Positions 1 to 64,000 of a stretch of DNA of 64,000 nucleotides are shown piece after piece. Source of the stretch: Planktothrix serta PCC 8927 (GTDB lineage Bacteria > Cyanobacteriota > Cyanobacteriia > Cyanobacteriales > Microcoleaceae); NCBI RefSeq assembly GCF_900010725.2, contig NZ_LR734878.1, positions 238,634 to 302,633 on the forward strand, given 5' to 3'. Position 1 is the stretch's first letter, and every line of letters begins with the position of its first letter. The notes beneath the pieces were generated by a model. That model made no database searches and was not told the origin of the DNA. It saw only the letters and a list, made by a program, of their open reading frames with translations. A program made the position numbers and the translations under genes.

Positions 1-36
1 CACCGAGGCGTTAGCATAATGGGGTCTCAAATATTA

Positions 37-80
37 GGAGCAGGTGAGGTAGGGGCTTGTGTCCCTTCTCGCCCTCAACC
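37..80 (+). repeat. dispersed intergenic repeat copy
   Basis: This stretch (core aggggcttgtgtccct) is nearly the reverse complement of 59350-59392 at the other end of the window. It lies upstream of the PHP gene, so the open frame that runs through it is unlikely to be coding here and the gene start is placed at 226. Confidence 0.65.
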
Positions 81-225
81 TTCAATATCATTAACACCCT
101 GTTCCCTATTTCCTTATATAAGAATTTTAAATCAAAAATCAGTCAATCTTAATGCTGTCTTGTCGCAACTTCCGAGTAAATTCGATACAGTAGATTATAG
201 TAACAGTTTATTAAGATTAAGACGT

Positions 226-993
226 ATGAGTGTTAATCTAACTTCAGCTTCTGAACTTTTGTCGAGGTGGTTTCACATCCAGACCGGATATGTGAAATCA
301 TCACTATTGATACCCCCTGCCCAAGATAGGTTAGCACTGCAACAGGTCTTTCAAACCTTGAATGCCAGAAGTTGCCCTCAGTCCTATAACTTTCACCTGC
401 ATACCCGACGTTCAGATGGTCAACTGGAACCGGATGAAGTCATGCAACAGGTGATGGAAATTGGATTAAAAGGACTCGCTATTACCGATCACCATACAAC
501 TCAAGGGTACAAAGAAGCCCAACATTGGTTAGACCAGTGGAAACAAAACCATCCCGAACTTGCTAATACAGCACCTCAGTTATGGACAGGGGCGGAAATT
601 AATGCTCAGTTATTGGGTGTCGATGTCCATATTCTCGGTTATGCTTTTGATCCTGATGCAGCTTGTCTACAACCCTATCTGCAAGGTGACACGACTTTTT
701 TGAGAACAGAGGCCTATTATGCTGAAAACGTGATAGCTGCTATCCAAGAAGCAGGAGGGTTAGCCGTTTTAGCCCATCCAGCCCGGTATCGTCGTCCTGT
801 CAATGAAGTTATTACAGAAGCGGCTCGGTTAGGAATGGATGGCATTGAAGTATATTATGCCTATCGCCATACGATCCCTTGGTTACCTACCGCAGAAATC
901 GTCAACCCAGTTAAACAGTTAACCGATAGCTATGGTTTACTAAATACCTGTGGTACAGACACTCATGGTCGTGATGTATTACTTCGGACTTAA
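226..993 (+). CDS. PHP-domain metal-dependent phosphoesterase
   Basis: 255 residues from the chosen start. It shows the PHP-fold metal ligands in order: the HLHTRRSDG His-x-His motif, then LAITDHHT, a GAEIN acidic site, HILGY, VLAHPARY, and a C-terminal GTDTHGRD. PHP proteins of this type (YciV/TrpH-like) hydrolyse phosphoester bonds such as 3'-5' phosphoadenosine phosphate or short oligonucleotides with bound divalent metals; the substrate here is not known. An open frame continues upstream to base 19, but that part crosses a dispersed repeat and has no domain similarity, so ATG 226 is preferred. It stands alone; the next gene is on the other strand. Confidence 0.85.
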   Translation: MSVNLTSASELLSRWFHIQTGYVKSSLLIPPAQDRLALQQVFQTLNARSCPQSYNFHLHTRRSDGQLEPDEVMQQVMEIGLKGLAITDHHTTQGYKEAQHWLDQWKQNHPELANTAPQLWTGAEINAQLLGVDVHILGYAFDPDAACLQPYLQGDTTFLRTEAYYAENVIAAIQEAGGLAVLAHPARYRRPVNEVITEAARLGMDGIEVYYAYRHTIPWLPTAEIVNPVKQLTDSYGLLNTCGTDTHGRDVLLRT

Positions 994-1072
994 GTGATGA
1001 TGGCAGTTCCACAATGAATAACTCAGTCTTTCTATTCATCATGCTTAAATTTATCCTTCCTCGTAGTGAAAG

Positions 1073-1192
1073 TTAAACTCCACCTTTGAGGATCATCATT
1101 GCTAAAATTCCGATCATAAAAAGAAAAAACAGAACAGTCATCCCGATAGATTTTTGTTCCGGTTCAGTTGAGGGCTTAGAAACTTTGATCAT
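1073..1192 (-). CDS. small single-span membrane protein, 39 aa
   Basis: A short frame from ATG at 1192 to TAA at 1073. The first 16 residues are polar and charged, followed by one hydrophobic helix (residues about 17-36, with FFLFMIGILAMMIL) and a short GGV end. This is the shape of a cyanobacterial one-helix membrane protein. There is no clear Shine-Dalgarno sequence, and I cannot match it to a named family. It is supported only by composition and by filling an otherwise empty gap between the PHP gene and the Rre1-like regulator. Confidence 0.42.
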   Translation of the reverse strand: MIKVSKPSTEPEQKSIGMTVLFFLFMIGILAMMILKGGV

Positions 1193-1297
1193 AAGTAAGA
1201 ATGATAAGCTCTACTCTATTAAAGTAACAGATCCCTATAACTCTTGAGGCTAAATCCTTATAAATTGTAAGTTTATGTAACCTTTCTTCAATATTCC

Positions 1298-2035
1298 CTA
1301 TTCAGTTAAACCGTGTTCAAGAGCATAACGCACTAATTCTGTTCGACTATTCGTTCCCGTTTTGGTAAATAAGCGACTGACATATTTCTCCACGTTACGA
1401 ACGCTGGTTTCTAAATTACGGGCTATTTCTTTATTCATTAATCCTTTAGCAACTAAATCTAAAACACTTTGCTCACGCGGCGTTAAATCAATTTTAATTG
1501 GGGGTGGTGTTTGATGAATTCCACTTTTCCCTTTTAACATATTTTCAATTCGCGCAATTTGACCTGCTAAGGTGGCAATATCTGGGCTTCCATCCCCTGT
1601 ACTACTGCGAAGGGCGGCTTGTCTTGCTAATAAATTTTTGACAATTACCACTAATTCTTCTGGGTCAAAGGGTTTTGATAAATAGGCATCACATCCAGCT
1701 TGATACCCTTGAATGCGATCGCTTTTCATGCCTTTAGCCGTTAGAAAAACAACGGGTAAGGCTTTGAAACGAGGATCTTCCCGCATTTGTTGTAAAAATT
1801 GATAACCATCAACTCCCGGCATCATAATATCACTAATCACTAAATCCGGGAGATTTTGTTGTAACAGTTCCCACCCTTGTTTGGCATTACTGGCCACATC
1901 AACGGTGAAGTTACTATCTTCTAAATAAGCTTGTACCGCTTCTCGCAGTCCAGGTTCATCGTCCACTAATAACAATCTAGCGGGAACTGGGGAGAATTCA
2001 GCCTCAGATGCAGGAGGATTGATTGAACTCGACAT
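1298..2035 (-). CDS. NarL/LuxR-type response regulator (Rre1/Ycf29-like)
   Basis: 245 residues. The receiver domain (about 18-138) has the acidic pocket DDE at 25-27, phospho-acceptor Asp69 in LVISDIMMPG, Thr in FLTAKG and Lys in LSKPF. A linker follows, then a LuxR-type helix-turn-helix (about 180-243; LTPREQSVLDLVAKGLMNKEIA). Domain order, linker and C-terminus recall the cyanobacterial Rre1/plastid Ycf29 regulators, which act in heat, salt and light stress responses; this name is from memory of the family. It is monocistronic, with about 180 bases upstream that contain two HIP1 palindromes. Confidence 0.85.
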   Translation of the reverse strand: MSSSINPPASEAEFSPVPARLLLVDDEPGLREAVQAYLEDSNFTVDVASNAKQGWELLQQNLPDLVISDIMMPGVDGYQFLQQMREDPRFKALPVVFLTAKGMKSDRIQGYQAGCDAYLSKPFDPEELVVIVKNLLARQAALRSSTGDGSPDIATLAGQIARIENMLKGKSGIHQTPPPIKIDLTPREQSVLDLVAKGLMNKEIARNLETSVRNVEKYVSRLFTKTGTNSRTELVRYALEHGLTE

Positions 2036-2218
2036 CAGATTGACCTAAATTTAACGTTTTTTTCACTGTAGCGAAATTTTTAATGGAATTATATCTGCTA
2101 AAAGGACGGTTTTTACTCCCTTAGCCCTACTTGACAAAATTATAAAATTGTGTATTTGGAGAGAGCGATCGCTTATTTTCTGGATCTGCGATCGCTCCTC
2201 CTGGTCTTCAAAACAATA

Positions 2219-3613
2219 TTAACAATTACTCAACCGTTGACGGGCATTTTCTAACGCTTGTTTGACTTGGTTAAACCCTGTTCCTCCATAACTATTTCGA
2301 GCAGAAACCACTTGACGAGGTGCGATCGCGTCATAAATATCCGCCTGAAATTGAGGATGTAATTCTTGCCATTCTTCTAACGTTAAATCCTTGAGTAATT
2401 TCCCCGCTTCTAAACAAGTTCTGACCACTTTTCCCACTAAATTATAAGCCTCACGAAAAGGAATTCCTCGCGCGGCTAAATAATCTGCCACATCCGTTGC
2501 ATTCGAGAAATCTTCAGCCACCGCTTCCGCTAAACGACTAGAGCGAAATTCTATCCCTTCTTCCATTAAAATCGTCATCGATTCTAAACTCCCTTTCACC
2601 GTTTTAACCGCATCAAATAGAGCTTCTTTATCCTCTTGTAAATCTTTATTATAGGCTAAAGGTAATCCTTTCATCACCACTAATAACCCTTGTAAATGCC
2701 CAAACACCCGCCCAGTTTTCCCCCGCACCAATTCAGGAATATCCGGGTTTTTTTTCTGTGGCATAATACTCGAACCCGTTGAACAGCTATCAGTTAAAGT
2801 AACAAAACTAAATTCCTGAGAAGCCCAAAGGGTAATTTCTTCCGCTAAACGGCTCAAATGTACCATAATTAAACTTGCAGCCGATAAAAATTCTATCGCC
2901 CAATCTCGATCACTGACCCCATCTAAACTATTAGCATAAACCTGACCAAACCCTAATAATTCAGCACTATAATGGCGATCAATCGGAAAAGTCGTTCCCG
3001 CTAAAGCACCACTTCCTAACGGACAAATATCCACCCGTTTATAGACATCTCCTAAGCGTTCCCAGTCGCGGTTTGTCATTTCCACATAAGCCAATAAATG
3101 ATGGGCTAAACTCAGAGGTTGCGCCCGTTGCAGATGGGTATAACCGGGAATAAAAGTTTCAACATTTGTTTCCGCTAAATTTAATAATACTCGTTGAAAA
3201 CTAACTAATTGTTGACGAATTTGTTGAATTTGATCTCGTAAATATAAACGGGTATCTGTTCCCACTTGATCATTCCGAGATCGAGCCGTATGGAGTTTTT
3301 TTCCCACATCTCCGACTAATTCCGTTAAACGACGTTCAACCGCAAAATGAACATCTTCAGCATCAACACCTGGGTTAAAGTTTCCGTCCCGATATTCTTG
3401 ACGAATTTGTTCTAAACCAGAAACCAGTTTTTCGGCTTCTTCGGGGCTAATAATTCCAGTTTTTGCTAACATTTTAGCATGGGCAACTGATCCGGTTAAA
3501 TCATATTCAATCAGTTGGATATCAAAACCAATACTAGCGTTAAACTCTGCAATAGCAGGATGCAGGGATTTTTCAAACCGTTGACTCCAGGTTTTTGAGT
3601 TCGTTGTTGTCAT
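2219..3613 (-). CDS. argH: argininosuccinate lyase
   Basis: 464 residues, the usual full length. It cleaves argininosuccinate to arginine and fumarate, the last step of arginine synthesis. Family signatures are present: the N-terminal GFD...[13 protein letters not shown] segment, [20 protein letters not shown], the [10 protein letters not shown] catalytic His region, and the mobile signature loop [12 protein letters not shown] with the catalytic Ser. Start ATG 3613 fits the family N-terminus (KTWSQRFE). No arginine-pathway neighbours, as is common in cyanobacteria. Confidence 0.97.
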
Positions 3614-3705
3614 ATTTGGGCTTTTTCTGATTCTCTGTCAACTGTACATAGTCAAGCGTCTTATGGGAACCCCAAAAAGTTCATGATGAACAGAAAGGGA
3701 ATCGA

Positions 3706-4272
3706 TCAACTATTCAGAAGATCTTGAACCGTCAATGCTAATTCTGGGAACAGGGGGGAGGTAATCTGATCCAATCCAGTAAACACCTGTTCTGTGTAAA
3801 ACCCCTCTTCACCCAGAACTCGCACCGTCAGATTAGGGACTGAGCAATTCCAATCGACTGTCCAATATTCGGGAACTCCCAAAGATTGATACTCAGCCAG
3901 CTTATCCTTAATGTCTATATCTCGATAGTCAGGGCTAATCACCTCAATTGCTAACAAAGGTGGAGTATAAAGAATTGCTGATGTTTGTTCGATTTCAATT
4001 TTCTGTTGTTCACTAATTACAGAAACATCAGGACGACGGGTTCTAATACCCGTAAAAAATTCAATTCCATTGGGTCTAGCATGACAGGGATATTGTTTCC
4101 GCTTAATTTCTAAAAATAGACAGACCAAGAGTAGGGTAATAATCGCTTCATGTTTACCTGTTGCTGGAGGCATCTCAACTAATTCTCCCTCAACAAATTC
4201 ATATCGTCGTTCTGTTCCATCATGGTAATTCAGATATTCCTCAAACGTCAATTTTACGTCAGTTTTTGTCAT
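3706..4272 (-). CDS. Uma2 family (DUF820) putative endonuclease
   Basis: 188 residues of the Uma2/DUF820 family, a PD-(D/E)XK-fold group greatly expanded in cyanobacteria. Visible motifs: YEFVEGELVEMPPATGKHE near residues 24-42, RRPDVSVI, LAIEVISPDYRDIDIKDK and the LAEYQSLGVPEYWTVD segment that carries the Lys and Tyr typical of the fold. The cellular role of the family is unknown; it may be a degenerate or regulatory nuclease. A second member lies at 16953-17582. Confidence 0.9.
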   Translation of the reverse strand: MTKTDVKLTFEEYLNYHDGTERRYEFVEGELVEMPPATGKHEAIITLLLVCLFLEIKRKQYPCHARPNGIEFFTGIRTRRPDVSVISEQQKIEIEQTSAILYTPPLLAIEVISPDYRDIDIKDKLAEYQSLGVPEYWTVDWNCSVPNLTVRVLGEEGFYTEQVFTGLDQITSPLFPELALTVQDLLNS

Positions 4273-4318
4273 GGTTTATTACCTCAACTTTGTTCCACCC
4301 TATCCTAAGTTTATCAAC

Positions 4319-5143
4319 TTATTTATTGGCTAAAATAGCTTTAGCTTTTTGCCAGAGGGCATCTAATTCTTCTAAACTATATTCTGAGAAAGGGCGATCG
4401 CAAGCTTCCTCAACTTTTGATAACCGTTGAATAAAGCGATGATTGGTTTCTTGTAATCCCACATAAGGATCTAAATCATACCAACGGGCTAAATTAATTA
4501 AGACAAATAAAATATCCCCTAATTCGGCTTGTTGATGGGCTTTATCTGATCCTTGAAGGGCTTCTTTAAATTCGCCAACTTCTTCTTCAAATTTATCCCA
4601 AACTCCCTCAACATTATCCCATTCAAAGCCAATATCTGCCGCTTTTTTAGATATTTTCATCCCGGCCATAATTGGGGGTAATTGTCGAGCATATCGGCTT
4701 AATTTAGAACTAAAAGTTTGGGTTTTAGGTGTTTCTCCTTGTTCATTGGCTTTAATTTCTTCCCAATTTTGCCGAACTTCTTCCACACTATTAACTTCCA
4801 CATCTCCAAAAACATGAGGATGGCGACGAATTAATTTTTCAGTAATATTATTAGCCACTTCTGCCATTGAAAACTGTTGAGATTCACTAGCAATTTGAGC
4901 TTGTAAAATTACTTGTAATAATAAATCCCCTAATTCATCAACAATCGCCTTTTGATCCCCACTACGAATGGCATCAACTACTTCATAAGCTTCTTCAATA
5001 ATATAAGGAATTAACGTTTCTGGAGTTTGTTCTAAATCCCAAGGACATCCCCCTTCTGGCGATCGCAATTTTGCCACCACATCAATTAAATTTTGCAAGG
5101 CGATTAAATTGGGTGTCAAAGTGATATTGTCTGCTGTGTTCAT
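4319..5143 (-). CDS. mazG: nucleoside triphosphate pyrophosphohydrolase MazG
   Basis: 274 residues, the normal length for two-domain MazG, an NTP to NMP plus PPi hydrolase that cleans non-canonical nucleotides and affects ppGpp stress levels in E. coli. Both all-alpha NTP-PPase repeats are present: LRSPEGGCPWDLEQTPETLIPYIIEEAYEVVDAI with the EEAYE and DELGDLLLQV metal-site helices, and a second repeat with KFEEEVGEFKEAL and AELGDILFVLINLARW. The ATG is 42 bases from the start of the downstream gene region and no other start is needed. Confidence 0.95.
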   Translation of the reverse strand: MNTADNITLTPNLIALQNLIDVVAKLRSPEGGCPWDLEQTPETLIPYIIEEAYEVVDAIRSGDQKAIVDELGDLLLQVILQAQIASESQQFSMAEVANNITEKLIRRHPHVFGDVEVNSVEEVRQNWEEIKANEQGETPKTQTFSSKLSRYARQLPPIMAGMKISKKAADIGFEWDNVEGVWDKFEEEVGEFKEALQGSDKAHQQAELGDILFVLINLARWYDLDPYVGLQETNHRFIQRLSKVEEACDRPFSEYSLEELDALWQKAKAILANK

Positions 5144-5185
5144 TTCAAATACCTCTATTGTGATGCAAAAACGGGGTGAAAGGAT

Positions 5186-5857
5186 TTATTTTTTAGGGCG
5201 ACGGGAAGATTTTTTAGGCGTTGTTGAATTCTGCTTTTGACGTTTGGGTTTAGTCGCAGGAAGTTCTACGGAGGAAGTTTCAGAAACTTGGCGTTTGCGT
5301 TTTTTAGATGGGGGAGGATCAAGAGTAGGACTGTTGTTTTTTCCCGTTTTTAGCCATTTTCTAAACTCTTTATATAAAGAGTTAGACCAATCACTAAAGG
5401 AATGGCTCATCGCCCCCATTTCTAATCCTAAATAAATGGCGATACATTCTCTGGGATGGTTGGAAAGAGCTTGACTAATATTTTGAGCAATTTCTAACGG
5501 TTTCCAGGGAAGTAACCCGAAATATTCGGCTATTAGTCCCCCCAAAAGTCCGACAAGACCGATACCCCCTCCTAAATAAAGAATCCTTAAAGCTGTCCCA
5601 ATAAATGGCCCATGAGATAAAAACGAGCGATGACGTAAACTATTTTGATAGGGAACCCAGAAACAGCGCAACATTCCCCACCGTTGAAACTGTCGGGAGT
5701 CAATATCTAAATCGGGGCCAAACATTAACCCACTAAAGAGGAAACTCCCCGTCACCAGAAATGTTAAGTGACTGCTGCGAGTTTGGCTAAACGTCAAACC
5801 TGCAATCAACGGTAAGCTCCACAGGGTAATACGGTCGTGGGTTTGACCTGATGGCAT
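5186..5857 (-). CDS. DUF2227 putative metal-binding membrane protein
   Basis: 223 residues. The N-terminal MPSGQTHDRIT, GPDLDID and LRHRSFLSHGP segments match the DUF2227 'metal-binding protein' family, in which conserved His and Asp residues suggest metal ligands. Hydrophobic segments near residues 30-47 and 88-112 indicate membrane association. The last about 50 residues are a lysine/arginine/serine/threonine-rich tail (PPPSKKRKRQ ... KKSSRRPKK) of low complexity. No function is known. It lies downstream of mazG's opposite end on the same strand, with a 42-base gap. Confidence 0.8.
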   Translation of the reverse strand: MPSGQTHDRITLWSLPLIAGLTFSQTRSSHLTFLVTGSFLFSGLMFGPDLDIDSRQFQRWGMLRCFWVPYQNSLRHRSFLSHGPFIGTALRILYLGGGIGLVGLLGGLIAEYFGLLPWKPLEIAQNISQALSNHPRECIAIYLGLEMGAMSHSFSDWSNSLYKEFRKWLKTGKNNSPTLDPPPSKKRKRQVSETSSVELPATKPKRQKQNSTTPKKSSRRPKK

Positions 5858-5933
5858 GGGGTAGGATGATTAATCATTGAAAATAGGGTTGTGATTCTAA
5901 AAGTTTATGTTATAATCAGTAAATGTGTTAATC

Positions 5934-6005
5934 GGGCGGTTAACTCAGCGGTAGAGTGCTTCCCTTACAAGGAAGAGGCCACAAGTTCGAATCTTGTACC
6001 GCCCA
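5934..6005 (+). tRNA. tRNA-Val (UAC)
   Basis: A 72-base cloverleaf. Acceptor GGGCGGT 5934-5940 pairs with ACCGCCC 5998-6004, discriminator A 6005. The D-arm is ACTC/GAGT, the anticodon stem CTTCC/GGAAG with loop CTTACAA (anticodon TAC), and the T-arm ACAAG-TTCGAAT-CTTGT. CCA is not encoded. Confidence 0.96.
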
Positions 6006-6052
6006 TTAAAATTGAAAAACTTGTATGCTTTGCTGTACAAGAGTTGTTATAT

Positions 6053-6439
6053 TTAACTCCCAGAACAGGATTTTAATACCCAACCGATCACAATTCCTAA
6101 CCCCCCAAAACGAACCGCTTGCCAAAAAGGTTCCTTAAAACTTCCCCAAGTCACTAACCGACTTTCTAAATTAAATTCTAGGGTTTCTAACTGCGTTTTT
6201 AACTGGTTTAATTCGTCTTTCAATTGTTGCGATTTCGTTTGACGAATTTGAGGGATAACTTCATCAATGCGGTTTTTTAATTCGATTTGACGTTGCTCGT
6301 CCCGTTGAATTTGGGCTAATCGGGCTTTAAGATCAATCAGAGATTGTTCAACCTCTGCTAACTCCTGTTCAATATCTTGATTTCCATCCTGATCAGAATT
6401 ATTCGTTGATGGTGGTTGAGACGATGGTTTGCTTGACAT
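6053..6439 (-). CDS. coiled-coil protein with C-terminal membrane helix
   Basis: 128 residues of unknown function. Residues 1-22 are a Ser/Asn/Gln-rich disordered start, 22-95 form a long charged heptad-like coiled coil (Glu, Gln, Leu, Lys rich), and the C-terminus has a short hydrophobic segment (FGGLGIVIGWVLKS) that could anchor it to a membrane. The 44-base gap to the divergent 6484 gene suggests a shared promoter region. Confidence 0.7.
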   Translation of the reverse strand: MSSKPSSQPPSTNNSDQDGNQDIEQELAEVEQSLIDLKARLAQIQRDEQRQIELKNRIDEVIPQIRQTKSQQLKDELNQLKTQLETLEFNLESRLVTWGSFKEPFWQAVRFGGLGIVIGWVLKSCSGS

Positions 6440-6483
6440 AATATTAAAAGACCGAATTCAACCCACAACAGCAATTATTATTT

Positions 6484-6807
6484 ATGACTAACCTCAATTC
6501 CACAACTCCTGATCTTTCTGACCACAAGATGAGTCCACCCACGGCTAGTCTTAGCGAGTATAGCACATTAGAACTCGCCCAAGCTCTGGCGGAACGGTTA
6601 GCAATTCCCGAACGAGACTGGCACCGCCTCAAATCTAACCGCAATGCTCGCGCTGGGGAACATTTAGCGGCAGCGTTAGTCTTTTTACTCAAAAATCAGC
6701 CCAAAGAAGTGATCCCTCGGTTAAATCAGGCAGTTGGCTGGCTGGAACGCTTAATTAGTGCTCCTCCTTGTCCCACTCATGGAACAACTCAAAAAAAACA
6801 GTCGTAA
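6484..6807 (+). CDS. DUF6439-like cyanobacterial protein
   Basis: 107 residues, soluble and mostly helical. The core TLELAQALAERLAIPERDWHRLKSNR and AGEHLAAALVFLLKN resembles a short conserved cyanobacterial family of unknown function (I believe DUF6439). It is divergent from the coiled-coil gene. Downstream, 6829-6904 contains a 12-bp inverted repeat. Confidence 0.7.
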   Translation: MTNLNSTTPDLSDHKMSPPTASLSEYSTLELAQALAERLAIPERDWHRLKSNRNARAGEHLAAALVFLLKNQPKEVIPRLNQAVGWLERLISAPPCPTHGTTQKKQS

Positions 6808-6828
6808 GCATCAAAAACTTACGCTAAA

Positions 6829-6904
6829 ATGGGGAGTTGAAATAGAGGGATGCCCGATGAAAATACAGAGATAATTTAAAATAAATGAACTCTCAACTCC
6901 CCAT
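6829..6904. repeat. inverted repeat, 12-bp arms
   Basis: ATGGGGAGTTGA at 6829-6840 and its exact reverse complement TCAACTCCCCAT at 6893-6904, with a 52-base loop. It sits between two convergent genes. It has no T-run, so a simple terminator is unlikely; a folded RNA or a remnant of a small mobile element are options. Confidence 0.6.
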
Positions 6905-6944
6905 GAATAAGGTGATTTGGACTGATTTTAACTTCTTAAAAGCC

Positions 6945-7535
6945 TTACCAATCCTGTTGATGTCCATAGGATGTTGCCATTTTCTTACATAACGTCAGTT
7001 CTGTTCCCGTTCGATTCCATTGCACACGATCAAAGATTTGATAAAGAATGTACAAACCTCGTCCGCATTCATGATCATCATGGGGTAAATCAGAATCTTG
7101 GGTTTCTGTTTCGGGTTCATAATCAGCCTCGTCCTGCAATTGACATTCACAAGGGGGTTTAAAACCACAACCCTGATCTGATATAATCCACCAGCAATGA
7201 TCTTGAATTAGACTAAAGCGGACGACGACTGTTTTACTCGGGTCTAGCTTGTTGCCATGCTTGGCAGCGTTGACAAGTGCTTCTTGTAGTCCAAGGCGAA
7301 TTTCGGCTTGCAACGAGTCTGGAATGTCAGACAGAAGCAAGTCCAAAACTGGACAGAGATACAAGGTAGAAGCAAAGCTAATGGTGACCCAGTTTCGTTT
7401 AACCGGACGCGATGTTAAAGCAATCACACGGAAAACTCCCTGGCAACGTGGTGGATAAACCTCACACCCGGCATAGTGATCAATTCTCTCCTTCTGTGGA
7501 ATTTTTTCGGTGGGTGAGCGTGAGTACCCGTTCAT
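6945..7535 (-). CDS. RsbW-like anti-sigma regulatory factor / histidine-kinase-type ATPase
   Basis: 196 residues. The GHKL ATPase core is visible: N-box LGLQEALVNAAKHGNKLDP, G1 box ISDQGCGFKPP and a G2-like HECGRGLYILYQIFD. There is no dimerisation or membrane domain, which fits the HATPase_c_2 serine-kinase/anti-sigma class that controls sigma factors through anti-sigma antagonists. A segment rich in acidic residues (about 148-166) lies before the G2 box. The first about 36 residues have no family match, and a GTG at 7427 is an alternative start. Confidence 0.82.
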   Translation of the reverse strand: MNGYSRSPTEKIPQKERIDHYAGCEVYPPRCQGVFRVIALTSRPVKRNWVTISFASTLYLCPVLDLLLSDIPDSLQAEIRLGLQEALVNAAKHGNKLDPSKTVVVRFSLIQDHCWWIISDQGCGFKPPCECQLQDEADYEPETETQDSDLPHDDHECGRGLYILYQIFDRVQWNRTGTELTLCKKMATSYGHQQDW

Positions 7536-7838
7536 TCATTAGATTACCAAAAGAATAAGAGAAAACACAATTAATTTGGAAAAATAGTGTATTTTCTTTG
7601 TATTATACTTGAATTACAAACAAGCTCAACCCTAGAGAAATCAAGGGATTTTGAAGAAAACAGGCTAAGAGAAGACTTGGAATTGAAATGTTGCTGAGAA
7701 TGATAAAACAACTTTTCTGAGTTTATCCTAATGGATGAAAATTAGTAGCTATTGATACAGACGACTAAATAATCAGCTAGATCTCTGTTGTTTTTGTTAA
7801 TATTATTAATGTAAATTAATATTTCTTCATAAAACGAC
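7536..7838. other. 303-base AT-rich intergenic region between divergent genes
   Basis: No coding frame of note. It must hold the promoters of the RsbW-like gene (minus) and the hydrolase (plus). AT-rich runs such as ttaatattattaatgtaaat lie close to the hydrolase start, but I cannot assign a specific site. Confidence 0.4.
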
Positions 7839-8735
7839 ATGATCACAACCCCAAACCTCACCTCTGAAGTGATCCCTGGACAATATTGGCAGTGGCGGGA
7901 TCAGTTAATTTACTATGTTCATGAAGGTGAACGTCACCCTCAGCGTCCCCCATTACTCCTGGTTCATGGGTTTGGAGCCTCAACGGATCACTGGCGTAAA
8001 ACGATACAAGGGTTACAAGCGGATTTTGAAGTCTGGGCGATCGATTTGTTGGGGTTTGGTCGTTCGGCAAAACCCAATGAACAATATAGCGGTCAACTGT
8101 GGCGAGATCAACTCCACGACTTCATTACAGAGGTGATCGGTCAACCTGTAATTTTAGCCGGAAATTCGTTAGGGGGGTATGCGTCCCTTTGTGTTGCGGC
8201 CCAATGTCCCTCAACCGCCAAAGGTGTGATTTTACTCAATAGTGCGGGGCCATTTACGGAGACCGATCCCCGTCCCGAACCCCCCCTATGGAAAAAAGCG
8301 GTTTCTGTTACCATGCGATCGCTATTTCGTCAAGAGTGGGTGAGTTTTTTAATTTTCCAATGGACAAAACGCCGTTCTATTATTCGCAAAACCCTACTCA
8401 AAGTCTATCTTGATCCCCATGCTGTTACCGATCAATTAGTAGAAGATATTTATCGTCCCTCCTGTGATCTCGGTGCGGCGCAGGTATTTGCTTCGGTATT
8501 CAAAAGTCCTCAAGGGGAAAAAGTGGATGTGTTGTTAAATCAGTTAACCTGTCCTCTATTATTAATTTGGGGAGAAGGTGATCCTTGGATGAAATGTCGA
8601 GAACGCAGTCGCAAGTTTCATCAATATTATCCCCAATTAAAAGAATATTTTTTGAATGCGGGTCATTGTCCCCATGATGAAGTTCCTGAACAAGTTAATG
8701 ATATTATTCGGTCTTGGGTTTTAGAACAAGTTTAA
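7839..8735 (+). CDS. alpha/beta-fold hydrolase
   Basis: 298 residues with a complete hydrolase-fold triad: oxyanion segment LLVHGFGASTDHW, nucleophile Ser in the elbow AGNSLGGYAS, Asp in WGEGDPW and His in NAGHCPHDEVP. A helical cap (about 170-225) separates the two halves. Such proteins in cyanobacteria are related to plant chloroplast esterases and epoxide-hydrolase-like enzymes; the substrate is unknown. It is followed by a G/C-rich hairpin and then by a strong convergent terminator. Confidence 0.9.
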   Translation: MITTPNLTSEVIPGQYWQWRDQLIYYVHEGERHPQRPPLLLVHGFGASTDHWRKTIQGLQADFEVWAIDLLGFGRSAKPNEQYSGQLWRDQLHDFITEVIGQPVILAGNSLGGYASLCVAAQCPSTAKGVILLNSAGPFTETDPRPEPPLWKKAVSVTMRSLFRQEWVSFLIFQWTKRRSIIRKTLLKVYLDPHAVTDQLVEDIYRPSCDLGAAQVFASVFKSPQGEKVDVLLNQLTCPLLLIWGEGDPWMKCRERSRKFHQYYPQLKEYFLNAGHCPHDEVPEQVNDIIRSWVLEQV

Positions 8736-8744
8736 CAGTCAAAG

Positions 8745-8763
8745 TCCCCCTTTTTAAGGGGGA
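8745..8763 (+). repeat. dispersed CCCCC/GGGGG hairpin repeat
   Basis: TCCCCCTT (8745-8752) pairs with AAGGGGGA (8756-8763), then a second aggggg follows. This type of short hairpin often occurs in multiple copies between cyanobacterial genes; it may also help to end the hydrolase transcript. Confidence 0.5.
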
Positions 8764-8810
8764 TTTAGGGGGATCATATCTGTAGCGTAATCATAAATTT
8801 TCGGCAAATT

Positions 8811-8848
8811 TTAACCCGTTGTTGCGATTCATCGCAACAACGGGTTAA
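8811..8848. terminator. strong convergent hairpin terminator
   Basis: Perfect 18-bp inverted repeat: 8811-8828 is the reverse complement of 8831-8848, with the centre at tc. Its right arm overlaps the stop codon of the 2Fe-2S gene (8845-8847), so the hairpin begins exactly where translation of that gene ends. Flanked by TTTT on the left (minus reading AAAA), so termination is likely for both converging genes. Confidence 0.75.
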
Positions 8849-9147
8849 GAATATTGATATCGCGGATGAATGCGGGGGTTTAGTTTATCTTCGACGGGTT
8901 CGCCGTGTTTGAGATGTTGTTCAATAATCAGGGGCACATCTCCCGGCTTAACCCGATAATACCAAACTTCATCGGGAGTCACTCGCACCGTCGGGCCAAT
9001 ATTACATTGACCTTGACAACCGCAGGCTTCTATTGTGACTCCCGGAATTTTAAGATTTTGAAAAGCGTCCAGAACTTCTAGAGAACCCTGTCGCCGACAA
9101 GACTGATGTTGACAAATTAACACACAACGATGAGGTTGAGTTTCCAT
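8845..9147 (-). CDS. thioredoxin-like [2Fe-2S] ferredoxin
   Basis: About 100 residues. Cysteines sit in the pattern CQHQSC ... CGCQGQCNIGP, which is the thioredoxin-like 2Fe-2S ferredoxin cluster site (as in NuoE-like and Aquifex-type small ferredoxins). It probably carries electrons to an unknown partner. I choose ATG 9147 (METQPHRC); an ATG eight codons upstream is possible but adds nothing conserved. Its stop codon lies in a terminator stem. Confidence 0.85.
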   Translation of the reverse strand: METQPHRCVLICQHQSCRRQGSLEVLDAFQNLKIPGVTIEACGCQGQCNIGPTVRVTPDEVWYYRVKPGDVPLIIEQHLKHGEPVEDKLNPRIHPRYQYS

Positions 9148-9289
9148 AAATAAATATTTAATTTCAATCAAAAACTAACAATTAACTCCATCTATAATTT
9201 AACTTAAAACAACTCCGAAGATCAAAGTTAGTGTTTACAAATTCTTTGTGTCTTTGTGTCTTTGTGGTTAAATTAGCTATAAATTATTT

Positions 9290-9318
9290 GAGTGCGTGCG
9301 CGTTGATGGAGCACCCGA
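9290..9318. repeat. GGTGCGTGCG-type dispersed repeat
   Basis: The stretch gtgcgtgcgcgttgatggag followed by caccc matches 14511-14535 almost exactly and belongs to the same GTGCGT family as the tandem array at 14187 and the copy at 53090. Confidence 0.6.
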
Positions 9319-9323
9319 CAAAA

Positions 9324-9353
9324 AACTGCTTTAGGATTAATCCTAAAGCAGTT
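9324..9353 (-). terminator. intrinsic terminator of ppsA
   Basis: A 30-base perfect palindrome with centre at 9338/9339 (15-base half AACTGCTTTAGGATT). On the minus strand it is followed by TTTTTG. It starts 17 bases past the ppsA stop codon. Confidence 0.8.
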
Positions 9354-9370
9354 GTTAACTTACACCACTT

Positions 9371-11818
9371 TTAAACCTGTTGACTCACTCTTTGGGAGGC
9401 TTCCATCTCAGCAATATCCAAAGTTGTCCTCAACACCGAATCTGGATTTAAACTGATGGAATCTATTCCTAATTCCACTAAGAAACGCGCAAATTCAGGA
9501 TAATCACTCGGCGCTTGACCACAAATTCCAATTTTACGATTGTAGGCTTTAACGGTTGCGATCGCCATTTCAATCATCCGTTTCACTGCTTCATCTCGTT
9601 CGTCAAAAATATGGGCTACCAAAGCAGAATCTCGATCTAATCCTAACGTTAATTGCGTTAAATCATTCGAGCCAATTGAGAAGCCATCAAACACTTGACA
9701 AAACTCATCCGCCATTAAAACATTACTCGGTAATTCACACATCACATAGACTTGTAACCCCTGTTGACCCCGAACTAACCCGTGTTTTGCCATTTCTGCT
9801 AATACTTTTTGTCCTTCTTCCGGTGTCCGACAAAATGGAATCATCGGGATCACATTGGCTAATCCCATTTCATTTCTGACCCGTTTTAAAGCTTGACATT
9901 CTAACGCAAATGCTGCTTGATATTTCGGATCATAATATCGGGAAGCACCTCGCCAACCAATCATCGGATTTTCTTCAATGGGTTCAAATTGCCGACCCCC
10001 CAATAAATTCGCGTATTCATTACTTTTGAAATCACTCATCCGCACAACAACAGGATTAGGATAAAATGCCGCCGCAATCATACTAATTCCGTGAGCCAGT
10101 TTATCTACAAAGAAATCCGGTTTATGATCATAAAGTTCCGTTAATTGGGCAATTTGTTGTTTAACGGCTTCATCTTGTAATTGATCAAAATGGATTAAGG
10201 CTAAGGGGTGAGTTTGGATGTGATTCGCAATAATAAATTCTAACCGAGCTAACCCGACACCATCATTGGGAATGGCCGACAATTTAAACGCTTCTTCCGG
10301 GTTTCCCACGTTCATCAATATTTTAGTTTTGGTTTTGGGAAGATGGTCTAAAACCGTTTCTTCAACCATAAAAGCAACTAACCCTTGATAAACTTTTCCT
10401 TCTTCCCCTTCCGCACAGGAAACCGTAACTTGATCGCCCGTATTTAAGACTTCCGTTGCATTTATAGAGCCAACAATTGCCGGAATTCCTAACTCCCGTG
10501 CAATAATCGCCGCGTGACAAGTTCTGCCCCCAGAATTGGTAATAATTGCACTGGCTTTTTTCATAATCGGTTCCCAGTCGGGGTCAGTTTTATGGGTGAC
10601 TAAGACATCTCCCGCTTGAAACTGATCCATATTTTTAACACTGGTCATCACCCGGACTTTTCCCTGTCCAATTTTATCCCCAACTGCCCGACCTCTCAAT
10701 AATACTCGACCTTTGCCTTGTAATTTATAATGTTGTAATACCCGTCCTGTTTTTTGAGATTGTACCGTTTCTGGACGAGCTTGAACAATAAATAACTCTC
10801 CCGTCAAGCCATCTTTTGCCCATTCAATATCCATCGGAGAATAGCATTGTCGCACTTGAGAATAGTGATCTTCGATCATCACTGTCCATTGGGCTAATTT
10901 CAGAATTTCATCCTCGGAGAGGGCATATTTTTTCTGTTCAGAAATCGGAACTTCTACGTTTTTGGTTTTCTGTCCGAGTTCATACACCATTTTAATCGCT
11001 TTTGTGCCTAAGCGTTTCTCTAAAATAGGTTTGAATCCTTCGCGTAATGTCGGTTTAAAGACGAGATATTCATCGGGATTGACAGCACCTTGAACTACAT
11101 TTTCTCCTAACCCGTAAGCAGCCGTAATTAAGGCAGCATTTTTAAATCCAGTTTCGGTATCAATGGAGAACATTACCCCCGATGTGGCTAAATCAGAACG
11201 TACCATTTTTTGAATACCGACGGAGAGGGCAATATTAAAATGATCAAACCCTTTTAGGGTACGATAGGAAATAGCGCGATCGGTAAAAAGGGAGGCAAAA
11301 CAATAACGAGTTGCATCTAAAACCGCTTTTGCTCCTTTGATATTTAAGTAGGTTTCTTGTTGACCTGCAAAACTAGCATCGGGTAAGTCTTCGGCGGTTG
11401 CAGATGAACGCACGGCGACATCGGTATTTTGACCATAGCGATCGCTAAGTTTTTGATAGGCTGATACAATTTCTGTTTCTAATTTAGGGGGGAATAAGGT
11501 ATTTAAAATCAGCGATCGCGCTTGTTGACCGCAAAGACGAAGATTTTTAATATCTTCCACATCTAAACCCGCAAATAATTGTCTTAATTGTTGTTCTAAA
11601 TTGGCATAAGTGATGAAATACCAATAAGCATAAGAGGTAATCGCAAACCCGTGAGGAACATTAATTCCTTTGGGTTGTAACTGTTGAATCATTTCTCCTA
11701 GGGAGGCATTTTTTCCTCCCACTAAACCAATATCCTCAATTCCCACTTGATCAAACCAGAGAATTAAAGATTGTTCTTTATATTGAGATAAGGGCTTAAA
11801 CGGTAAGGTTTTTAACAT
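9371..11818 (-). CDS. ppsA: phosphoenolpyruvate synthase
   Basis: 815 residues, full length. It converts pyruvate, ATP and water to PEP, AMP and phosphate. Domains in order: N-terminal ATP-grasp (LVGGKNASLGEM, VAVRSSATAEDLPDASFAGQ), the central swivelling domain with the phospho-His in SGGRTCHAAIIARELGIPA, and the C-terminal TIM barrel with SNDLTQLTLGLDRDS, the catalytic Cys region GICGQAPSDYPEF and SLNPDS. It is monocistronic, with its own terminator. Confidence 0.97.
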   Translation of the reverse strand: MLKTLPFKPLSQYKEQSLILWFDQVGIEDIGLVGGKNASLGEMIQQLQPKGINVPHGFAITSYAYWYFITYANLEQQLRQLFAGLDVEDIKNLRLCGQQARSLILNTLFPPKLETEIVSAYQKLSDRYGQNTDVAVRSSATAEDLPDASFAGQQETYLNIKGAKAVLDATRYCFASLFTDRAISYRTLKGFDHFNIALSVGIQKMVRSDLATSGVMFSIDTETGFKNAALITAAYGLGENVVQGAVNPDEYLVFKPTLREGFKPILEKRLGTKAIKMVYELGQKTKNVEVPISEQKKYALSEDEILKLAQWTVMIEDHYSQVRQCYSPMDIEWAKDGLTGELFIVQARPETVQSQKTGRVLQHYKLQGKGRVLLRGRAVGDKIGQGKVRVMTSVKNMDQFQAGDVLVTHKTDPDWEPIMKKASAIITNSGGRTCHAAIIARELGIPAIVGSINATEVLNTGDQVTVSCAEGEEGKVYQGLVAFMVEETVLDHLPKTKTKILMNVGNPEEAFKLSAIPNDGVGLARLEFIIANHIQTHPLALIHFDQLQDEAVKQQIAQLTELYDHKPDFFVDKLAHGISMIAAAFYPNPVVVRMSDFKSNEYANLLGGRQFEPIEENPMIGWRGASRYYDPKYQAAFALECQALKRVRNEMGLANVIPMIPFCRTPEEGQKVLAEMAKHGLVRGQQGLQVYVMCELPSNVLMADEFCQVFDGFSIGSNDLTQLTLGLDRDSALVAHIFDERDEAVKRMIEMAIATVKAYNRKIGICGQAPSDYPEFARFLVELGIDSISLNPDSVLRTTLDIAEMEASQRVSQQV

Positions 11819-12192
11819 GGTTTAAATAACTCCAAACGCAACTGACTATCTAATGCTTAGATAGGGTTTATGTACTTTTATTGCAAAATAAGTCTATTGA
11901 GATTAAAGGCGAGTTTCTTCTGCCTTTAAACAGAGTTAGTGTTTCCTCTAAAATATGAAAATCCTTGATCCCCAAGCTTTAAACGTCGAGTTCAATTTTG
12001 TTTTAGCTGGAGATCAGGGGGTGGCTGACTTAATTCTTGGCTGTGAATTGCTCCTACTTTTATCTTATTGCGTCTGTTGGAAATCGACATCCCTCTTGGT
12101 AGAATAGTCTTAGTTACTTAATGGAAAGAATGGCGACAAATCGGCTTCTGAGAGATATTTTAAAAAACATTAAGTTTTTTTAGGAGGCACGA
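11819..12192. other. 374-base intergenic region with a small hairpin
   Basis: It lies between divergent ppsA and the HxlR gene. TTAAAGGC (11903-11910) pairs with GCCTTTAA (11922-11929). Just before the HxlR start there is a ttttaaaaaac ... gttttttta symmetry and a strong Shine-Dalgarno aggagg at 12182. No gene is seen. Confidence 0.45.
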
Positions 12193-12585
12193 ATGAAAGT
12201 TAAGGAATGTTACAAAACGACAGAGGTATGGGACAGCAACCAATGTCTTGACATGATTTGTCCGATTGAGTTCATCTTGGAATTAATCGGAACAAAGTGG
12301 TCAATCTCCATCCTCCGCGAGTTATTTCGAGGAAATCAACGCACCCATGAATTATTAGAAGCGTTACCCGGTATCAGTACCAAAACCTTGACCGTCCGGT
12401 TGCGGGAGTTGGAAAAACACGGGTTAATCAGCCGTAAGGTCTATGCTGAAATTCCTCCGCGTGTAGAATATTCCCTGACCGAAAAGGGATTAGAACTTCA
12501 ACCTGTTTTAGTGGCTTTGAAGCAAGTTGGAGAACAGTGGTTACAAGACAGTCATTGTGTTTGTCCATTAGAACTTAGTGTCTAA
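12193..12585 (+). CDS. HxlR-family transcriptional regulator
   Basis: 130 residues, winged helix of the HxlR/MarR-like class. Core motifs: IGTKWSISILRELFRGNQRTHELLEALPGIS (helix-turn-helix) and TLTVRLRELEKHGLISRKVYAEIPPRVEYSLTEKG (wing). Cysteines at the N-terminal helix (CLDMIC) and at the C-terminus (CVCP) could be redox sensors, as in other HxlR proteins; that is inference. Strong RBS taggaggcacga before ATG. It may control the downstream dehydrogenase or itself; the target is not visible. Confidence 0.9.
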   Translation: MKVKECYKTTEVWDSNQCLDMICPIEFILELIGTKWSISILRELFRGNQRTHELLEALPGISTKTLTVRLRELEKHGLISRKVYAEIPPRVEYSLTEKGLELQPVLVALKQVGEQWLQDSHCVCPLELSV

Positions 12586-12769
12586 AGACGGTTTAGGGGC
12601 GCGGAGTTTTGCAATTCCCTATCACTCATAAACGTAAAATTCTGTAACAATTATTACAAATTTAACCTTTTCTTCGGGATCACAGGTTAGGCTACAGATA
12701 TAGCAGTCGCCAAGGCAGTTAGGACATAGATTGATTCTAAAACCTAAACAGAGAACTCTTTTCCAGCCT

Positions 12770-12797
12770 GTTCCCTGTTCCCTGTTCCCTGTTCCCT
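12770..12797 (+). repeat. heptamer short tandem repeat (GTTCCCT x4)
   Basis: Four perfect tandem copies of GTTCCCT, in the leader upstream of glutamate dehydrogenase. The same heptamer recurs at 24755, 36577 and (as AGGGAAC) 59878. Such heptamer arrays (STRR-type) are known in filamentous cyanobacteria. Confidence 0.85.
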
Positions 12798-12844
12798 GCT
12801 ATAAAGACAAATTCAGCTATCTGATCTCAATAGGAGGTCTGCAA

Positions 12845-14134
12845 ATGGTATCCTCTCCTGTCAGAATCAATCCGGCACCGACTCCGGCTTATATTTGTCC
12901 CTACGATCGCACCTGTAGCTATTTGGGACAAGCGGCTGTTGAATTAAATCTTGATGACAATATATTGGTGGTGTTACAACAACCCCGCAAAGTCGTCACC
13001 GTCTCCATTCCCGTAAAACTCGATAACGGCAAAGTCGAGGTTTTAGCCGGACATCGCGTACAACATTGTGATGTACTTGGCCCTTATAAAGGCGGTTTAC
13101 GCTATCATCCTTCGGTGAACTTGGGAGAACTCTCCGCCTTAGCCATGTTAATGACCTGGAAATGTGCCTTAATCAGCATTCCCTACGGGGGTGCTAAAGG
13201 TGGCATTGGCTTTGACCCGCATCAATATAGTATTAATGAGTTAGAACGGATCACCCGTCGTTATGCCAGTGAACTGATCAAAGATATTGGGCCAGAAACC
13301 GATATTCCAGCCCCAGATGTGGGAACATCTTCCCGTGAAATGGCCTGGATTATGGATACTTATTCGATGAATATGGGGCGTGCGGTGCTAGGGGTTGTGA
13401 CCGGGAAACCGTTATCTGTGGGAGGTTCAAAAGGACGAGATATGGCAACCGGACGGGGTGTAATGATTACCGTGCGGGAAGCTTTAGCAGAAATGGGCAA
13501 AACCCTTGAAGGTGTAGCCATTGTAATTCAAGGCTTCGGGAAAGTTGGCGCGGCGGCGGCTCAATTGTTTTATGAAGAGGGCGCGACGGTCTTAGCAGTT
13601 TCCAATGTATCTGGCGGGATCTATTCGGAAAATGGCTTAGATATTCCAGCCCTGCAAGCCTACGCTGCCCACAACAATCATAGTATAGCGGGATTTCCCG
13701 ATAGTGAACCGATTAGCAATGCGGAATTATTAACCTTAGCTTGTGATGTTTTGATTCCGGCGGCAATGGAAGATCAAATTACAGAGGAAAATGCTGATCA
13801 AATTCAAGCGAAAATGATTGCTGAAGCGGCTAATGCACCGATTACATTATTAGCTGATCAAATGTTAGAAGCGCGAGGAATTATCGTTTTACCCGATATT
13901 TTAGCCAACGCTGGAGGCGTGGTTGTCAGTTATTTGGAATGGGTGCAAGGTCAATCTTTTGTCTTCTGGGATGAAGAACGAGTGAATCATGAGATGGAAA
14001 ACTTGATGGTACGCGCTTATGCTCGTGTGAGTGAACGCGCCAAACTCCGGGGCGTTTCCCTGCGATTAGCAGCTTATACGTTAGGCGTTGGTCGTGTCGC
14101 TCAAGCGTTAATGGATCGGGGTTTGTATCCTTAA
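12845..14134 (+). CDS. gdhA: Glu/Leu/Phe/Val family dehydrogenase (glutamate dehydrogenase)
   Basis: 429 residues from ATG 12845, which has an ideal RBS (aggaggt, 8 bases). Substrate-domain motifs: PVKLDNGKVEVLAGHRVQH, GPYKGGLRYHP, MTWKCALISIPYGGAKGGI with the catalytic Lys, and PAPDVGT. The Rossmann NAD(P) domain shows IQGFGKVGAAAA. It catalyses reversible oxidative deamination of glutamate. The frame is open upstream to 12731 but passes through a heptamer repeat that encodes nothing conserved. Substrate choice within the family cannot be settled from sequence. Confidence 0.92.
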   Translation: MVSSPVRINPAPTPAYICPYDRTCSYLGQAAVELNLDDNILVVLQQPRKVVTVSIPVKLDNGKVEVLAGHRVQHCDVLGPYKGGLRYHPSVNLGELSALAMLMTWKCALISIPYGGAKGGIGFDPHQYSINELERITRRYASELIKDIGPETDIPAPDVGTSSREMAWIMDTYSMNMGRAVLGVVTGKPLSVGGSKGRDMATGRGVMITVREALAEMGKTLEGVAIVIQGFGKVGAAAAQLFYEEGATVLAVSNVSGGIYSENGLDIPALQAYAAHNNHSIAGFPDSEPISNAELLTLACDVLIPAAMEDQITEENADQIQAKMIAEAANAPITLLADQMLEARGIIVLPDILANAGGVVVSYLEWVQGQSFVFWDEERVNHEMENLMVRAYARVSERAKLRGVSLRLAAYTLGVGRVAQALMDRGLYP

Positions 14135-14186
14135 TTCGTTGACGCTGGGTGAAAGCGATCGCCAGGATTTCCTATTACAATTAACC

Positions 14187-14455
14187 GTAGGGTGCGTAAG
14201 GCTTCGCCGCACGCACCATCTGTAATAAAAGAATGCGATCGCTAATCAATTTTCTCGATGGCTGTAGGGTGCGTAAAGCTTCGCCGCACGCACCATCTGT
14301 AATAAAAGAATGCGATCGCTAATCAATTTTCTCGATGGCTGTAGGGTGCGTAAAGCTTCGCCACACGCACCATCTGTAATAAAAGAATGCGATCGCTAAT
14401 CAATTTTCTCGATGGCTGTAGGGTGCGTAAAGCTTCGCCGCACGCACCATCTGTA
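14187..14455. repeat. 77-bp tandem repeat array, about 3.5 copies
   Basis: Copies start at 14187, 14264, 14341 and 14418, exactly 77 bases apart; the fourth is partial (to about 14455). Each unit contains a GGTGCGT ... ACGCACC hairpin, and each full unit also holds one HIP1 palindrome GCGATCGC. Copies differ by single bases (ggctt/agctt, ccgc/ccac). The array lies between gdhA and the esterase, in a 613-base gap without genes. Confidence 0.95.
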
Positions 14456-14507
14456 TAAATTTTGGGCTGATCGAGCGATCTTGTATTGTATATTTCTACC
14501 CTAAAAG

Positions 14508-14538
14508 ATGGTGCGTGCGCGTTGATGGAGCACCCTAC
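14508..14538. repeat. GGTGCGTGCG-type dispersed repeat
   Basis: gatggtgcgtgcgcgttgat followed by ggagcaccctac. It carries GGTGC/GCACC ends and matches 9290-9318; related to the nearby tandem array. Confidence 0.6.
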
Positions 14539-14747
14539 AATTGATTTGATTTTAGCGATAGAAACGGTGTCATTGGGGAAGCAAACTACTACCGAAAGTA
14601 TTGAAGCCCAGAGAAAGAAAAAAACAAGCACCTGGACAGATGATTGCAGGTGGTTTTAACCCTTCTTGATCGAATTTTATCCTAGACTGAGTTTTCAATC
14701 TCCCATGTTATTTTATAAACCAGGAATGTTAAAAATCTATTGCAATC

Positions 14748-15380
14748 ATGGCCTTAAAATTTATCTCCATTCCACCGGAGACCAGAAAACCTCCTCAAGG
14801 GTTAATCGTAATCATGCACGGTTGGGGCGCTAATGCCGAGGATCTGACCTCCCTGGCTCCAATGCTGCGTTTACCTGAATATCAATTTATTTTTCCACAA
14901 GCTCCCTTTCCCCATCCTCAAGCTCCAGTGGGGCGGGCGTGGTATGCTTTAGAAACCCCTGAATATGAAGGATTAGCGGAAACTCAGCAGCAGGTCAAGG
15001 AATGGCTAGAATCCTTAGAAGCGAGTACAGGTGTTCCCCTATCCCAAACAATTTTAGGCGGATTTTCCCAAGGGGGGGCGATGGCCCTCGATGTGGGTCG
15101 TTTTTTTCCGTTGGCGGGTTTAATTGTGTTAAGTGGTTATTTACATTTTTCCCCTGAACCTTTAGATCATCCTTTACCTCCGGTGTTAATGGTGCATGGA
15201 AAACAAGATCCGGTTGTTCCTGTAGAAGCAGCCCAGCAAGCCAGAGATGTCTTTCAACAGTTAGGGGCTGATGTTCAGTATCAAGAATTTAATATGGGTC
15301 ACGAAATTCGGCCAGAGGTTTTAGGATTAATCAGAAGTTTTGTGATCGATACAATACCGAAATTAACCGAATGCCCTTAG
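14748..15380 (+). CDS. phospholipase/carboxylesterase-family alpha/beta hydrolase
   Basis: 210 residues, compact esterase of the YpfH/Acyl-protein-thioesterase type. HGWGANAEDL gives the oxyanion loop, nucleophile Ser in LGGFSQGGAMA, Asp in MVHGKQDPVVP, His in NMGHEIRPE. No signal peptide, so cytoplasmic. It probably cleaves short acyl esters or thioesters; natural substrate unknown. The next gene (DUF2555) starts 78 bases after it on the same strand. Confidence 0.92.
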   Translation: MALKFISIPPETRKPPQGLIVIMHGWGANAEDLTSLAPMLRLPEYQFIFPQAPFPHPQAPVGRAWYALETPEYEGLAETQQQVKEWLESLEASTGVPLSQTILGGFSQGGAMALDVGRFFPLAGLIVLSGYLHFSPEPLDHPLPPVLMVHGKQDPVVPVEAAQQARDVFQQLGADVQYQEFNMGHEIRPEVLGLIRSFVIDTIPKLTECP

Positions 15381-15458
15381 TATAGAAATGGGGGATTAAT
15401 TAATTAGAACCCTGCTTGTCATGCTCAAAGCAAATGCAATTCACGGGAGGTGTAACTC

Positions 15459-15671
15459 ATGGAAACCTTGACTCGATCCTCACCGCAGATTTCATCTCTA
15501 ACAGCCGATGATGTTGCACAACTGGCTTCACGTCTGGAACAAGATGATTATAACAATCCCTTTGAAGGACTTAATGATTGGCATTTGTTACGAGCGATCG
15601 CGTTTCAACGTCCAGAGCTAGTGGAACCTTATGTTCACTTGCTCGATCTTGAAGCCTATGATGAAGCGTAA
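15459..15671 (+). CDS. DUF2555 family protein
   Basis: 70 residues, acidic and cytoplasmic, with a core of LTADDVAQLASRLEQDDYNNPFEGLNDWHLLRAIA. It matches my memory of the small DUF2555 family, conserved in cyanobacteria and of unknown function. Good RBS gggaggtg before ATG. The gap to coaBC is 38 bases, so co-transcription with coaBC is likely. Confidence 0.85.
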   Translation: METLTRSSPQISSLTADDVAQLASRLEQDDYNNPFEGLNDWHLLRAIAFQRPELVEPYVHLLDLEAYDEA

Positions 15672-15709
15672 CCCTTGAATTAGTCTGTAAGTTTCAATTA
15701 GATTAACCG

Positions 15710-16993
15710 ATGAGAATAATTTCACCTCCCACCTTTGAGAAGCGGATTCTAATTGGAATCAGTGGAGGCATTGCAGCTTATAAAGTCTGTGAAATTGTTT
15801 CAAATTTAGCCAAAGCTGGGGCTGATGTTCGGGTGATTTTGACCGACTCAGCCCAACATTTTATTACTCCCTTAACTTTTGCAACTCTCTCTCGTGATTC
15901 GGCTTATACCGATCAAGAATTTTGGCAATCAACTCACGGACGCCCTTTACATATTCAATTAGGGGAATGGGCTGATGTTTTTTTAATTGCTCCTCTGACC
16001 GCCAATACTTTAGGGAAATTAGCCACAGGATTAGCCGATAATTTACTCACAAATACGGTTTTAGCTTCTAGTTGTCCAGTGTTAATCGCTCCAGCAATGA
16101 ATCGAGAAATGTGGAAACAAGTGGCGGTACAACGCAATTGGCAAACTCTATTACTTGATCCTCGATTTCAAGGAATTACCCCGACTTCGGGAATTCTTGC
16201 TTGTGATCTTCCCGCTACAAAAACAGCCAATTCCTATAGAGAAGGGGCGGGAAGGATGGCTGAACCTCAACAGATTTTAGCTCATCTCGATTCGTTATTG
16301 CACACCCAAGGAAAGCGGGATTTAATAGGAAAACAAATATTAATTAGTGCGGGTGGCACTAGAGAACATCTTGATCCGGTGCGGTTTATTGGCAATCCAT
16401 CAACGGGTAAAATGGGATTGGCAGTGGTGCAAGCCGCAATTCATCGGGGGGCGTCGGTGACGTTAGTACATGGCCCCATGAATACGGAATTAGTGGCTAC
16501 TTTGCCCGAAGTAGAGTTAATTCCCGTGATCAGTGGCGAGGAAATGTATCAGGAAATGATACAACGATTTCCCCAAGCCGATATTACGGTGATGGCGGCG
16601 GCGGTGGGAGATGTTAAACCTGCTTTTTATAGTGAGGATAAATTACCGAAGCGCCTTTTACCCACAGAACTGCCATTACAACATATCGTTGATATTGTAG
16701 CACAATTGGGCAAAATGAAACAACCCCACCAACAATTAATCGGGTTTGCGGCACAAACTGGGGAAATTTTAAAGCCTGCTCAAGATAAATTAGAGCAAAA
16801 AAATTTAGATGCAATTGTTGCAAATCCGATTGATTTACCGGATTCTGGATTTGGAACAGAAACCAATCAAGCGATATTTTTAAGTCGTCAAGGACGTAAA
16901 TTAGAAATTGCGGCTTGTACTAAGTTGCAATTAGCCCATCAATTATTTGATTTTATAGGGAAAGAGCAACAATCTGCTCTAGGGATAAGTTGA
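15710..16993 (+). CDS. coaBC: bifunctional phosphopantothenoylcysteine decarboxylase / synthetase
   Basis: 427 residues; two CoA-synthesis steps from 4'-phosphopantothenate to 4'-phosphopantetheine. The CoaC half (1-185) has GISGGIAAYK, the active-site His in GRPLHIQLGEWAD, and PAMNREMW. The CoaB half shows SAGGTREHLDPVRFIGNPSTGKMG, VMAAAVGD and GFAAQTG. Odd point: the CoaC Cys motif normally reads like LACGxxGxGRMA, but here GILACD and GAGRMAEP are separated by about 11 extra residues (LPATKTANSYRE). The 3' end overlaps the convergent Uma2 gene by 41 bases. Confidence 0.95.
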   Translation: MRIISPPTFEKRILIGISGGIAAYKVCEIVSNLAKAGADVRVILTDSAQHFITPLTFATLSRDSAYTDQEFWQSTHGRPLHIQLGEWADVFLIAPLTANTLGKLATGLADNLLTNTVLASSCPVLIAPAMNREMWKQVAVQRNWQTLLLDPRFQGITPTSGILACDLPATKTANSYREGAGRMAEPQQILAHLDSLLHTQGKRDLIGKQILISAGGTREHLDPVRFIGNPSTGKMGLAVVQAAIHRGASVTLVHGPMNTELVATLPEVELIPVISGEEMYQEMIQRFPQADITVMAAAVGDVKPAFYSEDKLPKRLLPTELPLQHIVDIVAQLGKMKQPHQQLIGFAAQTGEILKPAQDKLEQKNLDAIVANPIDLPDSGFGTETNQAIFLSRQGRKLEIAACTKLQLAHQLFDFIGKEQQSALGIS

Positions 16994-17582
16994 ACTGGGG
17001 AAAGGTCGCGGAAATAATCGTCATGTTTTCGGTAAATGGATTCATCTGATATTCTCCATCGACCAAAGTACAAACAAAAAGTGTGGGTTGTTTAGGATTA
17101 CCGATGAACTTTCTTGGCCCTAATGCGGCATAATCAAAAATCCAATATTCTTCAATCCCCATTTCTTCATAATCTCGAAGTTTGTTATAATAATCGTCAC
17201 GCCAGTTTGTTGAAACTACTTCAACGATTAATTTAACTGAATCAGGATTTTGGATAATTGATTCATTTTCCCATCGAGGTTCAACCTTGATAACTTCTTG
17301 ATTCAAAACAATAATATCTGGTTCATAACCGGATTGTTCCCGTTTGGGTTTGACAATCGATTCTCTAGGAATAGTCCAAATACCGCCTTTACCCATTTGC
17401 CTAATTATTATTAATAATTGCTCAATCAGGGAACCTGTTAGATTGGAATGTTTTCCCTTTGGCTTAGGCATTTTGATAATGACTCCTTCATGCAGTTCGT
17501 AACGGACAGCAGAGTTTTCAGGATACCATTCGATAAATTCATCAAAGCTGTAGAGTTTGGGTTCGGTTTGGGCTTGAGTCAT
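16953..17582 (-). CDS. Uma2 family (DUF820) putative endonuclease
   Basis: 209 residues. Family motifs: YELHEGVIIKMPKPKGKHS, PDIIVLN, LIVEVVSTNWRDDYYNKLRDYEEMGIEEYWIFDY. It is a second member besides 3706-4272, though only distantly alike. Its last codons (41 bases) overlap the 3' end of coaBC tail to tail, an arrangement that may follow from insertion or extension. Confidence 0.9.
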   Translation of the reverse strand: MTQAQTEPKLYSFDEFIEWYPENSAVRYELHEGVIIKMPKPKGKHSNLTGSLIEQLLIIIRQMGKGGIWTIPRESIVKPKREQSGYEPDIIVLNQEVIKVEPRWENESIIQNPDSVKLIVEVVSTNWRDDYYNKLRDYEEMGIEEYWIFDYAALGPRKFIGNPKQPTLFVCTLVDGEYQMNPFTENMTIISATFPQFNLSLEQIVALSL

Positions 17583-17733
17583 AGTTTTTTTAGGAAAGTA
17601 TCTATTTTCAGTCTATAGCACTACTTGAACAGGGATCACCGGAGCCGGGAACAGAGGATCTAGGATAATACTTCTGGCTGTTTCATGTCAGTTGTAAATT
17701 ATTACAACCTATTTGGGATTGCTATAAAGAAAA

Positions 17734-17994
17734 TTTGTTAAGCTTGATTTAATTAAATTGGGTGCTGATCGGATTAAAGATAATGGCATAGGGATGATCT
17801 CTGATATGAGCAATAAAATTTATCCCCGCTTTTTTACCACAAAACCCATCGGTTATGGTACAGGATTAGGGTTAGCAATTTCTCATCAAATTGTTAAGAC
17901 CCATCAAGGTTATTTATACTGTACTTCTAAAGATTCAGTTTTGAATGTTCCTAGTCAACCGTTAGTTAATAATTATTCAAAGACTCAAACATGA
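17734..17994 (+). pseudogene. histidine-kinase ATPase-domain fragment
   Basis: An open frame that encodes only the tail of a GHKL catalytic domain: the N-box is lacking, G1 box RIKDNGIGM, F-box FFTTKPIG, G2 box [18 protein letters not shown]. No plausible ATG is found upstream (TTG at 17758). A YPRFF variant replaces the usual YDPFF. It is a remnant of a multi-sensor kinase. Its stop codon (TGA, 17992-17994) overlaps the ATG of the following hybrid kinase (ATGA), so it may be the residue of a predecessor kinase gene. Confidence 0.7.
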
Positions 17995-20900
17995 AATCTT
18001 TACTGATTATGACGGTCATCCAAGGCCATTATCAACCGTCTTTAGTTGTCCTCTCTTTCCTAATTGCGGTCATTGCCACTTATACCGCGTTGGATTTAAC
18101 CGGACGGGTCACTCCCCAATCTACCCTCAAGAAGCGTCTCCTCTGGGCAGGGGGAGGGTCACTGGCGATGGGAACAGGGATATGGTCGATGCACTTTATC
18201 GGGATGTTGGCGTTTCAACTTCCTCTCCCGGTGGCTTACGATCTCAAGATTACTATCCTCTCCTGGGGTGTGGGCGTGCTCGCCTCTGGGTTGGCGTTGT
18301 TGTTATGGAATCGACCTAAACTTAGTCTCGGTGTGCTTTCCGGTGGTGTGGTATTGGGATTAGCCATTGTGTCCATGCACTATGTGGGAATGGCAGGCAT
18401 GATGATTGCAGGCGCCGTGATGGAATATAATTTAGTGCGTGTTTTGATGTCCGTCGCCATCGCCATTTTTGCCTCCATCGCTGCTTCGGGGATAACATTT
18501 TACTTAAGATATTCTGGTACATCGGGGTTTAATCCCATCAAGGGATGCAGTGCCGTGATCATGGCTGTTGCCATCAGTGGAATGCACTACACAGGAATGT
18601 GGGCGACTAACATTATTGAACAGTCTTCTATGGCTTTCAATTCTGAGGAAATGTCTGTCCATTCAGGGTTAGCATTGCAAATTGGAATCATCACATTAAT
18701 ATTATTGGTGGGAACTTTAGTTACATCTTTGTTAGATCAACGCTATAACGCTCAATTACTGTATCAAAATGCCCTGCAAGAAAGTGAAAAACGCTTTCGT
18801 TCTCTGATTCGAGAAATGCCAGTAGGCGTGTTACTGTTAACGCCCAAAGGAGAGATTATTTTGAGTAATCAATTTGCTCAAAATTTGTTATTCCCGATTG
18901 AACCCAAATTAGAGGGAAAAAATCTATTTTCCTTGCCCGTTAAACTTCTCAATGAAGAAGGGAAACCCTTGGGGGATAAAATGGAATCTATTCAGGAAGC
19001 GATCGCCCAAGGTCAACCGATCCGAAACTTAATTATTGGACTCCAACAACAACCTGCTTTAGCAACCCTCACTTGGTTATTGTTAAATATTGATCCTCAG
19101 TTCAATGAAAATAAAAAAATAGAACGAATTGTCTGTACTTTTAATGATATCACCGAGCGTAAAAACCTTGATCAAGAATTAACAAAATCTCGGCAATTTT
19201 TAAATACAATTATTGAAAATATTCCTTTAGCTTTATATGTTAAAAGTGTTGAAAGTGAGTTTCAATTTGTTCTCTGGAATAAAGCAAGTGAACTAATCTT
19301 TGGAGTCCCCCGTGATCAAATCTTAGGAAAAAATATTTATGATTTGTTACCCCAAAAACAAGCCGAGCATTTTCGTTTGCATATTTTAGAGGCTTTAACT
19401 CATCATAACCCCATAGAAGTTCCTGAAGTTCTGATTCATACTCCGACTCAGGGTGACATCTTATTAAGAACTTTAAAGATCCCGATTATCAACCACCAAA
19501 AAATCACCCACATGCTGTGTATTTCTGAAGATATTACTAATCGCAAAAATACTGAAATTGCGTTACAAGAAAGTTTGGAACGGGAACAAGCGTTAGCAAA
19601 AGCCATCCAACGGATGCGGCAAACCTTAGATATCAAAACAATTTTTTCCACCACGGCTTCAGAATTAAGACGAGTGATTAATTGTGATCGGGTTGTGGTG
19701 TATCGTTTCCGTCCTGACTGGAGTGGAGAATTTATTGCAGAATCCGTTGATTCTGGGTGGATTTCTTTATTTGAAGAACAAAACTCTAATCCTAAATTAC
19801 AACAAAATACAACGGCTAATGAACGGTGTACGGTCAAATTATTTGAGAGTAACTCCCAGACTAATTATTTATCCCCTGGAATTCAAGATACTTATCTTCA
19901 ATCGACCCAAGGAGGATTGTATAATCAGGGAATCAATTACCGGGCTGTTCCCGATATTTATCAAGCTAATTTTGATGAGTGTTATATTCAGTTATTAGAG
20001 AGTTTTCAAGCCAGAGCTTATATTATTGTTCCGATTTTTTCTAATAATCAATTATGGGGATTACTCGCCACCTATCAAAACTCTAGTTCCCGTTATTGGA
20101 AACAGGCAGAAATTAATATTGCCGTGCAGATTAGTAATCAGTTAGGTGTGGCTTTACAGCAAGCTGAATTATTAGAAAAAACTCAGAAACAATCCATCGA
20201 ACTTCAAAAAGCTGTATCGGCTGCTGATGCCGCTAATCAGGCAAAATCAGAATTTTTAGCCAATATGAGTCATGAGTTAAGAACTCCCTTGAATGCCATC
20301 TTAGGGTTTACTCAATTGATGAATGAAGATCCGATTTTATCTCCAAAGCATCATAAGTATATTGAAATTATTAATCATGCGGGTGAGCATTTATTAACAT
20401 TAATTAATGACATTTTAGAAATGTCTAAAATTGAAGCAGGAAGAACAACTCTTAATGAACATCAGTTTGATTTAATTAATCTTTTAGAGGGGTTAAGAAA
20501 AATGTTGCAAATGAAGGCAAAATCTAAGGGATTAGAATTACAATTTCAATATGCACCTAACTTACCCCGTTATTTGCAAACGGATCAAGGAAAATTACGA
20601 CAAGTTTTATTGAATTTATTAAGCAACGCGATTAAATTTACAAGCCAAGGTCAAGTTACGTTAAGAGTGAAACGTGAATATCAAATCTTTAACTCTGAGT
20701 CTTCATCTTCTCCCCACTCAGAGGATGAAAATTTATCTAATATTGACCTAGAAAATCTTTCTGTTAATCCATCTTCTGAGACAAAATCGGAGTTTATTTT
20801 ATTTGAAGTTGAAGATACAGGTTTAGGAATTTCCCCCGAAGAAATACAATTACTATTTGAACCTTTTAAACAAACAGAATCGGGACGTAATTCTAATCAA

Positions 20901-21734
20901 GGAACAGGTTTAGGTTTAGCGATTAGTCGGAAATATGTCCAACTGATGGGAGGAGATATTCATGTCAACAGTCAACTGGGAGTAGGAAGTTTATTTATGT
21001 TTAAAATTCCGACTCCTTTTTTAGACTCCGGTGAACTTTCCTTCACTGCTAATAAACCCAAGGTGATGGCACTTGCACCCCATCAACCGGAATATCGAAT
21101 TTTAATTGTAGATGATAATTTAGATAGCTGTTTATTACTCAGCGAATTATTATCAGAAGTTGGGTTTAAAATTCAACAAGCTGGAAATGGTCAAGAAGCC
21201 ATCAATTGTTGGGAAGTTTGGCAACCTCATTTAATTTTAATGGATGTCAAAATGCCCGTGATGGACGGGTTAACGGCGGCGGCTTTAATTAAAGCAACAT
21301 CTCTCGGAAAACAAACTAAAATTGTTGCTTTAACCGCGAGTGCTTTTGATGAAACTCGACAAACAATTTTAGCCTCTGGTTGCGATGATTTTGTGGCTAA
21401 ACCGTTTAAATCAGAAAAATTACTTGAAAAAATCAGCCAACATTTAGGTGTAGAATATATTTATCAACAGGATGTAGCTCAACCAGAGGAATCCCTTCCC
21501 GATCCCCCCCAAAGTTCAGTAGAGGATTTGAGTTCTCTTGCAATCATCATGTCCCCAGAATGGCAGGAACAACTCTATTATGCGGCTGCTCAAGGAAGTG
21601 ATGAACAAATATTAGATTTAATTGATAAAATCCCTCCTGAACATCAGGAATTGATTGCTATTCTCAGGGATTTAAGTCTGAATTTCCAATTTCAAACTAT
21701 CTTAAAATTTACCGGAACACATACCCAAAAATAA
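17991..21734 (+). CDS. MHYT-PAS-PAS-GAF hybrid histidine kinase
   Basis: 1247 residues. Order: MHYT membrane sensor (about 8-250; SMHFIGM, SMHYVGM, GMHYTGM repeats, thought to bind metal or gas), two PAS domains (about 265-390, 395-525), a GAF (about 550-725), HisKA (phospho-His in [11 protein letters not shown] at about 761), HATPase ([32 protein letters not shown]) and a receiver (about 1037-1155; Asp1085 in [13 protein letters not shown], Lys in VAKPFK). A C-terminal stretch of about 85 residues follows. The GAF belongs to the bilin-type group and has Cys664 at the canonical bilin-ligating place, but followed by Tyr, not His. It probably works with the cyclase gene 106 bases downstream. 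Confidence 0.93.
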
Positions 21735-21840
21735 AAATCAAATTTGATTTTTGTTTTATTAATTAAAGAAAATTTGGTGAAAAACTCCCTAATATTTTAC
21801 CTCAAAAACACGCGAATATTATGTTAGAAGGAAGATCAAT

Positions 21841-23814
21841 ATGAATATTAATAAAGAGGAATTAATCGGGGATGTTCTGATTGTTGATGACAATATTGAC
21901 AATATTCGCTTTTTATCAAATTTCCTCACTCAGCAAGGCTACCAAGTTCGCAAGGCTATTAATGGAGAAGTGGGTTTAATGGCGGCAAGAACTGTGATTC
22001 CAGACCTAATTCTTCTCGATATTAATATGCCGGGAATCGGAGGTTATGAAGTTTGTCAACAACTCAAAGCAGATGAAAGAACCCGTTTAACTCCGGTTAT
22101 TTTTTTAAGTGCGGGAGATGATATTACAGACAAAGTAAAAGCTTTTAAAGTTGGGGGAATAGATTATATTACAAAACCTTTTCAACTCGAAGAAGTCTTA
22201 ATTCGCATTCAAACTCAATTACACCTAAAAGTTCTTCAGAAAAAACTACAAACTCAAAATGAAGCATTGCAACAAACGGTCGCTTCTTTGCAAACGGTTA
22301 CTACAAATTTAGAGCAATCCCAGGCAGAACTTCAAGCCTTATTTAGGGCGATGACGGAATCCATTTTAGTCTTTGATGCTGAAGGGCATTATCTAAAAAT
22401 TGCTACCCCCAATACTAAGTTATTATATAAACCATATCAACAAAGACTTGGCAAAAAACTCCATGAAATTTTACCTAAAAAACCAGCCGATATTTTGTTG
22501 TCAGCTATTCAAAAAGCACTAGAAACTCAATCCCAAATTGAAGTAGAATATCGTTTAATTCTTAATTATAAGAAAACCGATTTATGTGCGAATCTTTCCC
22601 CCATTTCTTCTACCTCAGTCCTTTGTGTGATCCGAGATATTAGCGATCGCAAACGTCGAGAAGAAGCCCTAAAATTAATTGTGGAAGGAACTGCTGCTAA
22701 AACAGGTCATGAATTCTTTCGCTCCTGTGTTCGAGGCTTGGCTGAAATTTTAGGCGTTCGTTATACTTTTGTGACTGAATGTGCCACCCCCGAAAAAACG
22801 AGAGCTCGTACCCTAGCATTTTGGCTTCAGAATAACTTTATTGATAATATCGAGTATGATTTAAAAGGAACACCTTGTTATGAAGTGATTGAAAATAAGG
22901 AATATTCTTGTTATTCTGATGATATTATTAATTGGTTTCCCGAAAATCAAGATTTAGTCGAGTTAAAAGCCCGCAGTTATGCCGGAATTCCCTTAATAGA
23001 TTCAACAGGAAATGTGATTGGTCATCTTGCTGTTTTAGATACAAATCCGATGCAAGATGACCAAACTAGAGAACTGGTTTTAAGAATTTTTGCAGCCAGA
23101 GCCGGAGCCGAATTAGAGCGCCAAATCACTGATAGAGCCTTGCAAGAAAGCCAGGAACGCTCAGAACGATTATTACTCAATATTTTGCCCTCAACCATTG
23201 CTGAACGCTTAAAACAGGATACCCGTGCTATTGCCGAACAATTTGAGGAAGTCACGATTTTATTTGCTGATATTGTCGGTTTTACTTCCTTATCTACTCG
23301 TGTTAAACCTGATGAATTAGTGAATATATTAAATGAGATTTTTTCGGCTTTTGATGAACTCACAGAAAAGCATGGTTTAGAAAAAATTAAAACCATTGGA
23401 GATGCTTATATGGCAGTTGGTGGATTACCCCTTCCTAACATAAATCATGCTGAATCTGTTGCTCAAATGGCATTAGATATGCAGGGAGCGATCGCTCATT
23501 TTGAAGCGAAATATAATGAACCTTTACAAATGCGAATTGGCATCAATACAGGGTCAGTAGTTGCTGGAGTGATTGGCATGAAAAAGTTTATTTATGATTT
23601 GTGGGGGGATGCTGTTAATGTTGCTTCTCGCATGGAATCATCGGGTTTACCGGGTAAAATTCAAGTCACGGAAGCCACTTATGAACGATTAAAAAATCAC
23701 TATATTTTTGAGCAACGGGGACAAGTAGAAGTCAAAGGAAAAGGAGAAATGACTACCTATTGGTTACTTCAAAGGCCACCAGGAAACTTTATCACGGGTC
23801 GCACTATAAGTTGA
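21841..23814 (+). CDS. receiver-PAS-GAF class III adenylate cyclase
   Basis: 657 residues. REC (about 12-128; Asp60 in LILLDINMPGIGG, Lys in ITKPF), a coiled-coil linker, PAS (about 165-275), GAF (about 285-440), then a class III cyclase domain (470-640). Catalytic residues: metal Asp477 in LFADIVGFT and Asp521 in IGDAYM, Lys in EKIKTIG and Asp586 in YDLWGDAVNVASRM, the pair that favours ATP over GTP, plus Asn and Arg for the transition state. It thus makes cAMP under control of a phospho-relay; the preceding hybrid kinase is the obvious partner. Its end overlaps the convergent Crp-like gene by 51 bases. Confidence 0.94.
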   Translation: MNINKEELIGDVLIVDDNIDNIRFLSNFLTQQGYQVRKAINGEVGLMAARTVIPDLILLDINMPGIGGYEVCQQLKADERTRLTPVIFLSAGDDITDKVKAFKVGGIDYITKPFQLEEVLIRIQTQLHLKVLQKKLQTQNEALQQTVASLQTVTTNLEQSQAELQALFRAMTESILVFDAEGHYLKIATPNTKLLYKPYQQRLGKKLHEILPKKPADILLSAIQKALETQSQIEVEYRLILNYKKTDLCANLSPISSTSVLCVIRDISDRKRREEALKLIVEGTAAKTGHEFFRSCVRGLAEILGVRYTFVTECATPEKTRARTLAFWLQNNFIDNIEYDLKGTPCYEVIENKEYSCYSDDIINWFPENQDLVELKARSYAGIPLIDSTGNVIGHLAVLDTNPMQDDQTRELVLRIFAARAGAELERQITDRALQESQERSERLLLNILPSTIAERLKQDTRAIAEQFEEVTILFADIVGFTSLSTRVKPDELVNILNEIFSAFDELTEKHGLEKIKTIGDAYMAVGGLPLPNINHAESVAQMALDMQGAIAHFEAKYNEPLQMRIGINTGSVVAGVIGMKKFIYDLWGDAVNVASRMESSGLPGKIQVTEATYERLKNHYIFEQRGQVEVKGKGEMTTYWLLQRPPGNFITGRTIS

Positions 23815-24555
23815 TTTGAGTTCTTCCGGGTCAAGGACTCGAATAATATCTTCTGAGGTATCATTAGATTTTGCTACTTCAATTAATTTAACTTTTTGCA
23901 TTCCCTTGAGAACTTGTTCAACAGTGCGATGGTTTAATTGACAGCAACGCGCAATCACATCAATGGGTAAATCAAACGTATAAACCCCATCGGACTGAGG
24001 TTGATTTCCTAAACTGCGTTCTTGATAAACCAAAGCTCTTAACAGTGCCGCAACCGCTTGAGGAGGATAGGAACTACAATTGAGTAAATGATACTGAAAT
24101 TTTTCTCGCAGTTCAAAAAATTTATCGTAACGCTCCCGCACCACTTCGCTATTCTCATAAATGGCTTTCAGGGTATCGAGGGGTAATTTAATCACCTCGG
24201 TGGTTTTGTAAGCTTCGACTAAACTGGGAAACGCCCGACTCATCTGGCCAAAACTAAAAGGAAGATTTCTCATCCCAAAACATCCCCCCGGATAGCTAAT
24301 GGTAATAATCCGGTCTAGGGGGGTACTGCGGATAATAATTGGCCCCCCACTCATAATAATGTAGAGAACATCTAAAAAAATATTAGGACGAAAAGCCGTA
24401 TATACAGGACGGTTAGAATACAGCTTTTCTACAGCGAGGTCTGGGGAAAGATACTGAGCCAGCCAGTTAATCTCTAAGTCTCGAAAGAGGTAGTTACTCT
24501 CAATCAAAAGTTTTGCTAACTCGACTTCAGGTGTTGAAGGTGCTTGTGCTGCCAT
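23764..24555 (-). CDS. Crp/Fnr-family transcriptional regulator
   Basis: 263 residues. N-terminal cyclic-nucleotide-binding-like beta-barrel (about 20-140) and a C-terminal Crp-type winged helix (about 165-250; FDLPIDVIARCCQLNHRTVEQVLKGMQK). The cNMP phosphate cassette typical of CRP (GExxG...R.A) is poorly conserved: YPGGCFGMRNLPFS occupies that region, so cAMP binding is uncertain. It overlaps the cAMP-producing cyclase tail to tail by 51 bases, which suggests, but does not show, a functional link. Confidence 0.85.
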   Translation of the reverse strand: MAAQAPSTPEVELAKLLIESNYLFRDLEINWLAQYLSPDLAVEKLYSNRPVYTAFRPNIFLDVLYIIMSGGPIIIRSTPLDRIITISYPGGCFGMRNLPFSFGQMSRAFPSLVEAYKTTEVIKLPLDTLKAIYENSEVVRERYDKFFELREKFQYHLLNCSSYPPQAVAALLRALVYQERSLGNQPQSDGVYTFDLPIDVIARCCQLNHRTVEQVLKGMQKVKLIEVAKSNDTSEDIIRVLDPEELKSTYSATRDKVSWWPLK

Positions 24556-24754
24556 ATTGTACTTTCCTACTGTCTCTCTCTATCTTGACATGGCGAAGGC
24601 ATTTGCTTACAAACTCAAATCCTCAAGAGGATTCCTGTAACCCAGTTTCATACTCTAAAAATCCCTTTAAATAATGCCTTAACGAGGATATAACGGCGAC
24701 ACCTGCGAAATTTTATTAGAACAACCCGCCCCATGGCGCGTCTCTACTCAATCT

Positions 24755-24773
24755 GTTCCCTGTTCCCTGTTCC
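24755..24773 (+). repeat. heptamer short tandem repeat (GTTCCCT, about 2.7 copies)
   Basis: GTTCCCT-GTTCCCT-GTTCC; same unit as the arrays at 12770, 36577 and (complement) 59878. Confidence 0.75.
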
Positions 24774-24852
24774 AGAGAGGGGTTTTTTGTGGGGAGGATG
24801 ATGATCACAACCCGGAAATTTTACAAAAAATAACAGTCAGGGTAAAACCGCT

Positions 24853-24867
24853 TGTGAAATTGTCACA
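24853..24867. promoter_or_regulatory. possible Crp-like operator
   Basis: TGTGA-aattg-TCACA. The half-sites are the Crp consensus, but the spacer is 5 and not the usual 6 bases. It lies 186 bases upstream of the 25053 gene, in the divergent region next to a Crp-family gene. Confidence 0.35.
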
Positions 24868-25052
24868 TCCGTTACATAATGGAATCCATCTTTTCTCTAA
24901 ATCGAGGGAAGATTTTGGGGACGCGGAAAAAACTGGAACAATCTCCCCGGTGAGAACCGACATTAATAGAGATAGTGGTGATATCAAGATCATTCTCATC
25001 CTAGCCGCACCCAAAGATTCTATGTAATCATCAACCCAGAGGAGAGGTTGAC

Positions 25053-25379
25053 ATGAAAATTATTCAAGGATACAACCCATCACAACCCGTTTCCCTGACC
25101 AAAATCCGTAAAGTCAGGGGTGTAACCATTGTGGAAAAATCAGGGGATCATCTGTATGTATTACCGGATGAAAATCACGCTAAACCTGTACCAGAATTTA
25201 ATAAAATTAGCTCTTTTGATATTAATGATTGGGCAGAAAAAGCAACGGATTTAGATGGATTCTACTTTATTAATGCCATTACTCAAACCGGAAACTATTT
25301 GGGTTCTGAATGGAATGATATTATTTTAGGACTCAAATTCAGAGGATTAGCTACTTACGTTCCGGCCAATCAATCCTAA
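25053..25379 (+). CDS. hypothetical protein, 108 aa
   Basis: No family recognised. The protein is soluble, with two beta-rich halves (VRGVTIVEKSGDHLYVLPD; DLDGFYFINAITQTGNYLGSEWND) and no cysteines or membrane helix. Strong RBS gaggagagg before ATG, good cyanobacterial codon use. Its long upstream region suggests regulated expression. Confidence 0.75.
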   Translation: MKIIQGYNPSQPVSLTKIRKVRGVTIVEKSGDHLYVLPDENHAKPVPEFNKISSFDINDWAEKATDLDGFYFINAITQTGNYLGSEWNDIILGLKFRGLATYVPANQS

Positions 25380-25404
25380 ATGAAATATTCATCCTTACAC
25401 TCTG

Positions 25405-25475
25405 CACCCCTCTAATTTTTACCCATTAAAGGTAAACCCACATCAAAATTGTCCTGATGGGGAATTAGAGGGGTG
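25405..25475. repeat. inverted repeat, 12-bp perfect arms
   Basis: CACCCCTCTAAT (25405-25416) and ATTAGAGGGGTG (25464-25475) flank a 47-base loop, between two same-strand genes. A terminator or attenuator role is possible; there is only a weak T stretch. Confidence 0.6.
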
Positions 25476-25506
25476 TATTAATTAGTATTTGCTCACAGAG
25501 GAAAGG

Positions 25507-25710
25507 ATGAACAAGTCATCATTAAGTACATCTACCGATATTCAGCGTATTGTCAACAAAATTTACGCCACAGGTCAAATTACTCGCGCTGACCAACAAG
25601 GATTAACGGCTTTAATTTTTTCTGACCAAGTTTTAGGCTTAAAAGAATGTCAGCAAATTAGTGAAATTATTAATCGCTTAAATAACGGCTGGTTAAAAGT
25701 CATTGATTAA
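25507..25710 (+). CDS. small hypothetical protein, 67 aa
   Basis: Starts at ATG 25507 with RBS gaggaaagg; a TTG at 25489 is less likely. It is helical and polar: STDIQRIVNKIYATGQITRADQQGLTALIF, ending in NNGWLKVID. Similar short proteins are common in cyanobacteria, with no function known to me. The stop is directly followed by the first copy of a 106-bp direct repeat. Confidence 0.7.
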   Translation: MNKSSLSTSTDIQRIVNKIYATGQITRADQQGLTALIFSDQVLGLKECQQISEIINRLNNGWLKVID

Positions 25711-25816
25711 TATATACTCAAGCCTTCTAATCTTGCCGTTTGCCATTTCAGCTTAGAAATGCTAGAATAGCTTATAATGCTGACGGAAAATTGAGAAAAT
25801 GCTATTTGCGCCCGTT
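25711..25816 (+). repeat. 106-bp direct repeat, copy 1 (orphan promoter plus 5' gene end)
   Basis: 100 of 106 bases match 29686-29791 with no gaps. The copy holds a full promoter and the first six codons (MLFAPV) of the DUF262 gene, but then runs into a different sequence and stops after 13 codons (25799-25840). Confidence 0.93.
25740..25768 (+). promoter_or_regulatory. sigma70-type promoter (copy 1)
   Basis: TTGCCA (25740-25745), 17-base spacer, TAGAAT (25763-25768). Identical elements to the promoter of the DUF262 gene. Here it would read into a 13-codon leader and then hicBA. Confidence 0.6.
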
Positions 25817-25877
25817 CGTCGGTTTCAAACTCAACGCTAAAATAAGAAAATAGAAAAAATAGCCACTTGACTCAATT

Positions 25878-26081
25878 ATGAATATTAAAGCTATTGTTCA
25901 CGAAGCAGAAGAGGGAGGGTATTGGGCAGAAGTTCCTGCACTTCCTGGATGTGTAACCCAAGGGGAAACTTGGGAAGAAGTGATGGAAAATCTGCAAGAA
26001 GCGATAGAAGGTTGGTTAGAGGTGGCAAATGAAACTCAAAAGGAAAAAGAAACTGACCGCATTGTGCAAATTGCAGTATGA
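25878..26081 (+). CDS. hicB: HicB-family antitoxin
   Basis: 67 residues of the degenerate RNase-H fold: MNIKAIVHEAEEGGYWAEVPALPGCVTQGETWEE, then ENLQEAIEGWLEV. It binds and neutralises HicA and represses its own promoter in known systems; it lacks a clear C-terminal DNA-binding domain, so the repression role is not assured. Its stop overlaps the hicA start by 4 bases (ATGA). The order is hicB-hicA. A duplicated promoter lies upstream. Confidence 0.93.
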   Translation: MNIKAIVHEAEEGGYWAEVPALPGCVTQGETWEEVMENLQEAIEGWLEVANETQKEKETDRIVQIAV

Positions 26082-26287
26082 AATCAATTTCTGGGAAAAA
26101 TTTTTGTAAGATTTTGGAAAGAAAAGGCTGGATTTTGAAACGAATCAAAGGCAGTCATCATATTTATCAAAATCCCCAAAATAATAGGATTGTTTCTGTT
26201 CCAGTTCATCGGAATCAAGATTTAAAGCTCGGAACATTAGGTGTTCTGATGAAAACTGCAAATATATCTGAAGATGAGCTAAACTAA
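26078..26287 (+). CDS. hicA: HicA-family mRNA interferase toxin
   Basis: 69 residues with the double-stranded-RNA-binding-like fold: SGKNFCKILERKGWILKRIKGSHHIYQNP, catalytic His in the GSHHIYQ segment, then VSVPVHRNQDLKLGTL. It cleaves mRNA when free of HicB. Intact length and motifs; the only complete TA pair in the window. Confidence 0.93.
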   Translation: MKSISGKNFCKILERKGWILKRIKGSHHIYQNPQNNRIVSVPVHRNQDLKLGTLGVLMKTANISEDELN

Positions 26288-26356
26288 TCAACTTTTCTTG
26301 AATCAATCACTATTTATTCAGAAGTAGAGTTCAAGTCATTATTAGGGAAACTTTAA

Positions 26357-26614
26357 ATGATGTTAACAAATTTTATTTACGCAGCCATGAATCGGGCAAA
26401 ATATGAGATCTTAGATGAGGGGATATTTTATGGAGAAATACCCGACTGTCAGGGAGTTTGGAGTAGTGGTAAAACCTTGGAAGAATGTCGAGAAAATTTA
26501 CAAGATGCGTTAGAAGGATGGATCATTTTAGGGTTACGTTTGGGTCATCAATTACCGATTTTAGAGGATATTAACTTAAACATTGAAAACGAGAAGCAAC
26601 CACAAAGACACTAA
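26357..26614 (+). CDS. orphan HicB-like antitoxin
   Basis: 85 residues with the HicB core: YEILDEGIFYGEIPDCQGVWSSGKTLEECRENLQDALEGWI. No hicA follows; the next gene is convergent. The C-terminus is longer than in its neighbour (LRLGHQLPILEDINLNIENEKQPQRH). It may be an antitoxin left after toxin loss, or protection against foreign HicA. Confidence 0.85.
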   Translation: MMLTNFIYAAMNRAKYEILDEGIFYGEIPDCQGVWSSGKTLEECRENLQDALEGWIILGLRLGHQLPILEDINLNIENEKQPQRH

Positions 26615-26670
26615 GACACTAAGAAATGAAGATTATCAAGGAAAAAATGAGGGGAAGTGGATAATCTTTT

Positions 26671-29598
26671 TTAGGTTTTACCCTCAACTATTTTAATTTC
26701 TTCTTCTGTTAATCCATACAATTCATAAACCAGTTGATCGATTTGTTGTTCTAATATTGTTGTATCTGTATTGGGGTTTGATTGTTTGGCGGTGAGAATT
26801 TTGTTAACTAATTTTTCTATCTCATCCGTTTGTTTAAAAGTTGGTTCAGGAATTCTTAATTGTCTTATATCGTTCAGAGTTATTTGTGTAAAATCATCCT
26901 TTTTTGCTGATGTTGAACCTTTAGTTTGTATAAATGAAATAAGTTTTGAGTTAATAATAGCCAATAAATATCTAGCAGAAAATCTCTTATTATTAGGTTT
27001 AAAAATATAGACATCTTTTTTTGTCACAAATCGCTGTTCAGTCAAGGTTGCCATTATTCTAAACTGCCTATTTATAATTCTTCTAATTAATATTCTTTCA
27101 CCTGTAAAAGAATCAAATGAAGATGGTTTTTCTTTGATATTTTCGCCATAGTTAACATATTGAAAATTCTCACTATCTATAAAGTATCTATCTATTTTTC
27201 CGACGAAAATAGTTTCATATTTCTCTGTTAATTTAGTTGTGGAATAATCTTCTTGATTTGCTAAAATTCCTCTGGTAGAATTTGTAATATCCTCAAGTTT
27301 AATATTAAATATATTTAGCTTATTAGTCAGTGATCTTGATATTGAATTAAAAATTATTTTTAAGCTGTCAGTATTAGCCCATTCATTTTTATGAAGTCTG
27401 ATATAATTTAAAGAATTAAGTATATTATAATCTATCTTTTCCCTTGTCCCAAATTCATATATATATGAAATCCTCTCATTTATATTTTTAGAAAATATAT
27501 AAATTCCTGTATCAACATACGCATCCGAAAATATGTTATAGGGTAAAATTACACCTAAATTAAGATGGAGATTTTGAAGAATCAGACTTCTTGTTGAATA
27601 ATATTTCTCGCTTGTTAACCAGAATATTGGTATAATCAATGCTAAAAAACCTGATTTTTTAGCAACTCTTATTCCCTGATCTATAAAAATTGTATAAATG
27701 TCATCTATTCCAGAGTATTGATTTGAAAAAAGTGCTTTTTCACTCGAATTAAATTTAACTCCATAAGGCGGATTTCCAATCACAACATCAAAACCAATAA
27801 ACTTTCCTGTATCATCCAAAATTTCAGGAAACTCAAACCGCCATTCAAACGCATGATCATAAATTTTACCGCTTTCAATTTCCTCAATTTCCACCCTTAA
27901 CTTATCAATCTCATTATTCAACTTAATAACTTTCTTCTCCCGTACTTTCTGTTCCGCTTTAGTTTCCTCAAACAGCAAAAGTTGATTCTCTAAATTATAA
28001 ACTTCTCCCTCTAACTGTCTTAACTTCGTTTTCTTGGGGTCAACTCCTTGAAGTGTAGTTTTAAAATTACCTTTAATGGTATTTATTAACTTTTCCATCT
28101 CTCGCTTTTGCTGTTTATTTTCAGCATGGCGATAGGTTTGAACAGCATTTTGATAGGTTTCAATATCAATTTTATTTTTCTTTAACGCGGGTTTTAAATC
28201 CGCATCCAAAGGAAAACGACTAATTAAAGAGTTACCGCATTTAATATTAATATCAATATTCGGTAGGGTTTCCAGTTCGCTGTAATTACTATCCGCTTGA
28301 TAATAGGCATTTTTTAACAATTCTATCCATAAGCGTAACCGACAGATTTTAACCGAGTTCGGGTTAATATCCACCCCAAATAAACAATTTTCGATAATCG
28401 TTTGCTTTTCATGAAATAAGGTTTCTTGGATGCGTTGACTTTCTGGGTTTTGTGGCGTATAGCTAAAAGGTTTATTATCTTCATCGGTGATAATTAATTC
28501 ATCATTTTCTACAATAATTTGATATTCTTTTAATCGTTTTCCAGTTTGATCCTGTAAAATTTTCAGATCATTTTTAATCGCAATAATTTCATTTAATGCT
28601 GAAACTAAAAAATGTCCCGACCCCACCGCCGGATCACAAATTTTCAAACGATTAATAATTTGATTTGCTTCGGTTCTATCTTCTATTTTATCATATAAAT
28701 CATCAAGAGTTTGACAATTCCAACCTTTAATATCATTAAATTTCTGGACAACTGCTTTCCTCAGAGTTTCTCGACACATATACATGGTAATAAAACCAGG
28801 GGTAAAATATGACCCGTCTTTATAACCATTAATTTTCTCGAAAATTAGTCCTAAAACCGAAGCATTAATTAAGGTTTTCTGATCTTCTTGAATTCCTTCT
28901 AAACCTTCGCTACTAAAATCATAAGCGTCCAGAAACTCAAACAAATATTGTAGAGTATTGAGTTCTCCCGTGCGTTTGTTTCCGTTATCATCTTTTAAAA
29001 CAGTTGTTGATAAAATGGGGAGTTTGTCTTCTCTCAGGTTACTTATCACAATAGTTTGATGTTCTAATTCTGTGGGTTCAAATAGGGAACTATTCAGATA
29101 GGGAACATGAGCAAAAATCTTTTGTACATCTGAGTTACGTTCACTAGATTTAACCGCCAATATCTGAAAAAATAAACGATCTAAATCATCAAAATTATGG
29201 ATTTTATCTAAATTTAGAAAAGCAAAATTTTTGTTCCCTTTATGGTAAGTTATTAATTGAGATTCTAATAATTTTAAAAATAAAATTCTGTTGATCCAAG
29301 TAATTGCTAACTCTAAAGCAATATTAAAAAGCTGTTCTTGTTCAGTTTCTCCAAATTGTTCGGGTTTTTCCAGTCGGGAAATTTTATCTAAACTATTCAG
29401 TTGTAAAATAGCATTTTCTAGGAGTGAACCGGAATTTTGTTGTCCTTCAGGTTGACGTTTGATCAGCTTTTTATTCTTTTCTTTCGTTTCGGTTAAACCA
29501 ATAATATGCAGTAATTCACTATAAAAACTTTTATTGAGAGTATTGCTATCATTATTTAAGGCTTCTCTAGGTTGTCTTTGTTTATTTTTCATAGTCAA
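26671..29598 (-). CDS. type IIG-like (Eco57I-type) DNA methyltransferase, apparently without nuclease domain
   Basis: 975 residues. N6-adenine methylase motif I DPAVGSGHF (322-330), the ENCLFGVDINPNSVKICRLRLWIELL segment after it, catalytic NPPY (609-612), a coiled-coil region (about 480-590), and a C-terminal specificity domain (about 750-960). I recall relatives of about 1200 residues with an N-terminal PD-(D/E)XK nuclease; here residues 1-15 (QPREALN) look like their extreme N-terminus, followed directly by NDSNTLNKSFYSELL, which in them lies about 230 residues later. That suggests an in-frame loss of the nuclease. It lies tail to tail with the orphan hicB, and head to head with DUF262. 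Confidence 0.87.
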   Translation of the reverse strand: MTMKNKQRQPREALNNDSNTLNKSFYSELLHIIGLTETKEKNKKLIKRQPEGQQNSGSLLENAILQLNSLDKISRLEKPEQFGETEQEQLFNIALELAITWINRILFLKLLESQLITYHKGNKNFAFLNLDKIHNFDDLDRLFFQILAVKSSERNSDVQKIFAHVPYLNSSLFEPTELEHQTIVISNLREDKLPILSTTVLKDDNGNKRTGELNTLQYLFEFLDAYDFSSEGLEGIQEDQKTLINASVLGLIFEKINGYKDGSYFTPGFITMYMCRETLRKAVVQKFNDIKGWNCQTLDDLYDKIEDRTEANQIINRLKICDPAVGSGHFLVSALNEIIAIKNDLKILQDQTGKRLKEYQIIVENDELIITDEDNKPFSYTPQNPESQRIQETLFHEKQTIIENCLFGVDINPNSVKICRLRLWIELLKNAYYQADSNYSELETLPNIDINIKCGNSLISRFPLDADLKPALKKNKIDIETYQNAVQTYRHAENKQQKREMEKLINTIKGNFKTTLQGVDPKKTKLRQLEGEVYNLENQLLLFEETKAEQKVREKKVIKLNNEIDKLRVEIEEIESGKIYDHAFEWRFEFPEILDDTGKFIGFDVVIGNPPYGVKFNSSEKALFSNQYSGIDDIYTIFIDQGIRVAKKSGFLALIIPIFWLTSEKYYSTRSLILQNLHLNLGVILPYNIFSDAYVDTGIYIFSKNINERISYIYEFGTREKIDYNILNSLNYIRLHKNEWANTDSLKIIFNSISRSLTNKLNIFNIKLEDITNSTRGILANQEDYSTTKLTEKYETIFVGKIDRYFIDSENFQYVNYGENIKEKPSSFDSFTGERILIRRIINRQFRIMATLTEQRFVTKKDVYIFKPNNKRFSARYLLAIINSKLISFIQTKGSTSAKKDDFTQITLNDIRQLRIPEPTFKQTDEIEKLVNKILTAKQSNPNTDTTILEQQIDQLVYELYGLTEEEIKIVEGKT

Positions 29599-29685
29599 AA
29601 CCTCAAGAATAAAATGCTTTCCTCGAACTTAGTGCGAGCAAGGATGCTCGCTAATTTGAGTATACAAGCTGTTATTATAAAAGCT

Positions 29686-29791
29686 TATATACTCAAGCCT
29701 TCTGATCTTGCAGTTTGCCATTTCAGCTTAGGAATGCTAGAATAGCTCATAATGCTGACGGAGAATTGAGACAATGCTATTTGCGCCCGTT
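29686..29791 (+). repeat. 106-bp direct repeat, copy 2
   Basis: See copy 1 at 25711-25816; 94% identical, same orientation. This copy carries the promoter, leader and first codons of the DUF262 gene and is taken as the parent. Confidence 0.93.
29715..29743 (+). promoter_or_regulatory. sigma70-type promoter of the DUF262 gene (copy 2)
   Basis: TTGCCA (29715-29720), 17-base spacer, TAGAAT (29738-29743), 30 bases before the ATG at 29774. Confidence 0.6.
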
Positions 29792-30943
29792 GAAGAAAAA
29801 ATGTGGGAGAAATCTTCCTCAAAACGTCAAAAAAAAATGTCTGATGGAGAAATTAATGATAAATACTCCTCACAAGAAAACCGAATTCTAACTGAAATTA
29901 ATCGGGAAAAACTCCCTAGCTTTGCTGAGGCTTTAAAAAAAAACGGATATATGAATGTACAACCCGTTTATCAAAGAAGACCTCGATGGGATGCCAAAAT
30001 GAAGTCACGATTAATTGAGTCATTCCTAATTAATATTCCTGTTCCGCCCATTATTCTGTTTGAAATAGATTATAATTCTTATGAAGTCATGGATGGTCAA
30101 CAGAGAATTACAGCAATTAGAGAGTTCTATGAAAACAAACTCAAACTAACGGGACTCGAACTTTGGCCAGAAATCAATGGACGTACTTATGAGCAACTTC
30201 CAATTAAAGTTAAAGCAGGAATTGATCGTCGATCTATTTCATCTATTGTTATTATTGCAGAATCAACTTCTGATCCTGAAACAGCTTTGTTCCTCAAACA
30301 GAAAAGTTTTGAACGTTTTAATACCGGAGGCGTAGATTTAAGTCAGCAGGAAGTACGGAATTGTTTGTATCATGGGAAGTTTAATTCATTATTATTGGAA
30401 TTATCTCGTGATCCTATTTTTACTCAATCTTGGGGAATTCCTACAGATGAAAATGCTGATTTATTAAACAATAATCTTTATAAAAAAATGGAGGATGCAG
30501 AATTAGTGCTTCGTTTCTTTGCCTTGAGGAATGTAGATCATTTTCAACGAGGAATGGAAGGATTTCTTGATCTTTATATGATCAAAAGTTCAAATTTTTC
30601 TGATCAGGATATTTTAATCCTGAAGGATGTATTTTTAAAAACAATTAGTCTAGCTTACGAAATTTATAACGATAATTTATTCAAACCCTTCGATCCAAAA
30701 TCTATGACTTGGAAGAAAGATTCCTATAAAGCTTATTATGATGCGGTCATGGTTGGATTTAATCGACATTTGGATGAAAGAGAAATTTTAATCCATAAAA
30801 AAACAAGAATTATTGAAGAAACCCAAAAACTCTTTAAAAGGGAAGAATCACGTCTTTTAACAGGCGGTGGAAAAAGTAAAGCAGAAATTCAACAGCGAAT
30901 CCAAATCTTTGATGATATGCTATCGCAGGTTATTGGAGAATAG
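29774..30943 (+). CDS. DUF262 (ParB-like nuclease fold) protein
   Basis: 389 residues. The N-terminal half is a DUF262/GmrS-N domain: YQRRPRWD at 66-73, then the YEVMDGQQRITAI motif (DGQQR at 107-111), characteristic of the ParB/Srx fold with NTPase or nuclease activity in defence proteins such as GmrSD and BrxU. It lacks the C-terminal DUF1524 HNH nuclease of GmrSD; the C-terminal half has no recognised motif. It starts in the 106-bp repeat, and ATG 29774 fits the promoter. It is 6 bases from the HEPN gene, so the two form one operon. Confidence 0.9.
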   Translation: MLFAPVEEKMWEKSSSKRQKKMSDGEINDKYSSQENRILTEINREKLPSFAEALKKNGYMNVQPVYQRRPRWDAKMKSRLIESFLINIPVPPIILFEIDYNSYEVMDGQQRITAIREFYENKLKLTGLELWPEINGRTYEQLPIKVKAGIDRRSISSIVIIAESTSDPETALFLKQKSFERFNTGGVDLSQQEVRNCLYHGKFNSLLLELSRDPIFTQSWGIPTDENADLLNNNLYKKMEDAELVLRFFALRNVDHFQRGMEGFLDLYMIKSSNFSDQDILILKDVFLKTISLAYEIYNDNLFKPFDPKSMTWKKDSYKAYYDAVMVGFNRHLDEREILIHKKTRIIEETQKLFKREESRLLTGGGKSKAEIQQRIQIFDDMLSQVIGE

Positions 30944-30949
30944 CTGGCA

Positions 30950-32014
30950 ATGTTTGAGAATCTTTTAGAGACATCCAGTATAAAAATTGCAACTGTTCGT
31001 GCAATGCTCCAGACTAATGATAGACTTAGGGCAATTGTTTTTGGAAAACATAGTTTAAATAAAGATCCATTGCAGGAAAACAATGATTTTCTGAAATTGG
31101 CTCAAGAATTTCCTAGAGAAATTGAATGGAAAATCTATGACCACTGTGCTACTGTAATGCGATTATACGCCATTTATGAAAGATTTGTTGAAGATTTAAT
31201 CTCCGAATGGTTACAACTTTTACCTGAGTTAATTTCCAGTTATTCCGATTTAGGTGAAACAATTCAAAATACCCATCGAGAGGGAATAGGACGATTATTA
31301 ACATACCCGAAAAAGATACGATTTGAAGATCCTGAAAACCAAAATCTATCTATTTATTATAAAAAAGTGGTTCAAGGGTTTTTGGCTGCCATTAGTGACC
31401 ATGAAAAATACGAGTTACTTCCTGAAATTTTTATATTCCATGAACAAAATTTAAGAAAAGATGCGTTAGTGGAATTATTGACCAAAGCTGGAATTGAAAA
31501 GGCTTGGGAATGGATTATTGACCATCGAAAGATCAAATATTTTATAGAGCAAGTCCGAGGAAATCAAAATACCGCCGAAGCAGAACTTAAACAATTTATT
31601 CACTATCGTAATAAAGCAGCACATGGATCAATTAATGAAACTTTGGGAATTCAAGAATTGCTATATTTAGCAGATTTTGTTGAAGCATTATGTCAATCTT
31701 TAGCTGAATTAGTAACTTATCAAATCCTTTTAAAAAAAGTATCAATTGGACAAGCTCAAAACGTTGGACGGGTTACAGAATGGTTTAAAAAGCCAAAAGC
31801 AGCCGTCGTAAAAGTAGAGAATATCACTTTATCTGTAGGAGATAAGTTATTTCTAGTGAATGAAGAATCATCTTATTGTTCTTTAGCTGAAATTGAGAGT
31901 ATTGAAATACATGATCGATCGGAAAATCAAGTTGAAATATCTTCTCTTACGGAAGTGGGATTAAAGTTTAATATTGATGCTCGAAAAGGATTTAGCCTTT
32001 ATGTGATCAATTAA
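30950..32014 (+). CDS. HEPN-domain protein (MAE_28990/MAE_18760-like)
   Basis: 354 residues, helical. It has the HEPN RNase motif R-x4-H: HYRNKAAHGS, Arg220 to His225, in a helical domain (about 50-260) that starts with YDHCATVMRLYAIYERFVEDL. The C-terminal about 80 residues form a beta-rich part (about 270-350) of unknown role. HEPN proteins with this motif cleave RNA. It is co-transcribed with DUF262 (6-base gap), and its 3' end overlaps a degraded ABC-transporter fragment on the other strand. The named subfamily is from memory. Confidence 0.82.
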   Translation: MFENLLETSSIKIATVRAMLQTNDRLRAIVFGKHSLNKDPLQENNDFLKLAQEFPREIEWKIYDHCATVMRLYAIYERFVEDLISEWLQLLPELISSYSDLGETIQNTHREGIGRLLTYPKKIRFEDPENQNLSIYYKKVVQGFLAAISDHEKYELLPEIFIFHEQNLRKDALVELLTKAGIEKAWEWIIDHRKIKYFIEQVRGNQNTAEAELKQFIHYRNKAAHGSINETLGIQELLYLADFVEALCQSLAELVTYQILLKKVSIGQAQNVGRVTEWFKKPKAAVVKVENITLSVGDKLFLVNEESSYCSLAEIESIEIHDRSENQVEISSLTEVGLKFNIDARKGFSLYVIN

Positions 32015-32158
32015 AGTTACTACGTCTAATTGTTCCTGAACGAATAGAAGCAATTAATTGACGAGTAGTATAGGCTTGTTTCGGATGGCGGTAAATTTCC
32101 TCTGCGGTTCCGATTTCTTCGATTTTTCCTTGATTCATGACAATAATGCGATCACCCC
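32007..32158 (-). pseudogene. C-terminal fragment of an ABC transporter ATP-binding protein
   Basis: On the minus strand this reads DRIIVMNQGKIEEIGTAEEI, then a short YRHPKQAYT and LIASI stretch. It is the tail of an oligopeptide/nickel-type ABC ATPase (OppD/OppF class). The rest of the gene is missing. It sits at the edge of the DUF262/HEPN island and overlaps the HEPN stop by 8 bases. A scar of an older gene order. Confidence 0.75.
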
Positions 32159-32254
32159 TACCCAAACCTCAAGGGATTTACTAGGCTAAATATCAAGGTT
32201 ATATCAACTAATTTCCGATCAGTAATTATCCTGAAGTTGAATTCAAGTTATTAG

Positions 32255-32455
32255 CTTGTCAGAGGTGCTGACCTTAATAGGGAATTAAGATCTCTCCTAA
32301 ATGATCCAGATTTTTCATTTCAATGGTTAATAGTTAAAGACTGGTCAGAAACAAGCCGTTATCAAACATATAACCAAGAAAAAGCTCACCTGATTTACTC
32401 AGCAATTACCGATCCCAATCACGGAGTTTTACAATGGCTACAGCAACATTGGTAA
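32255..32455 (+). pseudogene. conserved-looking 66-codon ORF lacking a start
   Basis: An open frame from just after a TAG at 32252 that encodes RGADLNRELRSLLNDPDFSF, then LIVKDWSE ... ITDPNHGVLQWLQQHW and stops at 32455. It overlaps the start of the next gene by 22 bases, as natural operons do. No ATG, GTG or TTG is near the 5' end, so it is probably the 3' part of a truncated gene. Confidence 0.5.
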
Positions 32456-32859
32456 GTCAAGAGATAGAAGAAGGTCAAAGATTAATAGATGCTCTCAATA
32501 CCGCAGGTTTATCAGTTCATTCGGCTTTGTGGCTGTATGCGTCAGAACCGGAAATATGGCACTTGACACTTGCTTTACCTGTGTATGATGATGTAGGGTC
32601 ACTTAAAACTTATGAGCAGATCTTATCCGTTTTTCGCCAAGTTAAACCAGAATTAAAAATTGATTGGACAGGAATTGTAGCTGTTAGCCCCAAAGATGAA
32701 TTAATTCAGGGTTTAAGTCAAGATCAACAACATTGGAATATCGACTTATCAGGAAGACGCATGACCAATAGTAGGGTTAATAGAATATTGATTGAAGATG
32801 CTTATATTTACCAAATTGGCGTGAATTTACAACTCGGAATTTTACCTGAAGAAAAATAG
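32434..32859 (+). CDS. hypothetical protein, 141 aa
   Basis: No family recognised. Starts in the ORF that ends at 32455, hinting that it was the second gene of a two-gene unit. It has a hydrophilic start, then LSVHSALWLYASEPEIWHLTLALPVYDD and a long WTGIVAVSPKDELIQGL part. No motifs identify a function; it is soluble. Confidence 0.65.
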   Translation: MATATLVSQEIEEGQRLIDALNTAGLSVHSALWLYASEPEIWHLTLALPVYDDVGSLKTYEQILSVFRQVKPELKIDWTGIVAVSPKDELIQGLSQDQQHWNIDLSGRRMTNSRVNRILIEDAYIYQIGVNLQLGILPEEK

Positions 32860-32953
32860 AAGGTTCCCAATATTTACTTTGAAATGACCGGACAACCAAC
32901 AATCGACAACCAACAACCCTTAAAATAATATTTTGCTGTGATTTTTTTGGAGT

Positions 32954-33721
32954 ATGGCTGGACATAGTAAGTGGGCGAATATTAAACGCCAAAAGGCGAG
33001 AGTGGATGCAGTCAAAGGTAAAGTGTTCACGAGACTTTCGCGTGAGATTATCGTGGCTGCGCGTCAAGGGGCTGACCCGACGGGAAACTTTCAACTGCGA
33101 ACTGCTATTGACAAAGCAAAAGCGGCGGGAATTCCCAATGATAATATTGAACGGGCGATCGCTAAAGGTTCGGGTAAACTAGGAGCAGGAGCGTCTGAGT
33201 TAGAATCCATTCGTTATGAAGGGTATGGGGTTGGAGGTGTAGCGATTTTAATTGAAGGACTCACCGATAATCGAAATCGCACGGCGGCGGATTTACGAGT
33301 TGCGTTTAGTAAAAATGGCGGTAACTTGGGAGAAACCGGGTGTGTGAGTTGGATGTTTGATCAAAAAGGCGTTGTCACCTTAGCAGGGCCAATTGATGAA
33401 GAAAAACTCCTAGAAGCTTTAGTAGAAGGGGAAGCTGAATCCTATGAATTAACGCCTGTTAATGATACTGATGGGGCGGAAGTTTCTACAACCATCACGA
33501 ATTTAGAACATTTAACCCAAGTGTTAAAAGAACAGGGATTTAACATTGTGGAAGCTGAATGGCGTTGGATTCCGAATAATACAATTGAAGTTGATGAAAT
33601 TGAAAAAGCCAGATCATTAATGAAATTAATGAATGCGTTAGATGATTTGGATGATGTACAGAATGTGACGGCAAATTTTGAACTGTCTGATGTTTGTTAT
33701 CAAGTGCTTTATAACGAATGA
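32954..33721 (+). CDS. yebC: YebC/PmpR-family protein
   Basis: 255 residues. Family signature at the start [23 protein letters not shown], then [18 protein letters not shown] and the middle and C-terminal domains ([23 protein letters not shown]). YebC proteins act as DNA-binding regulators and, in recent work, as factors that help ribosomes through proline stretches. The stop overlaps the start of the next gene by 4 bases (ATGA), so they are one operon. Confidence 0.96.
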
Positions 33722-34770
33722 AATCCTTCACTTCCCTGGTGGTGGTTTTAGTTTGGGTTTTTCCCTTTGCTGCTAAGACTTTGGCAAATCCAATGACTGA
33801 TTCTCAAAATTTAGAACCCCCTTTAGTCCGTACTAATTTGGGTTCAAATACTACAATGTTATTAAGTGTTTTTCCTCTAAATGCGATTGTGAAACTTCAG
33901 GGTTTGAATTTACCGCCTCCAAAAACCATCGGGCAAACTACAATTCCTCTGCAATTGTTAGAAGGAAGTCAAGTGTTTACCCTGCAACTTTCCATTGGCG
34001 GAAAATCCGGTAGCTTTTTATTAGATACCGGGGCATCTACAACGATGATTACCACCGCCCTCGCCCAACAGTTAGGTTTAAAAGGGGAACCGATTTCTAA
34101 TGAAGGATTAGACTATGCGGTGGCGGGGGATGATTGTCCGAATATGAATGCAATTTTGCATCATTTACCCCCGTTGGTGATTAATCAAGTTCGAGTGGAA
34201 GAATTGCAGGGTTTGGAATTTTCAACTTCTGTAATTCCAGAGGATTTATTTGGGGTTTTAGGAATGGATTTTTTAAGGAATTTTGATGTTAAATTAAATC
34301 CTCAAACCCGACAATTACAGTTACTTTCTCCCTCGGCGTTACCACCTGAATCTGTAGCAGAAGCTATCCCGTTAAAAAGTCGTTTAGGGGTGATGTTAAC
34401 GACTATTTATATTAATGGTAAAGGGCCGTTTACCTTTTTGTTAGATACGGGGGCGGATACAATTTTTATCTCGAAACAGTTAGCGAATCAACTACAATTG
34501 GATGTGGCAACTCGTCAAGAGATTCAAGTTCAGGGTTTTTGTGGTTTGGAAGATGCAGAACGTTCTCGGTTAGAAAAAGTTTCTGTTCAGGGTTATGATC
34601 AAAATAATTTAGAAGTGGTGATTTTATCGTCCCCAGTTTTAGATTTATTACAAATAGATGGGATTATCGGTCAAAGTTTCTTGAATCAATATCAACAATA
34701 TTGGCGATTTAATTCCCCTGCCCAATCTGGCGATTTTCAAGGCAGTTTGTTATTAGTTCCTCTTCAATAA
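33718..34770 (+). CDS. retropepsin-like aspartic protease, periplasmic
   Basis: 350 residues. A signal-peptide-like N-terminus (about 1-23, [16 protein letters not shown]) and two catalytic triads, [11 protein letters not shown] (near residue 102) and [11 protein letters not shown] (near residue 241), each in a retroviral-type half, so this single chain can make the full active site that viral proteases build as a dimer. ATGA overlap with yebC. Substrate unknown; role in periplasmic protein turnover inferred. Confidence 0.85.
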
Positions 34771-34839
34771 TCTCTAACCATTCTCCCCCTATTAGGGTAG
34801 GAGAGACATTGAATTATTTTTTGATTTCTGTAACTTTAC

Positions 34840-34874
34840 TATAGCACTACGCATTAAAATGTTTGGCAATTCTA
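34840..34874 (+). repeat. dispersed TATAGCACTAC repeat
   Basis: tatagcactacgcattaaaa followed by tgtttggcaattcta; matches 36506-36540 at about 86% and, in complement, part of 59952-59976. Confidence 0.6.
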
Positions 34875-34902
34875 CATCCTAAAACTCTTTCAATGCTTAC
34901 TT

Positions 34903-35376
34903 TTATCTGTTCCCTAGCCCGATAAAATTTCCTTCGGGTAGAATTAACTGTAAGGGGTAAACTGCTCCCTCTGTTAACACCTCAGCAATAATGGGTTTTA
35001 CAAATTTAGTTCTTAAGGGTAATTGTTCTACTTCTGTTAAAGTAAACCATTTCGCGCCTAAACTTTCGTGATCCGGTTTAGTTTTCGGGGGAGTATTGCC
35101 TTCAGGACGGGCTAAAAAAAATACTCCGATGCGGGACTGTCCGGTGGGGTGGGGGAGATGCTGAATTCTCAAAATCCCTTCCAGGATAATCGGAATTCCT
35201 GCTTCTTCTAAAGTTTCTCGTTTTGCAGCCGCCACAAAGGTTTCCCCAGGTTCCACCCGTCCGCCGGGAAAATACCAGGGACGGTTGCCCATGACTTCCT
35301 GAATTAGCAAAAAGCGGTTGTCAGAACGCACAACAACCACAACAAATAATCTTGTTGAGATCGGATTACGAAACAT
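34903..35376 (-). CDS. NUDIX hydrolase
   Basis: 157 residues. The Nudix box is complete: GGRVEPGETFVAAAKRETLEEAGI fits Gx5Ex7REUxEExGU. It hydrolyses a nucleoside diphosphate linked to another group; the substrate (dGTP-type, ADP-ribose) is not clear. N-terminal LFVVVVVRSDNRFLLIQE strand is typical. Single gene, near tRNA-Gln. Confidence 0.93.
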   Translation of the reverse strand: MFRNPISTRLFVVVVVRSDNRFLLIQEVMGNRPWYFPGGRVEPGETFVAAAKRETLEEAGIPIILEGILRIQHLPHPTGQSRIGVFFLARPEGNTPPKTKPDHESLGAKWFTLTEVEQLPLRTKFVKPIIAEVLTEGAVYPLQLILPEGNFIGLGNR

Positions 35377-35566
35377 AAGCGCTAACAGCTTAACGTCAAT
35401 TTTCTTTATTCTGCCTCTTGTTAAGAATTAATTCAGAGAGAAGAAGAACTGAAAACCATAGATGTTAGGGGTTTTGGAGGATTATTCAAAAATGCTGAAA
35501 ATTTTTTGGCAAAAACCCTTGACAAATCCGGGGAGGATACTGCTAATATAAATAAGTGTGAAGCGA

Positions 35567-35638
35567 TGGGGCGTCGCCAAGCGGTAAGGCATCGGGTTTT
35601 GGTCCCGACATCCAGAGGTTCGAATCCTTTCGCCCCAG
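35567..35638 (+). tRNA. tRNA-Gln (UUG)
   Basis: 72 bases. Acceptor TGGGGCG (35567-35573) pairs with CGCCCCA (35631-35637), discriminator G 35638. The anticodon stem TCGGG/CCCGA holds loop TTTTGGT (anticodon TTG). T-arm GAGG-TTCGAAT-CCTT. CCA is not encoded. Confidence 0.96.
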
Positions 35639-35657
35639 TTGAAAGCATTATATGTCT

Positions 35658-35694
35658 AAAAAAACCTTAAACAAACCCTGTTTAAGGTTTTTTT
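35658..35694. terminator. bidirectional intrinsic terminator
   Basis: 16-base arms AAAAAAACCTTAAACA (35658-35673) and TGTTTAAGGTTTTTTT (35679-35694), loop aaccc. T-runs on both strands, so it can stop both tRNA-Gln and the convergent LRAT-like gene. Confidence 0.9.
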
Positions 35695-35747
35695 AATGGG
35701 TTCTTGTTCTGGACTGACTGCAAGGGCAGGGAGAATCTTGAATCAGA

Positions 35748-36452
35748 TTAGGAAATATCCGTTTGATTTTGGAGAAGATTTTGAGTCATAGAGGCTAACT
35801 TTTCTAAACTCTCTTCTAATTCTGTAGCCCGTTTTTTAGCGGTTAGTTTGCGTTTGATGGCTTCGCGTGCTAAATCTTCTCGATTTCGTTTCAACGCCTC
35901 TACAGCGACTCGATTCCAAGAATTCATCTCGTCTAAAGCTTGTTTATATTGAGGATGAACATCATCCCACGCCACCCGAATTTCCGCTAACACTTGATTT
36001 AACAAATGATTGGCATCTTGTGGTGGTGTTCCCATGAAGGCTTGTTTGAGAGGATCAGATAAGGTATCAACATTAATATCACGAAGAAGCGGAATAAAAT
36101 TTTCAACCTGTTGACTTTTACTGACCCCGGTAACACACCAAGTTGCAAAGTGTTCACAATTATTAAATAGTAAATTATATTGTTTTTCTCCTAAGCGACT
36201 TTGAGCACGATTAAGGACGGTATCGGGAATATAACGAATGGGATACCGTCGCTGATGAATTTTTTGACCTTTGGAAAAGGTATCTAGGGAAGTTCGTTCA
36301 ATAATTTCACTGGGTTTGCGATAATGAATGACGCTTCCATCCCCACAGTCAATGCCATGATGTTCATATAAACCTTCTAGGTTATAAAATTCTCGAAAAA
36401 CATAGATTTGGTCGCCTCTTGCCATTATATTTTTAAGGGTTTCTCCACTCAC
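35748..36452 (-). CDS. LRAT/NlpC-P60-like domain protein
   Basis: 234 residues. Lecithin-retinol-acyltransferase-type fold: His in LYEHHGIDCGDGSVIHY (residues about 29-45) and catalytic Cys in FNNCEHFATWCVTG (about residues 96-109), the NCEHF signature. In bacteria such proteins are thought to be acyltransferases or thiol hydrolases of unknown substrate. The C-terminal about 90 residues are helical and charged (WDDVHPQYKQALDEM ... RKLTAKKRATELEESLEKL), possibly coiled coil. Stand-alone gene. Confidence 0.8.
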   Translation of the reverse strand: MSGETLKNIMARGDQIYVFREFYNLEGLYEHHGIDCGDGSVIHYRKPSEIIERTSLDTFSKGQKIHQRRYPIRYIPDTVLNRAQSRLGEKQYNLLFNNCEHFATWCVTGVSKSQQVENFIPLLRDINVDTLSDPLKQAFMGTPPQDANHLLNQVLAEIRVAWDDVHPQYKQALDEMNSWNRVAVEALKRNREDLAREAIKRKLTAKKRATELEESLEKLASMTQNLLQNQTDIS

Positions 36453-36505
36453 TGTTTATAGTTTAACGGTTTTGAGGCGAACATCTAGGGCGGTTATTTC
36501 ACCGA

Positions 36506-36540
36506 TATAGCACTACCAATTAAGATGTTTGACAATACTA
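36506..36540 (+). repeat. dispersed TATAGCACTAC repeat
   Basis: Second copy of the element at 34840-34874 (tatagcactaccaattaaga ...). Confidence 0.6.
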
Positions 36541-36569
36541 AACCTTGTAACAGAAGTCATAACTTACAG

Positions 36570-38495
36570 TTAAGCTATTCCCTGTTCCCTGTTCTCTGTT
36601 CCCTGTTCCCTAACGCTATATTGATTGAGAAAATTCATCACCTCAGTATCGACCAGGGGAGGCGAGAATAGATATCCTTGTCCAAATTCACAGCCGAGTT
36701 GCGCTAAAATTTCCACTTGATGACCCGTTTCAATTCCTTCAGCAACAACTTCTAAACCTAAACTATGAGCCAGGTTAATAATGGTTTTGGCAATCTCAAA
36801 ATCCTTATTCCCGACTTGGATATTTTGCACAAAAGAGCGATCTATTTTTAAGGTATCTACGGGTAACTGTTGTAAATAACTCAAAGAAGAATATCCCGTG
36901 CCAAAATCATCAATTAACAATCGAATTTTTAAGGCTTTTAATTGCTCTAATAATTCTGTTGCATGGTTAATATTCTCCATCAGATTGCTTTCGGTAATTT
37001 CCAATTTAAGGCTAAAGGGGGGAAGTTGTAAAGACTTTAAAACCTGTTCAACTTCTGCAATTAAATTGGGATGCCGGAGTTGAATTTCCGAGAGATTCAC
37101 ACTCACATATAAGTTAGGAAATTGTGGTTTCCATTGTAATAAATGCTGACAAGCTTGGGATAGAACTAATTGTCCCATTGAGACAATTAATCCGGCTTTT
37201 TCTGCTAGTTTAATTAGCTGAATGGGAGACACAAACCCCCGTTGAGGATGAGACCAACGTACTAAGGCTTCAAATCCGACTATTTGTTGAGTTTTAAGTG
37301 AAACAATCGGTTGATAATTTAAACTCAGTTGATGACGTTCAATTGCCCGTTGTAAATCGGCTTCTAATTGCAGATGTTCCGCCACAACCGTTGCCATACT
37401 GGGTTCATAAAATACCGTTGCTCCTCGTCCTTTTTGTTTGGCATAATACATAGCAGTATCTGCTGCTTGTAGATAATCTTCAGGACGTTGACTTTGGAAT
37501 TGATCCAACACAACACCAATACTGGTGGCGGATGAAATCGTCACTGTATCTAAGCGAAAGGGAAAATCTAAAGCAGCATGAATGCGTTCAATTTTGTCGC
37601 TTAAAACATTAGAATCAGCAATATCCGTGAATAAAATTGCAAATTCATCCGTTCCAACTCTAGCGACTAAATCTTTTGAACTGACACAGGTTTGAAGTCG
37701 TTGGGCAACTGCAATTAACAGTTGTTCGGCTAATAGATGGCCAAAGCCATATTTAAGCGGTTTAAACCGATCAATATCTAAGGATAAAACGGCAAAATTC
37801 TTAATTTTTTTTTGGGGATGTTGAATGGCAAATTGTAAGCGTTCTAATAATAAACTACGGTTAGCTAATCCGGTAAGTAAATCATTAAAAGCATGGCGTT
37901 CAAGTTGAGCTTTCGTTTGCAACCGTTCGGTAACATCTTGAGCTAAAACCACTTCAGAAAACTGCCCTTTCCATTCTAAAGTATGACCTGTAACTTCTAC
38001 GGCGATTAAAGTTCCATCTTTTTTCTGATGTCGCCAGAGTCCAATGCGATTGTATCCCATCTGAATTTGAGACAGGCTATCTAATAGGCGCGGAATATCT
38101 TCAGACGGTCGAATTTCTGTAATTTTCATCAACAGAAATTCCGCTTCTGAATAGCCATAATGTTGAATCGCGGCTTGATTAACGGCTAGAAATTTTAGGT
38201 TTTGCAAGTCATACACCCACATGGGTTGGGGATGAGCAAAAAATAAGGTTCGATACCGTTGTTCCGAGTTCTCTAAACGACGAGTTCCTAAACGTACAAA
38301 AAAGTAGAGCAGGACACTCGTAATTAAAACAAAAACTCCTCCTTTTATACTTTGAATTAGAGTGAGAGATTGAGAGTTAGGGGCAAGAAAAGCCAGTAGT
38401 TGATCGGATGAAAAAACCCAAATACTACTGAGAAAGGCATAAAGACTAGCTACTTGAATAGCTAGGTTTTTAGATAAAAAGCGATCGCGTGTCAC
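36570..38495 (-). CDS. PAS-GGDEF-EAL c-di-GMP signalling protein
   Basis: 641 residues. Two membrane helices at the N-terminus (about 11-60), PAS (about 78-195), GGDEF (about 205-360), EAL (about 375-620). The active-site loop reads GTDEF instead of GGDEF (RVGTDEFAIL), so cyclase activity is doubtful. The EAL part is complete: GFEALVRW, LEITESNLM, IDDFGTGYSSLSYL, and LKIDRSFV, so c-di-GMP breakdown is likely. The last residues (VREQGTENREQG) are encoded by a heptamer repeat (36577-36611), see finding. Confidence 0.93.
   Translation of the reverse strand: MTRDRFLSKNLAIQVASLYAFLSSIWVFSSDQLLAFLAPNSQSLTLIQSIKGGVFVLITSVLLYFFVRLGTRRLENSEQRYRTLFFAHPQPMWVYDLQNLKFLAVNQAAIQHYGYSEAEFLLMKITEIRPSEDIPRLLDSLSQIQMGYNRIGLWRHQKKDGTLIAVEVTGHTLEWKGQFSEVVLAQDVTERLQTKAQLERHAFNDLLTGLANRSLLLERLQFAIQHPQKKIKNFAVLSLDIDRFKPLKYGFGHLLAEQLLIAVAQRLQTCVSSKDLVARVGTDEFAILFTDIADSNVLSDKIERIHAALDFPFRLDTVTISSATSIGVVLDQFQSQRPEDYLQAADTAMYYAKQKGRGATVFYEPSMATVVAEHLQLEADLQRAIERHQLSLNYQPIVSLKTQQIVGFEALVRWSHPQRGFVSPIQLIKLAEKAGLIVSMGQLVLSQACQHLLQWKPQFPNLYVSVNLSEIQLRHPNLIAEVEQVLKSLQLPPFSLKLEITESNLMENINHATELLEQLKALKIRLLIDDFGTGYSSLSYLQQLPVDTLKIDRSFVQNIQVGNKDFEIAKTIINLAHSLGLEVVAEGIETGHQVEILAQLGCEFGQGYLFSPPLVDTEVMNFLNQYSVREQGTENREQGIA
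36577..36611 (+). repeat. heptamer short tandem repeat (GTTCCCT, 5 copies) inside a CDS end
   Basis: ATTCCCT-GTTCCCT-GTTCTCT-GTTCCCT-GTTCCCT on the plus strand; it is the 3' coding end of the GGDEF/EAL gene on the minus strand, which stops at 36570-36572. Confidence 0.85.
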
Positions 38496-38634
38496 TGTAA
38501 AAATACAGTCTGACGACTGCTGCGGGCTGAGATTTGCATGACTTAAAGTTTAAACTAAATTGCTAAGTTTGCAGAAGGGTACTAAACGCGCTAAAGTTTT
38601 AAAGGTTAGTCGTGGCTTGCATCTTCAGAAAATT

Positions 38635-41298
38635 ATGAGCGTTTCTCCCAGTGCCTCCTCTCCACCTTCACTACCTGATCATTCGCTTCCCCCAAATGCC
38701 GACTATCGCCAGCTTGATCGGGAAAAGTTATCGGAAATGATGCAACGCTATATCGAAGTCAAGGAACAATATCCCCATGCCTTACTGTTATTTCGGGTGG
38801 GGGATTTCTTTGAGTGTTTTTTTCAAGATGCCATTACAATAGCGCAAGAATTGGAATTAGTGCAAACCACGAAACATGGGGGAAAAGAAATCGGGCGAGT
38901 TCCGATGACGGGTGTTCCCCATCATGCAGTAGAACGCTATGCTACGATGCTATTAGAAAAAGGCTATGCGGTGAGCATTTGTGATCAAGTCGAAGATGCG
39001 GAAATTGCAGCCAGAGAAAAACGTCAAGTGCGTCGAGAAATTACCCGGATTTTAACCCCTGGAACTCTCACCGATGATGGGATGCTCAAAGGTCGTCTGA
39101 ATAATTATTTAGCAGCAGTTGTGATTGCTGGGGAGCATTGGGGGTTAGCTTATGCGGATGTTTCAACCGGGGAATTTTTAACAACACAAGCGCAAAATTT
39201 AGAACAATTAACCCAGGAGTTAATGCGGCTACAACCCTCGGAAGTTTTAGTTCCAATTAATGCGCCGGATCTGGGAAAAATGTTACGTCCAGGAGAAAAA
39301 TCAACTCAGTTACCGGATTGTTTACCGAATTGTTTTTGTTATTCGTTGCGATCGCAATTTCCCTTTAGTTTAAGTGAAGCTAGAAATCAGCTTTTAGAAC
39401 AATTTCAACTGCGGTCTTTAGAAGGTTTAGGCTGTGATCATTTGCCTTTAGGAGTGCGGGCGGCAGGAGGATTATTAGATTATTTAGATGATACTCAAAA
39501 GGAAAATCCTGTTCCTTTACAACGACTGCGTACCTATACAATTACGGATTATTTAATTTTAGATTATCAAAGTCGTCGCAATTTAGAAATTACCCAAACC
39601 GTTAGAGATGGGACGTTACATGGTTCTTTATTATGGGCATTAGATAAAACGAGTACCGCTATGGGGGGGCGGGCGTTGCGTCGTTGGTTATTACAACCGT
39701 TATTAGATCTCCGAGGAATTCGAGCCCGTCATGATACAATTCAAGAGTTAGTTGAAAACCATGAATTAAGATATCAATTACAACAATTACTTCGCCAAAT
39801 TTATGATTTAGAACGATTAACGGGACGGGCGGGAAATGGTACAGCTAACGCCAGAGATTTAGTAGCTTTAGCAGATTCTTTAGGGAAATTACCGGAATTA
39901 TCTATTTTAGTTATTCAAGGTAATTCTCCCTATTTAAAAGCGTTGCAAACCGTCCCCCCAATTTTAGAAACCTTAGCCCATAAAATTCAAGCTTATTTAG
40001 TTGAATCTCCGCCTCAACATTTAAAAGAAGGAGGTGTCATTCGTTCGGGAATTGATGAACAATTAGATGCGATGCGGGTATTAGCAGAAGCAGATCAACA
40101 ATGGTTAGCAAATTTAGAAGTTCAAGAACGAGAACGCACAGGAATTTCTACTTTAAAAGTGGGTTTTAATAAAGCTTTTGGCTATTATATTAGTATTACT
40201 CGATCTAAAATAGATCAAGCTCCGAATGATTATATTAGGAAGCAAACCTTAACCAATGAAGAACGATTTATTACCCCAGAATTAAAGGAACGGGAAGCCC
40301 GAATATTAACCGCTAAAGATGATTTAAACCAACTGGAATATGAGCTATTTGTGCGATTAAGATCGGAAGTCGGAGAACATTCAGAATTGATTCGAGATGT
40401 GTCTCGCGCCGTGGCTGCTATTGATGTGTTATGTGGGTTAGCGGATATTGCGGTTTATCAAGGCTATTGTCGTCCTGAAATGATCAATAGTCGAGAAGTT
40501 AAAATTATTGAAGGGCGCCATCCCGTTGTCGAAAAATCCTTACCCTCTGGGTTTTTTGTGCCGAATACCGCTCAGTTAGGGTGTACGGAGGATACTTTAG
40601 AAACGGAAGGAGTTAAACCCTATTCTTACCCCGATTTAATTATTTTAACAGGGCCGAATGCCAGTGGTAAAAGTTGTTATTTACGACAAATTGGCTTAAT
40701 TCAATTATTAGCGCAGGTGGGGAGTTTTGTCCCCGCTAAATCCGCTAAATTAGGAATTTGCGATCGCATTTTTACCCGTGTAGGTGCGGTGGATGATTTA
40801 GCAACGGGTCAATCAACCTTTATGGTGGAAATGAATGAAACCGCTAATATTTTAAATCATGCTACACCCAAATCCTTAGTCTTACTCGATGAAATTGGTC
40901 GAGGGACTGCGACTTTTGATGGCTTATCAATTGCTTGGTCGGTGGCGGAATATTTAGCCACAGAAATTCGGTCTCGGACGATTTTTGCCACCCATTATCA
41001 TGAATTAAATGAATTAGCTTCCATTATTCCCAATGTGGCTAACTATCAAGTTACTGTTAAAGAATTACCCGATAAAATTATATTTTTGCATCAAGTTCAA
41101 CCCGGAGGAGCCGATAAATCTTATGGAATTGAAGCGGGACGGTTAGCGGGTTTACCGGATGTGGTGATTCAACGCGCTAAACAAGTGATGCGTCAAATTG
41201 AAAAGCATAGTAAAATTGCGATGGGATTGAGAAAGGGAATTAAGAAATCCGATAAAAAACAGGATGCGGGAGAACAGTTAGATATTTTTGAGGATTAA
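38635..41298 (+). CDS. mutS: DNA mismatch repair protein MutS
   Basis: 887 residues from ATG 38635; the open frame begins upstream with TTG but no family similarity appears before MSVSP. Mismatch-binding domain with the FFECF variant of the F-x-E motif (about residues 60-64), connector, clamp and ATPase domains. Walker [20 protein letters not shown]-type loop [14 protein letters not shown], Walker [17 protein letters not shown] and the His in [11 protein letters not shown]. Functional post-replicative repair of mismatches; mutL is not in the window. Confidence 0.96.
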
Positions 41299-41370
41299 TT
41301 CTAAAAATCGTTTATAATCAGAATAGGGGTGCAACTTTTATTATTGATTGATTTAAAGGATGGAAACCCC

Positions 41371-41730
41371 ATGAATAAAAGATCCCCAACTAGCATTTTT
41401 AAAGTCGCTGTTTTTGGGTTAATTCCAATCACGTTAACCCTGGCTACGCCTGCTCATACAGCTATGCAATCGCGTCCAACTGTTTATGCAACTTCTGACC
41501 CATTTCTATTAGCACAGACACCTATCGGGTATTGTACCGTTGCTGACCCATCAGGAACACCGTTGAATGTTCGACAAACACCCAATGGAAAAGTGATTGG
41601 AAGTCTGAAGAATGGAACGATTGTAGCATTAGGCGTAACGGATGGAAGCGAAGGAGAAAAATGGACTAAAATTATTAACCCATTAGAAGGTTATGTATGG
41701 TCAGATTATTTAACGGATTGTAAATATTAA
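41371..41730 (+). CDS. secreted SH3-like domain protein
   Basis: 119 residues from ATG 41371. N-terminal signal peptide (FKVAVFGLIPITLTLATPAHTA, cleavage near 31) and a bacterial SH3 (SH3b-type) domain with LNVRQTPNGKVIGSLKNGTIVALG and GEKWTKI...GYVWSDYLTDCKY. Two Cys (YCTVADP, TDCKY) could bridge. It probably binds cell-wall or matrix ligands outside the cytoplasm. It lies 72 bases after mutS. Confidence 0.85.
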   Translation: MNKRSPTSIFKVAVFGLIPITLTLATPAHTAMQSRPTVYATSDPFLLAQTPIGYCTVADPSGTPLNVRQTPNGKVIGSLKNGTIVALGVTDGSEGEKWTKIINPLEGYVWSDYLTDCKY

Positions 41731-41770
41731 TCAGAATAATAGAATATTATGGAATCCAGGAAAAATCAAA

Positions 41771-41983
41771 ATGAGCAATGTCAACGAAATCTTAACAATC
41801 AATAATCTTCAAGGTTTTTCTATTCAGGAGTTTATAGAATTACTGAAAGACAAAAAAACACTCTCAGTGCAGTTGTCTGAGCAGGAAATTATAGTATTAG
41901 AAATTAGCCAAAAGTTAAAGCCTTTACCGATTGTGGAAGGTTATGTTCCTTCGGGCTGGAAATCAGCCATTTACGAGAATTAA
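41771..41983 (+). CDS. antitoxin-like protein of a PIN toxin locus
   Basis: 70 residues, helical, with no cysteine. FSIQEFIELLKDKKTLSVQLSEQE and the end LPIVEGYVPSGWKSAIYEN look like a short antitoxin of a VapBC-like pair. Stop TAA at 41981-41983 is followed after one base by the ATG of a truncated PIN domain, the usual gene order. Function inferred from context. Confidence 0.6.
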   Translation: MSNVNEILTINNLQGFSIQEFIELLKDKKTLSVQLSEQEIIVLEISQKLKPLPIVEGYVPSGWKSAIYEN

Positions 41984-41984
41984 A

Positions 41985-42152
41985 ATGACAATTGTTTTTT
42001 TAGATGCAGGAATTTTTATTGGTGCTTTATGTAGTAGCGATTTTTCTTCAAGAGGTATTAGTTTATTAGATACAATTTCTTCGCACTCTGGAAAACGCTT
42101 TTTCATATCGCACTTAAATCAGGTCAAGAAGTTGATCAAACTCAATGGCTAA
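41985..42152 (+). pseudogene. truncated PIN-domain (VapC-like) toxin
   Basis: 55 codons starting MTIVFLDAGIFIGALCSSDF, the typical first strand and acidic residue of a VapC ribonuclease, and then ending in HLNQVKKLIKLNG. The later PIN acidic residues and domain are missing. The truncation point lies inside the 3' end of the convergent ATPase gene (from 42114), suggesting that the island arrived by recombination here. Confidence 0.7.
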
Positions 42153-43376
42153 TTCTTCAGAAACAGAGTCAATAATATTTGTATCAATTAATCCCGTTTC
42201 TTCCGATATAATGGATTGACATGAACCATCCATTAAAGAGTAAACTGCTAAATCTTCTGTTAATAAAGCTTTATAGCGAGGAACAATTTTTTCTAGTTTT
42301 TTGATAACTTCATCATTAGCATCCTGATAAATTAAACCTGCTTGAAGTAAATTGTTAATTGCGGTTAAAATATAAGGGCTATGGGTGGTAATAAAAAATT
42401 GAAGATTATCAGGCTTAGAGTTAAAAACAGTAGCTATTAATTCAATAATATGTTTTTGAGAAACTGGAAAAATGTGTGCTTCTGGTTCTTCAATATATAT
42501 CGTCTGACCTCCGCCAATAGTTGATAAAAATGGTATTGTCGATAATAGAACAACTAAAGGAAGTGTTTCTTGTTGACCGGATGAACAATTAGAAATAATA
42601 ATTTTTCTTCCATCTAAAAATTCCAAAAAATCTTCTCCTTTTTCATGAAAATATTTAGCACACAAAATTTTTTCGACTAAGGGTTGTATTTTCTCCTCGT
42701 TTAGTTGTTTTCGCTGTTCTTCAAATTTATTTATTTCCATCATTCTTTTTATGAATTCATACAATGAGCCAAATGTTTCAAGGAATGGATCTAATGATTT
42801 TTGAGTTGACAAAACAGAAAATACATTTTTTTGTATATATGCAAAAAATGAACGAATCGCTGGAATAAAAAATTGAATAAAGGTAGATTCATTACCTATA
42901 TTTGTTTTTAAAAAATTCATCATTTCTATGCGAGTATCTACAGCAAATTTTGCAGGATCAGAAATGAGTTCTTCTAAATTTTTATCTTGCTTTTTTCGGT
43001 AAGATTTTCGTAATTCAGAAAAAGTATCTTTATAATAATCAGAATAAGTAAGTAAAACGGAAAACTTATTTTTACGGGAGATTTGGATAAAATGATCGTT
43101 AAGTTTATATCTCAATATAAAATCATGCTCTCCCCAGAAAATGAGAGGAAAATAATGTTTAAACTTAGCAGAGTAAAATGAATCTAATTGACGCTTGTGT
43201 TGGTCATTTTCAACGGCTTTAAGTAGGTCTGTAATAAACTCTTTAAAATAAAATAATAATTTTGCACAGACACTCTTACCACTAGCTTGAGGGCCAATCA
43301 TAATATTGATCTTCTTAACCTCTATTTCTAAGTGTTCAATTCCGGCAAAGTTATCTATAATTAATTTTTCAACCAT
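42114..43376 (-). CDS. AAA-family (ABC-like) ATPase
   Basis: 420 residues of the AAA_15/OLD-like type. Walker A IGPQASGKS (28-35), an ABC signature-like SNCSSGQQETLPL, Walker B TIYIEEPEAHIFP and switch His TTHSPYILT. Short coiled region between. There is no TOPRIM or nuclease domain on the chain, so an effector would be encoded elsewhere. It lies 127 bases downstream of the TOPRIM-like gene, same strand. Likely defence-associated. Confidence 0.85.
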   Translation of the reverse strand: MVEKLIIDNFAGIEHLEIEVKKINIMIGPQASGKSVCAKLLFYFKEFITDLLKAVENDQHKRQLDSFYSAKFKHYFPLIFWGEHDFILRYKLNDHFIQISRKNKFSVLLTYSDYYKDTFSELRKSYRKKQDKNLEELISDPAKFAVDTRIEMMNFLKTNIGNESTFIQFFIPAIRSFFAYIQKNVFSVLSTQKSLDPFLETFGSLYEFIKRMMEINKFEEQRKQLNEEKIQPLVEKILCAKYFHEKGEDFLEFLDGRKIIISNCSSGQQETLPLVVLLSTIPFLSTIGGGQTIYIEEPEAHIFPVSQKHIIELIATVFNSKPDNLQFFITTHSPYILTAINNLLQAGLIYQDANDEVIKKLEKIVPRYKALLTEDLAVYSLMDGSCQSIISEETGLIDTNIIDSVSEELAIEFDQLLDLI

Positions 43377-43503
43377 TGTGCAGCCTTTTCTGAGTGTTAA
43401 CGTTAATTATTGTAAGGTGTAGTCTGTTCATAGACTTTTATCAATAGATATAAATTAATAAAATTGCGATCGCTAACCCCATCATTATCCATCATATAGC
43501 ATT

Positions 43504-44505
43504 TTATACAAACTGATATAGAATTTTAAAGAAAACACTCAGATGATATTCAGCGTCACTCTGTTCTGAATAAAATTTTCCTATCTTTAATAGCAATTGC
43601 TCTTTGTAATTGTCTGCTGAACCACTCCAATTAGGAGGCGGTTCAATTTCACGCCAAAAGTTTTTAGCTTTTATTAAAGTTAATAACACATAAATTAATT
43701 CATTTTTGCGAGTGACATCTACGGTAGAGTTAAATTCCTGAATCCAAGATATTTTTAATTTATCGACATCAGTACAGTTTAAACCTGGACAATAGTTAAT
43801 TCTTTGAGAGGCAGTTATTAGATGATTTTTTAAATCAGGATCTTGATCAATTAATTCAGCCATATCTTTATAGATATCTGTTAGTAAAAGATTGTTTTCC
43901 TTATAAAGGGGAATATAAAGGGGATAGGGAGGCATGAAACAGCTATCAAACATTTCTTGCAATTCAGGTATAATAAAATAGGATTCTTTATGAATGAATC
44001 CTGTTACCCAAATGCGATGCTGTGGTGCAGTTTGCTGATTAACTTTGCCTTCTTGATACAGATTATAAAATATTTTTTCTGTATCTGAAAATGGATATTG
44101 CTTATTAATAGTTTGAGATTGAATATCTAAATCAACAATAGCAAAAAGTTTTTCAGGGTCTAAATGAGATTTAATTTTTGTACGGTCTGAATCAGGTTTA
44201 ATTGAATCTTGTTGTTGTAAATCTTTTAACTCAAAAAAGGTGTTAATTACATCTAGGCGATCGCCACAATTAAAAAATTCAGGTTTGTATTGACTCCAAT
44301 ATTTAGGAACACAAGCTTTATAAAAGTTCGCATCAGGCTTCTTATCCATGTCCTTATAGCTATAGCTTTCCGGTGAACCTCTCCCCCCAAGTTTGGGAAT
44401 CTTCCCTTCACACAAAACTACAATTTTATTGTCAATCCTGTTAGATTTAAGAATAATTTTACAATGTTCTTGTAATTCCTCTGGGTTCAGACTCATGTTA
44501 CTCAA
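43504..44505 (-). CDS. TOPRIM-like (DUF4435-like) putative nuclease
   Basis: 333 residues. Order of acidic residues fits a TOPRIM fold: Glu33 in IVVLCEGK, then Asp125 and Asp127 in LFAIVDLDIQ, then GFIHKESYFIIPEL (Glu174), as in the OLD/DUF4435 class. The rest is low-similarity, helical. The upstream AAA ATPase ends two bases before the start, so they form a pair, as in PARIS (AriA-AriB) and similar systems where the ATPase holds back a TOPRIM toxin. Family assignment is from motif order only. Confidence 0.65.
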   Translation of the reverse strand: MSNMSLNPEELQEHCKIILKSNRIDNKIVVLCEGKIPKLGGRGSPESYSYKDMDKKPDANFYKACVPKYWSQYKPEFFNCGDRLDVINTFFELKDLQQQDSIKPDSDRTKIKSHLDPEKLFAIVDLDIQSQTINKQYPFSDTEKIFYNLYQEGKVNQQTAPQHRIWVTGFIHKESYFIIPELQEMFDSCFMPPYPLYIPLYKENNLLLTDIYKDMAELIDQDPDLKNHLITASQRINYCPGLNCTDVDKLKISWIQEFNSTVDVTRKNELIYVLLTLIKAKNFWREIEPPPNWSGSADNYKEQLLLKIGKFYSEQSDAEYHLSVFFKILYQFV

Positions 44506-44507
44506 TA

Positions 44508-45713
44508 TTAATTTTGATTTTTAATTAATTTCAGCTTAATTACTTTAACGTGAGCAGGGGTTAATGCCTCACATAAGTCGTAAGAGTGGGTTGCTAAAAT
44601 ATATTGGTTGCTGGGTTCCCATTGTTCTAAATCAGAAATAATTTGATATTGCCAGTCTGGATGTAATGTAATTTCAATCTCATCCATTAAAACAATAGCA
44701 TCTTTTATGTCATTATGTTTTAGCCAAATATAAATACTGAGTCGTTTTAATTCGCCACGACTAAGATCTTCGGGATATAGATCTACTTCTTCACCCTGTT
44801 TATCTAATTTAAAGGTTATTTGGTTTAAATCGGGAGAAAAATTGATTTTTTTATTAATCAAAATTGAATTTATATCCTGCTTCAATAAGGCTTCATAGTA
44901 ATTACTTTCTTTTCCATCTTTTATTGCATTTCTATCTTTGTTTCTAGCATCTATAAATAATTGTTTTACCAGATCTATTGCGAGAAAATCATAAGTAAAA
45001 AAACCTGGGATTTTTGTTTTTAAGGAATTTATGTTAGAACAGTTGTTTTTTTCAGAATCATCTTTTTTTTCAGAAAATAACTTTCTATATTCTCCATTCA
45101 TAAATAGAAAATCTTGTGTTATATGAGAAGCAAAAAATACTTTTTTTGACAATTCATCTAAAAAAATTCTAGCTTTATGAGGAGATAAATTCCCTATTTT
45201 ACAAAGTAATGATTTGTATTCAACTAATTTATTTTTAGTTGAAGAATAATTACAAATAACTAATAAATTTTCCCGTTCCCATTCATCGATCACCTTGCTC
45301 ATTGCTTCAAGAGGTAGTCGAATAAAACTATTATTTTTAGAAGGAATAGAAATCGGCAGTTTTTCATTGTAAGCCTTGGAATTTATTTTGGAATTTATGG
45401 CATCAATTGTTTGATAAGCAAAAAACTCGATAGTGTGGATCTTAGAACCGTCCCAAATATCGAAGATAGCTAAAATAGTTTTCTCTGATGACTGATTAGG
45501 ATTGAATCTATGAAGTAAATTTTGTAAAAAAATCTCTCTCTCGGCAGAAGTAGAACAGTGGAGAAGGGTAAAAATCAACTGTAAGAGCGTACTTTTACCG
45601 CCCCCATTTTGACTTCCTAAAGGAAAAATTCGAGGGAAGAAATCTTTCTCAAACGTAATATCGACTTGATTTAAAGCCCGAAAATTTGGAACTTGAACTC
45701 TTAGTAAGTGCAT
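44508..45713 (-). CDS. AAA-family ATPase (ABC-like), partner of the TOPRIM-like gene
   Basis: 401 residues. Walker A GSQNGGGKST (33-42), signature LSRGELKRLSIYIWLKH, Walker B IVLMDEIEITLHP, switch His ILATHSYDL. It is the first gene of the pair; the next starts 2 bases after its stop. Size and order recall AriA of PARIS, but similarity is at motif level only. Its codon use is AT-rich compared with ndhH and other neighbours. Confidence 0.85.
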   Translation of the reverse strand: MHLLRVQVPNFRALNQVDITFEKDFFPRIFPLGSQNGGGKSTLLQLIFTLLHCSTSAEREIFLQNLLHRFNPNQSSEKTILAIFDIWDGSKIHTIEFFAYQTIDAINSKINSKAYNEKLPISIPSKNNSFIRLPLEAMSKVIDEWERENLLVICNYSSTKNKLVEYKSLLCKIGNLSPHKARIFLDELSKKVFFASHITQDFLFMNGEYRKLFSEKKDDSEKNNCSNINSLKTKIPGFFTYDFLAIDLVKQLFIDARNKDRNAIKDGKESNYYEALLKQDINSILINKKINFSPDLNQITFKLDKQGEEVDLYPEDLSRGELKRLSIYIWLKHNDIKDAIVLMDEIEITLHPDWQYQIISDLEQWEPSNQYILATHSYDLCEALTPAHVKVIKLKLIKNQN

Positions 45714-46018
45714 ACTAGACTCCTGATTGTGTGGAGTTAAAACGATACCTTAATAAAATATAGAATATAATATTGCGATCGCTAACCCCCCAAACTAATA
45801 AACCCGTTTCTCAACTAATTTAATGGATAAAATCAAGATTCTTGTTCAGAAACCCGGTTTCTGGGGGAGTACAGACCCTTACTAGGGACAAAAGGCCTTT
45901 AAGTATTTTCTGCCAATACTGCGATCTCAGACCATCCAAGTGTTCCTATAATATTAAACAATTGCAATAAAAATCCCAAGAAAGCAATAAATCCGCGTTA
46001 GGGAACACAGATAAGATT
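45714..46018. other. 305-base region between divergent genes
   Basis: Holds the promoters of the ATPase operon (minus) and ndhH (plus). Contains a HIP1 palindrome and a hairpin CAGAAACC-C-GGTTTCTG at 45847-45863, part of a dispersed cyanobacterial repeat. No gene seen. Confidence 0.45.
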
Positions 46019-47203
46019 ATGAGCAGAATAGAAACCCGTACAGAACCGATGGTCTTGAACATGGGGCCACACCATCCCTCCATGCACGGGGTTTTACGGT
46101 TAATTGTCACCCTGGATGGGGAAGATGTGGTGGACTGTGAACCCGTCATCGGGTATCTGCATCGCGGTATGGAAAAAATCGCCGAAAGTCGCAGCGTTGT
46201 CATGTACGTTCCCTATGTTAGCCGTTGGGACTATGCGGCAGGAATGTTCAACGAAGCGGTCACGGTCAACGCGCCTGAACAATTAGCGGGAGTGACCGTC
46301 CCCAAACGGGCCCAATATATTCGGGTGATTATGCTGGAACTCAACCGCATCGCTAATCACCTGTTATGGCTTGGCCCGTTCTTGGCTGACGTCGGTGCCC
46401 AAACGCCGTTTTTCTATATTTTCCGAGAACGGGAATTAATTTATGACCTCTGGGAAGCCGCCACTGGATACCGGATGGTAAATAATAACTATTTTCGGAT
46501 TGGGGGCGTGGCTGCTGATTTACCTTATGGTTGGGTGGAGAAATGTCGGGATTTCTGCGATTATTTTGGCCCCAAAATTGATGAATATGAACGCTTAATT
46601 ACCAATAACCCGATTTTCCGACGCCGGATTGAAGGTTTAGGAACAATTACCCGTGAACAGGCGATTAACTGGGGATTATCCGGCCCGATGTTACGCGCTT
46701 CTGGGGTGAAGTGGGATTTACGCAAAGTTGACCACTATGAATGTTATGACGAGTTAGACTGGGATGTTCAATGGGATACGGGGGGAGACTGTTTCGCTCG
46801 TTATATTGTTCGGATTCGGGAAATGCGGGAATCAGTAAAAATCCTGTATCAAGCCTTAGATGCTCTACCCGGTGGCCCCTACGAAAATTTAGAAGCCAAA
46901 CGGATGATGGAGGGGCCAAAATCTGACTGGAATAGTTTTGATTATCAATTTATTGGTAAGAAAATTGCCCCAACATTCAAAATTCCCAAAGGGGAACATT
47001 ATGTACGAATTGAAAGTGGGAAAGGGGAACTCGGCATTTATATCATTGGTGATGATAATGTGTTTCCCTGGCGATTCAAAATTCGGGCGGCGGATTTCTG
47101 TAATTTACCGATTCTCTCGGAATTAGTTCGAGGAGAAAAGATTGCTGACCTCGTGGCAATTCTCGGTAGTATCGATATTATTATGGGTTCCGTTGACCGT
47201 TAG
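46019..47203 (+). CDS. ndhH: NAD(P)H-quinone oxidoreductase subunit H
   Basis: 394 residues, full length. [13 protein letters not shown] and [14 protein letters not shown] near the start, [26 protein letters not shown] and the C-terminal [12 protein letters not shown] are typical of the 49-kDa/NuoD-type subunit of photosynthetic complex I. It takes part in cyclic electron flow and respiration in thylakoid membranes. Monocistronic here, as in other cyanobacteria where ndh genes are scattered. Confidence 0.98.
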
Positions 47204-47229
47204 AGCTTGATATTTCCACCGAATGTGAT

Positions 47230-47254
47230 TAGGGGCAAGAATAACTCGCCCCTA
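47230..47254 (+). terminator. weak hairpin after ndhH
   Basis: TAGGGGC (47230-47236) pairs with GCCCCTA (47248-47254), 11-base loop. No strong T-run follows, so it may be a repeat or a weak terminator. Confidence 0.5.
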
Positions 47255-47529
47255 TCTAAAATATAGAATTGAGATCAAACCGCTTCATCCCTTGAGAAAA
47301 TTTACAAAAATTTATAAAAACATTAAAGGGAAAATATTGTTGTATACTAAAAATAGATCCAAAAAAAGCTGGCGTTGGATAAAAGTCCGATTGGTTTGCA
47401 GAATAAGTTTTAAGGGTGATCTCCATCGGATTGAGCAAGGCTAAAGTTAAAAAAAATTCAGGATGATTCCAAAAGTTACTGACTTTTAGAAATAAAAAAT
47501 TCGGTCTTATAGAGTTGGAGAATATTAAA

Positions 47530-48531
47530 ATGAAAAGTAGTGACATTATTGAACGATATCTTCGGGGCGAACGGGATTTTCGAGGATTAGACCTGACGGC
47601 TGAAAATTTAATTGGCGTGACGCTCAATCAAGCAAATTTCTCAACTTCAAGTTTAAAAGATGCTTCTCTGGCAAGGGCTTATTTAGAACGTTGTTTTTTA
47701 ATAGATACTAACTTAAATGGAGCTTTTTTATATGGGACAAATTTAAGTTATGCTAAAATGAAAGGCAGTCATTTAATTGAAGCCGATTTAACCAAAGCTA
47801 ACCTAAAAGGAGCCCAGTTAAATTGTGTTGATTTAACGGGTGCTAAACTGAGTGGTGCGATTCTTTTGTGTGTGAATTTGTTCCGTGCTAATTTAACCGG
47901 AGTAAATTTATGCGGGGCAAATTTAAACGGAATTAACCTCCGGTCTGCCAATTTAGAAAAAGCCAATTTAAACTGGACAAATTTAAGCGGCGCTAGACTC
48001 AGTGGGGCGAATTTAAAAGGAGCGCAGTTAAATGGAGTGAAATTGAATGGGGCGTTTCTCAATGGATTAGAGTTAGATGGAATTGATTTGAGTGGGTTAG
48101 AACTCAATAACGTTAAATTGAGTGGGGCTAAATTGTCCGGTGCTAACTTAATGGGAACCGCATTACAAGCTGCTCAAATGCGATTTACCCACTTAGAAGG
48201 CGCGAATTTACAACAAGCGGATTTGCAGGAGAGTGTTTTAAAAGGAGGACAATTTGTTTCAGTTAATTTAATGAAAGGTAACTTACGCGATGCCGATTTG
48301 AGAAATGCCGATTTGAGTCACGCCAATCTAAATTTAGCCGATTTATCCGGCGCAAACTTAACAGGTGCTAATCTTCAAGGTGCTTATTTGTGGGGAACTA
48401 ATTTAGATGGAGCTTGTTTAGAAGGAGCGAATTTAACAGGTGCAAGTTTGCGAAATGCGAAACTGAATGGGGCTGATTTGCAAGATGCTATTTTATCTGG
48501 GGCAACCATGCCCAACGGTCGGGTTTATTAA
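47530..48531 (+). CDS. pentapeptide-repeat protein
   Basis: 333 residues from ATG 47530 (RBS ttggag). After a short start (SSDIIERYLRGERDF) nearly the whole chain is A(N/D)LxG-type pentapeptide repeats, about 55 units, forming a right-handed beta-helix. It has a GATMPNGRVY ending usual for the cyanobacterial group. No signal peptide or membrane helix. Function unknown. It starts about 325 bases after ndhH. Confidence 0.93.
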   Translation: MKSSDIIERYLRGERDFRGLDLTAENLIGVTLNQANFSTSSLKDASLARAYLERCFLIDTNLNGAFLYGTNLSYAKMKGSHLIEADLTKANLKGAQLNCVDLTGAKLSGAILLCVNLFRANLTGVNLCGANLNGINLRSANLEKANLNWTNLSGARLSGANLKGAQLNGVKLNGAFLNGLELDGIDLSGLELNNVKLSGAKLSGANLMGTALQAAQMRFTHLEGANLQQADLQESVLKGGQFVSVNLMKGNLRDADLRNADLSHANLNLADLSGANLTGANLQGAYLWGTNLDGACLEGANLTGASLRNAKLNGADLQDAILSGATMPNGRVY

Positions 48532-48856
48532 CTTTTTAGGGGCGTTATTTTAGGATGAAAATACCTAAAGTTACTTCAATCTACGATGACAGACATTTGT
48601 ATCAAGAAGATATTTCATTCCAGGGGTTCGCGTTCAGGTTGTTCGTTTTGAGGATGTCTAATAAAGGAGTCGTCCTGAATACAATTGTTATCATCTTCCA
48701 ATCGACTGCTCTTTCTTGGCACAGTACATATAGCGTGCTTGCATAAGTCCTGTAAAAATAATGAGGGCAATTGCGCTACATCAATCTAGCTTTAGATATT
48801 TTTAGAACAATTACCCTCTCGACAGGTACGCTACTCAATCATAAGTTGAGAAAAAT
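48532..48856. other. 325-base region without a convincing gene
   Basis: A 63-codon frame at 48555 looks accidental. A GAGGGcAATTG ... CAATTaCCCTC imperfect inverted repeat occupies about 48762-48817 before glyQ's end. Confidence 0.4.
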
Positions 48857-49774
48857 TTAACCCCTTTTTAGGGGAAATTCTAACAGTTCTCGCTGTTCTA
48901 AATAGCGTTGAGCGACTCGTCTGGCTAAATTCCGAATTCGACCAATATAACGAGTGCGTTCTGTAACAGCAATTACCCCTCTAGCATCCAATAAATTGAA
49001 ACTATGGGAACATTTAAGAACATAATCTAAACTGGGTAATACTAACCCTTTTTCAATTAATTGTTCGGCTTCTTGTTCATATAATCCAAACAATGTAAAC
49101 AAGAATTCAGGATTAGATGCTTCAAAATTATAGGTACATTGTTCAATTTCTCCTTGTAAGTGAACATCCCCATAATTAATTGTATCTGTCCATGAAATTT
49201 TCGTCATTGCATCTACATTTTGCAGATACATTGCCAGACGTTCTAACCCATAAGTAATCTCAATAGAAACAGGACGGCAATCAATACTCCCGCATTGTTG
49301 AAAATAGGTAAATTGAGTAATTTCCATCCCATCTAACCACACTTCCCAACCTACCCCCCAGGCTCCTAAAGTCGGAGATTCCCAGTTATCTTCCACAAAC
49401 CGAATATCATGATCTTCCGGGTGAATTCCTAATAGTCTCAACGAGTCTAAATAAACCTCTTGAATATTATCAGGAGAGGGTTTAATTAACACTTGATATT
49501 GATAATAATGTTGAAAACGGTTGGGGTTTTCTCCATAACGGCCATCGGTCGGACGACGACAGGGCTCTACATAAGCCACAGACCAGGGTTCAGGGCCAAT
49601 TGCTCGTAAAAAGGTATGGGGATTCATCGTTCCCGCCCCTTTTTCGGTATCATAGGATTGAGCAATCAAACAGCCGCGATCGCTCCAAAATTGATTCAAG
49701 GTTGCAATAATTGATTGAAAATTCACGGGAGGCAATACTTCTCTAATTGTTTTTACTTTAACAAATTTTACCAT
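48857..49774 (-). CDS. glyQ: glycyl-tRNA synthetase alpha subunit
   Basis: 305 residues. Family motif set: [45 protein letters not shown], the class II motif region [18 protein letters not shown], and [24 protein letters not shown]. The alpha2beta2 enzyme charges tRNA-Gly; glyS is elsewhere. ATG 49774 is chosen because it overlaps the stop of a 36-aa ORF (TAATG); the homologous domain starts at residue 17 (a GTG), so the start remains open. Confidence 0.95.
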
Positions 49775-49884
49775 TAATTTTTAGGTAGGGATGAAATGCC
49801 TTTAAATAACATCACTAACCCCCCAATTACAATAGCGATCGCAATTCCTCCCATCACCCCATCCAATACCCCTATATTTTCCAT
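49774..49884 (-). CDS. small membrane protein, 36 aa, coupled to glyQ
   Basis: Short gene from ATG 49884 with a perfect RBS (aggaga, 8-base spacer). It reads [20 protein letters not shown] and continues [16 protein letters not shown]: a single hydrophobic helix (about 10-28) with a basic tail. Its stop overlaps the glyQ ATG by one base (TAATG), which supports translational coupling. No named family. RBS, hydrophobicity and coupling make it a credible gene. Confidence 0.62.
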
Positions 49885-49988
49885 TGATTGTTAATCTCCT
49901 CTGATAATTCTGATTCTACCTTTGAAATTCTCTATCTGTTCGTATAAAACGTTATATTGATTAATAACCATTCTATAGGAACATTGGA

Positions 49989-50903
49989 TTGTCTGACATC
50001 GAAGTAGTGGAAGAAAATACTCAAACCCCCTTTGTCCATATTCCCGTATTGAGTCGGGAATTAATTGCAGGTTTAGAAATTTGTGCGGGAGGAGAATATT
50101 TAGATGCTACCGTAGGCGGTGGCGGACATAGTTTGTTATTGTTGCAAGCGGGGGAGAATATTCGATTAACAGCAATTGACCAAGATCAAGAGGCGATCGC
50201 TGCTACTCGTGTTAAATTTGAACAAACAAATCCCTCTCTATTGGAAAGAGTGCAGTTTTGGCAAGGAAACTTTACTCAATATAACCCAAAAAGCAAACAA
50301 TTTGATGGAATTATTGCGGATTTAGGAGTGAGTTCCTATCAGTTTGATCAGCCAGAAAGAGGGTTTAGTTTTCGCCATACCGCACCTTTAGATATGCGGA
50401 TGAATCAACAACAATCCTTAACGGCGGCGGAGATTATTAATCGTTGGGATGAGAAGAAATTAGCGGATATTTTTTATCAATATGGGGAAGAACGGTTATC
50501 GAGACGCATTGCTAAACGAATTGTAGAAAAACGGCCATTTCAAACCACAACAGATTTAGCAAATGCGATCGCTAATTGTGTTCCGGGGAGTTATCGTCAT
50601 GGACGGATTCATCCGGCTACCCGTGTTTTTCAAGCCTTAAGAATTGCGGTAAATCAAGAGTTAACTTGTTTAGAAAAGTTTTTAGATCAAGCTCAATATT
50701 GGTTAAAACCTGGAGGTAGAATTGGGGTGATTAGTTTTCATAGTTTAGAAGATAGAATCGTTAAACATCGGTTAAAAGATTCTCCTATTTTACAGGTATT
50801 AACTAAAAAACCGATTCAACCCCAACCCGATGAACTTAATCATAATCACCGTTCTCGTTCAGCAAAATTAAGATTAGCAGAACGAAAGATCATAGAATCC
50901 TAA
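49989..50903 (+). CDS. rsmH: 16S rRNA (cytosine-1402-N4)-methyltransferase
   Basis: 304 residues. It methylates 16S rRNA C1402. [10 protein letters not shown] at the start, SAM site [78 protein letters not shown]. The only in-frame start near the domain is TTG 49989 with RBS agga (8-base gap). Usually part of the division cluster; here alone. Confidence 0.96.
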
Positions 50904-50912
50904 ATTTTGGTC

Positions 50913-50950
50913 AGAGGTAGATTTAGTTAAATTTAACTAAATTCGCCTCT
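50913..50950 (+). terminator. hairpin terminator after rsmH
   Basis: Inner 22-base palindrome at 50921-50942 (ATTTAGTTAAA halves) and outer AGAGG/CCTCT arms (50913-50917, 50946-50950). Confidence 0.6.
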
Positions 50951-51031
50951 ATCGGAATGAACTGAAAAAGAAGGTGATCGCATCCTTCAAAAAACTCTAT
51001 AATAGTTAATAATGAAATTTTGGATAACTTT

Positions 51032-51262
51032 ATGAACATTAGTGAAATTCGCAATCAAGTTAAACATTATGTTGATCAACTATCTCCTGAAAAATTGATT
51101 ATTGCTGTAGATTTTTTATCTTATTTAGCAGAACGAGATAGTCAGGAAGCTACTGAAGAATTACTCAAAATTGCTGGTTTTAAAGAAGCCTTTGAAAAGG
51201 GAAAAGAAGATGTCTTAGAAGAACGAGTTATTTCCGTTAGTGAACTCAAACGAAAATACTAA
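51032..51262 (+). CDS. antitoxin-like protein
   Basis: 76 residues from ATG 51032. MNISEIRNQVKHYVDQLSPE with LIIAVDFLSYLAE, then an acidic/basic helix and the end EERVISVSELKRKY. The layout (helical dimer domain, charged tail) and the following RelE-like fragment, 5 bases away, suggest a RelB/ParD-like antitoxin. Family name not certain. Confidence 0.6.
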   Translation: MNISEIRNQVKHYVDQLSPEKLIIAVDFLSYLAERDSQEATEELLKIAGFKEAFEKGKEDVLEERVISVSELKRKY

Positions 51263-51267
51263 GCTTT

Positions 51268-51351
51268 ATGTATGAAATTATTATTACTCATGAAGCGCAA
51301 GAGTTTTTTGAAGAAGCATCTGCTTCCCTTCAAAAAAAGTTAGATCGCTGA
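51268..51351 (+). pseudogene. truncated RelE/ParE-like toxin
   Basis: 27 codons beginning MYEIIITHEAQEFFEEASAS, typical of the first strand and helix of RelE-fold toxins, then a TGA stop after LQKKLDR. The remainder is missing. Five bases from the antitoxin stop codon. Confidence 0.65.
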
Positions 51352-51411
51352 ATATTTAAAAGAGTCGCTATAATACAACCGTTGAGTTAATCGTCTATTT
51401 ATTTCCTGCTT

Positions 51412-52227
51412 ATGAACATCCTCAAAAAATATTCTGTTTTTATTCTTTTGGTGATTGCGATTTTGATAGCTCCCGTTTGGACAATCTTAACATCCGCTCA
51501 AACTCCCAACACTTTACAAACACAAGTCATTGAATATCGCCAAGGAGATGCCGTTTTAGAGGGCTATTTAGCTTATGATTCCTCACAAACAGGGAAACGT
51601 CCAGGGGTGTTAGTTGTGCATGAATGGAAAGGGTTAGATGAGTATGCAAAAAAACGGACAGAACAACTAGCCAGTTTGGGTTATATCGCCTTTGCTGCGG
51701 ATATTTATGGTAAAGGAATTCGACCCCAAACCGCAGAGGAAGCCAAAACCCAAGCCACTCTTTACCGCAGTAACCGGGCGTTATTACGAGAACGAGTTAA
51801 TGCCGCTTTAACAGAACTTCGTAAACAACCCCAAACCGATAGTGAACGTTTAGCTGCTATTGGCTATTGTTTTGGAGGAACAACGGTTTTAGAATTAGCA
51901 AGAAGTGGTACTGATGTGGATGGTGTGGTAAGTTTTCATGGGGGTTTAGATAGTCCTAATCCCCAAGATGGGAAACAAATTAAAAGCAAAGTTTTAGTGT
52001 TACATGGTGCGGATGATCCGTTAGTTTCTCCAGAAGATATTAAAGCATTTGAGAAGGAAATGCGAGAGGGGAATGTAGATTGGCAAATGGTGAGTTATGG
52101 TAGAACTGTTCATAGTTTTACGAATCCCAAATCAGGAAATGATCCCTCTAAAGGAGTAGCCTATAATCCCGATTCTGATCGACGTTCTTTTGAAGCGATG
52201 AAACTATTTTTTGAGGAGATTTTTTAA
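51412..52227 (+). CDS. dienelactone-hydrolase-family protein, exported
   Basis: 271 residues. N-terminal signal or anchor helix (about 6-29), then a DLH-type alpha/beta hydrolase: nucleophile Cys in GYCFGGTTVLE, Asp in LHGADDPLVS, His in RTVHSFTN. HEWKGL holds the oxyanion site. Hydrolyses a lactone or ester in the periplasm; substrate unknown. Confidence 0.9.
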   Translation: MNILKKYSVFILLVIAILIAPVWTILTSAQTPNTLQTQVIEYRQGDAVLEGYLAYDSSQTGKRPGVLVVHEWKGLDEYAKKRTEQLASLGYIAFAADIYGKGIRPQTAEEAKTQATLYRSNRALLRERVNAALTELRKQPQTDSERLAAIGYCFGGTTVLELARSGTDVDGVVSFHGGLDSPNPQDGKQIKSKVLVLHGADDPLVSPEDIKAFEKEMREGNVDWQMVSYGRTVHSFTNPKSGNDPSKGVAYNPDSDRRSFEAMKLFFEEIF

Positions 52228-52287
52228 GGGTTTAAGTTATGGAAGGTGCGATCGCTTTTTTTAAAATAGGCGATCGCCAACCCCTGA

Positions 52288-53064
52288 TTATGCTTCTTTG
52301 ACAAATCGAATAATTTCTCGAACATGATTGAGAAATTGTCCATCGGTTGTTAATTGAGCGATCGCATTTTCTGCCTCTTTTTGTAAACGCTGATGTTCCG
52401 ATTGATTCGTCGCTTTTAACGTTTCTAAATCAGCCGTTACATGGGTTAAATTATCACGAACAGCTTGCCATTTTTGTTCTTGTTGAGTCGCCCAAGAATC
52501 AGGATATTTTAGATTCAATTTTCTCTCTAACTCTTTTAACGTTACTTCTACAACTTCAAAGCGATTTCGCAGTTCGACAACATCCTCACGGGGATAGGAA
52601 AATTGACGACGAACCATTGCTAACCGGGCTGCTAAATATTGATAAGCGCGTACCGATGGCCGTAAAATTGTTAATAGTAAAGCCGCCCCTGAACCTAAAT
52701 AACCTACCACACTAATTCCCGACCAAGCTAACCCATAAAGCCCCAAAGTTGATAAAAAATGTAAACCTAATGCGACCCCAAGGGAACGTTGAGCTAACTG
52801 GGTAACATATTGAACTTGTTGATTTTCAATTGAAATTCCCTTTTTTTTCGATTCTTCCGCCTCGGCTAAAACTTCTTTCGCCTCAAAATGAATATTCCAA
52901 GGAACGGTTACAATTAACAATAACCACCAAAAAACAGCACAACCAATCACCCAATCTACAAAGCTTCCTGCTGGAATATGTAACCATTGTAAAACACTAA
53001 AAGTCAGTAATAGGACAACGGTTAATCCTAAACCAAAATCACCATAATTAAACTGTATTTTCAT
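52288..53064 (-). CDS. membrane protein with coiled-coil tail, hypothetical
   Basis: 258 residues. Hydrophobic helices at about 13-28, 34-55, 95-112 and 116-134, then a long charged helix-rich part (LRNRFEVVEVTLKELERKLNLK ... HQRLQKEAENAIAQL). No known family. It starts 241 bases from the divergent cobA-hemD gene; the gap contains a GTGCGT-type repeat. Confidence 0.75.
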   Translation of the reverse strand: MKIQFNYGDFGLGLTVVLLLTFSVLQWLHIPAGSFVDWVIGCAVFWWLLLIVTVPWNIHFEAKEVLAEAEESKKKGISIENQQVQYVTQLAQRSLGVALGLHFLSTLGLYGLAWSGISVVGYLGSGAALLLTILRPSVRAYQYLAARLAMVRRQFSYPREDVVELRNRFEVVEVTLKELERKLNLKYPDSWATQQEQKWQAVRDNLTHVTADLETLKATNQSEHQRLQKEAENAIAQLTTDGQFLNHVREIIRFVKEA

Positions 53065-53089
53065 ATTAATTCAATCCTCCTAATTATTA

Positions 53090-53118
53090 GTAGGGTGCGT
53101 AAGCAACGCGCACGCACC
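53090..53118. repeat. GTGCGT-type dispersed repeat
   Basis: tagggtgcgtaagcaacgcg followed by cacgcacc; hairpin GGTGCGT/ACGCACC as in the 77-bp array at 14187. Confidence 0.65.
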
Positions 53119-53305
53119 AAAAACCCTAAATATTCTAAAGATCATGACCATTGACCATCACAAAGTCAATTCACCCCGCTTCTGTCATCTGATTATGAAG
53201 AATAATAGTAATATTCTGATCTCGACTGTGACACTTCTTAAAGCTTCATACCCTTGAGTTAGGATAAAATTAGGTTTAAACCTTCACTTCTCTAAAATTT
53301 TACCC

Positions 53306-54892
53306 ATGATCAGGCAAAAAGGAAAAGTTTATTTAGTTGGAGCAGGGTTAGGAGAAATTGCTTATCTAACCCTACAAGCTCAAGGGTTACTCTCCCAAGC
53401 AGAAGTTTTAATTTATGATGCTTTAGTAGATGATTCTATTTTAACATTAATTCCTGCCAATTGCTTAAAATTAGAAGTGGGAAAACGGGGTGGACAACCT
53501 AGCACTCCCCAATCAGAAATCAATCAATTATTAGTTGAATATTGCCTCCGAGGAAAACAAGTTATTCGTTTAAAAGGAGGCGATCCGTTTATTTTTGGGC
53601 GCACGACTTCCGAAATTCAAGCATTAATTGAATCTCAATGTGACTTTGAAGTCATCCCCGGACTTTCATCAGCTTTAGCCGCCCCTACTCTCGCCTATAT
53701 TCCCCTTACAGATCCGGTGATGAGTCGTTGTTTTGCTGTTATGACTGGCCATGATTTAGAAGCATTAGATTGGCAAATTGTTTCCCAAATTGAAACCTTA
53801 GTGATTTTAATGGGAGGACGAAATTTAGGTGAAATTGTCCATCAACTCCTCCGTCATGAACGACTCCCTAAAACCCCTATTGCTCTAATTAAATCTGGGG
53901 GTTGTCCTCAACAAATAGTTTGGGTAGGTACATTAAATGATATTGTAGAAAGAACAGCAAATGAATCCTTATCTCCCTGTGTGATTGTGGTGGGTGAAGT
54001 TGTCCGCTTGCGTGATTTTCTCAACCCTTCCCAACAATCTTGGGGACAGGATCAACTGCCCAAAAATTCTAGCTTAAATCTGGCTACTATGAATCAACCC
54101 CTATTTGGTAAAACAATATTAGTGACTCGTTCAGCAGAACAATCGAGTCAATTTAGTGAATTACTAAAAGAACAGGGAGCAACTGTTATTGAAATGCCCG
54201 CCTTAGTGATTACGCCTCCCTCTAGTTGGGAAGGGTTAGATCAAGCCATTAAACAGTTAGAAATAACTTCTGAAACCTTTTTTGATTGGTTGATTTTAAC
54301 TTCTTCTAATGGAGTTGAATACTTCTTTGATCGCTTAATGACTCTCGGAAAAGATATCCGCAGCTTAGGGAAAACAAAAATAGCAGTAGTAGGCAAAAAA
54401 ACCGCCGCTAGTTTGCAAGAACGCTGCTTAAAACCTGATTTTATTCCTCCTGACTTTGTAGCTGATTCCCTGGTTGAAAATTTTCCCGAATCTTTGGAAG
54501 GTAAAAGAATTTTATTCCCCAGAGTGGAAACCGGAGGACGGGAAGTTTTAGTTCAAGAATTAACCGCAAAAGGAGCAACAATTGTGGAAGTGGCTGCTTA
54601 TGAATCGGGTTGTCCCCATAATATTCCTCCAGAAGTTTTAGAGGCTTTACAACATAAAATTATTGATGTCATTACCTTTGCAAGTTCTAAGACCGTTAAA
54701 AATTTCTGTCAATTAATTCAATCCCTCCCTGAACAATCTTTACCTCCTAATTATTTAGATGGGATTTGTATTGCTTCTATTGGCCCCCAAACCTCTAAAA
54801 GTTGTCAAAGTTTATTAGGACGGGTAGATGTCGAACCTCAAGAATATACTTTAGAAGGATTAACCCAAGCTATTCTTAATCAATATCTCTGA
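53306..54892 (+). CDS. cobA-hemD: uroporphyrinogen-III C-methyltransferase / uroporphyrinogen-III synthase fusion
   Basis: 528 residues. N-terminal SUMT (1-245): SAM site KVYLVGAGLGEIAYLTLQA (usual GAGPGD is here GAGLGE), VIRLKGGDPFIFGR, LTDPVMSRCFAVMTGHD. C-terminal uroporphyrinogen-III synthase (about 265-528): ILVTRSAEQSSQFSELL, WLILTSSNGVEYFFDRL, VAAYESGCP, ITFASSKTVKNF. It links siroheme/cobalamin and heme/chlorophyll branches. A linker of about 25 residues joins the parts. Confidence 0.95.
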   Translation: MIRQKGKVYLVGAGLGEIAYLTLQAQGLLSQAEVLIYDALVDDSILTLIPANCLKLEVGKRGGQPSTPQSEINQLLVEYCLRGKQVIRLKGGDPFIFGRTTSEIQALIESQCDFEVIPGLSSALAAPTLAYIPLTDPVMSRCFAVMTGHDLEALDWQIVSQIETLVILMGGRNLGEIVHQLLRHERLPKTPIALIKSGGCPQQIVWVGTLNDIVERTANESLSPCVIVVGEVVRLRDFLNPSQQSWGQDQLPKNSSLNLATMNQPLFGKTILVTRSAEQSSQFSELLKEQGATVIEMPALVITPPSSWEGLDQAIKQLEITSETFFDWLILTSSNGVEYFFDRLMTLGKDIRSLGKTKIAVVGKKTAASLQERCLKPDFIPPDFVADSLVENFPESLEGKRILFPRVETGGREVLVQELTAKGATIVEVAAYESGCPHNIPPEVLEALQHKIIDVITFASSKTVKNFCQLIQSLPEQSLPPNYLDGICIASIGPQTSKSCQSLLGRVDVEPQEYTLEGLTQAILNQYL

Positions 54893-54929
54893 AATCAAAA
54901 TATAGTTATAAAGCTATTTGTCATCAGCT

Positions 54930-55394
54930 TTAATTATTTTGTGGATACCAATTATCCTCTAATAATTGTTCAACAGGATAAGGGCAAACAGGAGGAAATA
55001 TATTTTGAGATAAACCTGTTTTTTTACTGACTAAACTCACAGCAACATGATAGATAGAGTCTAATTCTGGAATTAGCTTGTTTTTTAAAGTCGTCGTTAA
55101 TTCATGACTTAAATCATCTCGAAAAGCAATGATTTCTGCTTGCCAATGCCGATAATTTATATCATACTCTGGCTGCCAATATTCTAACAAAAGAAGATGA
55201 ATAATAATCTGCCTTGAAAGACTTCTAATTTTATTAAATTCACTTCTTCCCAAACTTTCTAACTCCTCAATTAAATTTTCTATATCTAAACTTTCAAAGT
55301 CTTTTATTTTTAATAATTCAATGGTTTGTTTTAACCATAAGTAATCGTCGCTTTGATACAATTCTTGAAGTTTATTTTTAGTTGAACTTGTCAT
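54930..55394 (-). CDS. DUF29 family protein
   Basis: 154 residues with the DUF29 sequence style: LYQSDDYLWLKQTIELLKIKDFESLDIENLIEELESLGRSE and the HLLLLEYWQPEYDINYRHW segment. All-helical, no catalytic motif known; very common in cyanobacteria and often near accessory genes. Convergent to cobA-hemD. Confidence 0.92.
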   Translation of the reverse strand: MTSSTKNKLQELYQSDDYLWLKQTIELLKIKDFESLDIENLIEELESLGRSEFNKIRSLSRQIIIHLLLLEYWQPEYDINYRHWQAEIIAFRDDLSHELTTTLKNKLIPELDSIYHVAVSLVSKKTGLSQNIFPPVCPYPVEQLLEDNWYPQNN

Positions 55395-55526
55395 TTTTTT
55401 TAATCTTCCTATAAATTGTGATCAATTATTTGCGATCGCATCCCTGATTTTCTTATATTAATCTATAATAGAAAGAACATTCATCATCTATTCGACTAGA
55501 TACAATCAGTATCTAAGGAGATATTC

Positions 55527-55724
55527 ATGAAAGCAGAGTTAACGGCTATCATTGAAACAGCAAAGGAAGGAGGATACTGGGCTATTTGTCCAGAAATACC
55601 TGGAGCCAATGGTCAGGGGGAAACTATAGAGGAAGCCAAAGAAAGCTTAAAAATGGCTATTCAACTGATTCTTGAAGATCGTTTGGCAGATATTCGCACC
55701 GGGGCTACCAGAAGACGCTATTGA
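55527..55724 (+). CDS. HicB-like antitoxin with frameshifted C-terminus
   Basis: 65 residues. N-terminal HicB core is intact: LTAIIETAKEGGYWAICPEIPGANGQGETIEEAKESL. The last codons read TGATRRRY; dropping one G of the GGGG at 55701-55704 restores LPEDAIEATILIHET with a TAA at 55752 that overlaps a hicA-like ATG at 55742, as in normal HicBA operons. So it is likely a damaged gene, or less likely a sequencing error. Strong RBS aaggaga. Confidence 0.8.
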   Translation: MKAELTAIIETAKEGGYWAICPEIPGANGQGETIEEAKESLKMAIQLILEDRLADIRTGATRRRY

Positions 55725-55741
55725 AGCAACCATTTTAATCC

Positions 55742-55768
55742 ATGAAACGTAAAGAATTGGAAAAATAG
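55742..55768 (+). pseudogene. hicA remnant
   Basis: ATG followed by KRKELEK and a TAG. This is the typical HicA beginning, cut off after 8 residues; a downstream HYSFV stretch in the same frame could be a further relic. It overlaps the repaired hicB end by 11 bases. Confidence 0.65.
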
Positions 55769-55836
55769 GGAATACATTACAGCTTCGTATGATTAATAAT
55801 AATTAGTCCTAATTATTTGCACATAAAAAATAGTTT

Positions 55837-55881
55837 GTTGTTGCGCTTTAGCCCCCACCTAGAGCACTAAAGCGCAACAAC
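55837..55881 (-). terminator. terminator of aar
   Basis: 15-bp arms GTTGTTGCGCTTTAG (55837-55851) and CTAAAGCGCAACAAC (55867-55881), 15-base loop. On the minus strand a TATTTTTTATG run follows. It lies 4 bases past the aar stop. Confidence 0.8.
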
Positions 55882-55884
55882 TGA

Positions 55885-56910
55885 TTACAATGACAAAGCT
55901 AAAGGTTTAAACCCATGTTTTACAGAAACCTCGCCAATTTTTTGCATTTTTTCAATAGTAATTTGATTTCGACCCCAAGAAAAATTGGTGTACATTTTCT
56001 CAAATTCTAGTAACATTGATTCTGCAAAACAGGCAAATAGCTGACGACCGGGTAACTTCATATCGACAATTTTCATAATTTTCCAGTCAATATCAAGGGC
56101 GTGTTCAACGATTCCCCCGTCTAAAATAAAAATTTCAGGATGCTGGATTTTTGTAGCTAAATTCTTAGGATAACCACCATCAATCAGCAAACAGGGTTTT
56201 TTCAACGTCTCAGGATTAATTTCTACCCCTTTAGGCATACTAGCCACCCAAACAATAATATCCGCTTGAGGTAAAGCTGCTTCTAATCCCATAATTTTCC
56301 CCCGCCCTAATTCTTCCTGTAAAGCATTGAGGCGTTCCTTTTCACGGGCAATTAATAACAATTCTCCGGCCTCTGTGTGGCGGTTAAGCCAACGACAAAC
56401 CGCACTGCCAATATCCCCTGTGGCTCCACAAACAGCAACGGTAGCCTTAGCTAAATCAATCCCTAACCTAGCCGATTCATGTTCTACCTGACGACAGATA
56501 ATATAAGCGGTGTGGGTATTTCCGGTAGTAAACCGTTCAAACTCTAACTTAATATTACGAACTTGTTGAATTTGTTCTAAGTTAAAATTTTCAAAAATAA
56601 TCGAGGAAAATCCTCCTAAAGCGGTGATATTAATGCCATTTTTTTGAGCATGAGCCATAGCATTAATGATTTTGCGAGTTGCGGCTTTAATCCGACGACT
56701 GGCTAACATTTCTGGCAAAAAACAAGATTCCACATATTTGCCTTCAATGATTTGGCCTGTAATACTCGTGACTTTAATATGATCAACGATTTGAGGCGGG
56801 GCGCTACACCAAAAATCTAACCCCTGGTCAGCATATTCAGGATATCCTAAATCTCTGGCTACGGCTTGGGCGTGTTCTAGGCTGGTAAGATGACCGATTA
56901 AACCAAACAT
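55885..56910 (-). CDS. aar: long-chain acyl-ACP reductase
   Basis: 341 residues. It reduces acyl-ACP to fatty aldehyde for alkane synthesis in cyanobacteria. N-terminus [35 protein letters not shown] is diagnostic, [11 protein letters not shown] follows, and the NADPH site [15 protein letters not shown] lies near residue 165. It lies downstream of ado on the same strand, 148 bases away. Together they convert C16/C18 acyl-ACP to heptadecane and pentadecane. Confidence 0.97.
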
Positions 56911-57004
56911 GATTCAACTATAAATTTTTTAAGATGAATTTTAGATTTTAACTCCCGAAGCCGCAGACTGGGGGGAAACCCTCGCACACTTCTAGTTTTT
57001 GTAC

Positions 57005-57025
57005 AGACGTTGCAGTGCAACGTCT
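57005..57025. repeat. dispersed AGACGTTGCA hairpin
   Basis: AGACGTTGCA (57005-57014) and TGCAACGTCT (57016-57025), 1-base loop, then CTACTC. A common cyanobacterial intergenic repeat. It lies between ado and aar and could reduce read-through. Confidence 0.65.
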
Positions 57026-57058
57026 CTACTCGATGTGATCTAAAATCCAAAGGGTATT

Positions 57059-57754
57059 TTAGGCTGCGGCGAGACCGTAGGCGGACATCCGCATAATATC
57101 GCGGGTTGAAAACCCGATATTGCTTAGAGCTTCCCCATAAGCAATCATAAAATCCTCGACTAAAGCTTCTTTTTCCATTCCCAGAACTTCAGCATCATCG
57201 GCTACTTGGTTGAGCATTTTCCAAATAATCGGAAGATTTTGGCGGTTAGCCACTTCGAGTTCGGCTTTGGAGGTTTCAAAATGTGCTTTCAGCCATTCTT
57301 CCCCAAAATTGAGGTGCAGATACTCGTCTTTAACCACCCCTTCGGTAATTTTGCGGGCAAAATCATCTGCAACGGGAATGTAAATGTTGTAAGCTGCGAT
57401 CGCAAAGCATTCAATAATTAAAGATTGAATCAGCAAGCAGGTGACAAGTTTACTTTCATCGGCTGCCTCCTTAAAATTTTGGTGCAAGGAAGAAAAGAAC
57501 TCACGAGCAAATTCCATGTCCGGTGTGACTGCTAAGTTCTTACCACAGGATTGAAACCCCTTTTTATGGCGCATTTCCATTTTGGCTAAACGCGCTAAAT
57601 CCTCTTGCTGCTCTGGTAACATTTTACCCAGCTTGATGTAATTGTCGTAGGCTTCCTGCTCTCCTTCAATCACAATGGCGTTAATCCTGCTATAGGCATC
57701 CTTATAGGTTTCAGATTGGAAGTCAATCGCTAGAATAGCTTCAAGCTGTGGCAT
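57059..57754 (-). CDS. ado: aldehyde-deformylating oxygenase
   Basis: 231 residues, full length. Non-heme di-iron protein that turns fatty aldehyde into an alkane plus formate. Metal ligands are visible in two ExxH motifs: [11 protein letters not shown] and [12 protein letters not shown], with further Glu in [10 protein letters not shown] and the [10 protein letters not shown] helix. Same direction and gene order (ado then aar) as in other cyanobacteria. Confidence 0.98.
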
Positions 57755-58027
57755 AGATGTACAATCTCCTCATCACAAATGAGTTATTATTGCTAGTTTA
57801 CAAACTCTCTTGCCTTTTTTGGGGCAACCTTCAGATCGGGTTGGAGAGTCCATTTTTTGAGAAACTACTTAATTAAGCTTATACGAGAATATGCTATAGC
57901 AGCAAAACCCCATCGCGTTGATTTATGTTTTCCTCAATCTGGGATGATTTTGAATGGAAACCCTGATTAGAATTGAATATCATAACTTTTCCTTAATTAA
58001 TATAAGATAACAACCCATTACTTACTT

Positions 58028-58843
58028 ATGATCAAAGCGATTACACGCGAAAAAATATTAGTGGGATTCAGTTGGGGTCTACTTTTACTTGGGGCTGGGG
58101 TTGTATTATTACCGTTATTCGTGGTCTTGCTGACTTCCTTCTCCACCCCCAACACCGTTGGAGATACCCAATTTACCCTGGCTAACTATCAAGAAGCTTG
58201 GCATCGAGGTCGCTTTCTCCTGGCGTTTGCGAATTCGACCTTAGTGGCTTTAGGCGTCACCGCATTTCAAGTTATCACCTCCGCCTTAGCGGGATATGCC
58301 TTAGCACGGTTACAGTTTCCCGGACGACAGACTCTATTATTGATTGTAATCGCCACCCTGGTAATTCCGTTTCAATTATTGGTGATTCCAATTTTTTTAG
58401 TTTTGAAGTGGGGACACCTGCTTAATACTTATTGGGCTTTAATTTTACCAACGGCTGTCAATGGTTTTGGAATATTTCTTCTGCGTCAATATTTCTTGAC
58501 AATTCCAGTGGAATTAGAAGAATCCGCCGCCTTAGATGGAGCCAACCGATGGCAGATTTTATGGCAAATTATGTTACCTCTAGCTCAACCTGCCCTAATC
58601 ACGTTATTTTTATTTACCTTTATTGGGGAATGGAATGATTTATTTAAACCCCTGATTTTTACAACCAAACCCCAATTAAAAACCGTGCAGTTAGTCTTAG
58701 CTGAATTTCAAGAACAATATACCAATAGTTGGCCATTATTAATGGCGGCTGTTGTAATTTCTTCAATTCCGGTGATTGTATTATTTTTGCTAGGACAGAA
58801 ACAATTTATTCGCGGAATAGCCACAACCGGAATTAAAAATTAA
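58028..58843 (+). CDS. carbohydrate ABC transporter permease (MalG-like)
   Basis: 271 residues with six predicted membrane helices. The ABC permease EAA loop is present: ELEESAALDGANRWQILWQIMLPL (about 160-185). It forms the inner-membrane channel for sugar uptake with a MalF-like partner and an ATPase, none of which is next to it. The preference in family is maltose, trehalose, glucosylglycerol or sn-glycerol-3-phosphate; the substrate is not decided. Confidence 0.92.
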   Translation: MIKAITREKILVGFSWGLLLLGAGVVLLPLFVVLLTSFSTPNTVGDTQFTLANYQEAWHRGRFLLAFANSTLVALGVTAFQVITSALAGYALARLQFPGRQTLLLIVIATLVIPFQLLVIPIFLVLKWGHLLNTYWALILPTAVNGFGIFLLRQYFLTIPVELEESAALDGANRWQILWQIMLPLAQPALITLFLFTFIGEWNDLFKPLIFTTKPQLKTVQLVLAEFQEQYTNSWPLLMAAVVISSIPVIVLFLLGQKQFIRGIATTGIKN

Positions 58844-58862
58844 ACGATCTCGACTCCATTTA

Positions 58863-59288
58863 TTAGGGACTGTGCAGCAGGTAGAGAATTAGATTGATAT
58901 CATAATTAGGATAGGAAAATTCCGAACACTTTAAAAACGCTTGTTTGAGAGAGTCAGGAAGAACCAGATAGCCCTTAGAATCAAAACTAAATTCTTCTAA
59001 GGTCAATCCTAAAGATAGAAATTTATTCGAGATTTCTTGATGAATCACGTCTTTAACCTTGACTTCTGATTCTAAACAGTGAGGATGTTGTAGTAACCAA
59101 TGGGTTGTTTCTGGACAACTATTGACAACCTCTTGAACAGCTTTCGTCAAGACTTCTTTAATATGGTTGGGATTAGGAATAAAAGTCAGAAAGTTCTTCA
59201 GGATGATCAGGTTTTTCAGATTCCTATCCCTTAGCAAAGTGATGGCAATATTAATAGTAATTTCAATATCCTTTTGCTGCTTGTACAT
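58863..59288 (-). CDS. hypothetical protein, 141 aa
   Basis: No family recognised. The protein is soluble and helical, ending in SYPNYDINLILYLLHSP. It precedes an array of TGTTGAC heptamers, and stands on the same strand as the response-regulator genes of the 59-64 kb cluster. Confidence 0.65.
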   Translation of the reverse strand: MYKQQKDIEITINIAITLLRDRNLKNLIILKNFLTFIPNPNHIKEVLTKAVQEVVNSCPETTHWLLQHPHCLESEVKVKDVIHQEISNKFLSLGLTLEEFSFDSKGYLVLPDSLKQAFLKCSEFSYPNYDINLILYLLHSP

Positions 59289-59293
59289 ATCAA

Positions 59294-59349
59294 TGTTGAC
59301 TGTTGACTGTTAACTGTTAACTGTTGACTGTTGACTGTTGACTGTTGAC
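59294..59349 (+). repeat. heptamer short tandem repeat (TGTTGAC, 8 copies)
   Basis: Eight exact 7-base units: TGTTGAC x2, TGTTAAC x2, TGTTGAC x4. It is located between the 141-aa gene and a receiver gene and is immediately followed by the dispersed repeat at 59350. Confidence 0.92.
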
Positions 59350-59392
59350 GGGCGAGGAGGGACACAAGCCCCTACTTCCCCTGCTCCTTCTT
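59350..59392 (-). repeat. dispersed intergenic repeat copy
   Basis: Complement of 37-80; core aggggcttgtgtccct on the minus strand. Confidence 0.65.
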
Positions 59393-59783
59393 AAATACAG
59401 AGGAGGTTAATATCTGATGAATTCGGTAAATAAAGATGCAGGGTTTCTAACAACATTTGCGGCCAAAAGGGTTTGTATAAAACCGAATTCGGTAAGTAAT
59501 CAACCTGCCAATCTTTAAAGGGTTTTAATTCGGCTCCCGCAATTAAAACAAACGGAATATTTCTAGTTTTCACATCGAGTTTAATTTTTTGCAGAAATTC
59601 TAATCCATTGCCATCAGGAAGTTTGTAATTACATAAAATCAGATCAGGATTGTCCCTGTGTAGAAGTTCAAATCCTTGGTGCAATGTATTTGCTTTCAGA
59701 GGAAAAAAACCGACTGAAATTATCCACTCTGATAAAATTTCTAAGAGAAAAAAATCTTTTTCAATGATTAATATCTTGTACAT
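59391..59783 (-). CDS. receiver-domain protein without phospho-acceptor Asp
   Basis: 130 residues, a stand-alone receiver fold. The Asp that normally takes the phosphoryl group is Asn52 (LILCNYKLPDGNG), the acid pocket is EKD, and the Thr/Ser switch is Ala (LIAGAE); Lys104 (YKPF) is kept. It probably does not use phosphorylation, and may act as a fixed-state adaptor. Last of the two-component cluster. Confidence 0.85.
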   Translation of the reverse strand: MYKILIIEKDFFLLEILSEWIISVGFFPLKANTLHQGFELLHRDNPDLILCNYKLPDGNGLEFLQKIKLDVKTRNIPFVLIAGAELKPFKDWQVDYLPNSVLYKPFWPQMLLETLHLYLPNSSDINLLCI

Positions 59784-59877
59784 ATTTTTTTCCTATAGGG
59801 ATAGTTTTCTATAACCTCAACCTAGAAAAAATTTATGAATTATTTGTGAATTTAATTAAATTTTAATATTAGGGAAT

Positions 59878-59919
59878 AGGGAACAGGGAACAGGGAACAG
59901 GGAACAGGGAACAGGGAAC
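59878..59919 (-). repeat. heptamer short tandem repeat (AGGGAAC = GTTCCCT, 6 copies)
   Basis: Six perfect copies flanked by degenerate AGGGAAT units at 59871 and 59921. Complement of the GTTCCCT arrays at 12770, 24755 and 36577. Confidence 0.92.
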
Positions 59920-60066
59920 AAGGGAATGAGTTTCAGGATTTAGAACTCTCCTAACTGTAATGCGTAGTCCTATATAATCCGACAGAATTCCCTAAAATCT
60001 CGCAGACAATCTCAGCAGTTATTAATAGATTCCGATCAATTGATTTTGGTTTAAATATTTAATCCT

Positions 60067-60441
60067 TTATTCATTCCAATTCAAAAGCGATCGCATCTGT
60101 TTAACTAAATCTGGGGCGGTGAAAGGTTTAGTAATCATCCCATTAATCGGAAGTTCACTAAATTGTTGTTTCTCGTGTATCTGAGCTTTTGCGGTTAATA
60201 AAATAATCGGCAGAGATTCAAAAACAGAATGCGATCGCATAACTTTTAAAGTCGTTACCCCATCCATTCCCGGCATCATCATATCTAATAGAATGGCATC
60301 GGGATGTTCTATCAAAGCTTTGTCAATTCCATCCTGACCCGATGTAGCAACAATCACTTCCCAACCTGCAATTGCTTTTAAAGAAATCTGCACAATTTGA
60401 CCAATTGCCCAATCATCATCAATTACTAAAATTCGCTTCAT
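60067..60441 (-). CDS. single-domain response regulator
   Basis: 124 residues: an ordinary receiver. DDD acid pocket at 8-10, Asp53 in ILLDMMMPGMDG, Thr in ILLTAKA, Lys in ITKPF. It overlaps the kinase gene by 23 bases on the same strand, so it is the natural output partner of that kinase, probably a CheY-like phosphorelay step. Confidence 0.93.
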   Translation of the reverse strand: MKRILVIDDDWAIGQIVQISLKAIAGWEVIVATSGQDGIDKALIEHPDAILLDMMMPGMDGVTTLKVMRSHSVFESLPIILLTAKAQIHEKQQFSELPINGMITKPFTAPDLVKQMRSLLNWNE

Positions 60442-63400
60442 GTCTCATCGGAATAATAAAATAAAATGTACTGCCTTCTCCAACACAACTTTCAGCCCAA
60501 ATCTGTCCACCATGTTGTTGAATAATGCTCCGACAAATTGCTAATCCTAAACCTGTTCCGCCTTTTTCACGCGAATCAGAAGCATCGACTTGTTGAAACC
60601 GTTCAAAAATGTTTTCCAGATTTTCCCTAGGAATTCCTCGTCCTTGATCTCGGATGGTAAATAATAGGGACTCTGAGGTGCTTCTCAGCTTGGTTTCTTG
60701 GGGGGAAGGAGAGTGATGAAGTTCTACCGAAAGCCAAATTCTAGAACCATTGGGTGAGAATTTAATGGCATTACTGAGAAGATTGATTAGCACTTGCAAC
60801 AACCGATCAGGATCGGCATCAATCTCAAAGGGTTGAGCATGACTTTCAAGGACTATTTCGCCTTGATTGGCTTGCTCTTGCATTTGAGCCATAGCAGTCT
60901 CGATTAAAATCGTAACATCACAGGGGCAAATTTCCAAACGAATTTTGCCCGATTCCAAACGCTCTAAGTCCAAAATATCATTCACCAAACGGACTAACCG
61001 ATTTACCCCAGTCATAACAATATCAAGGGTAATTTTTCCTTCCGCCGAAGTCGGTGTAATAATATTGCTATGAAGTAAACTCAAACCCGCTTGCATTGAA
61101 GTCAGAGGAGTTCGTAATTCATGACTGACAATCGAGATAAATTCAGCCTTCATTCGTTCGAGTTGATAGCGTTCGGTGATATCTTCTCCAATACTAATTG
61201 TACCAATAGCATTGCCATCAACATCCTGTAATAACGTATTATTCCAGGCGATCATCCGTTCCTCTCCCGATTGAGTAATAATAGAATTTTGGTAATGGGA
61301 ATGGAAATGATTGGCTATGATCTCTTTGAATGTCTTCTTGACTTCCAAGTTTTGACTTTTAGGAATAAACTGATCAAACCAAAACTTTCCTAACACATCC
61401 GCTTCCGCATATCCCGTCAGTTTCAGAAAGAAAGAATTAACATATTCAATTTGACCTTGATCATTCAAACCCACAACAATTAACTGCACATTATCCAGAA
61501 GAGATTGCCAACGTCGATTCGATTCTCGCAAGTTGGCTTCTGTCTGTTTTTGTAGGGTAATATCACGGCTAATTGTAGAAATGGATTGGATTTGACCTGT
61601 CCCAAAAGTATGAGCAATTAAGACTTGAGAAATCGGAACTTCTTCTCCGTCTGTCCTTAAAATAGCCGTTTCTCCCATCCAAATTCCCTCTCGAATAGCA
61701 GTGGGAATTCCCTGATCTCGAATGATTTCTAAAGCCCATTCAGGGTGAAAATTAGAGATCGGAATTTGATGAATTGCTGTCTGTTCAGATAGTCCCAACA
61801 TTCGACGACCGGATAAATTCAGATACTCCATTCGCAGTGTATTGACTTCAGCCGTACCCACAATATCAGAAGTCACTTCTAAAATATCAATCAGTTTCTC
61901 TCGTTCTATTTCAATGCGTTTGCGATCGCTAATTTCCACAATAATTTTACCAACAGCATTCCGATTTCTAGCTATTCCTGGAATTGGAAAACAAGACACT
62001 AACCAATAACGCATAACTTCAGGTTGTTGAGGTAAAGCCATTGCTATTTCTAAATTAGATACGGCTTCTCCTGTGGCTTGTACCCTTTGTAATAGGGGCA
62101 AAATTTGGTAAGCCATGTCTGGGAGGAGTTCAAAAATCGAATGATTTAGATGAGCTTCTATCGAATAACCATTCATGTCAGCCAAGGCTTGATTAATTTG
62201 GATAAAGCGTAACTGATCATCATGAATTCCTAACCCAATATGGGCAACAGATGCCGCATCAAAAAAACACTTAAGCTGTTGTTCCCGTTGTCTGAGTTCT
62301 TGTTCAATAATTTCTCGTTTAAACAGTTCTTCTTGCAAACGACTGTTAACTTGAGTTAGTTTTTCTGTGCGTTCTTGAACTCGTGCTTCTAGTTCTGTAT
62401 TCAGGTTTTGTAGAACGATTTCTGCTTGTTTACGCTCCGTAATTTCTAAGGTAATTCCTAATATTCGGATCGGTTGACCCTTAGCATCAAGGATCAGATG
62501 CCCTTTTCCTAACATCCAATGGCAACTCCCATCGGGCCAATAAATCCGATATTCGACATTGTACAAAGCGCGATTTTGTAGGGTGTTTTGGATACTTTGT
62601 TCTATAATTGGAATATCATCAGGATGAACTAAAGTTTTCCAGGTTTGTTCATTAGGAGGTTGACTTCCGGGGGGTATTCCCCATAACCGTAATTGATTGT
62701 CATTACAGGTTAATTGATTCTTTTGTAAATCCCAATCCCAAGATCCAATACTGGTTAATTCTAGGGTGAGGCGAAACCGTTCTTCACTGGTTTGTAGATT
62801 TTTTTCCAGTTGTTTGCGTTCGGTAATATCTTCAGAAAAAATAATAATTCCGCAAATTTCACCCATGCTGTTATACCAAGGGCGAATTTCCCAGCGTATC
62901 CATTGTTCACTACCATCGGAACGCAGGAATAGATCTTGATCACATTTTTCAATCGCTCCTGCTAAACACCGTTTATGGATTTGTTTCCAAGGTTCACTAA
63001 TTTCAGGAAAAATATCATAATGCGATCGCCCTAAAATTGATGCAATTGACTCTAATTGATAATCATCAACCCAGCGTTGACTCGCCATTACATAATGCAA
63101 ATTCCGATCCAGCATGGCAATTCCTACTGGAGCATAGCTAAAAAATAGCCGCAGGGTTTCTTCCCTTTCTCGTAGGGCTATTTCTGCCTGTGTTCGTTCT
63201 AATAATTCGGCTTGTAGTTGTTCGAGTAAGGTGGCTTGTTGAATGGCAATACTAACTTGAGTGGCTAATTCTTTCATTAAGTCCACTTCATTAGTTGTCC
63301 AATATCGAGGAGCGGTACAGTGATGGGCAATTAATAGCCCCCAAAGATGATCTTGGAATAGCAGGGGAACGATGAGATTGCTGCGGACGTGCAAGTGTTC

Positions 63401-64000
63401 CAAAAACTCTCGATGACAGTCGCTTAAGGCGGGATCGGTGTAAATATCCTGCATAACCCGTGTCCGTCCCTGTTGATAGGGTGTTATCCAGGTGTGGGGA
63501 AAGTGTTCTTCAGGCATCGCCAGCCCTAGAATGGATAAGGCAGGATCAGAAACAGATTCCTCGATGACGATACCACAGCGCTCAGGTTGAAATTGATAGA
63601 CAATTACGCGATCGCTTTGCAGAATTTGTCTAATTTCTGTAACGGTGGTCTGGAGAATTTCTGCTAAATTTAGGGACTGACGAATGGATAAAGCGGTTTT
63701 CGTGATCAGTTGTTGGCGTTGTTGTTGCCATTCCTGTTTCTGAAGCAATTGTGTTTTTTCAATCACATAATTAAGCGCTCGATTTAAACTATCGGCAGTA
63801 ATATCACTTTTATCTAAATAATCTTGAGCGCCCTGTTTAATTAATTCTACAGCAATTTCTGTACTTCCCTGGGCGGTCATAATTAGGACAGGAAGCTGAG
63901 TTTTTTCCCGATATTTACGAAGTTCTTTTAAAAATTCTAACCCGTCCATATCGGGTAAACTGTAATCCAATAACAGAATATCCGGCTGATTTTTTTGACA
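60419..64000 (-). CDS. hybrid REC-GAF-PAS-histidine kinase, 5' end outside the window
   Basis: Partial: the frame is open to the window edge, where it reads QKNQPDILLLDYSLPDMDG, the middle of a receiver domain. Then a bilin-type GAF (about 85-250 from base 63970) with the Cys-His pair SDCHREFLEHLHVRSNLIVP, at least five PAS/PAC units, a coiled coil (ERTEKLTQVNSRLQEEL), HisKA ([11 protein letters not shown]) and HATPase ([38 protein letters not shown]). The GAF may bind phycocyanobilin; its second-Cys region reads PEEHF, so no DxCF. Followed by its single-domain regulator. Confidence 0.93.
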   Translation of the reverse strand, partial: CQKNQPDILLLDYSLPDMDGLEFLKELRKYREKTQLPVLIMTAQGSTEIAVELIKQGAQDYLDKSDITADSLNRALNYVIEKTQLLQKQEWQQQRQQLITKTALSIRQSLNLAEILQTTVTEIRQILQSDRVIVYQFQPERCGIVIEESVSDPALSILGLAMPEEHFPHTWITPYQQGRTRVMQDIYTDPALSDCHREFLEHLHVRSNLIVPLLFQDHLWGLLIAHHCTAPRYWTTNEVDLMKELATQVSIAIQQATLLEQLQAELLERTQAEIALREREETLRLFFSYAPVGIAMLDRNLHYVMASQRWVDDYQLESIASILGRSHYDIFPEISEPWKQIHKRCLAGAIEKCDQDLFLRSDGSEQWIRWEIRPWYNSMGEICGIIIFSEDITERKQLEKNLQTSEERFRLTLELTSIGSWDWDLQKNQLTCNDNQLRLWGIPPGSQPPNEQTWKTLVHPDDIPIIEQSIQNTLQNRALYNVEYRIYWPDGSCHWMLGKGHLILDAKGQPIRILGITLEITERKQAEIVLQNLNTELEARVQERTEKLTQVNSRLQEELFKREIIEQELRQREQQLKCFFDAASVAHIGLGIHDDQLRFIQINQALADMNGYSIEAHLNHSIFELLPDMAYQILPLLQRVQATGEAVSNLEIAMALPQQPEVMRYWLVSCFPIPGIARNRNAVGKIIVEISDRKRIEIEREKLIDILEVTSDIVGTAEVNTLRMEYLNLSGRRMLGLSEQTAIHQIPISNFHPEWALEIIRDQGIPTAIREGIWMGETAILRTDGEEVPISQVLIAHTFGTGQIQSISTISRDITLQKQTEANLRESNRRWQSLLDNVQLIVVGLNDQGQIEYVNSFFLKLTGYAEADVLGKFWFDQFIPKSQNLEVKKTFKEIIANHFHSHYQNSIITQSGEERMIAWNNTLLQDVDGNAIGTISIGEDITERYQLERMKAEFISIVSHELRTPLTSMQAGLSLLHSNIITPTSAEGKITLDIVMTGVNRLVRLVNDILDLERLESGKIRLEICPCDVTILIETAMAQMQEQANQGEIVLESHAQPFEIDADPDRLLQVLINLLSNAIKFSPNGSRIWLSVELHHSPSPQETKLRSTSESLLFTIRDQGRGIPRENLENIFERFQQVDASDSREKGGTGLGLAICRSIIQQHGGQIWAESCVGEGSTFYFIIPMRHEANFSN

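Follow-up and report, generated by a model that had tools for sequence, protein, structure and literature searches.

A type IIG-like DNA methylase without its nuclease domain in Planktothrix serta, and comparable clean losses in other cyanobacteria

Introduction

The locus examined here raises the question of whether a large methylase gene of the bloom-forming cyanobacterium Planktothrix serta PCC 8927 descends from a restriction enzyme that lost its cutting domain, and of what the remaining protein would then do. The stretch analysed, referred to from herein as the window, comprises 64,000 nucleotides of contig NZ_LR734878.1 (positions 238,634 to 302,633). A sequence-only reading had proposed that the gene encodes a type IIG-like methylase that lost its N-terminal nuclease in frame, PREALN being fused directly to the region that follows, that the product methylates without cutting, and that it is possibly paired with neighbouring DUF262-HEPN genes. 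The origin of solitary DNA methylases from broken restriction systems is a disputed point, and one survey inferred that complete systems rarely degrade into solitary methylase genes (Oliveira et al. 2014, PMC4176335).

Results and Discussion

The methylase gene and its domains

The open reading frame at 26671-29598 on the minus strand is unbroken; an alternative TTG start is found at 29598, and the ATG at 29592 is most likely the start used. Pfam identifies DUF7814 (residues 18-244), an Eco57I methylase domain and a TaqI-like specificity domain (TaqI_C) in the protein. The features of the gene are:

26671..29592, minus strand: type IIG-like DNA adenine methylase lacking the nuclease; 973 aa when read from the ATG at 29592 (open reading frame, Pfam, PADLOC, alignment)
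29553..29554, minus strand: excision junction PREALN/NDSN, an in-frame gap of about 227 residues (Pfam DUF7149) relative to full-length relatives
28867..29547, minus strand: DUF7814 (PF25120), which comes after the nuclease in full-length enzymes; Pfam match from the third codon of NDSN
28609..28635, minus strand: AdoMet-binding motif I of the methylase, DPAVGSGHF, intact here and identical in 12 of 12 aligned copies
27763..27774, minus strand: catalytic motif IV of the methylase, NPPY, intact here and identical in 12 of 12 aligned copies
26779..27747, minus strand: target recognition (specificity) region including TaqI_C (sequence comparison)
26674..26778, minus strand: conserved C-terminal end, which bounds the exchangeable specificity region on its 3' side (sequence comparison)

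The PADLOC type IIG model aligns residues 15-796 to profile positions 220-1006 (688 bits). Identity to some full-length Planktothrix enzymes is 67-71% over the whole length and about 90% in the core, and the C-terminal end is 93-97% identical in DNA to most Planktothrix copies. The gene thus has the type IIG features of a gamma-class adenine methylase with motif I, NPPY and a C-terminal specificity region, but its polypeptide lacks the N-terminal nuclease domain. Besides the gene itself, its own genome gave no second strong match to the methylase. A distantly related (27% identity) large methylase or type IIG-like gene lies about 2-5 kb before the window, at 233578-236265 of the same genome's contig C58.

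The missing nuclease domain

The window protein retains its first residues, MKNKQRQPREALN, and then runs straight into NDSNTLNKSFYSELL, the start of the post-DUF7149 part; in the alignment PREALN abuts this segment without a spacer. Full-length Planktothrix relatives read PRE(A/S)LNKAFLKVK at the corresponding place, and only after about 227 residues reach LLKLPTA/NDSNTLDK, where the break falls between LLKLPTA and NDSNTLDK; in the window protein this intervening part is excised in frame. In the full-length Planktothrix relative L101, Pfam places DUF7149 at 7-243 and DUF7814 immediately after it, at 244-470, whereas the window protein has DUF7814 alone. The gap coincides, in frame, with the border between the two Pfam domains.

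DUF7149 is very likely, though not proven to be, a PD-(D/E)XK-like nuclease. The PD-(D/E)XK cleavage domain of type IIG enzymes sits in the N-terminal ~200 aa (PMC3874165). Residues D75 and E93-x-K95 of DUF7149 are invariant across 46 relatives from many genera. A confident AlphaFold2 model built from the alignment of these 46 sequences (pLDDT 92) puts D75 on one strand, E93 on the next and K95 just beyond, followed by a long helix, a predicted layout that is that of a PD-(D/E)XK site. The best matches in a fold search were the type IIG enzymes DrdV, BpuSI and BsaXI, all weak (E 0.05-0.8), with no match at E <= 0.001, and comparison with solved structures by sequence gave no match.

A search of the window's own 99.9%-complete assembly for DUF7149 found no match in any contig, so the nuclease is neither in another gene of DUF7149 type nor mis-assembled onto another contig. 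Two artefacts can accordingly be discarded: a nuclease hidden in another frame or gene, since DUF7149 is missing genome-wide, and assembly collapse of a tandem pair, since unique nuclease DNA would show on some contig and does not. The nuclease-less architecture is also present in records listed as chromosomes or nearly complete, those of P. rubescens PCC7821, Sphaerospermopsis NIES-73 and Anabaenopsis. Alignment, Pfam and genome search thus agree with the sequence-only reading on the in-frame loss of the nuclease. With motifs I and IV intact and the PD-(D/E)XK-like domain missing, the product is, judged by its sequence, a methylase without cutting power, as that reading had also suggested.

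Distribution and number of losses

Most close homologues carry the nuclease: the window protein served to fetch 79 loci, of which nearly all have a nuclease region upstream of the position matching window residue 16. A survey of 391 genomes of the order yielded about 96 near-complete DUF7814 domains, and the coordinates from two domain searches (DUF7814 and DUF7149) were compared across these genomes. Only 4 of the roughly 96 were intact DUF7814 genes without DUF7149 directly upstream, which excludes chance; they are the window gene, second copies in P. rubescens (G002) and Sphaerospermopsis NIES-73 (G389), and one gene in a further cyanobacterial genus (G032). Three more nuclease-less genes were found in Cuspidothrix (two copies) and Anabaenopsis elenkinii.

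Every nuclease-less junction resumes at the same NDSN, preceded by different sequences. In two Planktothrix species (the window and P. rubescens) it is preceded by PRE(A/T)LN, and in Sphaerospermopsis (one copy) and Cuspidothrix (two copies) by MNLLKLPF; the latter junction probably has one origin, given that the DNA upstream of the nuclease-less genes is conserved between these two genera. Anabaenopsis has PYRNQ, and in Nodularia a relative preceded by the same neighbour genes is full-length. The gene of G032 has MNFKNKT. In a tree of 98 cores the nuclease-less copies are dispersed among full-length ones, and well-supported branches force at least five changes in nuclease presence or absence. 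As gene conversion can draw a nuclease-less copy toward its full-length neighbour, origins were counted from the junctions and not from the tree, which suggests about four origins of clean nuclease loss in cyanobacteria by junctions, not seven by tree. The two Planktothrix nuclease-less genes share just three exclusive sites, which do not cluster at the junction. The case for common descent of the Planktothrix junction therefore consists of the junction as such, the start region that both genes share, and the first 150 nt, where local identity is best between these two genes (91%, against 84-87%).

A phage origin was rejected: no phage record matched at E 1e-30, and the one relative on a viral contig is full-length. 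Three of 16 matching plasmid records were inspected and all three were full-length, with no plasmid-borne nuclease-less form; judged by open-frame length, none of six Bacteroidota genes in a sample of 198 genomes was a short form. At 5915-7529 of locus L132 (G242), a full-length type IIG gene has its nuclease domain split by an inserted ORF of 397 aa, possibly a transposase, which would be another route to losing the cutter.

Genomic setting and specificity regions

A full-length restriction-modification partner is present in the same genome in P. rubescens, Sphaerospermopsis, Cuspidothrix and Anabaenopsis, but not in the window genome. In P. rubescens (L097) the full-length gene (10117-13914, minus strand) is followed directly downstream, about 120 nt away, by the nuclease-less gene (7183-9999, minus strand), and Sphaerospermopsis (L127) has the same order, full-length (6333-10103) and then nuclease-less (3012-6062), both on the minus strand. 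Cuspidothrix (L024 / L181, 4259-16881) has a full-length gene, a nuclease-less one, a small methylase, a Bpu10I-type restriction enzyme (PF09549) and a second nuclease-less gene; this array holds four methylase genes around two nucleases. The full-length copy of Anabaenopsis lies about 36 kb from the nuclease-less one, and the window and G032 genes have no full-length neighbour. The locus of the window gene, beside yebC, is occupied by a full-length gene in a related genome (G008), whose core is also the closest (92%). The window gene, with HicAB-like genes and a DUF262-HEPN pair as neighbours and no DUF7149 genome-wide, is intact and has no nuclease of the same system fused to it or nearby, as is expected of a solitary (orphan) methylase, although an unrelated nuclease with the same target may lie elsewhere.

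The stretch from NPPY to about 35 residues before the C terminus is mostly 24-40% identical among Planktothrix copies, whereas cores are 86-97% identical and the ends are conserved. Specificity domains diverge from copy to copy even where cores are 96-99% alike; G001, G006 and G009 share one specificity type (92-97% identical). The same pattern is seen in DNA among the three Cuspidothrix copies, with 94-100% identity per 150-nt block before the variable region, 44-69% (mostly 44-63%) within it and 92-96% after it, the nuclease-less copy NL1 diverging earlier than NL2. Tandem partners in Planktothrix and Sphaerospermopsis have specificity regions only about 31-36% identical. Conserved cores and ends around unrelated regions imply either that specificity regions are exchanged or that cores are converted.

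The specificity region of the window gene bears no relation to its counterparts in other Planktothrix copies (24-35% identity) and is nearest to full-length enzymes of Bacteroidota and one of Pseudomonadota (46-52%); a search of 60 genomes of its family gave no close nuclease-bearing match (best 29%). Closer counterparts exist for the other genera, two of them in cutting enzymes of sister genera: the nuclease-less specificity region of Sphaerospermopsis is 85% identical to that of a full-length Dolichospermum circinale enzyme, one from Cuspidothrix matches the region of a full-length Anabaena enzyme at 89% identity, and that of Anabaenopsis is 84% identical to that of its own full-length copy.

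Relation to known systems

The window gene shares its chassis, from DUF7814 to the C terminus, with the type IIG (IIC) restriction-modification enzymes of the DUF7149-DUF7814-Eco57I family (PADLOC PDLC03612), but these have the DUF7149 nuclease and it does not. In the Eco57I (RM and M) and BpuSI (RM, M1 and M2) systems a nuclease-free methylase stands beside a type IIG enzyme, as it does in P. rubescens, Sphaerospermopsis and Cuspidothrix. Unlike the Eco57I and BpuSI companions, the extra copy here is a near-copy of the restriction-modification enzyme whose specificity region is unrelated, and it is the sole copy in the window. BREX PglX/BrxX proteins, formerly listed as type IIG, are also large nuclease-free gamma-methylases with a type IIG-like layout, but the window protein scores 90.8 bits on the NCBIfam BREX-1 model, far under the family cut-off of 500, and the neighbouring proteins scanned gave no match to BREX genes. 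The solitary methylases of Oliveira et al. (PMC4176335) likewise lack a cognate nuclease; in the present family, descent from a complete fused enzyme is visible, and repeatedly so.

Solitary methylases (PMC4176335), type IIG companion methylases (PMC3874165) and the movement of specificity domains (PMC3077401) are already known, while the literature searched contained no account of an in-frame nuclease excision recurring within one type IIG family. About four distinct clean in-frame losses in one family, each leaving a conserved methylase, suggest that solitary methylases can arise in this way, and offer a testable model for the passage from fused restriction enzymes to epigenetic or shielding methylases. 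Planktothrix is among the top genera in type IIG counts (PMC8262939), and counts made by the methylase half or by protein size, as there, may include non-cutters; the 688-bit match of the PADLOC type IIG model is to a gene without the nuclease.

Function of the nuclease-less methylase

We consider that the window gene is probably a functional solitary N6-adenine methylase, derived from a type IIG enzyme by clean removal of DUF7149 and likely acting as a methyl shield, possibly also as a store of specificity domains. A type IIG gene would have been present as a second copy beside an intact one, as is still the case in P. rubescens, Sphaerospermopsis and Cuspidothrix; DUF7149 would have been removed cleanly and in frame from one copy, and the intact partner, now absent, would have been lost in the window lineage. 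Because it retains DUF7814, the AdoMet-binding and catalytic motifs and the specificity region, the remaining protein should bind its own target and methylate adenine, with m6A as the predicted product, without cutting. Nuclease-less copies go on swapping specificity regions with full-length copies, or their cores are converted by them. As a shield, such a methylase would methylate, in the host's own DNA, the sites that match the specificities of cutting enzymes in relatives. This role, the most likely one on comparison of the specificity regions, fits the data for Sphaerospermopsis and Cuspidothrix best and would extend to the window, where it is less direct because none of the 60 genomes searched in the family has a nuclease-bearing gene with a closely matching specificity region. 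The lack of a full-length neighbour in the window and in G032 counts against this explanation.

The core dN/dS of the two Planktothrix nuclease-less genes (0.149) lies within the range of full-length pairs (0.08-0.16), which, together with intact frames and motifs, argues for function, although purifying selection on the core could partly reflect gene conversion from full-length copies. It is very improbable that the gene is a decaying remnant, an ordinary loss on its way to becoming a pseudogene. Degraded family members do occur in the order (e.g. G136, G336 and G309), but here the frame is open, all motifs are intact and dN/dS is about 0.15; moreover, the junction is common to two species, and several independent clean in-frame losses have occurred at one boundary. 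A companion role as in the Eco57I and BpuSI systems, in which the nuclease-less protein completes same-site protection for a full-length partner that the window has since lost, would account for the tandem arrangements in P. rubescens, Sphaerospermopsis and Cuspidothrix, and gamma-methylase companions are known for monomeric type IIG enzymes (PMC3874165). We nevertheless regard it as decidedly unlikely, as the specificity regions of tandem partners mostly differ so strongly that a shared target is improbable, most full-length members have no companion, and the window gene has no partner. The near-identical cores and ends around unrelated specificity regions in Cuspidothrix and Planktothrix would suit nuclease-less copies that serve as a reservoir of recognition domains for the nuclease-bearing copy, pre-methylating new sites for a safe switch, and in H. 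pylori the specificity domains of both type I and type IIG S genes are known to move (PMC3077401). Yet no pair of strains was found with the same specificity region in a full-length and a nuclease-less copy of one species, and the window has no full-length recipient. As the main role of these copies the store seems unlikely, though it is a serious alternative. A wider conjecture, which we advance as speculative and rather doubtful, is that the tandem type IIG arrays of bloom-forming cyanobacteria (one cutter and at least one non-cutter, with differing specificities) are a device for safe switching of specificity. Nuclease-less copies would pre-methylate alternative targets, a new specificity region could then enter the cutting copy without self-killing, and the window would be a reduced array, shrunk to a single nuclease-less cassette.

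The neighbouring DUF262-HEPN pair

Upstream of the methylase, and divergently transcribed from it, lies a pair of genes with which the sequence-only reading had proposed that it might form a modification-gated system. The features concerned are:

29774..30943, plus strand: DUF262/GmrSD_N protein (PADLOC NsnA, PD-T4-2_A), a neighbour of the methylase (Pfam and PADLOC)
30950..32014, plus strand: HEPN protein (RiboL-PSP/MAE_28990 type), partner of the DUF262 gene (domain search and loci of relatives)
32009..32153, minus strand: 3'-end stub (145 bp) of an ABC-transporter gene, the intact gene being on another contig of the same genome
25711..25816, plus strand: 106-nt direct repeat (94%) of 29686-29791, which spans the first codons of the DUF262 gene and the DNA upstream of them

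Besides the adjacency of the genes, the idea finds some encouragement in DUF262 proteins of other systems, which sense modified DNA (PMC10952713). The distribution of the pair speaks strongly against it. HEPN relatives occur in 81 of the 391 genomes, with a DUF262 gene adjoining in nearly all of 30 fetched loci, but the pair has a DUF7814 gene within 10 kb in three genomes only, all Planktothrix (G000, that of the window, G006 and G009), and in the last two that gene still has its nuclease. In G006 and G009 the HEPN gene also overlaps the end of the ABC-transporter gene; the window has the pair together with a stub of that end, so the pair was carried here from another locus, where it abuts the transporter gene. 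P. rubescens, finally, retains the nuclease-less methylase and has no HEPN match. The DUF262-HEPN pair is a widespread stand-alone defence module and not part of the methylase, and a joint modification-gated system is extremely unlikely. At 2646-3925 of L097, P. rubescens PCC 7821 has a DUF262 gene 95% identical to that of the window, with the HEPN partner missing.

On the other side of the methylase, at 25878-26614 of the window, a HicB-HicA pair precedes another HicB-like (UPF0150) gene. Most of the Planktothrix genomes examined have this last gene next to their type IIG gene, and two different loci are involved. The two copies of the 106-nt repeat flank the methylase and HicAB genes, and the repeat looks like the scar of a rearrangement that united the methylase, HicAB and DUF262 genes.
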